Part shown: in pieces, positions 1 through 64,000 of the stretch
Layout of the letters: every line of letters begins with the position of its first letter
Position numbering within the stretch: the first letter of the stretch is position 1
Source of the DNA: Glandiceps talaboti
Taxonomy: Eukaryota > Hemichordata > Enteropneusta > Spengelidae
DNA length: 64,000 bases
Direction of reading: 5' to 3'
NCBI RefSeq assembly: GCF_964340395.1
Contig: NC_135559.1
Location: 2,401,501 to 2,465,500, forward strand
Notes under the pieces: generated by a model
Told to the model about the DNA's origin: nothing
The model's database searches: none
Seen by the model: the letters and a program-made list of their open reading frames with translations, nothing else
Made by a program: the position numbers and the translations under genes

Positions 1-225
1 CTCGACATCCCTGACAACAAATTTCCTGCTCACTGTTACTACGGAGATGGTAGTGAAGTCGAGAAAGAAACTTTGCAGCACGTCCGGAATGTTACATGGA
101 GTGCAGCAGTTGGGTTTCAGCTGCAGAAAGGAGATGTCATAGCGTTTGATAATATATACGTTCAACATGCGAGACTTGGTTTTGTTGGGGAACGAAAACT
201 TCTCGCTAGCCTAACTAAAGACTGA
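1..225 (+). CDS. TauD/clavaminate-synthase-like dioxygenase, copy 1, last exon (5' part outside window)
   Basis: The frame is open from base 1 to TGA at 223-225 (74 codons). It encodes the C-terminal part of an Fe(II)/2-oxoglutarate-dependent oxygenase of the TauD/clavaminate-synthase-like family. It is almost identical to the last exons of the copies at 10358-10656 and 16583-16881. The distal iron-binding histidine lies in the motif VQHARLGF, and the arginine expected to bind 2-oxoglutarate lies in GERKLLASL. The rest of the gene is to the left of the window. Homology to copy 2 continues through the 3' flank to about position 361, which shows a recent tandem duplication. One visible coding difference is Lys in place of Glu in the acidic stretch near codon 22. 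The family is certain in my view; the substrate is unknown. Confidence 0.88.
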   Translation, partial: LDIPDNKFPAHCYYGDGSEVEKETLQHVRNVTWSAAVGFQLQKGDVIAFDNIYVQHARLGFVGERKLLASLTKD

Positions 226-398
226 ACACTATATTCGACAAAAAGACTAGATGCTTTACTTTGTAGGTACATGGTATATTGTACATTGTATTTTAAAACT
301 ATCTAACTACGACCAAGTTGATATGTCTGGAGGGAAAGCGTCCGCAATGGAAACACCACAGTAATCAGCCAAGCAGTTTTTATCCCCTGAAGGAATGC

Positions 399-543
399 GT
401 CTGTCTGTCTGTCCGTCCGTCCGTCCGTCCGTCCGTCTGTCTGTCTGTCTGTCTGTCTATGTGTGTACTTATTTATGCATGTATGTATGTATGTATGTAT
501 GTATGTATGTATGTATGTATGTATGTGTGTATGTATGTGTGTA
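399..543. repeat. Compound tetranucleotide microsatellite (TCTG, GTCC, TATG)
   Basis: Runs of CTGT, CCGT, CTGT and then GTATGTAT follow one another without interruption. The open frame across it is a consequence of the repeat. Confidence 0.95.
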
Positions 544-1379
544 AATGAGAATGAAAATCAGCAAGTGTGACCTACAGTAAATAAATAGATAACAAGAAAA
601 TTGCATAATTGCTTAGCTGTTTAGATATGATGCCACTTGAGAGTTGAAAGCATCATGTGATCATACACTTACAATGATTGATTGTTCCAAGCCATGCCAT
701 TTTTCCTTGTCTAATTCCATACTAAACAAAATAAGCTATAGAATTTATTCAGAAATAGAAAGCCTTAGTATACTGAATATATATGTCTTTTAATCATTCC
801 AGGAAGGTCCTGCTGTGGCAGAAATTCTGGAAATGTTGCTGAAAGCAGAAGTGCTAGAGAGAATAACAAGAATAATGAAAACTTAAAGGTTGTTTGCTTC
901 TTTAACCCTTTCATGACTAGAGACGAGTTTTAAATAATATGGGGACCCAATTTATATGAATATTTTCATAATCACAATAATATTACTTTATTAGGAAGTA
1001 ACATTTCTTTAATTCCAGTCTAAAATGAAGTTGATATATGCCAAAAACTTACATAAAACAAGAATTTTGTCCAAACAATTTTGGCGGGAATGTTTTCAGT
1101 ATTGAAGGGGTTAAGATCTAAACTTGAGTGAATTGCAAATGTTATCATATGTGGACATAACTTTTCATTGTATTTTGCACAGTGAGATTGCAAACATAGC
1201 CACCCCAACCTCTGAAGAAACATTTCAATTTATGAAACAGGATCTTGTTAGAATAAAAGAGTGCATTTCTTACGAAAGACATGAAGTGAATAAATTGAAC
1301 ATGTCTTGAATTAGTTCAGAACTAAAACTCTTAAGAGTGTAAATAATCATTCAGTCGTAGTCAAATTCGTGGTCAAAAT

Positions 1380-1412
1380 CACAGACAAGTAGGAAATTCC
1401 TACTTGTCTGTG
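1380..1412. repeat. Short perfect palindrome
   Basis: The arms CACAGACAAGTAGGAA and TTCCTACTTGTCTGTG are exact reverse complements (16 bases) around a single A. One of several short hairpins in the window with GAC...GTC type arms. Confidence 0.9.
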
Positions 1413-1911
1413 TTCAAATAGAAAACCAGATTTTAATGGCAGTCGGGGTAGAAAAAGGACCACTGATTGGACAGGGGGATTTTGTAAGATAGCTGTAGTA
1501 TTGAACTAAAAATGTGTTGGTATAGTCCTACACATCATGTATCATGTGTAATTGAGTAAATAAATCAAATTAAAATAATTGTTTTGTAGTATTATGTCAA
1601 GCAAAAGTCAGTGTCAGTAAGAACCTGTTATCTCTGGAGCTTTATTAGGCCATGCTAGCATTATCTTTTTTGTCGTCCATCATACTTGTCTTTTTTCCTA
1701 ATTTCCTCTGCCATACATTTCATTTTTCCATCATTTTAACATTCTTTCTTCAGCAACACTTTTCTTTTAGCTTGTCCAGTTGGTCAGCCATATTTGTATT
1801 CATGGAAGGGTGTTCACAACAAGGTGCCATTCACGTTGTGAGATATTACCCTACGGAACATGTCTATGAAATTTCGTTTGAATAGATGCAGCCGTTTTTT
1901 CGGAAATCGTG

Positions 1912-1971
1912 ATACACACACACGCGCGCGCGCGCGCGCGCGCACGCACGCACGCACGCACAGACACACAG
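1912..1971. repeat. CA/CG dinucleotide repeat
   Basis: ACAC, then a pure CG run, then CGCA and CACA repeats. The potential for Z-DNA is high because it is alternating purine-pyrimidine throughout. Confidence 0.95.
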
Positions 1972-2150
1972 ACTTCATCGGTATATCATCACCTTCCTTA
2001 CGGAAGGTAAAAACAGTAATCATTAGTACGACAGACTATTGCCATACATTATACCACAGATAACTGTGATTATACTACAACTGCTTGGTCATTGTAGGTG
2101 CGAATGCATTCCATCCACATAGCATGTCTGGTGTATTCATTCAAAGCCCC

Positions 2151-2303
2151 TTTTATCACAATCTTCAATTTATCGTAAGAATCCACATGCCAAATACAAT
2201 TTGGTTCCCATGGGTCAAAATGATTTTCGCATTATGAATTTTTAATGAATGGCCATTTATCACAATCTTCAATTTATCGTAAGAATCTATATGCCAAATA
2301 CAA
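2151..2303. repeat. Direct repeat of about 47 bases, offset about 106
   Basis: TTTATCACAATCTTCAATTT followed by ATCGTAAGAATC and TGCCAAATACAAT occurs twice, near 2152 and 2257, with a few differences. Confidence 0.85.
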
Positions 2304-2344
2304 TAAGGCACGACTGCCTGTGCCTGGGACCCTATTTTGCATAT

Positions 2345-2377
2345 GACTGACTGACTGACTGACTGACTGACTGACTG
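2345..2377. repeat. (GACT)n microsatellite
   Basis: Eight uninterrupted GACT units. Confidence 0.95.
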
Positions 2378-3361
2378 TATGTTTTGAGGTGGAGAACTTG
2401 TGATGACTCACTGGCAAGTAATCACCAAAATATAAACATTCCCTATCTGGGTTGTTCACATGCAAATGCCGCATATTTGAATAATCCTGAGTGACACACA
2501 ATCAAAACAGCTGTTTGCAGGGGAATTTGTCTCATTTTGAAAGTTTTTTTTCATTCTATGAAACAAACATTGCTTTTCAACTAATTTGTGGATCAAGTTA
2601 CCATCCTACGACATTCACAAACAATTTGTACACGATACATGACATGTGTGTTTCTCGGAGCACATAAAAAATTCTGAAAACAAGACCCAGAAGCTAGTGC
2701 TCTGTACAGCAGTTTGAATTTCCCGCATTTGCATAGATTAGCCATAATCCTCTTTATATAGGGCAGTTCTATGTAAGTCCATTTTGTATGCATCTCGCTT
2801 GCAACCATGCAACTGTCCAAAGCCCTAGTTGCAAGTGTTCTATATAATGTATGACACACATCACTAATATTACAGTCAATATAATCTAAGCCCAGTAAAA
2901 GGTGTTTAATGGTAATTTCAATATCGTGCTTAGAGTGCATCATGTTTTGAATTCCATGCTGTAACTTAAACTCATAACAAATCAGTGTGGAGAACTCGGA
3001 CCGAAGTAGAAAAAATGAAGAAAAGTATGGCGGACCTTGCTAGAGAAAAAGTTAAAAGTATGGTGGACAAAAGTGAGAGAAAAAAGTATGTCGGACGAAA
3101 GAGAAAAAAGAAACGTATTATGGACAAAAGTTGAAAAAGAGAAAAGTAAGATGAACGAAATGTATTCTGTTTTTTAGCTGACTTAATATACTCTTGTGCC
3201 AGTGGCCTGAATTCCATGAGCTTGAGTAAAGTTTACTGACCTTTCAATCAAAGTAGGGCATACTATGGAATTCACTAAAATCATGAATATGTTATCGGTA
3301 ATAGTACTAGGCATTGACACAAATAAATGGTAGATAATCATATGACGTGTTTATGTTACAG

Positions 3362-3398
3362 CTTGGAGTAATTATGCTGTCAGTATAATTACTCCAAG
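3362..3398. repeat. Short near-perfect palindrome
   Basis: CTTGGAGTAATTATGCTG is matched by CAGTATAATTACTCCAAG on the other side with one mismatch in 18 and a one-base centre. Confidence 0.9.
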
Positions 3399-3630
3399 GT
3401 TACAGAGACTGAATAACATTGATATCACGAGAACATTTCATGAAAATGGCCTTAGATGACCCAACATTTCTCCCGGGCGCAGAATAATTTATTTGGAATC
3501 TCTTATTCGAAAATCTCAGAGTAGAATCAGATCGCCTAAAAATGGTAAATCTTGCATTTATACAGCAAGGTATATAATGGAGGCGAGTGGAGTAATAATC
3601 AATGCAGTAAGACTTCGCCTTGTATGTAAA

Positions 3631-3675
3631 ACCATAGACAGTGGAGGGGAGACTCTCCCCTCCACTGTCTATGGT
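3631..3675. repeat. Perfect 21-bp-arm palindrome with CCATAGAC end
   Basis: The arms 3631-3651 and 3655-3675 are exact reverse complements around ACT. The outer end is ACCATAGACAGTGG. It sits about 30 bases upstream of where homology between dioxygenase copies 2 and 3 begins. Related hairpins are at 35981 and 44318. Confidence 0.92.
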
Positions 3676-4689
3676 AAAACGTGTCAAGACATGTGACCGT
3701 AATAACAAATGGAGCATTCACTGTTTAAGGCCATGGAGCCAACAAATCAAAACGGGGTCACTGTGAAGAAAAAGGGCTCATCACTTTCAGGGGGAGGGGT
3801 TGTCTTATTTTTGACGTTGGTCGGAGTTCTGACTCTCCAAATCAAAGTAAACCTTGGGAGCAACACGAAATTTGTCACGGCTTCACTGCAATGATGTCAA
3901 CTTCACATCTACCTATATACGATTATATGAGGCGGATAGTAACCATACTTTAATACCTTTCTGTTTATATGAATATATAATATGAGATAATTTACTGATA
4001 ACGAGAGTAAAATCAATTTAATTATGGTGTTCAAGACAATTATTTATGTATCATTTGCTTTAAATAATGTGTATGGTTTGATATTCTATGCCTCTAAATT
4101 ACCTCCTACATGTTTCCATTTTCAAAAAAAGTGTTTATGGTTGGAGGGGGACACACCCTACCCATGCAGCAGCTATTGGTGTGATGCTGCCCCCCCCCCA
4201 TCATATCAATTCAGGGTTGATAGGAAAAGCCTTGTTGGCTAAATATACCCAAGTATAGGTTAGAGCTTAATGATATTTTTGTTGCAAAACCCACATTTCT
4301 TTGTGATGAAATTTATACTGGCCGTGGACTCTGTGCAGATGTCGATTATTACTAGTACTGTTCATGCATTGTACCGTATTCATGTATTGTAACAATTGTA
4401 CATTGAATGTAAGTGTGGTGGGGGATGAGCTTTAAATTTGAAAAACAGTTGTACACCGACATCATAATGTATCATGGGGGGGGGGGGGCAAACATTTTAA
4501 ATTTCATTTCGTGGGAGGCTTGTACATTTTTAGAGCGCTGACGTCACAAGGGTTAAAAAAGTATTTTCTCCTCAAGCCCCTCCACCATGATAAATTCTGC
4601 TCGTTCCCTACTGACGTGACTGATCTACAGCACGAAGAACTAGAGTGTTGGGTCAATCCATTCAGGAATAAGAACGGGCTTCTGAAATC

Positions 4690-5656
4690 ATGAAATCAGC
4701 ATTTACCATCCTCCAAAAGATAAAACAGCCTCTTATAAAGACTAACAACAGAGCATATAGCGGTGGTGGTTCAAGATATGTGTACAGCAAATACGTTCAA
4801 GGTCCAGCGCAAACTACAGCAGTACTCGCTGGTCGAGAATGGTTACCTGGAGCGAGAAGCGACTTGTGTGAATATCCAAAATTCCTGTCCAGTCCTAGAG
4901 AAAACCTACCAGCTGTATACGAATGCACATACTCTGAATCGCCACAAAATACTCTACAAGATTTGGCGAGCGAAGCACGCGAGATATTAGATGATGGGCT
5001 GCACGTACACGGGGCGATTCTAATTCGTAAACTACCTCTGTCAAATGGAGCGACTTTCTCCAAATTTGTCAACGGTCTTGGATATACTATGATGGGATAC
5101 GAAGGGGGAACAGCCGTACGACATGTACTGTATAACCATGTTTTAACAGCGAGCGATGACCCACCAAGCTATTGCATCGAACCACATAATGAATTGTCGT
5201 ATGCGCCACTTTACCCATCAAAGGTAAGATCCCACTAGTGTTTCCCAGCACGTACTGTCTACTCTTTGGGCAAGGCCCAAGGTCATATCCTATAATAGTG
5301 TATTGTTTCGTTTCGTTTGTTTGGGTACACCTAACAAACCCTGCTGGGGAGTTGTTAATGGTACAAAACGTAAAAGGAAAATAATAATAAAACTAATAAA
5401 CTATCTAAAAGAAGCATTACATATCATTATAAAACTAATGAACTACAAAAGCTATTCAATGAAAAGAAAGAAAAATAATGTATGGTAATTAGACAGATTA
5501 ATGGAGATGTATATTTTATTATGTATTACAATTATTTTGTAGATGGTGGTCTCTTTGTATATTACTTAATTTGATATTTGCCAAGTGCAATAATTAGATT
5601 TGTGTTGCTCATTGTTTCTTTAAACTTTTATTCTTCTGGTAAGTTTCTAAAATTAT

Positions 5657-5705
<49 letters not shown>

Positions 5706-8700
5706 CTTCATTAAATAGGTCTTGCCCGTGTAAATCATAAATGCGACATTGTAGAACAAATTGTTTTTCGTCTTCTATTTGTGTATATTTTACATAATCT
5801 ACTTTTTGCTGGTATTTTGTTGCTACGGTCTTTTTCAATTTCAAGCTTGTGGTCGCTTAGTCTAAATTTACTGATTATTACTCTTGGTTGAGGATTATTT
5901 AATTTTATTAGATAAGGTGCGTGCTTAAAATCTGATTTAATGAGTTTGTATGTTCTAATTTTACTGTTATTATTTCCATTTTCCCCTCACTGTTATTCAA
6001 ACTGTTTTCCCACTGTGAGATGAAGCGTGTTTGTAACTGATATTCAATGTTGATCACTTGTGGTGTTTTTATTCTTTTATTAAATTCGTGAACTTGTAAT
6101 TGACCTTACATCGTTATTAGGCAGATAAGAAGTTGTGCATTTTTACCAGTTTGTCTTGTTTTCTTTGTTGATATCGAAATTTTCTCGTAATATGTTGCTT
6201 TTTGTATTCATTAGATGAAATTTTTGTATTTGATTTACTCGGTAAACGACCGTTCCTGAGGTTTAATTTGGTTCAAATCATAAGCAAAATATTTTTGGAC
6301 CCCCCTTTCAGACAATCAGGATTTTCATGGCCCCTTTCAACCCTCAGTTTTTTTCATGCCTCCCAATGTCTACACATCCCCCCCCCCCGCTGTAAATTCT
6401 GACCCAAACGTTGGATCAGGCCAGAAAAATAAAAACAGGCTGTTGAACGGGCAGTGCAGTCTAGCCCATCATATTGGGTAGGTAGGTCGATTTATTTTAC
6501 AATGTTGGACAAGGGTGTAACAACAAACCATATATAACGATGGCAAAACATTTCAAAAAATTGAGTTTATATAGTACTTATTCAGTAATTTCTTTTATCT
6601 CCTGCAATATATTTGTCTATATGGCAATATATTTCCATCAGCCCTACGGTTAGGAAATGTACACAATTTACGGTTAAACAAATTTTGTAGCTCCCCCCTC
6701 CACCCCTCCTTTCAAAAATGAAACTCCAGAATTATTTTAGCCAGCTACAGGTAGTGTCTTGCAAATTTCTTGGTTTGAACCTTGACAATAAACTCTCATT
6801 TACACATCATACTACAGCTAGCAGCTGTCCAAGAGAAATGCCAACAGCGTTTACACGTGCTTTGCCGGTTGGGCTCTTTCAACATAGATGGTAAACTGAG
6901 TCTGCTACTCTATCGTAGCATTATTGAACCTCTTTTAACTTATTGTAACATATGTTATTTCCCTCTGCTCTCTGTTGTCAATCTAAATAAACTTCTGAAA
7001 ATTTCTTTCACTGCTGCTAAAATTGTGAGCCTGCCTACTCCTGCTCTCTCCGATCTTACTGATCGTGCAATACCGCGCAATGCACGTGTGATTGCTGTTG
7101 ACGATAAACATCCACTTTATGCATATTTTGATATTTTCCCATCTGGCCGAAGATACCACTGTCTGAAATGTTCCAAAGTTCGTTACAGCAAGAGTTTTGT
7201 CCCGTCAGCCGTCAGATTGTTAAATCAATGCTAAGTTGTATTTGTGTACTAAGTGTATTTTTGTATTTTTATTTGTGTAGTTGTGTCACTTGGACTTTGG
7301 TGAGTTGTATACTACATATCCTTGAGGACCAATAAATAAATAATAATAATAACTCCTTCTGTCACCTACGCTACGAAGGATATATAAAATTATATGGTAC
7401 AGTGTTGCATTAAAATAACAGTGATAACCAACTAAACAAGAATAGCCCGAACGAGATTACTTTACAAAGGATCTGAATTTCACATGCATAAGGAGATATT
7501 TTACATAATCTACTTTTTGCTGGTATTTTGTCTCATAATGAGCTCTAACCTATACATGGAGGTACTTAGCCAGCCACCTTCCATCTTGATTTGGGAGAAA
7601 GACATTATCCTGTGATTAGTGATTGGTCTGTAGTCTAGACGCTACCCGTGACTTCAAATCTCTTCTCATGTCTACCTCTATAAGGTGGTTCATGATTTCT
7701 AATTGTGGTAGTCGGGGTGATTAAACGGTACATAGTATCCTTCTGACTTTTCTTGTCATTTCATATTAGGCATTCAGCAATTACTTTTTTTATTTATTAA
7801 ACTTTTTTAATATTTGACTTTTTTGACTGACCATCCAATCCATCATTTTCCGCGATGAGAAACATAGAAATGTGGGTCAAAGTTCCAGAATACAATTATT
7901 ACATCCTGGATATTCTTACATGTAAAATCAATGTCTTATTATTCAATAATAATAATAATAATGCGAATTTATAATGAGTCTTTTCTCCTGAGAACTCAAG
8001 GCGCTCACAATTATTGGCACGAATAAATGAATGGCGGCACAACAGCCCTTTATACTTCCTTAACTCCAATGCCAATTACATTGTAACCTCTATCCTACCA
8101 GGTCCCCAATTATATTGCTTGGTTGACTGGGGCACAATCATAGTTCAGATCTTACCCAAGAACTCCAGCCATTCAGAGACAAACGGTTGCGACAGGCCTC
8201 GAACCTGCAACCTGCAGATTCCAAGCCGCGGGATCGTTATTCCAAGCTGACCATGCTAATCCACCATGACTGATACTTCTGCCAACCGTGTAGTCTGTTT
8301 ATTTAATTTGATAAATAACAGTGTGATGCACAACTGAATTACAATGCACTCGGATATTCATCTGCTATTATATGTAATATCTCTTTCAATAATTTATTTA
8401 TTTGGACACATATTTTTCTATATTGCAGGTCTTCTTCTACTGTGAGATACCTGCTCAGCCTGGTCATGGAGGAGAAAGTGTAATGGTTGACAACAGAAAT
8501 GTCTTACCAAAAATCAACACAGATCTTATTGAGAAATTACGAAAGGTTGGGCTTAGATACACACGGCATCTACCACAACGACATCCCGAAGGGTATACCA
8601 GTTGGCAGGATGTAAGACTATTATGATAAATCTGAAATTGACCACATTGACTTTTAGTCTGTGCTCATCAAAGCTCGGTGAGCTGTCTTTCCGAAGTAAT

Positions 8701-10656
8701 ATGGTGTAATGTAATGTAATGTAATGTAATGTAATGTAATGTAATGTAATGCAATGCAATGTAATGTAATGTAATGTAATGTAATGTAATGTGAATTATG
8801 ACACAATATCATTTGAGGTGACATACAACACGATATGGTATGTGCCATGGCAAATCACGCGATAATCACACGCTATCAACGTCAAAAATTACTATCTACT
8901 ACACACAATCTTCTGAAACCTTGAACATCATCCAGTGTGTGAAACTCCAGAATACTACTCATTTTAATCAGCAAGTAAAATACCATATATTGATCAATTG
9001 CAAAATATACAGACTGGCTGCAACATGCGTGCATACATTTCAAGTGCGCAAGGAACACCTAAATATAAGAATAATTATGAAAATTTCACACACTTTGTCA
9101 GTTTTGATAGACATGTTACAATAAGTAAGTTCTAATATTATCTTTTAATAGGCATTCTTTACAGAAGACAAATCACAAGTCGAAAAACTGTTAAACGAAC
9201 GTGGGATGCATTATAAATGGGACGGAGATGGCGCACTATCATATTGGTACAACTTGAAAGCATTTATCACTCACCCAAAGACAGGTGATTATTTCAACAT
9301 ACAAGCTGAACGTGTATTATCATGACTTAATGTACAATTTATAAATAAATAGCTCCCCAAACTTGATATACATAAGGAGTATTTTAGACTGTCGCATGAG
9401 TACAGGATGTGTGGTTTGTCAACAATGAAAAGTGGGTTTGTTGAATTCGAAGGGCAGGACAACGTATACATAATTATATGACGGTCGTATCGTAGAAACG
9501 TAAAATCATCGTCGTAAATTCATCATCGTAAAATCATATAGACCTTTTTGCGGCAACTGTACTACAGGTATCGCTATTATTTTTCGTGGCGTCATTATAT
9601 TATTATAGAAAAATTATAGGCTTGGTTGCGATTATTGAAATAAATTCTTCTTGCCGTTTTTTGTGTTTAGTCAGGAAAATGGTTGTACATTATGCGTTAC
9701 AACTGTTTAGGACTGAGAGCATCTATAGGTGTATACCCCCTGGAATGATGGCCTCGCCAAGGAAAGTAGTATGTGTTTAGTGACCAGAGAAATTACCCAC
9801 ACCCTTTCAGAGTTGAACAAGAGCAAATTACCACTTTGGCTGGCCATGTGTTGCAATATTCAATAATTTATACATACAATCACTTTCGTATTCTTAAAAT
9901 TCATGTTTTCATTCATTGGTTAATTTACATATTTGTATTCTTAAAATCGTTCTCTGCATTGCATTTGTATTCGTACATTTCATGAAGTACTCATAAATTG
10001 TATTGGTTAATTTCGTGAACGTTGAGGTGGAAGAAATGGTTGATATAGTTTTCAATTGTAATTCGTTGCTTACATACAATTCCATATAATTTGCAATTGG
10101 TACATACATTGATAATAACAAAGTTCATGTGTTCTATATAGCTTGTTGATGTGGGTATTTTAATGAGGTATTTGCATAATTGAAAACTTTCGGCTACAGA
10201 ACAATATCTTGAGTATACACGCTTCAAATTAAGGGTATATGATGTATGGTAGCTTCAGCTAAGAATTTTGCATTCCAACAATTACTGTGTATAGGAACAA
10301 AAATCTAAAGGTTCTGCCCTTACGGACGGCATTCAGCTGGTTTAATATATTTTGCAGGAGAGGAAGTCTGGTTTAATCACATCACAGGACACCATGCATC
10401 GTACTACAAAGATCATCCATCATGGGCACATCTCGACATCCCTGACAACAAATTTCCTGCTCACTGTTACTACGGAGATGGTAGTGAAGTCGAGGAAGAA
10501 ACTTTGCAGCATGTCCGAAATGTTACATGGAATGCAGCAGTTGGGTTTCAGCTGCAGAAAGGAGATATCATAGCGTTTGATAATATATACGTTCAACATG
10601 CGAGACTTGGTTTTGTTGGGGAACGGAAACTTCTCGCTAGCCTAACTAAAGACTGA
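4690..10656 (+). CDS. TauD/clavaminate-synthase-like Fe(II)/2OG dioxygenase, copy 2 (complete, 4 exons)
   Basis: Exons are 4690-5223, 8429-8611, 9152-9284 and 10358-10656. All junctions are GT-AG with matching phases (0, 0, 1), giving 382 residues. Exon 1 ends with EPHNELSYAPLYPSK, which carries the HxE iron-binding pair (about H166, E168). Exon 2 has the family's GHGGES segment. Exon 4 carries the distal His (about H364) in VQHARLGF and the 2OG-binding Arg (about R373) in ERKLLASL. The N-terminus (MKSAFTILQKIKQPLIKT) is basic and amphipathic and could be a mitochondrial targeting peptide; that is inference. Compared with copy 3, exon 3 lacks one codon in frame (AACTTGAAA against AACATGCGGAAA). 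Intron 1 is 3.2 kb, against 1.2 kb in copy 3, because of retroelement insertions. Proteins of this family oxidise small molecules; the substrate cannot be told from sequence. Confidence 0.92.
5659..5701. repeat. (AT)n microsatellite in intron 1 of copy 2
   Basis: About 21 AT units. The same place in copy 3 (near 14195) has only ATATAGATATAT, so it expanded or contracted after duplication. Confidence 0.95.
5785..7531. repeat. 36-bp direct repeats flanking inserted material in intron 1 of copy 2
   Basis: ATATTTTACATAATCTACTT and the 16 bases after it occur at 5785-5820 and again at 7496-7531. The sequence between, including a LINE fragment, is absent from copy 3. The repeat is too long for a typical target duplication, so it could mark a rearrangement or a truncated element. 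Confidence 0.7.
6751..7340 (+). mobile_element. Degraded non-LTR retrotransposon (LINE) 3' fragment
   Basis: A frame at 6751 reads VVSCKFLGLNLDNKLSF, then shifts frame near 6800, and continues to TAA at 7232-7234. It includes GSFNIDGKLSLLLYRSIIEP, LLTYC, HPLYAYFDIFPSGRRYHC and SKSFVPSAVRLLNQC. These are the usual C-terminal features of the reverse-transcriptase ORF of CR1/L2/Rex-like LINEs. The tail ends with AATAAATAATAATAAT, as expected for a LINE 3' end. It is 5'-truncated and frameshifted, so inactive. Confidence 0.8.
7946..8277 (-). mobile_element. tRNA-derived SINE, full structure, in intron 1 of copy 2
   Basis: Read on the minus strand: a tRNA-like head with a B box (GCAGGTTCGAGGCC) near 8190-8215, a body, and a tail GTGAGCGCCTTGAG...ATAAATTCGCATTATTATT near 7950-8005 ending in (ATT)n. 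This is the layout of SINEs that borrow a LINE 3' tail. The head is degraded and cannot be a working tRNA gene. A shorter copy sits at the matching place in copy 3, so it inserted before the duplication. Confidence 0.75.
8705..8791. repeat. (GTAAT)n pentanucleotide repeat after exon 2 of copy 2
   Basis: About 17 units, with GCAAT variants in the middle. Open frames reading LHYIT arise from it and are not genes. Confidence 0.95.
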
Positions 10657-10793
10657 CCACTATATTCGACAAAAAGACTAGATGCTTTACTTTGTAGGTA
10701 CATGGTATATTGTACATTGTATTTTAAAACTATCTAACTACGACCAAGTTGATATGTCTGGAGGGAAAGCGTCCGCAATGGAAACACCACAGT

Positions 10794-11447
10794 GTGTTCA
10801 TTTTCAGCGAGGCTAAAACGCTTCGCTTGATTCTAAATCTGGTACATACATCCTTTGGGGTTAAATGGCTACAACTGATTAGTTTTTGGGCGAGATTTAT
10901 GCAAGAATATTAGCATAATTAACATACACAATGTTCGATATTGCGATAGATATAATACCTGCCTTGAAATCTTTCTATCCTCGTATATACAGTCTGACTG
11001 TCTAGTGGGGCTCTTTATGTAAACTACGATTACTAATAACATACGACAGTGGAGACCGAACTTTCACACAAACTAAAACTGTTATGTTGATACAAGCTAT
11101 TTAATGAACATAAGTACTCACAGTAGGGTGGTGTTTCTATTCATGATCATGCAGTGTACATTTTATGGGACGTAGAATACAGGGGCACGTATTATTGCTT
11201 AGATTGCCGTTTTCTAAGGAAAATATCGTACGAATCCTGCTGCTACAAATGCATCAATCTCTATACTAGTAAAAATATTAGTTTTTCCTTACAGGTAGGA
11301 ATATATAGTCAAAAGGTTGTTGTATTTAGTCTGTAGACCAGGAGAACAACTATCTAAGAAATATTACACGCCCCTGTGACTTAGAGTGTTCACACTATCT
11401 TGATTATCTGGTCATTATATCTGCACAACAGAGGAATCGTTTTCACC
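10794..11447. other. Unique spacer between duplication units; nothing recognised
   Basis: No match to the other units and no convincing open frame. A small open frame at 11154-11336 lacks any domain. Confidence 0.5.
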
Positions 11448-11582
11448 AATTTGTATATCGAGGCTGCCCGTTGGACAAGGTCGCGAACCTCACCTGCGGA
11501 TAGGGTATGCAGCACCTGTGGGGTTATTGAAGATAAGTGTCATTTCCTTTTAGTGTGTACAAAATATGGTCTGTATGATTAG
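11448..11582 (+). mobile_element. Retrotransposon ORF fragment with C-terminal Cys/His motif
   Basis: The frame reads ARWTRSRTSPADRVCSTCG, then VIEDKCHFLLVCTKYG, then stops. This C-x2-C ... E-D-x-x-H-F-L-L-x-C pattern is the zinc-knuckle-like end seen after the reverse transcriptase of many LINE ORF2 proteins. The fold-back element at 11582 is inserted at its end. Confidence 0.6.
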
Positions 11583-11846
11583 ACTGTCGACAGTCGCTCG
11601 CGCCATTTTTACCATACGTTTTATCTAAACTTAAGTCGTTGCGGCCCTCCGATCCGGCGCAATACTACTATAATCGCATACTGATATCGAGGGCCGAAGG
11701 CCCGAGTGAGTCGCTCGGGCCTTCGCCCCTCGATATCAGTATGGGATTATAGTTAGTGTAGTGTTATGCCGGATCGGAGCACGGCGACAACTTAAGTTTA
11801 GATAAACCGTGGGGGGAAAAAATGGCGCGAGCGACTGTCGACAGTC
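11582..11846. mobile_element. TA-flanked fold-back element (MITE), 265 bp
   Basis: The two halves are near-perfect reverse complements along their whole length: GACTGTCGACAGTCGCTCGC at the left end is matched at the right end, and the centre is GGCCGAAGGCCCGAG-TGAG-TCGCTCGGGCCTTC. TA lies on both sides (11580-11581, 11847-11848). The terminal GACTGTCGACAGTC is itself a palindrome. TA duplication and long inverted repeats fit a Tc1/mariner-type non-autonomous element. There is no coding capacity. It sits at the 5' edge of the copy 3 duplication unit. Confidence 0.85.
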
Positions 11847-12870
11847 TAGACCTTGATAACTAATGGAGCATTCAGGACCAGCACATCCTGAAGGGGTCAT
11901 AGTGGCCAAGGAAGGGGTCGTCAATTTCAGAGGGAGGGGTTGTCTTATTTTTGACATTGGTCGGAATTATGGCTCTCCAAATCAAATAATTTTATCATAC
12001 CTTGAGAGCAAAACAAAATTTGTCACGATTTCACTTCAATGGTGTAAACTTTATTTTTAACCAACATCTACCTATATACGAATATGAGGCAGATAATAAA
12101 CATGCTTTGATATCTTTTTCTCTATATATGAATATATAATATATGAATAATTCACTGATATTGAGAGTAAATTGATTTAACTATGGTGTTGAAGACAATT
12201 ATTTGTGTATCATTTGCTTTAAATAATGTGTATGGTTTGATATTCTATGCCTCTAAATTACCCCTATATGTTTCCATTTTCAAAAAAGTGTTCATGATTG
12301 GAGGTGGACACACCCTGCCCATACAGCAGCTATTGGTGTGATGCTGCCCCCCTCTCTCACATCACACCAGGGTTGAAAGGAAAAAGCCTTGTTGGCTAAA
12401 TATATCCAAGTATAGGTTAAAGCTCAGTAATTTTTTGTTGCAAAGCCCACATTTCTTTGTGATTAAATTAATACTGGACTCTGCAGAAGTCGATTATTAC
12501 TATACAGTTCATGTATTGTACCTATATACCTAGGCCGGTTGTACAATACCAATGTGGTGGAGAGGAATGCGCTGTAAATATTAAAACGAATGTACACTGA
12601 AATCACAATGTAACATTTTGTGTGTGATGGGAGGGGAGCACTAACATTTTAAATTTCATTTCGGGGGAGGTTTGAACATTTTTAGAGCGCTGACGGCACC
12701 AGGGGTTACAAAAAAATATTGACTGAAGTATTTTCTCATCAAGCCCCCCCCCCCCCCCATGATAAATTTTGCTCGTTCCCTACGGACGTGGACTGATCTA
12801 CGACTACAGCACGAAGTACTCCAGAGTTGGGTCAATTCATGATTTATGAATACGAATAGCTTCTGAAATT

Positions 12871-15800
12871 ATGAAATCAGCATTTACCATCCTCCAAAAG
12901 ATCAAACAGCCTCTTATGAAGACTAACAACTGTTACAGAGCATATGGCGGTGTTGGTTCAAGAACGAGATATGTGTACAGCAAATACGTTCACGCTCCAC
13001 CGCAAACTACTGCATTACTCGCTGGTCGAGAATGGCTACCTGGAGCGAGAAGCAACTTGTGTGAATATCCAAAATTCCTGCCTAGTCCTAGAGAAAACCT
13101 ACCAGCTGTATACGAATGCACCTACTCTGACTCGTCGCAAAATACTCTACAAGATTTGACGAGCGAAGTACGCGAGATATTAGATGATGAGCTGCACGTA
13201 CACGGGGCGATTCTATTTCGTAAACTACCTCTGTCAAATGGAGCGACTTTCTCCAAATTTGTCAACGGTCTTGGATATACTATGATGGGATACGAAGGGG
13301 GTACAGGCGTACGACGTGTGCTATATAAGCATGTTTTAACAGCGAGCGATGATCCACCAAGTTATTGCGTCGAACCACATAATGAATTGTCGTATGCGCC
13401 ACTTTACCCATCAAAGGTAAGATCCCTCTTGTGTTTCCCAGCACGTACTGTCTATTCTTAGGGGCAAGGCCCAATTGTCCTATCCTATAATAGTGTATTG
13501 TTTCGTTTTTCAGCTGCAGTGGTCTGAGGTTAACTTGAGTACACCTAACAAAACCCTGGGGAGTTGTGTACAAAACTGTCATGAATTTGTACTTTAGACA
13601 TGTCACCAAACACCCAGTTGGAGAGAATCTTATCATTGCAATAGCTGACATGGGTGTCAAGACAATAATTTAGACGTGCTTTCATAAATTTACGCCATCT
13701 CGTTTCAATAGGCATTGCTATCATTTTCCCCGAGAATAAGAGAGTTTGGTAATGAGGGCATCACATTTTAGATAAGACGGAAGAATGTCTTGACTCTACA
13801 TGTTTAGTATTTAATAAGATAGCGAGTCTGGAAAACAATTGTCCTCAAGGCGTCCCTTTGTTTCAAATTCACGGATGTAGTCATTCACGTAATTTACATA
13901 TAGTCATTTTTAGACAAAAGACATTCCAAGTTTTCCTGTAAAGAGATTTGTAAAATTTAAGGCAGTCGAATGCTGGCCCTGGGAGGTAATAAAACTAATG
14001 AACTACAAAAGCTATTGAATGATAAGAAAGAAAAAAATATTGTATGGTAATTAGACAGATTTATGGAGATGTATATTTGATTATGTATTACAATTATATG
14101 TAGGTGGTGGTCTACATAAGTGCAATAATTAGATTTGTGTTGCTCATTGTTTCTTTAAATTTTTGTCCTTCTGGTAAGTTTCTAAAATTATCAATATAGA
14201 TATATCAGCTTCATTAAATAGGTCTTGCCTGTGTAAATCATCCCTTTTTTCTAACTCCAATTGCAGTCTCTATAAGCGCATAGGTTTAAAGCATTCACAT
14301 TGTAACCTCTATCCTACCAGGTCCCCAATTATACAGGTGGGCTGACTGAGGCACAATCATGGTTTAAATCTTGCCTAAGAATTTTAACCATTCAGAAACA
14401 AACGGTAGCGACAGGGCTCGAACCTGCAACCTGCAGATTCCAAGCCGCGGGGTCGGGATTCAAAGCTTGCCAACCTAACCCACCATGACTGATACTTCTG
14501 CCAACCGCATAGTCTGTTTTGTTTAAGTTAATAAATAACAGCGTAATGTACAAGACAACTGAATTACAATGCACTCGGATATTCATCTGATATTATATGT
14601 AATATCTATTTCAATAATTTATTTATTTGGACACATATTTTCTATATTGCAGGTCTTCTTCTACTGTGAGATACCTGCTCAGCCTGGTCATGGAGGGGAA
14701 ACTGTAATGGTTGACAACAGAAGTATCTTGCCAAACATCAACACAGATCTTATTGAGAAATTACGAAAGGTTGGGCTTAGATATACACGGCATCTACCAC
14801 AACGACATCCCGAAGGGTATACCAGTTGGCAGGAGGTAAGGCCATTATTATAAATCTGAAATTGACCACATTGACTTTTAGTCTGTGCTCATCAAAGCTA
14901 GCTGAGCTGTCTTTCCGAAGTAATATGTTGTGATGTGATGTGATGTGATGTGATGTGATGTAATGTAATGTAATGTAATGTAATGTAATGTAATGTAATG
15001 TAATGTAATGTAATGTAATGTAATGTAATGTAATGAATGTAATGTAATGTAATGTAATGCAATGCAATGCAATGCAATGCAATGCAATGCAATGTAATGT
15101 AATGTAATATGTTTAATTTATGTAATGTGAATTACGACACAATATCATTTGAGGTGACATATAACACGATATGGTATGTGCCATGGCAAATCACGTGATA
15201 ATCACACGCCATCAACGTCAAAATTACTATCTACTACACACAATCTTCTGAAACCTTGAACATCATCCAGCGAGTGAAACTCCAGCATACTACTCATTTT
15301 AATCAGCAAGTAAAATAACATATATTGATATGGTTGCAACATGCATGTATACAAGTGCGCCAAGAACACCTAAATATAAGAATAATTATGAAAATTTCAC
15401 ATGCTTTGTCCGTTTTGATAGGCATGTTACAAAGAATAAGTTCTAATATAATCTTTTAATAGGCATTCTTCACAGAAGACAAATCACAAGTCGAAAAACT
15501 ATTAAACGAACGCGGGATGCATTATAAATGGGACGAAGAGGGCGCACTATCATATTGGTACAACATGCGGAAAGCATTTATCACTCATCCAAAGACAGGT
15601 GATTATTTCAACATACCAGCTGAACGTGTATTATCATGACTTAATGTACAATTTATAAATAAATAGCTCCCAAACTTGATATACATAAGGAGTATTTTAG
15701 ACTGTCGCATGAGTACAGGATGTGTGGTTTGTCATCAACAATGAAAAGTGGGTTTGTGGAATTCGAAGGGCAGGACAACGTATACATATAGATATGACCG

Positions 15801-16881
15801 TCGTATCGTAGAAAATCATCGTCGTAAAATCATGTGGCGTTAACAGAAAAACTATGCTTTGGGTTGCGATTATTGAAATAAAATATTCTTGCCATCTTTG
15901 TGTTAGGCGGGAAACTGATTGTGGTGTTAATTGTGAATTACAAATGTTTATGAGAGATCATAATTAGCATCTATAGGTGTATACCCCCTGGAATGGTGGC
16001 CTCGCCGGCCAAGGAAAGTAGTATGTGTTTAGTGACCGAGAGAAATTACCAACACCCTTTCAGAGTTGAACAATAGAAAATTGCCACTATGGCACGCCAT
16101 GTGTTGCAATATTTAATAAAAAATACATTTTTGTGCATACAATCACTTTCGTATTCTTAAAATTCATGTTTTAATTTACACATTTGCATGGTAAAAAGTG
16201 ACATTTGTATTGGTTAATTTCATGAAAGAAATGGTTGATATAGTTTTCAATTGCATTAAGTTATTTACATAAAATTACATATAATTTGCAATTGGTACAT
16301 ACATTGATTATAACAAAGTTCATGTGTTCTATAGCTTGTTGATGTGGGTATTTTAATGAGGTATTTGCATAATTGAACATTCTTGGCTATATAACAATAT
16401 CTAAGTGTACACGCTTATATTTGGTATCATTACCTTGCAATTAAGGGGTATATGATGTATGATAGTGTCAGCTCAGAATTTTGCATTCCATTAATTACTG
16501 TACATGAATAGGAACAAAAATCTAAAGGCTCTGCCCTTATATGAAGGTATTCAGCTTACATTTGGTTGAATATATTTTGCAGGAGAGGAAGTCTGGTTTA
16601 ATCACATCGTAGCACACCATGCATCGTACTACAAAGATCATCCATCATGGGCAAATCTCGATATCCCTGACAACAAATTTCCTGCTCACTGTTACTACGG
16701 AGATGGTAGTGAAGTCGAGGAAGAAACTTTGCAGCACGTCCGGAATGTTACATGGAGTGTAGCAGTTGGGTTTCAGCTGCAGAAAGGAGATATCATAGCG
16801 TTTGATAATATATACGTTCAACATGCGAGACTTGGTTTTGTTGGGGAACGGAAACTTCTCGCTAGCCTAACTAAAGATTGA
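12871..16881 (+). CDS. TauD/clavaminate-synthase-like Fe(II)/2OG dioxygenase, copy 3 (complete, 4 exons)
   Basis: Exons are 12871-13416, 14653-14835, 15463-15598 and 16583-16881, with the same splice phases as copy 2, giving 387 residues. Catalytic residues are kept: HNE at about H170/E172, distal His at about H369 and Arg at about R378. The N-terminus is again basic and Ser/Tyr-rich before the conserved GREWLPGARS segment. Exon 1 is four codons longer than in copy 2 (extra residues before YVYSKYV). Exon 4 reads HIVAHHAS where copy 2 reads HITGHHAS. The start is the first Met of the long exon and aligns with that of copy 2. The whole gene plus about 1 kb of 5' flank is homologous to copy 2, so it is a segmental duplicate. 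Every exon is intact, so I expect a working enzyme. The substrate is unknown. Confidence 0.92.
14290..14500 (-). mobile_element. tRNA-derived SINE, copy in intron 1 of dioxygenase copy 3
   Basis: It is homologous to the SINE at 7946-8277. Minus strand: CATGGTGGGTTAGGTTGG (A-box region) and GCAGGTTCGAGCCCTG (B box). The LINE-like tail is missing. It was shared by duplication, not inserted independently. Confidence 0.75.
14928..15106. repeat. (GTGAT/GTAAT/GCAAT)n pentanucleotide repeat after exon 2 of copy 3
   Basis: About 35 units in three blocks of variants, twice the length of the matching repeat in copy 2. Confidence 0.95.
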
Positions 16882-17026
16882 ACATTATATTCGACAAAAA
16901 CCTTCCTAAATATAACCCCCCACTAAATATCTATTTTGTTACTTTTTAGGTACATTGTACATTGTATTTTAAAACTATCTAACTACGACCAAGTTGATAT
17001 GTTTGGAACGCTATGAAATCTCCTTT

Positions 17027-17245
17027 CTGCATATACAATTAACAGCATCAAAATCGACCGTGTCAACCAAGTCAAAGATCTTGGCGTTGTCCTCTCAACT
17101 AATTTAAGCTGGGAGTTACACATTCAGGACATCGTCAAAAAGTCTTACAAGCTAGTTGGTTTGATAAAGCGTACCTCCAAGTATTTGCATGACAGTTCTT
17201 GTATCATTAATTTATATAAATCACTTGTACGGAGTATTGCAAACA
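17027..17245 (+). mobile_element. LINE reverse-transcriptase fragment downstream of copy 3
   Basis: An uninterrupted frame reads INSIKIDRVNQVKDLGVVLS, then TNLSWELHIQDIVKKSYK, then LVGLIKRTSKYLHDSSCI, then NLYKSLVRSI. This is the region after the catalytic core of LINE reverse transcriptases (VKDLGV...W..H...K). The frame is lost near 17245, and only decayed sequence follows to about 17800. Confidence 0.8.
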
Positions 17246-18167
17246 AAAACAATTATTGCAGTCACAGTGACACACACAACTATGGAATAGAACAGAGTAG
17301 TGTAGACATGAGACAACAGAGAACAGCATATCTCAATTGAGAGTACTGTATTTTACCAAACTTGAATCAATTCACCGATACACTCGTCAGATTTGTGCAA
17401 AATAAAATCAAATCTTCGATACGTAATTATGGTGACAGTCCCTACTACTAAGTTTCTAACGAATTACAGTCCACGTGGCATCAAATAGTCGTAGACTCAA
17501 AATGTGGAGATCAGACAAGTGGTTTTCAAACAGTCCTTATGGTATTGTACATCAATTGTCCACAATATGAAAACTCACCTTTTTACACGGTACCAAGTAA
17601 GTCAGGAATCCAATAAACCACGCATTGGCAAATCGTAAGTTGTAGTATCCCGTTGACGTAGGTTGAGAGTTCCTTGTGTCGAATGCAATACCTGTTCACA
17701 CAGCACATGGTAGCCAGCTTGTGGCATCAACCAAGTTCACCCCTCAGGGCTTGATGTTATAAGAAACACATGTCAACTGGTTTAGAGAGTATTTATTGGT
17801 GTCTGCTTAACGCCGATTGGGTGTACACAAACACAAGCAGATGTTTATCCGTCGATGAAATGTAAATTAGCAACCTGTCATGGCAAAAACTTCCTGACCG
17901 ACACCTGTCATCCCCATTGATCAAAAGGTCACTGGTACTTAGGGGTGTATTTATTGAAAAGCACAATCTCGTGACATTGCTCTCAACAAAACATGGGGGC
18001 AAATTCTTTGTCTAATAACCCATGGAAATCAAATTACAAACTATAAAAATTATATATCAAATGTGTAAGTTTTTGTCTCATTATGGGGATTTCTAACTTC
18101 GAAATTCTACACTACCTATCCGACATTAAAACAAGGTTTGCTCCAATAATATTGTCTTTACGTTGGA

Positions 18168-18169
<2 letters not shown>

Positions 18170-18198
<29 letters not shown>

Positions 18199-18200
18199 CA

Positions 18201-18231
<31 letters not shown>

Positions 18232-18324
18232 TTATTAAGCCGTGTACACAAGAAGTGACATTGGCAAAAAAATATACCAAATGAAACACTGATGTTAAAT
18301 ACATACATGCATACATACATACAT

Positions 18325-18386
<62 letters not shown>
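18170..18386. repeat. (CATA)n and (CA)n microsatellites
   Basis: CATA runs at 18170-18229 and 18300-18343, the second passing into about 20 CA units. Confidence 0.95.
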
Positions 18387-19079
18387 TGGGAAATCTGAAA
18401 TGAATTTGACATTTTCCAGAAAGATTACCGTTAAGTATTTTACAAGTGTTTTATTGGACTTTAAACAAACATGAAATACAACTGAAGTTTCAACTTGAAA
18501 TTTCAATACAATGATATAGTTAAACAATAACAGTATTAAATCTATTTTCGGCAATTATCAATTCCATGAATCATTAACACACAAATGTTTACACCAACAG
18601 CTGTCACGAACTCATTATGAACAAACGTCTTATTTGCCTTGTGCCATGAGGGCACTGTCGCTAAAAGTGTTCAGATGTTCCTACAGTGTATTTCTTTCCT
18701 TTGCGACATTTTTGCTCACTACACATTACAATTTAAGTTATCTCAATACACAGCATGTCTCTAATAAACACATAACATTGTTAAGAATATGTTTCACATA
18801 ATATACTATACATGTATTTGCAAACCATTCTCGCAAATAAGAGCTGTTATTTCTTCCGCTACACTTCCATCTGGGCAGCATGTTTTCGACGGTGCCGAAA
18901 AAGAGGCCGTGGTTGCGACGATGTTGCAAACTTTTCCACTTCGTTCTACCTACACATTCCAATAAATGTACATGTACGCTTTAAAAGTTTTGAAGAAAAA
19001 ATTCATAATTTTGAATTTAATAACTGGTATTCACGTCTAAGTTGAATGAATTTATATGCATATGCATCTGTGTGAAACT

Positions 19080-19212
19080 GTGCATGTATATTATTTATAT
19101 ATATAATGGTGTGTGGTTGTGACTGTGAGACTGTGCATGTATATGATATATATAATGGTGTGTGGTTGAGACTGTGCATGTATATGATATATATAATCGT
19201 GTGGGGTTGTGA
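19080..19212. repeat. Tandem repeat of about 50 bp, nearly 3 copies
   Basis: ACTGTGCATGTATATGATAT followed by ATATAATGGTGTGTGGTTG is repeated with small changes. Confidence 0.8.
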
Positions 19213-19355
19213 GTGCTTGTGTTTCAAATAGTCCTTGAACCACATCCTACAATATTAGCATCCCCTCAAAGGGTCATCCCACGAGACAAGGATTGCAGCA
19301 ATCATTGTCTTTTCTTCTGGATGTCATTTGACTGATAGTTGTGAGACATTCCAAA

Positions 19356-19412
19356 TTAGGTCAGACGATTACACAGACACAGTGTGGCTTTGGTATTGGA
19401 TCTCGGAGACAC
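19356..19412 (-). CDS. Terminal exon with second half of GPS motif and immediate stop
   Basis: After an AG acceptor (TGTGTAG) the exon reads 18 codons ending CLCNRLT and then TAA, TTT, GG. In a canonical GPS the sequence is CxCNHLT-x-F-G, and cleavage occurs between L and T. Here Arg replaces the His that acts as base in self-cleavage, and a stop codon takes the place of the residue between T and F. The bases after the stop still spell F-G, which suggests descent from a longer ancestor. It joins in phase 0 to exon 19682-19773, which carries the CDYW..W..C half. Confidence 0.8.
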   Translation of the reverse strand: MSPRSNTKATLCLCNRLT

Positions 19413-22400
19413 CTACACAGTAAACATAAATATTTATCTGTTGAATGTTGTCAAATGATTTTTTTTTAAATATTAAGATTTGTGAGCCTGTAATGACGTC
19501 ATGATTTGTATAGATAAAAAGCAAAAACATAATAGGCATGTTTTATTTAATGTCATTATTTTTTAATGTAATATCATGAATAAACTTGAGATATATTTGT
19601 CTGCATGCTATGTCGATTATTGAATAATGAATATTTTAATTTTACGAATACATTATTGTTTATAAATGTGTTATCTCTTACCTTGCACACATCATATCGC
19701 CATCGTCCTTCATCATCACTCCAATAGTCACATCTATGCTGAGTCATACCCACAGTAAAGTTGGTCTGGATGCCTGTAATAGTGAAATCGATGACTTTAT
19801 ACAAGAACAAACAAACAGAGGATGGACTTAATTATGTCGAGGTTGTTTACTGTGAAATATAATTCAAGAATTAATTCTACCCAAGTTGAATTAAATTGCA
19901 AATTTGAAGTGCAACATTTAATGTTTTCTTATATCACTTACTTGCTGGTAAGTCAAAGTTAAATGTATAATTTCCATTATACCAGATTTCATGTTCTGGG
20001 ACGAATACGTCGAACGTTGTACCATTTATCTTGACGGCAGTCGAGTATATCCTTTCACTGGTGTTTCTAAGTGTGTTCTCATAATACACCGTAACCGTTG
20101 TGTTTTCCACAATGTTCGTTGAACCAGCAAGAGTCAGTTTCAAAGCGGCGAATGGTTGGGAGACCTGAAAAAACGTATATAATTAGAAAGACATTTTCCA
20201 ATAATTGAATAACAAACTAATATGATGTCTATCAAACCAATCAATTTGGCAATTGTCAACACGTCGCAGTTACCTCTCCACTCCAGGTGTAATTTTTCCA
20301 GTCGTCAGAGTGGGTTGCCATCACACTTTCACCATGAAATATTCCAGGAGTTTGTCTTCCTAACCATACTCCAATATCCTCCTTTGTGTCAGTTACTGTA
20401 ATAGCAAGGCAATGTATTATCAATCCTGTTTGGATTTTGGATTTTAAAGAGCATGCGCAGGTTAATAAGGTTGTCGAGTCAGGATGGTCGAATGGTTAAA
20501 GTACAAATCTTCGAATGGACAGCTTACAGTGGACGGCTTTGAATCTGCGGATTGCAGGTTCAGCATGCCTTGCCTTTTTGATGATGTTAATGTGAACTTC
20601 CATTTATTATTGTATTATATGCACATAAACATGTTTGTAAACATCAATACATGTCTGCGGCACTCTTAAAGGAGACTGATTTATGGGTCTTAAAAAAGTC
20701 ATTTTGACCTATCTTGCATCACGTGACCTTTCTAAAATACATTTAATAATTGTCTCCAGGAGTTTTGCCCAAACAATGATGAAACCATTGTTTTACGTCG
20801 TTCTATAACAGTGCTGTGACAACACTGGTGTGTTTAGTGATGAGTTTAGATACCGTGACTGATTAGTATTTTTTGGTGATTTTAGAATTTTAATTAGTTT
20901 TGGAGATATACACGTCTACAATACATATTTTGAAGTTACGTGACACGTGCAATTAACTCTGTAATTATTCACATATATCGTCATACCATTTATCTTAGTT
21001 CCATTGGGGAAGGTGAACGTTAAACCAAGTACATCATAGATAAACTCCTGCTGACTTCTACTGAAGGGGTTGCCAGTAATTCGGTAAGCCTGTGGTGTAA
21101 ACAACATAAGATACTTCAGTTAGTTGAATTTTGTCGTCATTTGTCTTGCTTTGTAAAACAGAAATGGGTTAAACTCTCACCATATTTGTCATTTTTTTTG
21201 TTCACTACTAGACGGCAATTATATTCCTGACTATGACTTTTGATTACACAAGATGATCACCAACTCGTTCTTTTGACTGACTCATACATACCTACAAAAA
21301 CATATTTTACCAATCACAGTACAGTGATGTCGTTACAACATTAAAGGAGATAGAGACATTTCATAAACTATGGGTTTTGGAGAGTCATTTCATGATTTTA
21401 CATAACCTGAAATTACTTGCTTGTAGCGACGTTCCCCTTGACAATACATGACTAGAATGCATTTTAGGTGTTTACCCGTTGCAGTGACGCACATCAGAAT
21501 GTCATGAAGAAATAAACTATTTGAATGTATAACAAACAGCAAACGTGCATTTCAAATGTATTTTGTTCATCAACACAAGAAATCCTTTCGTTATATCTAT
21601 ATAGTCTTGTAATCTAGTAATGAATGAAGATAACGTAGTGTACAATCGGAATACGGTCGTCAGTAACTTGACTAAAATCGGAATACGGTCGTCAGTAACT
21701 TGACTAAAATCGGAATGGGGTCGTCAGTAACTAGACTATCATATCGGTTACCAACGTAGAACACAGATATGTCATGATTTTGTCCAGGTTTCACCTACGT
21801 TCAAAATTAATTTGTCTCTTGGTTTGAGTTTTGATGATTACCTTTATATAAACAGCATTGTCGTTTCCAAGCTTTGGGAATGTTGTCTCAGCAGATGGCA
21901 ATTCGAATCCACTGTCATGGCCTAGGTCAATATTTTTGTTACCCGTAGCTTCAATAGTCCCAGACTCCATGTACAGCATCACGCGTGTAGTGTTGATGAC
22001 TACAGTGGTATTTTCAAATTCCATATTATTCAGAACAAATGAAGCTGTCTTCTCCAAGATGTTCATGGTTTTCTCAGTCAAATCTCTAACGGCCTCAGGA
22101 CTCATAGTTTCGTTGTCAGGTGATGATGCCATTGTGGTTGAGCTGGTATCCATCAGGTTACCAACAACTGACACCAGGGCTGGACAAAGAGTACACATGA
22201 CATGTATTTAAAATTTACAATTTGTGACAGGGTATCTATTTACTTTTGGAAGGAGTCATTAGCACAGATGACATGATATGTTGCTTTCTTTGCAAAAAAA
22301 CATAAAATCTGATATTTTGAAATGTATTGCTTTGAGATGCTTACCTTCAGCGACTTGTTTACTTTCCTTTAAAGTTACACTTAATCCTTGTAGATTCTCA

Positions 22401-24945
22401 GTGATATTGTATAAACCATCTATTTGTTCTCCGACCTAAAAAAGAAATAGCATGATAACGTCTTCTGGATATCTTTTTTTCTTCAAAAAGCATAGTTTAT
22501 AAAAAGGTGTCATTACAAAATAACTGATGTGACGTAGTACAATTCATCTTTTCTTATATTTGGTAATTTTGGCTTTTGGAAAAATACGCGAATTTATGTT
22601 CATTGCTATTGTTTATTAAGTAAAACCTAAGGTTAATAACATCGCCACATGTCATCGTTTGACAAAAAATTCCTACCGTATTTTGCTACATTATATTTGA
22701 ATCATTCTTCATTTAGCAGTCGTTGCCAAATACATCGTCTATAGTAAAGGACAATGACAGACTTCACCATCTAGTTCCATCCCCGAATCATCACAAGTAT
22801 TCTACACGTTAAAATGGAAAAGTCACTTTCAAGTGTACATTGAGTGTAGGACAAAGCGAAGAGAAGACAGTCCTGTAGTGTATAGCATTAGGTTGGTTGA
22901 GTAAGTTGCAGTTTAGTGTGTTGACGGGTTTGTTTGTTTGTTTATTTTTATTTAGGTATTTTTGTTTATTTTTTATTATTTTTTGTGTACCTGCCTTTTA
23001 TTTTGTTCCTCGTAAATGATATGTTAATTTTAATTATTTGACTTTGTATTTTATTAGACTTTGACAACTTTTTAGGACTTGTTTTATTGATCAACTACAA
23101 AGTGTCTGTTGGAAATAGGGTAGCAGACTTCAGCACAAATCTGAACACCTGCCCAAATAGTGTGCCCTTTGAAATGTGAAGATAATCTAGTAAATACCCT
23201 CAAAATGTGAAGATAATCTTGTAAACACTCTGGGTAAATACCCTCAAAATGTTAAGATAATATTGTAAATACCCTGGATAAATACCCTCAAAATGTGAAG
23301 ATAATCATGTAAATACCCTGGGTGAATACCCTCAAAATGTGAAGATAATCGAGTAAACACTCTGGGTAAATACCCTCAAAATGTGAAGATAATCTAGTAA
23401 ACACTCTGGGTAAATACCCTCAAAATGTGAAGATAATCTAGTAAATACCCTGGATAAATACCCTCAAAATGTGAAGATAATCTTGTAAATACCCTGGGTA
23501 AATACCCTCAAAATGTTAAGATAATCTAGTAAATACCCTGGGCCGTAAATACCCTCAAAATGTGAAGATAATCGAGTAAACACTCTGGGTAAATACCCTC
23601 AAAATGTGAAGATAATCTAGTAAATACCCTGGATAAATACCCTCAAAATGTGAAGATAATCTTGTAAATACCCTGGGTAAATACCCTCAAAATGTTAAGA
23701 TAATCTAGTAAATACCCTGGGTAAATACCCTCAAAATGTGAAGATAATCTAGTAAATACCCTGGGTAAATACCCTCAAAATGTTAAGATAATCTAGTAAA
23801 TACCCTGGGTGAATACCCTCAAAATGTGAAGATAATCTAGTAAACACTCTGGGTAAATACCCTCAAAATATTTGATTTTTCAAAGAGATCTCGAACTAAA
23901 TTTGGTAGGTTGAGTTGTAACTGTTCAGAGTGTAGGGATTTCATTACTTTCATTACTTTACTAAAACAAAACTGCATAGTGGAAGAGCTGAACAGCAGAA
24001 CCACTTCTACACATGTTACAAAAAAACCAAAACCCTAAAAAAAAACCAAAGAAAACCTAAAAAAAACAAAAAAAACCTAAAAACAACAGCGAAGCTATTC
24101 TGACCAATAGGTCACTTGTTCATCAAAATGTTATCCTAATTATCTTGGCATATAAGTTAAAATGCTCCATTTAAGTAGAGTCTAGTCTTATCTGAAAGTG
24201 AAAATATGTATCATATTTAATTACTGTAACATCACATGTAAGTACGGAGACCCCATCAGATGGATATACAGTGTAAAAGGCTTCCATACCTGTTGTTTTG
24301 AAACAGCTCCAGTAGAATTAATCGATTCGAACGACAGTATTTGAGAAATCACTTCTCCAGTATCCAGTGCTAGTGTCGAATGGAAAATAAAACAAAAAAT
24401 TACCCAAGTCAATCATGATACACCAAACATAAATACTAAATTATGCTTACAGGTAATTCTTACCATATGTTTTGTTTACCAACTTTGAAATATATGTATG
24501 TAAACAAATATCTTATGCAATGACTGAACAATTATGAAGACTGTTAGTGGAGATTACAGAATCGTTGGAAATTAAATTAGTCTAAGGGGGTTGTCATTTT
24601 TAACTGACTGGCAGGGGCTGGTTATTTTGGTACGTGGTCATTTTGAAAAACACTACTTGAAGTGAAGGGGCAATTTGGAGAACATAACTTGAAGTGGGGT
24701 CACTTTGTAAAACACGAAGTGTGTTTGTCATTTTGGTGTCGTGAAATGACTCCTGAACAACTGTGGGAGGGGACAGCCCTCCCTTATTTTATACATAGAC
24801 CCTCATATTCCCAGGGTGTGGCGTCAAAGTATAGTAATATGAAATCCATACATGTCATATTACTATACTTTGACGTCACAGTATATTAATATGATCGGAA
24901 CTACTTTGAATTATTTGTAAACATCATCAACCGGTACAGTTACGA

Positions 24946-25010
<65 letters not shown>

Positions 25011-28000
25011 GAAAATATGATTTCCTTTCTATTCATGGATTGTCGAACATTGACCATTATCATCAGTGTAAACAATCAACAAATACACCTCTTTTGGAAA
25101 CATCTATCACCTTTCGTACAGCCACTAACGTACTATTTGGATTCTTAAATCGGGCCGACAAAAAGTCACTGACCCCCCTATCTGTAAAACCAAAAACAGG
25201 CTGACTCCCCTATAACAATTCTAAAACATGATGACCCACCCCCCCCCCATATATAATATTCACATGATAGGTATTTTTTGATCGCGATTCAGTGTGGATT
25301 GCTTGACTGTCTTGCATCTACTTTATGCTATAAAACTCCTTTTTGAATATATTTACCCTGTGTAGTCAATAATTATATGGTAGTACTATCCCGGGATCTT
25401 ATAAAGTATTTGCAAGACAGTCAAGCAGTCCACACTTAGTCATGATCAAAAGATACTTGTCATGTGAATATGATATATGGAGGGGGGGGGGTCATCATGC
25501 TTTAGAATTCAGTGATAGAGAGGTCAGTCTGTTTCTGACTTTTTGTTGGCCGATGGCAAAATCCACCTCCCCCGGCTGGAGAAAGTGACCGGTCCCTTAG
25601 TATATACGTCCACTGACCTTTCAGAAACACTTGCAATTGACATAGGTAAAGAATCCTGTTGTGTCCCACCGAGGAGCTCTTATACACTATGACATATCTT
25701 CCGAAGATGGCGCCATTTGTACAGTTTGCGGATAATTTTCCCTTTAGCACCTTATCGTTGATATTGAAACAGACTGTGCTACTATGAGGATCTAATCGGT
25801 TGTGTTACCCACAACTACATAGCTTTCCAGATAATCACCTTGGGAAGAACGAAGGAAACATGTGAATGTAAAGGGCAAATGAAAAATGTCAACACAAGCA
25901 TTATAATTATGTCGTCAAACGTCGAATATGATGTTTCGAAAACTTCGTAACAAAAACTGACTTTTCAAGGCAATCTCGCTACATGAAATTAATTTCAACC
26001 TTCTTTCGAAGTGTATAGCACTTTCACTAATGCTAAAGACCCCCCTCCTCCCCCCTCATGCACACGTGTCAGTTACATAAAATCAATTCCAAATACACAA
26101 ACAACAAATGTACAATGTAAAGAGGCGACTGTTGCCAATGACGACCAGACGTACAACGAAGAACAGATGAGCGAATGTTCAATAGAACATTGCATAACTA
26201 CATAATATTGTTAACGTTATTAATTTTAATTACAGGAAAGAATCATAACTTTTAAGCTTCAATGAATTAATTCTATATATAAGTCTATACATTTCTGCCT
26301 TTAGTTTTTTTCCTTCGAGAGATATCTTTTAGTTGGTCTTCATAATCCGGTATTGAGATATCTTGATGCCAGGTTAGTCATATACCGTAGATTTGCATAG
26401 GGACATGTAGTATTTAATTTCTTAGATTATTGTTTTTCTTATTGTTTGTCTATAGGCCTAAACTATTAAGGTATGGTGTTGCCGAAGGCCTTTACTCAAG
26501 TCAGACTGGTTGTTTGACATGTGCAATATCAGTAAGTATCAACTTAACAATCGTTCAAACACCCCCACCTTCCCCTCCCTCCCATCAAGAAAATAAACTT
26601 ACGTCCTTGTGTAACATCATTGCCGAAATCTAACAATACACCTTCTACGACATAGAGTGTTTGTAGATCGATAATAAAACCGGGTTCACGATGAGAAACA
26701 TTCGAAAGGACACAAGTTAATGGATCACTGTCCACAATGAACTGGTAATTCGGATAGTCAGGGATGTTATATCCTGTGACAGGTTTATTCAGTGCGATGT
26801 TATCTGTAAAATAAAGGACAAACATCGCGTTTCATATTATTACACATTATATTATAGCATTACCAATTCCAGTGAATTTTGTGACGTCATCGCTGTACAT
26901 TATTACTGATAATGTACTCCGTTAATGGCATCGCGGCCCCGGAACGAGCATAACAATGCAAGCTTATGTCCGTAATAACAATAACGTGTGTCGCTATGAT
27001 TAGTATTCAGCTTCTGGGCCGAACATGGCAGACGATGTTCAGCGCTGTGTATATTATACGTTGTTTTGCGTTTCTCGGTCTACAAATTCACTGGAATTGG
27101 CAAAAATATAAAATAATAACAATAATGTACGCCCTCCGCATCCATAATGGACTCAAGCAAACTTTGCACTCCATAATGGGCTCGGCTGTCGCCTCGCCCA
27201 TTATGTCGTTCAAAGTTTGCTTGAGTCCATTATGGGTTGGGAGGGCGTAAATTATTGTTTAAACATTACCAATTATACTAACTTGTGGTACTTTACTATA
27301 CAACACAAAGTACAACCCCCAAACAACGAATAACACGTCTTCTTCGAAGAGATCATCCAAAAGAGAATGAAGTATGAAAAAGTTGTCAATTGTGTTACAA
27401 CGAAAATCATAAACCCTGAAAGAAAATGTCGTCTGGCTCGATATAAATCTCACGAGCATTGCTACATTTTTTAGTCTGGCTAGGCAAAATATCTCTTGGA
27501 TGTTGCAAATCTTCTTAACTGGTTCGACAAAAATCTAATAAATATTTCCGCATGTTACTGTCTGGCACGACAAGAATTGAATTGCAATTGATACATTTTA
27601 GTCAATTGACTTATTCATACATTTACCAGGTTAACTTTCTCAATACTCTGATAACATTCTGATTTCATATAAGGTAACTTTAATTCAAACTCGCCAATTT
27701 AAGTTAGCAACAATTTCCCGGCCGATTGGCATACGCAAAGACAATTAACAACTCACGGGACCTGTCATTTCTCGTCTATTTAATTAATTATCCTGATAGT
27801 CATGCCGTGTGCCGTGTGTTCAACAATAAGGTAATTTTATAAGTGTGTAGACATGGACACGTTTCATTGACCAATTAATCAGACATCTAATCAATTATGT
27901 ATGAAGAGTTAAACCCGTTACCAATGGCAACCTACATCGCCGCCGGCTGACAAGCGAAATATTAGTCGAGTTCTCTCTCAAACGTACCTTCTTTACGTAA

Positions 28001-28844
28001 GCCTAATAAAAAAATTGTGTGGTTCCGATATCGATTAGGCTCAATTTTAGAATAGGTGTGGTAGGTAGATTATTTTTTTTAATTATATATTTTTTCACGT
28101 GTGAGTGTCTAGTTCAGGTTTTCCATTGTTTTCCAAATGGTCTCAGTATAGGTAGTTATGTTTTCTGTTGTTTTCCATATGGTCTCTGTTCCTATCAGAT
28201 GTACAGCCATTACAGATTGGAAGAACAGTTTTATATTGTCTTTTTAAGTTGATGGCAGTTTCCGCATCCACTATTTCACGTGAGACTTCTTACTTTTTTG
28301 CGATTTCATTATTTTTTGTTTAGGGTCGGCAGTGAAAAACTAGATGGGGCCGGGTAACCGGAACCAAACAATTAATTTTTCAGTCCTTAACATTGCTGAT
28401 AGGATTCCCCGATAAGGTACGATGATACAATAAGCGTCTATTCCTACACTAAATCGCTAGTACTACCACCCCATGGCCGCAGTCTGGAGGGGGTTATAGG
28501 AATGACGCATGTCCGGTCCGTGCGCGTGTGTCCGTCCATCCTTCCGTGGCCAACCATATCTCTGATACCTATGACTCAATTTCAGTCAACCCTGGCTCAA
28601 ATGTCAGAAACTATAGACTGCATATGCACGTCACTCGCGACTTTGACCTTTATGACAAAATGGCGGTCACATTTGTAATACAAATACATTTTGCCTTCCA
28701 TCTCCAAATTATGACCACATACAGATATGACCTTGATTTTTCATTTCTGATAAGATTGTAGGACCACATTTCATATGTCAATAATTAACACATCCATCCC
28801 CCCCTCTCTCTCTCTGTCTCTGTCTCACTCTGTCTCTGTCTCTG

Positions 28845-28890
<46 letters not shown>

Positions 28891-31800
28891 TGGTGGCAAT
28901 AAATAAATACTATTTTAGTGTCTGTGATATACAGGAAATACCTGGATTTTGAGAAATGACCCTGAAGGTCAAGGTCAGTCTTAAAATAAGTTTACATCAG
29001 CTAATATAGGGATGGACACTTGAATGGGGAGTTTCCATGTATTGAAGTTGTTGAGTTATGCGGTATAAAGTCATGATTTTTCACTGCAAATATGGCCACC
29101 ATTCAGTTAAACGTTATTTGAGCACCAAAAGTAATGCATTTGTGACCTATTTCTCATCTCTTGTTCTGCATTACCTTTAGACATTGTTTTGAAATAAATT
29201 GTCCATACATAAATGCTACAAATGTTCTGCAATATACAAGAAATCGCTTGATTTTGATCATTGACACAGAAGGTCAAGATCGAGGTCAAATGTCACTTTC
29301 TCACAAGAAAACTTGCATGTGATTGTATGGCGTTCGATACTTTATTGGACACTATTGTCTTGACAGTTTTGAGTTATACAGCAATATATTGATTTGTTAC
29401 ATGTACTTTCTATCTAGAGTCTTATGAAGTGTGGGCGGGGCTTATTTTGTAGTTCGTAATGATTGACTATTCATTACATCACTCGACGTCCAGTTTCATT
29501 TTGAATATCACATGCGATGATGATGCGTTGGTCGAGTGTTGTGACTACATACACTCTGTAAGGAGGTATCTTGTGCCGTATCATGATCAGCGTGCAATTT
29601 ATATAAGGCCAAAAAAAAAGTTTTGTTTCCCGTCCTCGCGCGCGTCATTCCAAACCATGCGCATCGTACGTTTTTATTCTGTTTCCCCATTATTGTTTCA
29701 GACCGTCACTGGCGATTTGTGAAATACGCCACCTAAATGTTTCAACTGTAAAAAATTCAGTGATTGTATTAGTATATTTAAAGGGTAATTAAAGTACTGG
29801 TAATTTGATATGATGGTACCTCTTTACATTTCGTCTGAATACGTATCATGTAGACGCGTACATACATGTTATAAGGATGAACGCGTACTCTGTACTAATA
29901 CATGTGTTGTAGAAGCTCGTGAGACAGGACGTCTAGCGGACACACAGACAGTTTATAGTATACAACGCAACGCTATGCGAAGCGACCAAAATTTTCACGA
30001 TAAGGACAACGTTTTTTAGAAATTATTTCTTAAATTTCCCCATTTCTGAGTTCATATAACACAACTGTGGCAAATATTTCTATGAATCGTACAATACTTC
30101 ATGACTACTTTTGCGACGTATGTGTAGAAATAGACAAGGTAGGAAAGCTTGAAATGCGGAAGTGACTAACAATATCCTTCAAACATTAAAAAGAGAAAAC
30201 CCGACAACGCAACGCTACAATTTTATATGCATAGATAAGTCTTTGTTTAATCACGCATTTTACTCATGAAGAAACTAAAGCGAGGATTTCTTTTTTTTAT
30301 AGTGTTTTTCGATTACGTCTCAAGATGCCTTCCATGTTCTGATGACTCAAAGACAATCAAAAGTGTGGCCAAAATTTCATAATTTGGATCGCCCAAACAG
30401 ATGTTTTGAACTCCACAATGCCATTATCAGGTGGTTGCAAGATCGTAACTTGGGATGGCAAAAGCAGTAATAATCCTTGGGAGAACAGTTTGCCAGCGTT
30501 CTTGGGGAATGTTTATGGTTGATCGATCCACCAGTTGTGTGTTTTCTTCCCCCCCCCCCCCCCATAAAAAAAACCGCATCACCGCATCATTTTTGAAATT
30601 ACCTTAGGACGGGAAACAAAACTTCTTTTTTTTAGCCTAATACTTTTGAATATAAAAGAGTTTGGCCTTGTTCGTATGGTTACCATTATACAAACCATGC
30701 AATAGACCTAAGTGTATGGAGGTATCTTCTACTTCCAAGGTAAATGACTATCCTCTGTTATGTGCTATTGTTTTTTTCTCTTTTTTTTCATTGAATTTTT
30801 CTGCCTTACATCATGGAGGCAGGAAGCTTCACCAACGCCCGTGTAACACTCTCCCCAGCCTTTGGGCCACTAATTAATACTAAACAATTCAGTTCTAACA
30901 TATCTCCTATATCATCTCACGGCCTATATTTTCCTCGATGACAGATTTTATTCAACTGTAAACCTTCCTCTTATTTTCAACATTGGATAATGTCAATTAG
31001 TTTGATCTCCTTGGTCTCACTTATAGAAACAAGTTGTAGATACGTTCACCTTGAATAGTGTTACATTTAGACAGTTCCAGTAACATTAAAACGCCAAAAA
31101 CTTTTCAACCACATAAGACGTATTTCCATACCATTGAACAAATTTACTGTTTAAAACCCTTATCAATTCCAAAATCTGAACTTGACCATCTGAAGCAACT
31201 TTTTAAAAATAGATATACGTAGGTATTCTGCAGAGATCTGTACAGTATTTGAAAATAGATACACGTAGGTATTCTGCAGAGATCTGTGCAGTATTTGATA
31301 TCTGACGTGTACGCCGTGGACCTTGGTTTTGAAATCTATTTGTAAAATGAAATATCTAACATTTCGTTACAGAAGCCATTGAATACGGCCTTCTACGGAT
31401 ATTTCGACCAAACAAAATGTCTAAGTTTACCCAAAAAACCTACCCGCGCTCTGGACGGTAAAGGTAGTTATCAAAAGTATGTCAACGCCCAGACCGTTCA
31501 TTGAGTACTTCTTATGAACAGGTGGTTTTGTGGAGTTTCAGACAAATAGTCTTGAGAGACACTTTATGTCTCTACCACAACTAAATGCTAGTTCAATTAG
31601 GTCTAACAATGATGTCAAAAGGCGATAACAGATTCTGCGAATATTTGCCTTTTATTTGTTTTGGTATAATATCTATGACGGAAGCTTACTGGACAAGATA
31701 AAAGTGATAATTTCTTAGACTAGCTTTTCACTTACAAAATAAGAGATCATAGTAACAATCTTTATGACTCAGTAGTACTGAGCTAACTCATCACAGTGAC

Positions 31801-32430
31801 TATACATACAACTGTTACCTATATACGAGTGACGGACCAACACTAAAAGTTAACCATTAGGTGAAAACCTGTTTTCAGAACACTTAGCTAGTAAGATTAA
31901 AATGTAATATGGCAAGGTTAAGTTTGAAAAACCACACATCAAAGTGTTCACAACACAAAGAAACCCCAAAGTTTCGATTCTTGTTATTCATCTGCTAAGT
32001 GTATAGCTTTTACTCATTATTGGACATATCAGTTTTACCTTACAATCATGTCATGATCAATACCCTTATGAATATATTTACAAGGTTAATTCTCGTCTTA
32101 AATATGTGCAATAAGGATCCCAATTCTTATGTGTCATTTATGGATATACACATTCGTAAGTGACAAAACAAAGTATTTGAAAGAAAGAAAAATCAAATGG
32201 GGAGGATATGCGATATTCAGATGCCCTTACAGCCCGGTACAACCCTCAGGCTTTAAGGGAATATACAATCTTGTTTACCCCATAGTTGCAGCTCCGTCCG
32301 AAAGTATGTACACACAACCTTGAAAAGAATATACAAGTTTGACTTTACCCATAGTTGTAGCTCCGTCCGAAAGTAGGTACACACATACAATGAAGAGAAT
32401 GATAGTCTTCACGTTATAAAGCTCCTTCAT
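19356..32430 (-). CDS. Secreted F-type-lectin-like (F5/8C) + GAIN-like + GPS protein, ending at the GPS site (11 exons)
   Basis: Exons in coding order: 32430-32349, 26803-26603, 25791-25618, 24369-24290, 22435-22345, 22179-21842, 21089-20987, 20395-20274, 20164-19942, 19773-19682, 19412-19356. All ten junctions are GT-AG and phase-consistent, giving 520 residues. Residues 1-27 are a signal peptide (MKELYNVKTIILFIVCVYLL then SDGATTM). Residues 28-152 resemble a fucolectin/F5/8C domain, starting DNIALNKPVT and ending GRYVIVYKSS...LCQLQVF; the NRxD fucose-binding motif of F-type lectins is not evident. Residues 153-471 are an N-glycosylation-rich ectodomain with Ser/Thr and helical parts like a GAIN or polycystin-type region. 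Residues 486-520 are a GPS motif: C486, W489, W496, C501, then CLCNRLT (C514, C516). The usual HLT is RLT, and the next codon is TAA. No membrane helix follows. It could be a true soluble protein or a receptor gene cut by a nonsense change. The exon chain is strong; the start exon is less certain. Confidence 0.8.
20471..20600 (+). mobile_element. Degraded SINE head in an intron of the lectin/GPS gene
   Basis: GTCAGGATGGTCGAATGG resembles the A-box part of a tRNA-Ser/Leu-type head. TTTGAATCTGCGGATTGC followed by AGGTTCAG matches the second half of the SINE in the dioxygenase introns, in the opposite orientation. The tail is not clear. Confidence 0.5.
21640..21739. repeat. Tandem repeat of about 33 bp, 3 copies, in an intron
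   Basis: AATCGGAATACGGTCGTCAG followed by TAACTTGACTAA occurs three times, the last with GGGG in place of ACGG. Confidence 0.9.
23172..23869. repeat. 44-bp minisatellite, about 16 copies, intron of lectin/GPS gene
   Basis: The unit is GTAAATACCCTCAAAATGTG followed by AAGATAATCTAGTAAA and ACCCTGG or CACTCTGG. Units come in at least two versions (AAATACCCTGG and AAACACTCTGG) that are mixed along the array. There are no spacers of changing sequence. Confidence 0.95.
24822..24875. repeat. Perfect 21-bp-arm palindrome
   Basis: Arms CGTCAAAGTATAGTAATATG(A) and its exact reverse complement flank a 12-base loop. A partial third copy of the arm follows at 24880-24893. Confidence 0.9.
24946..25008. 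repeat. (TTG)n microsatellite
   Basis: About 21 TTG units. Confidence 0.95.
25149..25556. mobile_element. Fold-back element of about 408 bp next to an exon donor
   Basis: The left end ATCGGGCCGACAAAAAGTCA and the right end TGACTTTTTGTTGGCCGAT are inverted. Inner parts also pair: TGACTGTCTTGCA with TGCAAGACAGTCA, and TTCACATGATAG with a matching right-arm segment, along with C-run and G-run. Its right edge is 60 bases from the donor of exon 25618-25791. It has no coding capacity. Confidence 0.75.
26860..27101. repeat. Inverted repeat around a 200-bp unpaired centre
   Basis: ACCAATTCCAGTGAATTTTG near 26862 is inverted as CAAATTCACTGGAATTGGC near 27083. The element at 27130 lies directly beyond it. 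Confidence 0.6.
27130..27247. mobile_element. TA-flanked 118-bp palindrome (mini-MITE)
   Basis: Arms CGCCCTCCGCATCCATAATG and onward (ACTCAAGCAAACTTTG) are mirrored with a few mismatches by a right arm ending GGGAGGGCG. TA flanks both ends (27128-27129 and 27248-27249). Confidence 0.8.
28001..28388. mobile_element. Dispersed non-autonomous element, copy A, about 380 bp
   Basis: It starts GCCTAATAAAAAAATTGTGT then GGTTCCG and ends CGGAACCAAACAATTAATTT, an inverted form of its start. A second copy is at 45426-45803. Inside, phrases such as TCCATTGTTTTCCAAATGGT and TTGGAAGAACAGTTTTAT are shared. Confidence 0.8.
28455..29330. repeat. Composite dispersed repeat with CTCTGT tract and AGGTCA motifs
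   Basis: GTCCGTGCGCGTGTGTCCG, then GGCGGTCACATTTG, a CTCTGT/CT tract at 28803-28887 and then AAGGTCAAGGTCA at about 28968. Similar AGGTCA-bearing text occurs at 33240-33400 and 54790-54960. Confidence 0.55.
29607..30637. mobile_element. Harbinger-like element, 1031 bp, TAA target duplication
   Basis: Terminal inverted repeats of about 30 bases: GGCCAAAAAAAAAGTTTTGT (left) and ACAAAACTTCTTTTTTTTAG-CC (right), followed inward by TTCCCGTCC. TAA flanks both ends (29604-29606, 30638-30640). GGCC ends with a 3-base TWA duplication are typical of PIF/Harbinger. No transposase is evident. It carries an exon-like open stretch at 30303-30470. Confidence 0.75.
30303..30470 (+). pseudogene. Exon-like open stretch inside the Harbinger-like element (unknown family)
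   Basis: A strong acceptor (TTTCTTTTTTTTATAG) is followed by an open frame: CFSITSQDAFHVLMTQRQSK, then VWPKFHNLDRPNRCFELHNA, then IIRWLQDRNLGWQKQ and TAA. The amino acid mix looks protein-like rather than random. I do not recognise the family. It may be a captured host exon or a remnant of the element's own gene. No partner exon could be identified. Confidence 0.35.
31207..31299. repeat. Tandem duplication, 47 bp, 2 copies
   Basis: AATAGATATACGTAGGTATT followed by CTGCAGAGATCTGTACAGTATTTGA is repeated with two base changes. Confidence 0.9.
32271..32397. repeat. Tandem duplication covering the donor half of the signal-peptide exon
   Basis: ATAGTTG(C/T)AGCTCCGTCC followed by GAAAGTA(T/G)GTACACAC occurs twice, about 68 bases apart. 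The right copy is part of exon 32349-32430. The left copy keeps an ATGGGGTAAAC donor-like site. Confidence 0.8.
32349..32430 (-). CDS. Candidate signal-peptide exon of the lectin/GPS gene
   Basis: ATG at 32430-32428 opens 27 codons plus one base, with a hydrophobic core (TIILFIVCVYLL) and a short polar end, as in a secretory signal peptide. The exon ends ATGG followed by GTAAAG, phase 1. Joined to the next exon at 26803 (starting AT) it makes GAT and gives TTM-DNIALNKPVT, the usual start of an F5/8C or fucolectin domain. The intron would be 5.5 kb. The exon's downstream half, with its donor, is duplicated in tandem at about 32271-32331 inside the intron. The call depends on phase, signal character and sensible fusion; no transcript is available. 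Confidence 0.65.
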
Positions 32431-33043
32431 ATTTCAGGTTTTTCTGAATCAGGAGAGTCGGGTCTTGAAGCATTCGTTGCGTTCTCTTCAGATGGTGAAC
32501 TAATGATGACGATTGTGCAGCCAGGCATTATATGGTGCCTGTATACATGACAGCTTATTACTCTTCTACTCATTTGATAATAAATTGCAAACAATGTAAA
32601 GAAGGCAAACAAACGCAATCAACTCAGTGAATATATGTTGTTACGGATGACAGAATACAACTTTTTAATATTCGCTAAGTTTTGATGTTTTGCGAGGTCA
32701 CCGGCACCGTGAACTCTGAATTAATACTTAGAACAAATGTTTGCATTTCGCGAATAGTATTCTTCTAAGATGACAACATTAAGTTATTATAAGATCAACA
32801 GTGTCAAATAATGACTGATTACAGACAGTTGGAAGAAAAATGACGTGATCACATTGTTTGGCTAGTTTTCATATTTGTCAATATCATTTGCACTGAATTA
32901 AGGCAACAACAACACTTCCGTTTTATTCATTTATGGTGCTGATTATTTTATCACCCAATCACCCAGTATTGTATATTTTGTGTTTATAAGAATGTAATGG
33001 AATAATAAAGTTTGGATTCATTTTTTCTTTAGAATTGACGGCC

Positions 33044-33075
33044 TAGACACGGAGCTTCCATCTGCTCCGTGGCTA
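33044..33075. repeat. Short hairpin TAGACACGGAGC / GCTCCGTGGCTA
   Basis: 12-base arms with one mismatch and an 8-base loop. It is similar in size and end type to the other short palindromes. Confidence 0.75.
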
Positions 33076-33511
33076 CTTCTAAATGATCCAGGTTAACCAT
33101 ATAAGATAATATTGAAGGTCGTAAGTCAGCGTCTGACTTGAAACCTAACCTTTAGTGATATTAAAGGGTGAAGATACATAGTGTGACATTGCTATATTTC
33201 CAAAAATTCCAAATTCATTGAGCAAATTAACATTAGCCCTTGGAGATGAAGGTCAAGATCAAAGTAACACTTGAAAGTTACTTCTACAACGATCAGTGTA
33301 GACACTAGAATAGTGTCTCTGTGTAAAATACTTCCACTTATTGTGTTAAAAATTCTAATTTGACCTTAAGGATGATGATCGAGGTAAACGATAAAGGTTT
33401 TAGCAAGAGGCTTTAACTCATATATGACTGCTATGGCTTTTCGATTGATTTACTAGAATGTATTCAATTTTTTTTTTCAAAGTCAAAATCAACAAGTCAT
33501 TGAAAATGACA

Positions 33512-33984
33512 TAGTCCCCGCTATGATTGGGTTTTAAGGAACTGGCAGTTTATGTTGTCATTTTCAAACCTGGTTAATGTTGTTTGGCCTCATATGGTTG
33601 TTTTTGATATCACTACTCTGTTCAAGCATGTCTGAGTTATGGCTTTGGACATGAAAACTGCGCCAACAAAATGGCTGCCAGGCGGATTGTATCACGACGA
33701 AAATGGATATGCACATGTATGTCACAGAACACTGTGCTAATGCCAACTTTACATGAGATCTGTTCAAGCATGTCTGAGTTATGGCTTTGGACATGGAAAA
33801 TTCGCAAAAAAAAATGGCTGAGTTATGGCTTTGGACATGGAAAATTCCCAAACAAAATGGCTGCTAGACGGCCATATTGGATCGTATCATAAAACATATT
33901 GACGTGCATATGTATGCCATAGTATGTTGCCCCTGTACCAAGTTTGAAAAAAATCAGACCAGGCACTTCGTCCGGCGGGGACTA
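33512..33984. mobile_element. Non-autonomous element with TAGTCCCCGC ends, copy A
   Basis: It starts TAGTCCCCGCTATGATTGGG and ends TCCGGCGGGGACTA, giving perfect 10-base inverted ends. The internal segment GTTCAAGCATGTCTGAGTTA then TGGCTTTGGACATG is repeated. Both copies also share GTCATTGA..ATGACA just outside the left end. The 3' end GGACTTCGTCC.. hairpin plus CTAA also fits a Helitron-type end. Confidence 0.75.
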
Positions 33985-34393
33985 AAAACATTTAACATTG
34001 ATGATAAATATTACATTTCTGTCCTACTGATCATGGTCACAAAATAAAGTGACAGGCATATTGTACCCTACAGTGTTTGAAATTTGTGAGTGTTGGTTGA
34101 ATTAGAGTTTATGGTGTCAATGAAAGGTGTGCATAAGGACAGATTAATACCAGCATACACACACTGCCAGGTGGGAAGACATGTATTATTCTCATAGACC
34201 CATCTCCTGTTGTCTGCTGGTGCTAATGAAACCAGGATAATTTGTATTACAATTGCTTGAATAGACAATGCAATCGAGTATGTATGTATTTGATGTGTTT
34301 ATGAGTGGATGGTTATAAATATCTTGACATTTACATTCCGGTATAATTATGATGAAAGCTTGTCATCAGGATTAATTTTCTTTCTAGCAATAA

Positions 34394-34480
34394 TAATAAT
34401 AATAATAATGGCCTTTAAGTCCCTGCCAAATACCAAGTTAATTGGTTTTAAATTAATAGTTTTTGAGTGTGTCATCCAAA

Positions 34481-34521
<41 letters not shown>
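34394..34521. repeat. (AAT)n and (CA)n microsatellites
   Basis: A short AAT run at 34394-34408 and about 19 CA units at 34483-34521. Confidence 0.9.
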
Positions 34522-34729
34522 CGCACCATGCCTATAGCACTACTAAACCTAATCAGTTCAATTGTGCTAAAAACCAACATTATTATTATTATGAGTCAAA
34601 TGTACAAAACTGCCATTACTTTCCCTAAATTTTCTTTGATATTAATGACACTGGTATATTTATGTTATTCTCCAATATTTTTCTTCATTCAGATGGAAAA
34701 TACTCGTGTACAAGTCATTGAGCATGACA

Positions 34730-35374
34730 TAGTCCCCACTATGATTGGGTTTTAAGGAATTATCACTACTCTGATCACGCAACAACACTTGTGAACCTAA
34801 ATCAAGCAGACTTAGATATGTTGTGTCTGCTTGTTGGACATGGAACATGCCTACAACAATAAAGGATAGGTCGGGTATGGGGGATCATATCACGACGAAA
34901 ATGGATATGCACATGTATGTCATAGAACACTGTCCTAATGCCAACTTTGAATGAGATCTGTTCAAGCATGTCTGAGTTATGGCTTTGGACATAGAAAAAT
35001 CGCAAACAAAATAGCTGCCAGGCGGCCACATTCGATCGTATCACAACAACAATGAATATGCACATGTATGTCATAGAACACTGTCCTAATACCAACTTTG
35101 AATGAGATCTGTTCAAGCATGTCTGAGTTATGGCTTTGGACATGGAAAATTCGCAAACAAAATGGCTGCTAGGCGGCCATATTGGATCGTATCATGAAAC
35201 AAATTGACGTGCATATGTATGCCATTGTATGTTGCCCCTGTACCAAGTTTGAAAAAAAATCGGTCCAGGCATCTCCAAGAAACGGCTGCGGATGGACGGA
35301 AAAACGGACGGACACACGGACAGACGGAACCCAATCCATAAGTCCCCGTCCCGGACTTCGTCCGGCGGGGACTA
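34730..35374. mobile_element. Non-autonomous element with TAGTCCCC ends, copy B
   Basis: It starts TAGTCCCCACTATGATTGGG and ends in the hairpin AGTCCCCGTCCCGGAC-TTC-GTCCGGCGGGGACT then CTAA-like end. It has two internal repeats about 150 bases apart (near 34958 and 35108), each with the phrase GAGTTATGGCTTTGGACAT. A GGACGGACAGACGG stretch precedes the end. Confidence 0.75.
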
Positions 35375-35519
35375 ATTTATTGTTGTCACTACTCGTCTAG
35401 CAGTTTGTAATGACAAAGGCCCCTTAGGTCACTCATATTTTCTTTGGTTCAATGAAGAAATATATTGGGGAATAACATCTAAATATATCTTGCATATGTA
35501 ATACATATGTAGTTAGTTG

Positions 35520-35940
35520 GTCTTGACCTAGTCTAGTTCCTAACAGTGACCATATTCCGCACTACAGTGTACATCATCACTATCCCAGTCTAGTCAAGGC
35601 CCTGACAAAAGGCTTTATGGTTCAACCCCATGGTGAGCAAAGCGTGAACGGTGCATGTCAGTAGCAATCCATCACAAATTGACGGGCTGTCGTCAAGGTT
35701 CATTAATATTCATTTGGTACAGCTGTTTTGACGATGTCCAATGTCCAACAAGGACTCCACCTCCAGTCGTTTATTAATCACGTGGGGACACAACAACATA
35801 ATCATGTTTATATGAATGCTGTAGGAGGGAGCACAGAAATCTGTGCGGATCATCAGAGCCTTCACTAGACTGGGATAGTGATGTAATACATTGTAGTACA
35901 GAATATGGTTCCTGTCAGGAACGAGACTAGTCTTAACATG
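35520..35940. mobile_element. Fold-back element with arms of about 80 bp
   Basis: Left arm: CTAGTTCCTAACAGTGACCA then TATTCCGCACTACAGTGTAC, ATCACTATCCCAGTCTAGT. The right arm is its inverse (ACTAGACTGGGATAGTGATG ... TATGGTTCCTGTCAGGAAC). The centre is about 250 bases, unpaired. The minus-strand open frame at 35710-35949 spans it and is not a gene. Confidence 0.8.
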
Positions 35941-35980
35941 ATCTGTCAAAAATTAGCACCAATCACCAGAGCAAGCTAAA

Positions 35981-36013
35981 CCATAGACCTGGGCCCGCCA
36001 CCAGGGTCTATGG
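35981..36013. repeat. Short palindrome CCATAGAC...GTCTATGG
   Basis: CCATAGACCTGGG and CCAGGGTCTATGG flank CCCGCCA. It has the same outer motif as 3631-3675. Confidence 0.85.
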
Positions 36014-37984
36014 ATAACCAATATCAACACAGCACAAAGTGTATAACTTGTATTTGATCAGTTTATTTTAATTGTTTTCTGTGAAAAAATGATACATTCT
36101 GTCCCTCAAAACATTGTGTGTCTATATATAAATCATGAAGTTGTCCACTTGTCATGAAACGTATACCCTGCCAACTCTTACAAACATGTGGAATAAAGAA
36201 CAAACACAAAAGAATCAATACATTGATTGATATAGCAGCATATGAATATTTCACACCATCCCAAACATTGTGTATTTTGGGAATCTTGAATTTAATCATA
36301 AAAGTGATATATATAGTATCATAAGTACTCAGTGTTTTGGCCAAAATGGCTAACTTTACAAGGTTTTATTTTTATTCTGTGTTTTAATTAGTCTATTTAT
36401 CAAGTCTAAATGGACATTCAAATGGAGAGTCCTTCTTCAAGTATCTAAGGGAGTAAGTACCCCCAGGTACGTTAAACAATGCCTGCTTTTATTTTCTGAC
36501 CTCAGCCTACCAATACACCATATTTAAGTCTATATCAGAGAGATAAAACATTTCATGGTTTGGTCACTAGGAGTGCTGTTCGCAAGACAATAAACCCCAT
36601 GAGGTTAGGGGGCCTTTTATATCCCTGTATGGTGTAGATCAGAAAGTATTCACCCACTGTGGTTTATTATTCACACACTAATTGAAAAGATCTTATTTAT
36701 CTAACTTGTTGATGGTACATAGTTCAATGTGGCTCTTATCAAACATGTTTGACCACTGAACCTAAATGTGATTATAATAGGGAATTTACAATCCAGACTG
36801 AGCATGCTCAGATGCAATGGACTATGGGATTATCTGTGGTTATCGTAATACCTAATCTGGAGCTACTGATAAAATAAACCTTCCACAATGATCAAGGTGA
36901 CTATGAATTGATTATTTGTGGTTAAAAACAATGTAACATTATTGTTTACAATATTATTTGATTAGTATTTATATCACATTTCCCATGATGCAACATTCAA
37001 CATGGCGGGTTTGCAAGTTCCCTATTCCCACTATAAAGTGCCTGTCTTTGTCTCTTGATGGCATGCTTCCTTAAAGTCTATCCTTGTTGGCAAAAGCAAA
37101 TAATGCCTCAAATGATATAGTCACCATTTAAGATTACAGATCCAGATTACTCCATACAAAACGATATATATGAGGCACTTTTTATTTATAAAAGGTTCAC
37201 TAAGTACTGCTTTGTTTATATTATAATAATCTATTTGCAGTAACCCTGGCATGGCTTCAAATTGTTTTGTTTTTATTTTACAGATTATTAATTACAATGA
37301 TTTAAGTTAAAATATATTTTACATCACTTACATTCAATGGTACAAAATAAATTAGTTTTGTATACTATTTCACATTATAATTTGGCATGTCTTCTACTAG
37401 AAATTGAAACCCTTTAAAGTTCAAGTTGATCACTTATATTTCTCATTGTAAGGTTTGTGTATTTTATAAAAGTGTGTTCTCTTTTGTGAAAGGAGTAAAA
37501 GACGTATTTGGTTCTTTTTCATATTTATACTAAATCAAACACTAAATATATACTTTGATACAATTCATTCTCTTTGCCCTTCATCCCATTCAAACCTGGC
37601 TGCAACCCCCACCCCTGAATTTGCACATGATTGAACCCCCCTCCCCTTCCCATCAATCCTTTTATAGTTGTCACTTGTATACCATATCTAACTTATAATA
37701 CTTGTTAAATTTGAATTTCAGTATTATTGACAGAGAATTCACATCTGGGCAATGTTTTTGCTAAAAATTTAATTAAACAATCAAGCATCTGAAAATAATG
37801 AGAAATATACTGTAATAATACCAAAGTAAACTTTAAGGAACAAACTGTGTAAATTGTACATTTTTATTTATTTTTGCAAGTACTACAGCAACAACTGAGG
37901 TTTTCACTTACTAAAATAGACACAAACTAAAAGTTTTGATCTTCAATGTGGAAGATGGAAAATGTCAAATTCATTTCAGATTTC

Positions 37985-38352
37985 CAAATGTATGTATGCA
38001 TGCATGTATGTATGTATGTATGTATGTATGTATGTATGTATGTATGTATGTATGTATGTATGTATGTATGTATGCATGTATATATGTATGTAGGTATGTA
38101 TGTATGTATGTATGTATGTATGTATGTATGTATGTATGTGTGTGTGTGTGTATGTATGTATGTATGCATGCATGCATGTATGTATGTATGCATGGATGTA
38201 TGTATGTATGTATGTATGTATGTATGTATGTATGTATGCATGCATGCATGCATGCATGCATGCATGTATGTATGTATGTATGTATGTATGTATGTATGTA
38301 TGTATGCATGTATGTATGTATGTATGTATGTATGTATGTATGTATGTATGGA
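37985..38352. repeat. (ATGT)n microsatellite, about 370 bp
   Basis: About 90 units with GCATGC and TGTG interruptions. All six frames stay open, which explains the long open frames there. Confidence 0.97.
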
Positions 38353-38475
38353 TGTATGGATATCTATGCCTCTGTTGTGTGGATATTATAATTATCATGT
38401 AAATCAAGACAGTGTGTGACCACATGGGAAAAACTAGTTATTAGAAACACAACCCTACTGAGTGTAGTAATAGAG

Positions 38476-38830
38476 AAGTTACCTTCAATATTGGAATCCA
38501 GTTATTCAAGTGATTATGTAGCTTTCATCTGACTATTTACAACAGTCCACTGTCAGGTGATTCCACTAGGAGGTCACCTGACCAATGACATAACATCATT
38601 ACACTGATGACGTCCGAATGATTCAGATGAAAGCTATGTAGTCACTTCAAAAACTAGATTCCAATAAGGCAACTTTACTACTGTCAGGTGATCCCTCTAT
38701 GAGGTCACATGACCAAACGACATAACATCATTACGCTGATGATGTCTGATTGATTCAGACAAAAGCTATGTAGTCACTTCAACAACTAGATTCCAATAAG
38801 GCAACTTTACTACTACATGTACTACTATAT
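38476..38830. repeat. Inverted and tandem repeat cluster
   Basis: The arm GGAATCCAGTTATTCAAGTG then ATTATGTAGCTTTCATCTGA (38493-38532) is inverted at 38623-38662. The right part, about 146 bases with GTCAGGTGAT and GACATAACATCATTAC, occurs twice in tandem. Within it, GTCAGGTGA and TCACCTGAC form a smaller hairpin near 38550-38582. Confidence 0.8.
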
Positions 38831-38934
38831 AAAATGGAGTCAGGTGTCAATTTCTATTCTACCACTGAGAGCACATTCAATAGCTTATATCAACATGTCA
38901 CTAAAACAGTCTGTTTGTGGCGATCTTATTAAAG

Positions 38935-39180
38935 GCCTAATTTGCATATAACTATGGGATAAAATAAGATGACACTCATTATGCGAGTTGACTTTGACCT
39001 ATTCTGCATATAACTAGGGGGTCAAAACACTCATTATGTGAGATGACTTTGACCTACTCTGCATATAACTAGGGGGTCAAAATAAGATGACACTCATTAT
39101 GTGAGATGACTGACCTACTCTGCATATAACTAGGGGGTCTAAATACGATGACACTCATAATGCTAGATAACTTCGACCAT
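38935..39180. repeat. Tandem repeat of about 60-68 bp, 4 copies
   Basis: CTGCATATAACTAGGGGGTC then AAAATAAGATGACACTCATTATGTGAGATGAC; copies differ by short deletions. Confidence 0.9.
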
Positions 39181-39883
39181 GTAACACGCTCCCAGAGCTC
39201 ATAAAGTGCCACGACACTGCCTTTATTAAAAAAGAATATTACAGATTTGTTTTAATCTCCTACTGTTGGACTGCAGTATTATGAATATACAGGAAAGAAA
39301 TTTGTCACTGTATATTTGAAAGTAGGTGTGTTTTGGGGACTGTATTTGAGAAAATGTTGGCTTGATACAAGTTGGAATTGTCGAGACACTAACCCAGCAT
39401 TGAAAGTTAGCCTTTTAAGCCAGAAAACCATAATTGCTGCTGTCGTATATGCTCATTTGATTTGTTCAGACAAAACATAATTAACTACAATGTCAAACAA
39501 AACATGCATATTTCTTGAGTTCCCAGATTTCATTATGATTGTCTTTGATTTCTAGCAAGTTTTACAATGTGAAAATACATCTAAACTTTTGCTCTGTCAA
39601 GAAATCTTTAGGGATAGACAGGACAACAATGATTCATTAATAATAGATATAAAATCAATATACACTATTACTTCTGTATCAAACTAGTACTAATGTATCC
39701 GATTTGATAGCCTAAGTACTGGTCCCCTAAGTGACTAAATATAACCCCCCCCCCCCCCATCCCAAGTTCAACTCTCAACTCTAGTCCTTTTTGAATATAT
39801 GTATTACAACTACTATTGGGCTCTAGTCAGAGGTATGCATGGCCTATGTGATGTAAATAATCTTTGTTTCAATCTATGATATC

Positions 39884-40000
39884 CAAACTGCTATATTAGC
39901 TTGGCAGTCTCAAATCTATGAAACGCCTACTGTTAGATTAGTGTGTCAGTCTCAAATCTTTGAAATGCCTACTGTTAGATTGGTGTGGCAGTCTCAAATC
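39884..40000. repeat. Tandem repeat of about 52 bp
   Basis: GGCAGTCTCAAATCTATGAA then CGCCTACTGTTAGATT occurs two to three times. Confidence 0.85.
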
Positions 40001-40568
40001 TATGACCATCTATAAAACCGTACAACAGAAGGAAGGACACAAACTAGAGTTCCACTAGATGTAATTTATCTAAAGCAATTGGTTTTATGATAGTCAAACT
40101 TTTTCAGTCATTTGGGGTCCTGCCTTAACCCAAATGTAAAAAAAAATTTAATCAAATTTAAAAAAAGTTTTGAGATTTTTACCATATCTTTAAAGTCAAA
40201 CAAAATAATGAAAACACAAATACAGATAGACAACCTGGAATGTACTTGAATCATTACCTTTCTAATTTCACAATAAAAATGGTGAAATGATTGGTCCCAG
40301 CCCTACATGCCCAAATTATCCAATGTCAGTTGTCTACGTTAAGATGTTACTATTCTAGATTGCTTATTTAGATATTGTTGTGTTTGTTCATTCAATACTG
40401 AAAGGTTCACTACTACAGCCTATATAATTTTACTATTCCATAGTAAATGGTTTATTTTTGGATGTAATGATATTTCTATCTATTTCTGTTACAAGTTTTG
40501 TAAGTTTTTTGTATGTTTTGTGAGTTGTATACTACCTGGTTAGTATTGGTTTTAGGTATAGGTGAAGT

Positions 40569-40656
40569 TCTCTCTCTCTCTCACTCGTTCGCTCACTCAC
40601 TCTCACTCTCACTCGTTCGCTCACTCACTCTCACTCTCTCTCACTCTCTCACTCTC

Positions 40657-40736
<80 letters not shown>

Positions 40737-40737
40737 G
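40569..40737. repeat. (CT)n / (CTCA)n microsatellite
   Basis: CTCACT-rich start passing into about 50 CT units. Confidence 0.95.
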
Positions 40738-40952
40738 GTAAATAACTTGGATGTAATTTGGCAACTGAAAACTCTATAAGTACCTATGGCACCAAAAGTA
40801 ATTTTCAAGATCTGAAAAATAGCAAGTTTAATTCCTGCTTTCAAAATCACCAAGATGGAATGACGATCAAGATTCACACAAGGCACAATACCTACTTTCA
40901 GTGTCTTGAAATAGTTTACACTAACACCTTCAAATGGATATACTAGCTAGCT

Positions 40953-40960
40953 ACTGTTGC

Positions 40961-41006
<46 letters not shown>

Positions 41007-41007
41007 G
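40953..41007. repeat. (TTG)n microsatellite
   Basis: About 17 TTG/CTG units. Confidence 0.95.
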
Positions 41008-41642
41008 AAATTCCACTGAATAAAACACTTGAAATGACTCAGAGTGAATAAGTAATCATGCACTAACATCTAAATGAAAGTCCTGAGTTACTGAGGCCAA
41101 CTATTGAACCAACTGCATGTATTGAACACACATGGCTATGTGCATCTCAAAGAGTATACCTCCTGGACTTCATGTTCTCACAAGTGCATGTGTACGGCTT
41201 ACATTTTATTCATGTGTATGGCCTTACATGTTACCAAAATGTACTTATGGGGCTTCACATATTGCCACAAGTGTGTCTGTAGGTTTTACATGTTGTGAGT
41301 GCACTAAATGTTATATAGAGGTTCACTACTCCAATGCATGACTGTAATCCACCTATATCTAATACACAGTGTTAGCATGATGCCTGCATTCAAGTTGAAA
41401 AAATCGTGATTGAGAAATTTAAGTTTCACATTGTTGAGTGTCTTTTTTGTGCCTACTACTGTACAATACTATTTTTTTGTAAATTTCAATTCCTTAATCT
41501 GTTCCTTAAATCGCTATAGTAATACATATATTTATGAAATTAAAGACTCATGTGACATTGTTAACCCTTTTGTTGCCTGAGTTACAAACATTTCACATTG
41601 TTTGATGATTATTATGAAAAAAATACATTACTTTACATAGGT

Positions 41643-41843
41643 TTATATTTTCTGCTTCAAAGATTCTTTTTCAAATTCTGGTTGATATGTTGGATTAGAA
41701 AATGATGTCTGTCTAAGAGGGTAACTATTCATCTCAATCTCTTCCCGTCCATTGATCTGACTTGAGTGGTACGCCTTGGACAGCGGGGTCTTCTCGGTAA
41801 GTGAGTTGTACTGTTGGACAGGGTTATATCTACGCTGTTGGGT
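41643..41843 (-). CDS. Alternative C-terminal exon of the P4-ATPase (tail with NPTY and YNSL motifs)
   Basis: After an AG acceptor (GCTTCTACAG) 66 codons are open to TAA at 41645-41643, phase 0, so the exon joins in frame to the last membrane exon ending at 60536. The tail is polar and contains QQYNSL, a YxxPhi-type sequence, and SNPTYQPEF, an NPxY-type sequence. Both are known adaptor-binding endocytic motifs in membrane proteins, so a role in trafficking is plausible but inferred. A minus-strand AATAAA signal exists at about 41210-41205. Confidence 0.65.
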   Translation of the reverse strand, partial: TQQRRYNPVQQYNSLTEKTPLSKAYHSSQINGREEIEMNSYPLRQTSFSNPTYQPEFEKESLKQKI

Positions 41844-44051
41844 CTGTAGAAGCAAAGAAATGGTTCCAAATCACAAATACATTCTAATATAAGGCAAGAA
41901 TCAAAGCCATGACGGCTATCAGTACTGTGAACAGTAGAAATTCTGTTTTATTTTAATAAAAAGTGTCATATTTGATTCAGCATTAGATCTTGCACAGTAG
42001 ATTTGGTCAATGCTTAAAAAGTTTTCTTTGTACTTTAAACTGGGGACATTTCACAAAACACAAAGATCTCTTTCTCCTTGCGAGTGTTGTCTCCTAATTT
42101 ATTCCACCATAAGCCACTGTATGATTAGAGTTGTCATTTTCTTGTGTCGTTAAACTTTTCAATATTTAAAATTAAATTTATCTATAAATGTGAAACAACT
42201 GCTTTATAACACTTTGATCTTTTCAGTGCATTCTTGAGACACAGCTAAGAAGTAAATACACTGCAGACGTTTTATACAGGTTTTGAAATTGTTTCCTCTT
42301 TGTTTGCATGAAAACGTTTGGTAAAAAAACTGTCACACTGCATAGCCTTCCAAGTTAAAGTTAACATTAGCTCACCAATCTTTTTCACTCTTTACATGTA
42401 AAATAAACATATACCTTTTCAGATACTTTTTCCTTTTCTCAAATTATTATGATACAAGATTAAATATTTTGTGGCTTTGTTTGGAACAAATATCAAATTT
42501 GACATTTCAGAGATGACCAGGGGAAGTGATTTCGAGTTTCAAATTTCTACATAGCATACACTGTGTACTACTACTGTTTACAACACAGAGAGTCGCACTG
42601 ATTTGGACTTGGACTGCTGTTGAATGGAAGAGTTTAAAACACATAACAATAGAGAGAACTTTGAAATGTTAAGTTTTCATTGCGACATAGTTACAGTTGA
42701 CAGTTCAAAAAACTCTGCCAGTAACTTGACTATAATAATAATCACGATAGTAATAATATCACTCAAATGGTAGCATGAACAAATATTCCTGGATCTGGAA
42801 ATAGGTATAATTTGTATTGCAACATCACTGTAGTTCATCAAATTGTGTATTTTACGCTAAAGGTGTGATTTTTGGTACCTGTATATACTAAAAAGGATGG
42901 TTCTAAAAATGGTTATTCTTTGTACCAAAGATTATGATTGTCAAAAATCAAAACTAAAATCAAAAGCCATCACAGTTCAATGCCATGATAAATGGGGACA
43001 TTTGATCACTAGTTTGTCAGTGAATGTGAATTTTTTGGGAGAAGTTTAACACGTCGAAAAATTAATGAAGTGTACATAAGTCTTTTAGTACAGTATACTG
43101 GCAGAGTTTGACATGTTGCAACAAATGCATAGCTTTGAAAACTTACCATTTGAGAGTTAAATCTACAGATAGACTACAGATCTGACATCTATGAATACAT
43201 ACAGGGCTGTGTCTACATATAAACATCTGTCATCTATGAATACATACAAGAGTGTGCCTACACACAAACTACAGAACTGCCCTCTATGAATACATACAGG
43301 GCTGTATCTACACAGACTACAGATCTGCCATCTATGAATACATACAGGGCTGTGTTTACACATAAATTACAGATCTGCCATCTATGAATACATACAGGGC
43401 TGTGTTTACAGAGACTACAGATCTGCCATCTATGGTTACATACAGGGCTGTGTTTACACAGACTACAGATCTGCCATCTATGAATACATACAGGGCTGTG
43501 TTTACACAGACTACAGAGCTGCCATCTATGAATACATACAGGACTGTGTTTACACATAAATTACAGATCTGCCATCTATAAATACATACAGGGCTGTGTT
43601 TACACATAAATTACAGATCTGCCATCTATGGTTACATACAGGGCTGTGTTTACACAGACTACAGAGCTGCCATCTATGAATACATACAGGGATGTGTTTA
43701 CACAGACTACAGATCTGCCATCTATGAATACATACAGGGCTGTGTTTACACAGACTACAGATCTGCCATCTATGAATACATACAGGGCTGTGTTTACACT
43801 GCCATCTATGAATACATACATGAGTGTGCCTATACATAAATTACAGATCTGCCATCTATGAACACATACAGGACTGTGTTTACACATATACTACAGATCT
43901 GCCATCTATGAATATATACAGGATTGTGTTTACACATACACTATAGAGCTTTCAACTTGTATACGTAATTTTACAGCAACTCTGAACTTTACTTTACTTT
44001 ATAGTATTGGATACTGGTGCTTTATAAATGATTTGATGACTGATTGACTGA

Positions 44052-44110
<59 letters not shown>

Positions 44111-47100
44111 ACACACCTTTACAAATGTGCTCTCTTCATATGTAGATGCAAATGTTCAGACATGTAAATATGTACAACTAATAATAATGGCTATGATACA
44201 TAAGTTATAAAGATTGTAGAGCATACATAGATTTGAAATATATAGATGTGTGCTTTACTGAACATCTTCACAGACTAGATCTGGTGTATTTTGTAGGTGC
44301 TACAGATATGTATTATACCACAGACCCTCCACCCTGATGGAGGGTCTATGATTATGCAGATGTTTCACAGATCTGTTTATATGTGTACACAGTTTTTAAA
44401 TCAGGCTTCTTGGTTGTCAAATTTTGTTTACCAAAAGTGCTAATTTGTTTTTAAGTTTGACCCTTGATTTCATGTTTACATTTCGTGTAGTAGAGCAAAG
44501 TGAATTCAAATTCCTCTTGAGTAAAATAAATTATGCATTGACATTATTTTTTAAGAAAACCAACCAGACGGAAGCAATAAGAGTTTCACAATGCTATGAG
44601 ATGATAATATATGATTGAGGTGGAAGGCGCCTTGGGACCAATTTCTCAATTTTTTTTTTAAATCTCTCCAGATTTTGTCCTAAGACAGTTTGTTCTTGGT
44701 CCTTTTGATATAGCAAAAGAAATTTAATGTTCATCATCTTGTTTTCAATGAAATTAACAATTTTTTTTTATCTTTCCATAGGGTTTTAACACTGTAGTTG
44801 GCAGCCATATTGGATTCTTGGATATCATTTTAACTTCAAATTTGTGCAGAAACACTCAATTTTTTTCACTGCAAAAGGGGTTGAATTTTCTTGGACAAAT
44901 TTAAGACTTTATTTCCAAGGCACATACTGGATTAAGACTGAAAGTGACATTTGATGTTTTGAAATAACTGATAGAGATTCTGATGAAATATATGGATGCA
45001 ATGTGCATGGCAAAACAAAACAACCAAGATGACAGATTTGACATTTACAACCAAAAGCCACAGAATTGTCCATGCCATTTATCATATATGGGTTTAGATA
45101 CTCAAATACCTTGATCAAAGCCAAAATTGAAATTTGCATTCAAAATAAACATTTTCTTTGGTTTTAATGTTCAAAACACTTAATAAATAAACAGTTAGAC
45201 TATCCATCAGCCAGAAATAGACAATTTTCATTCATCAATATTTTAATATTAAAAGTTCTAAAAGTTCTAAATATTTTCACATATTTGCAATAATTTTGGT
45301 CAGTGAAAAACACTGCATGTGTTTGTTTCTTTGAGCGCAAGTATAATCAATTTTAATCACATGTATACTCCTTAGAGGTAGTATACTTTCATGAATCTAA
45401 TGACATGAGCAATCTAGGCTAAAGCCTAATAAAAAAAAGTTGCGTGGTTCCGATTACACTCAATTTTAGAATAGGTGGGGTAGGTAGATTTTTTTACTTT
45501 ATTCAAACATATTCTTCTTTCATTTGTGAAGTGTCTAGTTCAAGTTTCCCATTGTTTTCCAAATGGTCTCTCTAGTATACATTTCTTCCTATCAGATGTA
45601 CAGTCATTTCAGATTGGAAGAACAGTTTTATTTTGTCTTTTTAAGTGGATGTCAGTTTCTGCATTCACTATTTCTCGTGAGACTTCAACATTTTTTGTGA
45701 TTTTATTATTTTTTTCTCGAATACATAAAAAAAAAGTTTAGGGCCGACAGTGAAAACTAGGTGGGGTTGGGTAACCGGAACCAAACAATTATTTTTTTTT
45801 TAGGTCTCATAAACACCCTCATACACAAGAATAACAAATTTTTAAAAAAATCAGTTTTTATAATTTACTTTGGGACAGAACTAATAATTTAAACTAATAA
45901 TATTGTAAAATCTGATTTCGCAGAAAATAAAGCCAAAGTTTAATTACAAAGTTTGAGTATTAAAGTAGGAATATGGAAAATTGTCAGAATACAAGGCAAA
46001 CTAAATGTTAGTAAAACACAAAAAGCAGAAGAGAAGGTATAAAGAAGACAGAAATCAAAGTCAGAAGTCAGGCTTGGGGGTTAAAATATAACATCTACTG
46101 AAAGTGTTACAAAAATGTTAAGTATGAGTGGCACATCCAATAGTGATACAAACATACACACAACTTAAGATTACCAAGGTTACATTGTACACATGCTGTA
46201 TAAATTGATACAATGTATATAATGCTTGTTAGTGTTACCATAGTTACAGGTAAGTGTGTCATATACAATGTATCTATTACCAAGGATAATACATTATCAC
46301 ATGCTAAACTAAAATCTACAAAGATTGTTAGTAAGTTAAAGTACAGTCATATACACAGCATGCCAGCCATTAACATCCAAAGATATTACTTTTTTTTGAA
46401 GAAATTCATAATTTCAAGCAGAGAGAGTTCAAAAAACATACTGTTTTGATAAATATGTTATTGAACTCTGAAATTAACGCAGCAGTTATGCTTCTACATC
46501 TATCTCAGGTTACCAACGGTAATTAGAACACGGTGCCAAATTTTTTGCCGTCACGATTAACTATGGAATATCAATCATTTGTATGTTACATTTGCTTTCA
46601 ATAGACAAATCTAATTATAATTTACTTTGTGGAGTCGAATACCATAATCACACAAAGTCAAGGTCAAGATGTTGAAAGCGCTTTTCAACGGACTGGGAAT
46701 CATCAAGCATAGATAGTATCATTTTTTCAAACAAAGCATTGATGAAATAAACTTACTTACTTTCTTCCTTTTTTTACATATTTACAATAAAGTATTCATT
46801 ATAGCACTGTCTCATACAGCACCATCTCATCTTCAAGTAAACCTAAAGGTGTTTGAACAGGTCATTATTGTTTTTCTTCAAGTTTTGGTACAATGTAACA
46901 ATTCTTGCATGCAAATGATGCAGTGCTTGTGTACAGAACACAAACGCATTTTCTTCAAGCAAGTCATTTTGAGCAACAGCAGTAAATTTGGCACATACTA
47001 TAAATACTGCATAGAATAAGATTGTATAATCTTCACAGTATGTGGTGTTTTCAAACTTTCAAATATACAATGCATGATTACATGTGACATTACAATCAAA

Positions 47101-50100
47101 TTATAAAGTTTCCTAATGCTTTTTAAGAAAGTTCTTTTTTTTAAAATAAAACTTATTTACTACAAACAAAATTAAATCCTTGTTTCTTTATATTCATATT
47201 TATATTTATTATACTGATGACTATTTACAAGAAACTTCTGAATTTTTAAAAATTAATGTCACGGTGTAGTATTACTGTAAAGATTAAGATGTGAGAATTG
47301 AGAATGTATTAAACACATAATATGACAGATCCCCGTGACACGCGAGTGCAAGTGTGGCATACTCTGCATATTTGCACAACTGTTTCTAGTATTCTCTGTG
47401 CCCATACTTTTACTTGCTACGCTGGTGAAAGTGCAGATAAAACACTGCAAGCACGAGTGCAAATACCCCGAGTACCCACACTGGAACTCACATGGCATGG
47501 GGTTCTGTTATTATTACATATGTTTATCTGAAATGGCACATTACCGTAAAAATTATACAGTGCGATCACACGATTTTATGTGTAGCGAACCATCACACCC
47601 TCATTTGCATATCATTTGCATGCAGGTATGCAATAATGTTTTTGGTATTGCACTGCAGTGAAAATACCACTAGTGTGCGCACCCACCAGTGCAAGAAATC
47701 TCTGGTACATATATAATAATATCAAATATTTGCTGAACGTTCCTTTATTAAGACTGCCTGTTTTCAATTCTCAGTTACATATGAATAACAATTTGTGCAG
47801 GGCTTTCATTGGCCTTGAATTTAACTTCTAAAATTGGTAGTTGATTTTAATAGCGAAGTGAACTTTTCTCAGCAACTTTTATATTTTAAATGATTTGAAT
47901 TGGTCTAACACCTTATAGATTTGGTAGTCTGGACAAGATATTCAGTATGCTATGTGCTCTGGACAACTGTTAATTTTGAGCTCTGATGTAGATTTGGGTA
48001 TAAAGTCCAGAATAAAAGTTTTTTTGTGTGTGTGTATTTTTTATTACATTTGATAACCTGAGAATTGCATGTAGAAGTAAAGAGCAGTGAAATAATGTTA
48101 GATACAAATCATTCAGAAAGTTCTAGTAATATTAAAATCAAAGCGTGGCTGGTTTCATACGTACATTGACATGCTACACACCCAATGGGTTGACCTGATT
48201 TGCATCTGTTACAGCAGGCAAGCGGAACAATAAAAAAAATACCTTTAAGTTTACACATGTTTGCTTTGTTAAGAAATTTCACATCACATGCAAAATACTA
48301 CATCTACCATTACTGCAAACTTCCCAATCAAAGCCTTGAATTACATATTAAGTAAAATGGTTCTTGACAATTCAAGTATCAAGGTAGGTCCGGGACAATT
48401 TCTATCAAAAACTGTACCTTCTATTCATATTGCAATGGATTAAAAATTACACTGAAAGTGTGAATTTGGAAAATTATTACAACTTTTGTTGCAGCTTCTC
48501 ATAGCACTTTTACAGTATCAATGTCATGTATACATGACTTTGCAATTCTACCTTGTTTGATGGATTAGATGAAAATCAAAGCCAAAACATTATTGTCTAA
48601 AGTTTAAGTTTGTAGATATAGTGAATAAAGGATACAGTTACATTGTTATGACAGTTTTACAACATTACAACATTAAAACTAATACACAGTATAAACAAGT
48701 ACAGCACTTTGAAATCTGAAATAATTTCTATTTGGCCACCAAATTATAGTGTCTCTTTACTGTATCATTTTCTTGTAATTTTGCCAACATAGTTTTTCAG
48801 CATATATATGTATTTGAAATTATTTCCTTGCAGTTCAATGGAGTGTGACCCTTTTCAAAGTCTCAATTTATGCAAATTATGTTATAATGTATGCATAAAT
48901 GCATCAAGTTGTGTTCAAATTAGGAGACCATCCTTACAAAAGCGCTGTACTTGACAGTTTACTGTATTCTTAAAATTAACATTAGCAACCAAAGTACACT
49001 AACAGATAGGAAAGAGTTGGAGACTTAGGAATACCAGGAGAAGAAATCCAAGAATTGCAGAAAGAGAGAGAAAGTTGACAAGTTACAAGCAAATGCACAC
49101 AATCCATGCAAGAAATGCAATCAATGGCTTTGAAAACGATAACCTCTTGAGTGAGAATTCAGGTAATCTTTTCACTTCAAGTGGACTTCAAACTAATGGA
49201 AATATCTTTGGACAACATACATAAATATAAATTTGTATCAATGGAAATTTGAGGTAATTTTTGTGTGGAAACTGACACCAATGCTATTTGAAATCCACTT
49301 TGAAATGACAAACTTACAAATGACTAAAGTCACCCATTTACCTATGAGTTGTGTATGTGATTGTGATATGTCAAATCGCCCCGATCTCTTAGAAAGAGAG
49401 AAAATGACGGAACTAGGATGTCTGTTGCTGTGCGTAACTCTCTGGTACTACAGGTGAAAGGATGCAAACGAATGGATTAGGACATGTTATACATTTGAAA
49501 TTCACATGCTTATCACATGCAAACCACATGATCATCACATGATTGTCACATGAACCCCAGATGACTATCCCATGACTACTGCAGATCTGCAAAGATCAAG
49601 AATAGAAAGTGAAATGAAAATGTGTGCATTATTTGTATGGTGATCTCCATTTGACGATCCCATGACTTACTGTTTGGAAAAGTTGAAAACTTTATCCGTA
49701 TAACTATGGCAAGTTAGCAATCTCACAATGAATGTCTTTCTGCTTTTGAAACACATAAAAATGAACACAAATATATTGTATTAAATGATGCTGTAACTAT
49801 ATGACACGCAAAATCTTTACAAAAGCTGCATTCTAAAGCTAATTTATAAAGACATTATTGAATAATCTGGCATTATCAATTTGCAGAAAGGAAGAGTTTC
49901 AAAATAATTAAATATCTCTCTATTTGATGTTTCGAAATACTTCTGCGATAAGGTTGCATTAAGTAGATTATCAGATCTTCTGGTTGCTGATTGCACATGC
50001 ACTCAACTGTAAATATCTACCTTCATAATCCCCATTTCTTTAATAATTAGTTGGCAAAATAATTATGAAGTATTAGGCCAAAAAATATATATATATCTGG

Positions 50101-51649
50101 TTCTGGTCTGGGTAAACTTTCTAAAGTGGTGCGACGACGCGAATTTTTTTTTTCCTAATTTTTTTTTTTTTTCAAATTAGTAAATACACATTTTTTTTGA
50201 CACTTTACATACTCTGTTCTATCATATTTATCTCTTGAAAAACTTCCTTTTTTCGAAGCAGTTTAGGTATTGTATTTAAGCAGTCTTGGCATGTAGGGTA
50301 GATTTCAGCTGCTTGTTCTCCTGATATCAGGAATAAATAAGGAACGGGAAAGCAAAAATTATCGGAAACAAAAGGATTGACGCGAAGGTATTTAGGGCAC
50401 GCGCGCGCTGACCAGAACCAGATATATATATTTTTTTGGCCTTAGAAGGTGATATGCAGTTTACAGCCACTGGCAATTGCTCGCAAACAATCTCACAACA
50501 CACATCTTGACCATCTACACCTCCAGCACCAAAATATTTGAAACATTACTATAAATACAGATGCTAACTTTTGCTTTTTAAAAAAGGATTGATCTATGAT
50601 TACTAGTATGAAGGAAGAGTCACCTTTACATCCTAAATTTTGCATGTCATACGTCCAAGTCACCATATCCATGTTGTACAAAACTGTTTCTCTAGAAAAG
50701 AAATTCCACCAGAAAGAGCAATATGTGAGATTTCTAAAACTCCCCATGTTGCTTGGAAAAGATTTCAACTTTCCCCCCTATTTGGTATGATTATATTTGT
50801 AGAGGCTTAACCTTTCACCCTTGACCTCTCACCCTTGACCTCTCACCTGGCTTGAATTCGTGTACTGGCATAAGCTCAGTATCATGTTGTACTGGCACTA
50901 GTTCAGTATCAACTTGCTTAGGACCATGAACCAGTCCCTGGTACTATGAGATGAGTTGAATAAAATGGGGTAAAAAAAACGAAGAAATATAGCAAACATA
51001 AATCATACTAATTTAACAAACAAAGTAAAGAAATTACATAAATTATAAAAGATTTAAAGAAATATCAAGCAGCATTACATAGAAGGCGTTGAAAATTAAA
51101 TTAATGCAGTAAGCTGTGCATTTATTTTCTAAATATTATGTCATTTAGGATGTTTATACCTACCAACATTATTTTGACATTGACATTTTGACATTGACAA
51201 GTTCAGACATATTGGATTTCTCCCATGAGTCAAAGCAATCTCAAAATTGAGAGGGTATTTTAGCACGGCCATATTGGATATCTCCCATAAGTCAAAGCAA
51301 TGTCAAAGTTGAGAGGATATTTTAGCACGGCCATATTGGATTTCTCCCATAGTTCAAAGCAATGTCAAAGCTAAGAGGGCTATCTGTCATCATTGTTTTA
51401 TTCAGAGTTCCAAATTGCAAAGTATCTGCATTTTATTGTTTCAGTGACTTTTGCATGTACGAAAGAAATCCAAGATGTTACACGTCCAATGTAAGGATTT
51501 ATTAAACCAGAACAAGAATGGTGTAACATCATAAATTATGTGCCATAACAGTTTATAAAAATTCCCCCTGTGGTATTGACTTAATTCGTTCTCACTATTT
51601 GTAACAGACACAAAAACCCAAAGTATTATTATTATTATTATTATTATGA

Positions 51650-51710
<61 letters not shown>

Positions 51711-54700
51711 GTATCATTCATAATGGTATATATATATATATTCACAGAATCTGTTATTGAATAAAATGCTAATTATGTGCATTTAACAAAAATATGCATG
51801 TTGAAAAGCACATTTGAAAAAAAGACTGGCAATGTGAGAGAGATAACACATTGGGAACAGAGTCACATGCACTGTCTGTGGTGATGCTATGAGTCCCATG
51901 AACACCACACAAAAATAAGTTTATCTTCTCACATCAAATGAACATGTTACATGTATATTAACTTGCATGTGACTTTAATAGGCGCAGCAGCCTGTTAAAG
52001 CCCTTTCAAAAACAGCAAAATAAAGGAATGAACCAATGTGTAGAGGAACAGTAGTAGGGGTGACCAGGTAGAAGGATCAATAGCCTAGTAAACGTAATTA
52101 CCACCTAATTATCACCATATGCAAGTTTAAGCATTGTGTTCAGTCAAAATGTCAATAAATTGCAATTCAACCTTGTGTAATATTAAAGTGCTATGCCGGC
52201 CATGAATAGACAAAAGTTTATAATCAATAAACATGTAGTATAGTTTATCATTTGTTTAAATGAGATGCTCTTCACTTGAGTGACAGTGTCTTTTAAAATT
52301 ATAACTAGAGATGAGAACATTCCATTTTTGTAGTGTGTGTGTCAAATATCTAAAGCCCCATTCATCAGCTTGGTAGATCATATGATTTACACAGGTTATA
52401 ACCCATGTATTCATTTGAAGTCATCTTACTGGCAGATTCTACTTCGGTGGATTGGACCAGAAAGAAGTTCAATGAGTCAGACATCTGTCATGGACAGAAT
52501 TCAATATTTGACACAAAAACTGCAATTTTGACATGTTCTTAGTCCCTTGGGAGATCTTTTTATCTCATAATCTTCAAATGTTTTAAACTTGTTATCCATT
52601 TCAAATTTTTTGATTCTGATCATGAGTACATTATCATTCCTTGATTAGCACCCTTTGTCCATTCATGTACAGCAAGTGGATGTGCTTTGTTGAAAGGTTG
52701 TTAACATTATTAGTATACCATTGACCTGTAATATGAACTATCAGTATAAATAACATTAAAAGTGAAAAGTAAATTATTATCTTCAACTGAAAATTAATCT
52801 GTGTTGGTAATTCAATGTGTTGCATTATATGCTCACATGTTTAAGTATGCCTGTCCATAAGGTCACATGTTCTGAATAATGTGTCAAACTGTTGCCAAAG
52901 ACTTGTGTACACAGTCCAAAAAATTTCAGATAACAAGTTTGTGTGTGGATGAATTAATGCAACACACAGTCAATTATTACATTCATGATGTCAAGTACAA
53001 AAATATAAAAATATCAGTACTGAGAAGATACAACAAACATCACTGACAATGTTCGGATGATGACAAGTGAAAATTTAATCCACATCATATCCCTCATCTC
53101 AAAATGTGTCTTTGCTGGTTGCTATGGAAATAACAAATCCTTCCTCACAGATAAAAAAAGACAAACATACAGAAAGTTGTCATATTGATGTTATCTTTGA
53201 CTGACAATTCTGTACATGTCGACATTGATTACTTTATGTAATTACTAGGGTAGGTGGGTGTACAAGAGTTTTATAAATATCCTGACCAATTGCAAGTGTC
53301 AATGACATTGAAATATCCCTTGTTTACCAACTAGGAGTTGTCTTTTCAGTCAAAGGGTAACTCACAATGGGAACTGATAAAAGGAAAACAAATGTCTATG
53401 ATATATAACTTTTGGTATTAAGCCAAAAAAAAAAATAATTGTTTCTGGTCAGGACGGTTTGTCTAAAATGGTGTGACAAGTGTATATGTGGGGCAGATGT
53501 CATTTGCTTGTTCTTGGCTCTAATTGTCTTCACAGGCTTATTTTTGTGTTTCCCCTTGGATCTACAGACTGCCTGGGCTGGACAAACACAAACAAAAAGA
53601 CCAACAAGACAGTATTTAAGTGATGTGCATGCTGACTAGAACTTTTTTTCTGACAAAATTAACTTAGTTTGTTTTACAAACAAAAAATATATAACAAAAA
53701 TTTCTTTGAAATTTGAAATCAGCTGGACACTGCCTTTATTTCCAAAAAAACTAAACTCGACATTTGTTCAAACTGTTGAAATCAAAACACCACACACACA
53801 TCGATTGTGAAATGATTTAATAGATTGAAAACATCATTTTTAACAATGTCTATAAAAAAAATAAATCTGTTAGGAAAATTTTCAAGATAAAGGCTGACTG
53901 ATAGGAATGTACCGGTATTCATTTAAATACTTTTCTACAAAATAGATTGTTTTTATCATATGAATATAAACATCTTATCTGGAATATATTTTTCTTATTC
54001 TGTTGCAACTTTGGTTTCTAATGCCTTTTTTGGTACAGTTGAATAATTAAAGATTAGTTTATCTTGATTATATGGAACAGAAATATATTTGTCCATCCTG
54101 AATTATAGACAAAATTGGCTATTCCAAATAATACATGAGTATAGCACTCCTACAAGATGCATATCAAAAAAGATATATTTCGTAACACAAAACAACTCGA
54201 AAATAGGTATATGGATAATTCAATTCACTACCATCTGTATTATATGATTATTAGGATACATCAATTCATCCATTTTTAAATGATGATAGTTTAGAAACAC
54301 AAATGAATGACATCACACACATGTTTATCTTCTTTTCTTGTTTGCATAAAATATTGAAATAAAATACCCACCACCTCATTTGGCAGATTTATTTTTTTGG
54401 AACCATATCAACACACTGAAGGTAGTTATATATAGGAGGAGGTATATGGAAAATAAGTAATTGCTCTCATAAACTTACTTTATAAAAATTCCCCTTTTTT
54501 CAGATCAGGTTCTTTTCTTTTTAGGGAAGTTTTTCTTTTTTCGTTTCTCGTTTCCTTTTTTGAAGGTGATGGGAAAGGTCAGACTTACAGTAAAGTCCAT
54601 GGAATGTTGTGGAAATTATACATTTATAAGATTCATCCATTTAAATTTGTCAGGAGTGAAAGAAATGTTCAACATTTTGTTACACCAAGCCTTCATAAAA

Positions 54701-57700
54701 GATATAGCTCACCAACTGGTTTGTTGTATAACTCTAACAAAGTGGGGTATACATTTGAATGGTGTATCTTGGGATATACCATTTGACATTGACAATGAAG
54801 GTCAAGGTCAAAACTTTAATATCGATCTTGAGAGATAATCTCTATAACTATAGGTGGAGACACTTAGATTCTGGTGTACTCAATGTAGGATAATTTTTTG
54901 GGGTCACTTCTACATGAAAATGTAAGGTCGAAGGTCAGAGTCTCATTAGAAAGCTTAGCATTAACAATGTGGGGTAGACAGTAAAATGGTGTCCATATCT
55001 ATCAAACTTTTGGAGACAACAGGAAAAATGTGATTTTTGAAATATGGCTGCCACTTTGCTGATTATGTGTATTTAACAAACACCAATACTGATAGGAACT
55101 GACCACAGTCTACAAACTTTTTTGGATCAAATTGAATCTTTTAGAGACATTCTCACCCTGCATGTGATTATCAAAATTTCTGTGTTTAGCCATTCTCAAA
55201 TATTTCAGTTTTTGTAATGTTAAGAATAGTTGTAATGATAACTATGACTACAACTCTCTCTATTTCTTGCAACAATTTGATTTCTACTTCTGTCAAAGCT
55301 GAAATGAATGAAATCAAGCCATTTTTAGATGACTAGTGATAACTGTTGACAGAGCCTGTGTGTAGAAAACAGCTATGGTACACAGACGACATCCTAAGCA
55401 AGATAGCCCTTACTTGCTTGCATCCAAAGCAGCTCCGTAGGAAGTCTTAAATATCATGCACTGCTCATATATCCCACTGTTACCCAACATTTCACACAGA
55501 AGGCACAAAATTACAACACTTTCAATCTTACAGTCCTTGAAATAGTTACCACGACTTCAAAATCTACATCCTGATATAATGTTACCTGATTTTGATATGA
55601 GTTCTTCAAACAAACTATTCTGCATACTATACAGTAACACCGACTTTTTGAACACTACCATAGGAAGACCCTAATTCTACACTTGAACGGCCTCCAACTT
55701 TTTACACTTCACATCCGGATTGTTTCCACTGGGTTTGGTTTCTGTTGGCTTCTCAAGACTTGACATGCTACCATCAGCATAATCAAACCCTTGTTTCTCC
55801 AAACTGTGACAACTTCCATTAACAGCACTGGTAAGCTTTGTCTCAGACAGGGGAACTCCGCCTAGGCCCCCAGAGCTGTCGGTACTTGAATGATAGCTCT
55901 GGAGAACTATTTCCTCCTGGTGGGGTATACGTAAACCCTTCTCCAGACCTTGTTTGTTTCGCCTGTTGGGAGAAACGCAAATGCTACACAAACAATTGGG
56001 ATCACATTTCTTTACCTTTCCGCTTGGAACATCTCCTGTTATTTCCCTCTGCAAAATAGAAACAAACATGCAGCCATCAGTCTGATATAGTGTCCCTGTA
56101 TTCTTGTAGCAAACACATCATAGCTAGTTAACAGCTATGTTATCTACAAGGGAAACCATGATCCAAAAAATATTATTCAGAAATATATATATATATATCT
56201 ATATATTTGATAAAATTGAAAATTTGTCTATGGTGAAAATTATTAAACACTGAAACCATATTTTATTTAGGAAGATTAGTTTGTTTTTATTATTTTATCC
56301 TGTACACTTTTCCATTTCTATTTCATATCTGAATGCCTACCTGAAAGTTACAAAGTACGTTTTAAATTAATTTTCTTAAATATCTACAATCACAAATTTT
56401 CTTTAATGAATCATATCACTGTCTATGACTGAATCATACAACTTTAACAGCAGGTACTACTACGGTAAAGAGGAGTTTTATATTCATTGCATTTTGTTTG
56501 CTTTAAATGACCAAGTAAAGTCACTTTCTCCAATCCCGCTATCCTCTCTATAATAGTTATTACAACTACCTCTGCATTGATTGGGCAAAGATTCAGGAAG
56601 CTCCTAACTTTGTTTACATCCCATGACACCTAGCTCTAGTGTACAGCACGTTTCTCTGTAGGCAGACTTGGCAATTTTCATAGCTTTGATTTAGAAAAGC
56701 CAAACAATACTGGGTCAGTAGATATAACGTTTCTGTGGTTCTTAAACATAAGAATGTGACTATAATTAAATCAGTCTCGATTGTGTTCAATTTAACAGAT
56801 AGTAAATCTGAAACCATGCAAGTATTGTTCTGTATGTTATAAATATCATTCATGTTGGAAGAGCATGATGTAATTGACAGGTTCAAACAGTATAGTTTTT
56901 CTAAAATCTAAGTTTACAAGATTTCTAGACCTACTGACCTCCCTTGTATTTTAAACATAGCTGTCATTTGTGTGTCTGTGTGTTTCTTTGTTTGTTTGTT
57001 TACAATATAAACAAACAAAATAACACTGATGATAATTTTACTACAGTGCTCCTCTTAATGTGGAGACAGAACACAGGGTTAACCTGCATCATTCTAGAAG
57101 GAGGATTCTTATTGGTCACAATTTAAGATTTTCTTTTTAAATACCAATAAGTAAACTGTAAAATATCAGTACGTGATGTAGAGTGTTTATCTGATAGTGA
57201 ACACAATCCAGGACATTTTACAGTCTACCCAATCAACTGCTACTTTTATTTCAAACGGACCAATAGCCATTCACCTTCTTGAATGTGCAAGTTACATGAA
57301 TAGTAATAGAAATCACCAAGGTGTTTTACAGTTGTACAAGGTCAAGTGCTCATCACAGAAGAAAGTCTTGATACAGCGCCCTCTTTGGTCAAAAACTGGC
57401 ACTAGAATTAGAAGAAACTTGAACAAATGAATCAAAGTACTTTCAGTCAATAATTTCTGCATTTGTTATTGCAATGAATGCTATTTTTTCAGCTGATGAT
57501 TTTGTTAAAATGTATAGAAATTTGGTGAGCATTTTTGGCCGCTGGATTGGCATAGTTAAATTTTTCTGTGACTTGCAGTACAGGAAACACAGCATTACAC
57601 CTTCTATTGACAATATTAATTACATCAACAGCTGGTTGTTGCATTCTACATTACTTCAATGATGAACACTTGACTATTCTGTTAGTATTAACTAACAAAC

Positions 57701-60700
57701 ATCATTTTAGTATTAAGATGTTGAATAAAACATGCACATTTTTCAAAAAGTGAAAATGCACAGTAAATCTGGATGGTATCACTGGCTTTGAATTTCACAG
57801 AAGGAGTAATGGTAGTTTGGCAAAGTTGAACTTCCAGAATGATGTGTTGAGTAGTTGATAATTAAGAAAGTTCTGTGGTCCACTGATACACATGTCTGGG
57901 TGAAGTATTTTTGTTTGTTTGTTTGTTGACAAATATAATGTTGCATCATGATCACCTTACCCATCTCAAATTTGGCTCGATGTCAAAGTTCACTTACGAG
58001 GAAAAATCTTTTGTAAATCATGTAAATTGCTCCTCAGAATTATAAATTTGTTTGAACGTCCCCAGTTACTGGCTTGGTTTTTGGGGACCCCAAGGTACAT
58101 ATGTATGATTCGGATATCTACCCTTGAGTTAAAGTAACAGCCTCTTTGACTAGTGGTAGGTAAGAGTACCAAAATGTCATGAAGTACAATGATTAGAATT
58201 TATTCTTTTCATTTTATCAAGAGGGTGTTCACAATTTCTGAGATTCTGTATTCCTATTTCTTTGTTCAAGGAGAATACTAAAAATAAATTCATGAAGGCT
58301 TGGACCAAATAATCCTATAAAAATGTCATCAGACTTGAGATTCATCCAGATTTACAAAATGTACAATAAAGCGAGCTACCAGTAATTTGTCAATATTTTC
58401 TCTAGGAAAGACTTTTTTCATTTCTAAATTCACTATGCTTACAAAGTTAGTTAGAGCAAAGTTTCATTTCATTCTAAGGACAGCCAAATTTGCATAAAGT
58501 GAGCATGCATAAATTTTGCAATGTCATGATATATGCAAATGACATAATGTATGCAAATGTGATTATGTAGATTATGCAGTATGCAAATTAGTAAATTATC
58601 CAATGATAAAGCAAGACAGGTGAGTACATGCACAAATTAATGTATACAAACAATATGTAAAACAAGAAGTGTGAAGAATTATACAACCATTTCATTTACA
58701 TGCGTCAATCAAACATAGTCATTATTTTAATATTTGTCAAAATTTGTTATTTTACACACAGACTAGTCTAGTTTCTAAGATACGCCGTGATGGGGCGCCC
58801 TCACACATCGGTCAACCCCTCCCACGAGGAGGCCAGTGAGGTTGGAACGACATGACATATCTGTAATCTTACAGTCTATGACAAAATTTGTACAATAACT
58901 AGTTTGTCTTTGTTTTAGTCCATCTTTTCAAATATATTTTGTTGTAAAATTCAAAATTCCATCTTTCTATGCGATGGTACAAGTCTTTATTCAGTCCTGG
59001 TCCATTTATGTGTAAATTAAAATAATAAACATGTTCACACTTTTCATGAAATGGTTGCATATTAAAACAATTTATCCATTATTTAAAAGTGAATATATAT
59101 GTGTGCACTCAAACAATGTATATGCTCATTTTTTAAGTTATTTGTTGAAACAGTTGTATACCAGAATTTATATCAAATAAAGTTACACATTTTGAAATTA
59201 TTCAAATACCTTAATAAGTATGTATAATGTTCAAATGATATTGATTCTGGCCAACATACAACTGATTCAAGCAGTCATGAAAGTACGGGAATTACCTGGT
59301 CTCTTGAAAACTCGCAACAAAATGGCTGCACAAAATGGTTTCCATGGTAACAAAAACTGTCATGTGACACCGCATGTTAGTGGGCATATAGCATGAACTT
59401 GTTCATAACATTGATGGCGCTATGAAACTTGTATACATACACAAATGAAGTGGTGGTGGGCAGGAGGGAGGCCTTTTTGGACATCATGGCCGGCCCAGAT
59501 TTGAAGCAGAGTGAAAATGTCAACGCTAGATAATCTAATCTTTTGCTGACAACAGAATCCCATGCTTTTCCAAGTACATTTGTACACTATCTGATTACAA
59601 AAAGGTTTGCTTCATCAATTTTCAGTAACTTTTGGGTTAAGGAATACACAATGGGATAGTGACTGTCCGATGTGTATTCATGAACACTGGTTTCTTAAAC
59701 CATATTGCTTGATCAGGCTAGTTTTGTGTAAATGTACATGATTGGTTGAATGGTTACACCCCTGCTCATCTGTGATTGGTTGGGTAAACATATAGCGATG
59801 ACTGATTGGGTAACAAACATTCAAGAATGGTTTGTTTTAAACTGACGTATTCAAAATATAAACGTTGTGATTGGATAAATGACAACAGGAAGGCAACAAA
59901 TCTGTCAACATGATGTATATGCACACAAGCAAAGCAAATAATAACCTTTATTACAAATCTCTCACAATGATACTCATTGGCTGAAAGACAGTGGAAAACA
60001 GTATAGTGACTTTGATTGGTTGATTGACGCATACATGCCTGTGAGTGGACAAGAATCATTGCAGATCTGTAACAGTGTCAATTAGTTGACTGACACTTAC
60101 AATACTGTAAATTTGTGTAGCATAGCAACCAGCATAGACACATTATGAATTGAGCACATAGCAACCAGTACTGACACAAAACAAAGCATGTAAACCAATA
60201 ATGCAAGGCTAATCTTCTTGTATATTTCTTGAGGGAGTTATGGTTAAAATCTGTTCTCCACACTTTACTCTTTATCACCAGATCTCACAGGCCTAGTGTG
60301 TAACAACAAGGTACCTTATGGCTTCAACATTGATAGATCACCACCATGTGCTTGGTAAAGTTGTATGTTATAGGAGAACTATCTGTCTGTTTCCATGTGT
60401 GGGAAAATTTGTCATATGTAATCATGTGATATTCAAAAATATACAATGAAAACACATACAAATTTATCATGTAGTACTCAAGTAGATTATCCAATGAAAT
60501 TGTGTGATGTTTTGTATTTGTTCACAAAACCTTACCTGGGCAGCTGAACTTCTTGACGGAAAACAGAAATAGAGTAAACACTTGTAGACAAAGTCTGGCA
60601 ACACACAGATTCCAATAATGATGATCATTCCTAACCAGAATGTAGGACTTTCCAACATCTTGAAGAAGACCCAGTACATGTCAAAGGTGTCCATGAAGTC

Positions 60701-63005
60701 ATACCTGTGAGTCAAGAAATGAGCATGCTCAATGACCTCTAGAAATGTCATGCACACTGGCATTTTGTAGAAGATTAAAAATACTATAAGAGAAGCCATT
60801 GACATGTGAGTGTAAGAGTGGTATACTAGGGGTATATGCACAAGTCCTTGCAATGTTCTAAATATATGCCCAAATATCAACATGCATGACACAATAACTG
60901 TATCTATATTGTTATATGTCTATATATGGACATCAATGACTTCATCTTTCTACACTGTGTATCTGTTTTGCTACATGTAAAACTTAAACATCATGACTGT
61001 ATCCATTTTCAATTTTGCTACATGTCCAAATATGGACATCATTGCTGTATCCATTTTGCTATGTCCAAATAAGGATATTATTGATATCATTGTTGTATCC
61101 ATTTTGTTACATATCCAAATATGGATATTATGACATCATTGCTGTGTACATTTTGTTATGTTCAAATATGGATATTATGACATCAATGCTGTGTACATTT
61201 TGTTATGTCCAAATATGGATATTATGACATCATTGCTGTGTACATTTTGTTATGTCCAAATATGGATATTATGGCATCATTGCTGTGTACATTTTGTTAT
61301 GTCCAAATATGGATATTATGACATCATTGCTGTGTACATTTTGTTATGGCCAAATATGGATATTATGACATCATTGCTGTGTACATTTTGTTATGTCCAA
61401 ATATGGATATTATGACATCATTGCTGCGTACATTTTATGTCCAAATATGGATATTATGGCATCATTGCAGTGTACATTTTGCTATGTCCAAATATGGATA
61501 TCAATAATGTCACCACTAGATCATATATTAACAAACACCTCACAATGGAACTGTATATGTTTCATAACATATCAGCCCCCAGACAGAGTCTGTTCTTGCT
61601 ATCGATCAGAAAACGTATGAATGGCCGATGTCAGATTAGGGTTAAAATTTGGGTGTGATAAGATACTATTTATCCAAGAATTTGGGTTTACCAACTGGTA
61701 GACACTCACCAAAGTGGACCACTGTAGAGCATCAACAGAGTAAAGTAACCAACAATGGTAAGAGCCATTGAGAAGATCCATATACCATCCCAATGTCTTG
61801 TCTCATAACATAACTAAGAAATACAAGACAAAGAATATCTTTTATAGTATTCACTTACATTGCTACATATTTGTTACTATGGTAAACATTGGATACATAT
61901 TTTGTTACATTACTATATAGTTTGTGACATTGTTATATATATTTATTACAGTTTGATACATTGCTATATACACGATGTTATTTTGATAAAACATTGTTTA
62001 CACATTGTTATACATTTCTATTACAGTTTCTTACATTGCCACAATCCCTATATGTGATGAAATAGATAACACTTCCGAAAATGTTATTACTTTGATAAAC
62101 ATTCGATACAGATTTTATAACATTGCTATGTTTGTTACATTGTTATACATTATTTGCTATATGTTGTTACATTCCTATATGGTTTGTTACATTGTTATAT
62201 ACTATTTGAAACATGTTGTTACATTGATATATGGTTTGCTACATTGTTATATTTCTTTGATACATTTTCATACATTGCTACATTGCCATACTTTTCAGTG
62301 CACCGTGATGTATCCATGCACATGGCATTACTACATATTGGCTATACAATACTTAATCCAGATAAGACTTCCCTGCTATGCAATACATAATCCAGATAAG
62401 ATTTACCTTGAAGTTGACCAATATCACACATATAGTCATACATATTGTGCCAAATGTCCAAATACCATATTGCTGGTGACAAAAATAAAATATTAATCAT
62501 AATTAATAATAGTTACATTCCGAACCAAGATATGGACTGCAAAGTCTTTTTTGTAATGCAAAGCAGAAAGGAAATAATAAATTCCTCAGAAACATTTGAT
62601 CCACTTTATAGATATAAACCATATCATGAAACCTCATAAAGTGTAGTACACTGTGCATGCACTCCAAATGTTAGATCACATTACTCGGACACATATTCTT
62701 TTCATAGTTAAGGTAAAAAATCACTGGTAAGACTCCTCTGCAACATGATAGTGCCCTAGGGAAAATAGAATGCGACTAGTGCATGCTGTATGCAAATTGA
62801 AGGCACTATGGGTCACTTGTCCATACCATGTGACATGATCTAAGCCAATCACTGTAGGCTGTATGAAAAGCTATGTGTGAAATAACATAGTTGGTGTAGG
62901 GGCTATGGTTTTAATAACAACTAACCTGCATGTATGGTAATAGTGAGACATCATCCCCAAATAGCAATTTAACACCGTAGAAGAGACACAATGCATGATA
63001 TAAAC
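41643..63005 (-). CDS. P4-type ATPase (phospholipid flippase), 3' end with alternative C-terminal exons (5' part outside window)
   Basis: Constitutive exons in coding order: 63005-62926, 62472-62407, 61813-61710, 60704-60536. All are GT-AG and in phase. They encode LYHALCLFYGVKLLFGDD..., then QYGIWTFGTICMTICVIL..., then YETRHWDGIWIFS..., then the last helices with MYWVFFKMLESPTFWLG and ICVLPDFVYK. This order (WTFGT, ET.xW, YWVF..ML.SP.FWL, LPD..YK) is the last four membrane helices of P4-ATPases, which flip phospholipids to the cytosolic leaflet. The helix 9-10 region looks closest to the ATP11 group from memory; I would not name a subfamily firmly. After 60536 (phase 0) three acceptors are usable: 56048, 50937 and 41843, giving three different cytosolic tails. 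Catalytic domains (DKTGT and so on) lie to the right of the window. Confidence 0.85.
43150..43950. repeat. 48-bp minisatellite, about 15 copies, in flippase tail intron
   Basis: The unit is GACTACAGATCTGCCATCTA then TGAATACATACAGGGCTGTGTTTACACA. 48 is a multiple of three, so frames stay open on both strands (CKHSPVCIHRWQIC on the minus strand). Variants include GGTTACATA for GAATACATA and shortened units near 43800. Confidence 0.95.
44041..44109. repeat. (TTGA)n microsatellite
   Basis: About 16 units of ATTG. Confidence 0.95.
44318..44350. repeat. Short palindrome CCACAGACCCTCCA / TGGAGGGTCTATG
   Basis: 13-base arms with one mismatch and a 6-base loop. It is of the same type as 3631 and 35981. 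Confidence 0.85.
45426..45803. mobile_element. Dispersed non-autonomous element, copy B
   Basis: It starts at GCCTAATAAAAAAAAGTTGC then GTGGTTCCG and ends CCGGAACCAAACAATTATTT. It is about 80 percent alike to copy A at 28001 by eye. An open frame inside it (45526-45741) is not conserved in copy A. Confidence 0.8.
50076..50441. mobile_element. Harbinger-type MITE, 366 bp, TTA target duplication
   Basis: Ends GGCCAAAAAATATATATATA then TCTGGTTCTGGTC and the inverse GACCAGAACCAGATATATAT then ATTTTTTTGGCC. TTA flanks both ends (50073-50075, 50442-50444). A T-rich interior has no coding capacity. Confidence 0.85.
50847..50937 (-). CDS. Candidate alternative tail exon of the P4-ATPase
   Basis: The segment is bounded by an AG acceptor (ATAGTACCAG) and a consensus donor (CCAG then GTGAGA). 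Of the three frames only phase 0 is open; the other two hit stops. Phase 0 is what the upstream exon at 60536 supplies. It encodes 30 residues with an internal duplication, VDTELVPVQH then DTELMPVHE. It leaves in phase 1. Spliced to the exon at 41843 it would read four more residues (DPTA) and stop. So it would give a third short tail. Evidence is splice sites and frame only. Confidence 0.45.
51207..51375. repeat. Tandem repeat of about 66 bp, 2.5 copies
   Basis: GGCCATATTGGATTTCTCCC then ATAAGTCAAAGCAATGTCAAAGTTGAGAGG, with TTTTAGCAC linking the copies. Confidence 0.9.
51625..51711. repeat. (ATT)n facing (AAT)n
   Basis: About 7 ATT units, then GAA, then about 20 AAT units. The two halves are complementary, so a hairpin can form. 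Confidence 0.95.
53421..53653. mobile_element. Harbinger-type MITE, degraded second copy
   Basis: AGCCAAAAAAAAAAATAATT then GTTTCTGGTCAGGACGGTTT matches the left part of the element at 50076, and the end CATGCTGACTAGAACTTTTT matches its right part. TTA precedes it. The right end is decayed. Confidence 0.7.
55677..56048 (-). CDS. Alternative C-terminal exon of the P4-ATPase (Cys-cluster, Ser-rich tail)
   Basis: After a good acceptor (TTCTATTTTGCAG) the exon is open in phase 0 for 123 codons to TAG at 55679-55677. It starts REITGDVPSGKVKKC and has a cysteine cluster, CDPNCLCSIC, followed by a Ser/Thr/Gly-rich acidic tail. No donor precedes the stop, so it is terminal. The Cys cluster next to the last membrane helix could be palmitoylated (inference). 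It competes with the exon at 41843 for the same upstream exon. Confidence 0.7.
   Translation of the reverse strand, partial: REITGDVPSGKVKKCDPNCLCSICVSPNRRNKQGLEKGLRIPHQEEIVLQSYHSSTDSSGGLGGVPLSETKLTSAVNGSCHSLEKQGFDYADGSMSSLEKPTETKPSGNNPDVKCKKLEAVQV
60536..60704 (-). CDS. Last membrane exon of the P4-ATPase
   Basis: AG acceptor (GACTCACAG) and donor CCCAG-GTAAGG bound 169 bases. One base completes Trp with the previous exon, then 56 codons follow. The content is MYWVFFKMLESPTFWLG, a hydrophobic helix, and VLPDFVYKCLLYFCFPSR. The exon ends in phase 0 at SSAAQ, the branch point for the alternative tails. Confidence 0.85.
61018..61504. repeat. 47-bp minisatellite, about 10 copies, in flippase intron
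   Basis: The unit is TGCTGTGTACATTTTGTTAT then GTCCAAATATGGATATTATGACATCAT. The first units, at the left, are more diverged. The unit is not a multiple of three, so the frame rotates through YGYYDI-like phrases. Confidence 0.95.
61855..62290. repeat. Low-complexity ACATTG(T/C)TATAT region
   Basis: Irregular repeats of TTGTTACATTGTTATAT with many changes. The open frames here reflect the repeat. Confidence 0.7.
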
Positions 63006-64000
63006 CTGCAATATGGACATTTTAAAAATCAGTCTTTAAGACAGAAAATAACGACCATGTACGTTCTCTATCGGTACTAAATTTGTAACTCATATACAGG
63101 AATTGTAAATTAGTACATAAGAAATATGGATAGTGTACATGCTATGCCCTACAACTTCAAAATCTCATATAGTTTGTTCACTATGTTCAATTAACTTATA
63201 TATGGATACAAATAGTTACTGTTAATTTCATATAATAGTCAAAGAGTATTTACAATACAAAAACACAAAGGCAGTCAGATTTGCACCTTCATAATAATCA
63301 CCATACACAAAATTACTAGATTGCTCAACTTGGTTAACATGTGCAATAATCCAACTGATAAATCAAATATCAAAATAAGCATGGTTAGACATCATGTATA
63401 CATACAAACAGTGACATGAGGAAATACAGTTGAAAGACAAATATGACATTATGTGTAATGCACTGCCCATGTAATAGCACCCTCTAGTGACAGCCTGAAG
63501 TACTCTAATTGTAAGAATCGCTTATATTCTAGTCTATGCAAGAAATGAACAGTGGTTGAGTTAAATATAGTTGGTTGTTGGCCTTCATTAATCTCCAACA
63601 GCGTTACACATCTATATAATAGTGAGCCCTATTCATTTGGATTGTACATCTCATAGAGGGCGCTGTTTATCTTAGAAGGAGTAGATTTAGGGTGCTATTC
63701 ATATCAAGACCAATGCATTGGTTGGAGGGCTCAGGTCCTATTTATCTTTTTGAGTGAGGCAGCAGAGTGAAAATATACTGTTGGAACTTTACGAAACTTT
63801 AGGCATAAACCAGGATTACACTTGATTTTGTAATAAAAGACTCCAAGGAGATTAATGTATAGAATAAAGTAAAATCTTGCAAGATGCAAGACTGTTGAAA
63901 GTATGTCAATGACACAGATAAAATTGTAGCCAATTAATATTTACATGTCAGCCATGTTAATAACTATTTGATGAACTGACTATATTTAGCAAGAACTCAT
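63006..64000. other. Intron of the flippase gene running to the window edge
   Basis: The next upstream exon must end in phase 1 (one base needed before GT-TTA at 63005). I found no exon of that kind before the window edge, so it should be beyond 64000. Confidence 0.5.

Follow-up and report, generated by a model that had tools for sequence, protein, structure and literature searches.

A candidate secreted gene family ending at the GPS cut site in the hemichordate Glandiceps talaboti

The Leu-Thr bond in the GPS motif is the site cut in adhesion GPCRs and in the relatives of polycystin-1. In the literature consulted, GAIN/GPS domains are reported for membrane receptors, from which cleavage releases an N-terminal fragment. 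The GAIN domain is given a size of about 320 residues, and adhesion GPCRs are described as losing cleavage when the His at position −2 is mutated (PMC13197933). The consensus of the tethered agonist after the GPS is stated as TxFAVLM (PMC12716839). As to recognition modules, pentraxin domains are recorded in four adhesion GPCRs (PMC10687090), and a discoidin domain is described for some amphioxus adhesion GPCRs (PMC2246102). Soluble adhesion-GPCR N termini are reported to arise by alternative splicing and intron retention (PMC11039983). The sea urchin protein SpREJ10 is described as having no predicted transmembrane segment, its GPS being missing too (PMC1934368). Searches of the open-access literature gave no report of a family of genes that terminate at the GPS.

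Here we describe a minus-strand locus within a 64,000-nucleotide stretch of DNA, referred to as the window (C12:2401501-2465500 of a 590-Mb genome in 47 contigs, by which the paralogs are named). With a probability of about 0.72, we interpret this locus as part of a tandemly expanded secreted family composed of a signal peptide, a swappable F5/8C or pentraxin module, a GAIN-like region and a GPS, ending one residue past the Leu-Thr bond and probably not self-cleaving.

Gene model and state of the window copy

Between 32430 and 19356 of the minus strand, eleven exons were chained into a 520-residue protein (Table 1), with AG acceptors at exons 2-11, GT donors at exons 1-10 and agreement of all phases. 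At the stop frequency of the local introns (0.0605), a chain of 521 open codons has a probability of about 8e-15, uncorrected for the choice of splice sites. The phase-matched chain proposed in the first-pass annotation, which had been made from the sequence of the window, was reproduced with its splice sites and its 520 residues, except that the acceptor of exon 3 is placed at 25838 instead of 25791. Both the TAA straight after T520 of CLCNRLT and R518 at the position of the cleavage His, as claimed there, appeared again in the translation. The N terminus is hydrophobic as judged by eye and resembles a signal peptide. The 3′ part of exon 1 is duplicated together with its splice donor in intron 1 (32251-32330 and 32319-32400, 83% identity), and a 44-bp unit forms an array of some 15 copies within intron 4, at 23190-23869.

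Table 1. Features of the minus-strand locus in the window
Feature	Coordinates	Strand	Remarks
Exon 1	32349..32430	-	start codon, N terminus resembling a signal peptide; identity 85% to C9
Exon 2	26603..26803	-	F5/8C module, first half; identity 80% to C9, 50% to C18
Exon 3	25618..25838	-	F5/8C module, second half; likely acceptor 25838; frameshift at about 25797-25780 in the window copy
Exon 4	24290..24369	-	linker; C9 counterpart 70% identical, with in-frame stop
Exon 5	22345..22435	-	start of the GAIN-like region
Exon 6	21842..22179	-	GAIN-like region; 34 exon-6 loci in the genome including that of the window, plus one partial
Exon 7	20987..21089	-	GAIN-like region
Exon 8	20274..20395	-	GAIN-like region
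Exon 9	19942..20164	-	GAIN-like region
Exon 10	19682..19773	-	first half of the GPS motif (CDYW..W..C); Pfam GPS
Exon 11	19356..19412	-	CLCNRLT and TAA stop; same-codon stop in 19/19 CLCNRLT loci
Presumed 3′ untranslated region	18450..19355	-	AATAAA at 18455; end inferred

Elsewhere in the window, tandem TauD/TfdA-like dioxygenase genes were observed on the plus strand at 4672-10760 and 12850-16960 (PF02668, 26.9 and 26.4 bits at a cut-off of 27; extents by eye), and the C-terminal exon of a phospholipid-translocating P-type ATPase on the minus strand at 60470-60919 (PF16212, 30.7 bits). An open reading frame on the plus strand at 6779-7231 matched ALKBH8_N with 26.6 bits, a domain that is usual in reverse-transcriptase elements.

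The pyrimidine tract score is poor for the acceptor at 25791 (0.375) and 0.94 for that at 25838. The acceptor matching 25838 is used by C9, the closest paralog, and by C18, the next, where a single frame reads SYVVVGNTTDPAMSSTVC and NVIVGDVSDPFADSSTTC. Since both paralogs stay in one frame from this acceptor, exon 3 of the window gene is most likely 25838-25618. A net +2 (or −1) frameshift, found neither in C9 nor in C18, lies between GNTT and SSTVC of the window copy, near 25797-25780. The F5/8C module of the window copy is therefore interrupted unless the internal acceptor 25791 is used.

The F5/8C domain ascribed to the protein gave no Pfam match at E<=1 in the initial eleven-exon model. 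For F5/8C_2 (PF22633, cut-off 27.8 bits), the window sequence with X at the frameshift scored 17.7 bits and C9 24.0 bits, both below the cut-off, but C18 scored 28.7 bits, supporting the assignment by way of this paralog. A scrambled segment in the disputed place of exon 3 still scored 16.6 bits; the window score is therefore no proof of this segment, and the paralogs carry the point. The fucose-binding motif HX24RXDX4(R/K), as stated for F-type lectins (PMC5712786), was absent by inspection from exons 2-3 of the window. Because of the frameshift and the missing motif, the window copy is probably no intact lectin, as which it had been described, and its own product is probably impaired. The F5/8C exon of a C12 paralog (L079, 5936-6266) contains NRQDCC, near the F-type lectin motif that is absent from the window copy.

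There is about an even chance that the window locus is a pseudogene, that is, a damaged family copy without a product of its own, a reading compatible with a secreted family. The exon 3 frameshift is private to the window copy in comparison with C9 and C18, and C9, its closest paralog, is broken too. Against this stand the intact state of the remaining ten exons with their splice sites and the dN/dS of 0.36 between window and C9 over exons 5-10 (dS 0.164, dN 0.059). On the window branch, 7 synonymous and 11 nonsynonymous changes were counted in exons 6, 9 and 10, roughly 0.4 after scaling by sites. In addition, use of the internal acceptor 25791 would mend the frame with a loss of about 16 residues, and the frameshift may be a sequencing error. 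Within the family, the window copy could well have become a pseudogene recently, or its exon 3 may represent an allele or an assembly error. The 3′ flanks of window and C9 are 0.777 identical over 1906 aligned positions, and the flank is therefore no better kept than synonymous sites.

The paralogous family and its shared stop

Genome search with exons 4-11 yielded 110 matches, including the 34 exon-6 loci and the partial one; some of these matches contain stops. With exons 1-3, the best matches outside the window were located in C9 and C18. On the unrooted FastTree tree, the window gene was joined by C9 (0.998), then by C18 (1.0) and then by C12 (0.997), and a tandem expansion of the family was found on C23. 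The C9 paralog carries an insertion of about 8.6 kb that interrupts its exon 11 (L020 about 2331 to L049 about 7782); the start of the insertion looks LTR-like, with a primer-binding-site-like stretch.

The degenerate pattern TLCLCN[HR]LT, with the next codon left free, was detected at 26 places, which are related copies and not independent events and do not include motif-divergent members; the reversed control pattern was detected at none. A stop follows directly after Thr in all 19 CNRLT loci (18 TAA, 1 TAG) and in 0 of the 7 CNHLT loci, all of which read on. A polymorphism or assembly error at the TAA, considered in the first-pass annotation as the opposite case, thus meets the same-codon stop in every CLCNRLT locus found. 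The replacement of His by Arg at the cut site was borne out in part: R518 is present, but Arg is not peculiar to the window gene, since it occurs in 19/19 stop loci and marks the whole subfamily. Identity among 18 Arg loci (153 pairs, ungapped, C9 omitted) reached 0.88 for the 27 nt of exon 11 that lie outside the pattern, compared with 0.60 for the preceding intron and 0.45 for the first 27 nt past the stop. A further in-frame stop exists within 100 codons past the exon-11 stop in 18 of the 19 Arg loci. The paralog at C12:7.13M (L058) differs from the other 18 Arg loci in that, past its TAA, no stop occurs in frame over at least 100 codons.

The GPS motif noticed in the window protein was confirmed by Pfam (PF01825) on residues 485-520 with 25.1 bits, above the cut-off of 22.5, and the GPS was matched in all seven aligned family members. 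PDB search with the family profile gave the GPS of ADGRG6 as its sole match (E 0.01). Neither Pfam GAIN nor, at E<=1, Pfam REJ was matched in the window protein or the seven members, and exon 6 gave a low-confidence structure model (mean pLDDT 48.8), whose quality did not suffice for a fold search. For lack of a Pfam GAIN match and with this model quality, assignment to GAIN rests on the GPS, on the position and on the size, exons 5-11 comprising 338 codons (a region of about 340 residues). The region of exons 5-11 is accordingly called GAIN-like, and its GAIN fold is putative.

At the N-terminal side, F5/8C_2 matches were located within 10 kb upstream of at least 7 of the 34 exon-6 loci among the best 150 matches listed, counted beside C12:7.13M, C18 and C9; the C12:7.13M member scored 38.7 bits. 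In the one copy of this type examined, the C23:15.73M member, a pentraxin exon (86 bits) with phase-1 borders is followed by exons 4, 5 and 6-11 and the stop. Because pentraxin here replaces F5/8C before the same exons 4-11, the recognition modules look exchangeable. The C23 pentraxin-type copy harbours reverse-transcriptase sequence (PF00078, 41.9 bits) in the intron that separates its exons 5 and 6 (L078, about 7718-8000).

Sequence constraint was then considered over the family. For 18 Arg paralogs and exons 5-11, giving 126 instances, 94 exons were found with AG/GT sites and none of these with a stop, although the exon finder favours stop-free borders; six were without the splice pair and 26 were absent from the sequence stretches examined. 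The full set of exons 5-11 was recovered for C18 and C12:7.13M, and for C23:15.73M as well once the stretch L078 was added. The dN/dS by the Nei-Gojobori method (exons 6, 9 and 10, 14 genes) had a median of 0.35 and a range of 0.25-0.91, and was below 1 in 91/91 pairs; the highest values, up to 0.91, come from pairs of very similar copies. It is improbable in our judgement that the whole family consists of truncated receptor duplicates that have no function and are decaying. Stops or insertions in some members and the tandem expansion would agree with such decay, and human PKD1 is described as having six pseudogenes that copy exons 1-33 (PMC4976333). The consistently low dN/dS, the 94 of 126 exon instances that are intact and the exactly kept position of the stop all argue against it. 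Some members of the family are dead as read from their sequences, because of the frameshift in the window copy, the exon 4 stop and exon 11 insertion in C9, and the stops in other matches.

His-type relatives and the search for membrane domains

Two His-type relatives were studied in more detail. At C26:12.49M, exons 6-11 were matched with 28-56% identity, CNHLT is kept and the stop lies 16 residues past Thr. At C8:6.11M, exons 6, 7 and 9-11 were matched with 35-72% identity, exon 8 was not found, CNHLT is kept and the stop lies 9 residues past Thr, with no GT between Thr and stop. The tails in C8 and C26, TIFGISRDMI and TTFAISRNVILIESNNH, are of the TxF type. Four other His-type loci (C26:12.48M, C26:7.42M, C10 and C2:32.4M) have tails of 12-23 residues before the stop, as viewed within 3 kb only, where the match is mainly to exon 11 and GT sites are possible donors. 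The in-frame sequence past the TAA of the window, FGMSHN, resembles these His-type tails, and FG directly after the stop was found in 0 of the 18 other Arg loci. This is most naturally read as the loss of a short tail when the stop moved up to Thr, the tailed form being the presumed earlier state.

One could go further and regard the family as a two-part soluble signalling device derived from GAIN, in which the His type is a caged diffusible agonist and the Arg type a decoy or cap, a proposal that we hold to be unlikely. Because CNHLT is kept and a short TxF-type tail ends the protein, the His-type proteins of C8 and C26 may be able to self-cleave and to hold a diffusible agonist peptide in caged form, without a membrane part. 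In the Arg-type members, which are without the last (agonist) strand, an empty groove could accept a strand from other receptors, and these proteins might act as decoys or caps.

For membrane domains, the genome was searched exon by exon with 7tm_2, PKD_channel and PLAT, and the comparison used the best 150 of 249 candidates for 7tm_2, 22 of 61 matches for PLAT and 47 of 62 for PKD. Full-length paralogs with membrane helices, which the first-pass annotation had proposed to look for, did not emerge near the Arg loci among the matches listed. Among the matches listed, a same-strand 7tm_2, PLAT or PKD match was located within 10 kb downstream of 0/19 Arg loci, 1/7 His loci and 44/82 GPS loci, the last, found through a single-exon GPS, being a comparison group and not a matched control. 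Within 20 kb the counts were 0/19, 1/7 and 47/82, respectively, and the single His locus represents a polycystin-like gene. For 7tm_2 alone, among the matches listed, they were 0/19 for Arg loci versus 45/82 for GPS loci within 20 kb, and neither PLAT nor PKD channel was present within this distance at any of the 19 Arg loci among the matches compared. When the minus strand of the window was scanned in three frames against Pfam and PDB, no membrane or GPS-related match appeared, only two weak chance matches. These read-through scans are insensitive to split domains and carry little weight downstream, because the same scan missed the GPS of the gene itself.

Three candidates were rejected. A hydrophobic segment near 17290, taken as a downstream membrane exon, is not phase-matched to exon 10 by eye; with an alternative last exon near 18946, the GPS falls to 10.3 bits; and a nonsense change private to the window was discarded as the paralogs carry the same stop.

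When X was read through the TAA, the GPS score rose from 30.8 to 36.2 bits, while ten control tails, nine taken from other parts of the window and one permuted, gave 27.7-31.3 bits; FG codons come after only 4 of the 1576 TAA on that strand. Because the read-through score exceeds those of all ten control tails, a remnant of TxFG may persist after the stop of the window gene. These results would agree with a receptor that is normal apart from a nonsense change, or in which exon 11 is skipped, with membrane helices downstream, yet such a receptor is very improbable given the same-codon stop at 19/19 loci, the lack of 7tm_2, PLAT or PKD within 20 kb among the matches listed, the convergent TauD-like gene about 2.5 kb away (extent by eye) and the finding by tblastx of only short weak segments past exon 11 between the flank of the window and those of C18 and C23, the comparison of C18 with C23 being swamped by simple repeats.

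Proposed role and comparison with known systems

For the secreted family that we prefer, the products would be secreted glycoproteins corresponding to a ready-made N-terminal fragment. Arg-type proteins are taken to stay uncut, because the His at −2 is replaced by Arg and nothing remains to be released. The N-terminal module would bind glycan or surface ligands, and the GAIN-like part would serve as a structural or protein-binding module. A soluble recognition role, in innate immunity or in cell or gamete recognition, is our guess, since the pentraxin and F5/8C modules and the tandem expansion on C23 fit such a role. If true, this is a natural experiment provided by a multigene family: its members end exactly where the cut would fall, and all those found to do so have exchanged the cleavage His. 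Such an experiment would separate the function of the fragment itself from receptor signalling, and could be tested in one animal.

Among known systems, the F-type lectins and other F5/8C proteins share F5/8C_2 with the C18 and C12:7.13M members, but the window copy differs in being frameshifted and without the fucose motif. The polycystin-1/REJ family has in common the GPS motif and lectin-like ectodomains, but here neither PLAT nor PKD channel, among the matches compared, nor REJ was matched. SpREJ10 is without the GPS, whereas the present family keeps the GPS and ends at it. Soluble adhesion-GPCR isoforms are alike in that receptor N termini are encoded without the need for cleavage; they come from receptor genes, whereas here the genes of a whole subfamily themselves carry the stop at the cut site. 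The adhesion GPCRs, ADGRG6 and its relatives, share the GPS with four Cys, Trp and CLCN-x-LT, the GAIN-size region before it and, in the one member examined, pentraxin. They differ in that here no 7TM was found among the matches listed, the tethered agonist is lacking and the stop comes right after Thr; in place of their His-Leu/Ile-Ser/Thr tripeptide, Arg-Leu-Thr stands in the window gene and in 18 further loci of the 26.
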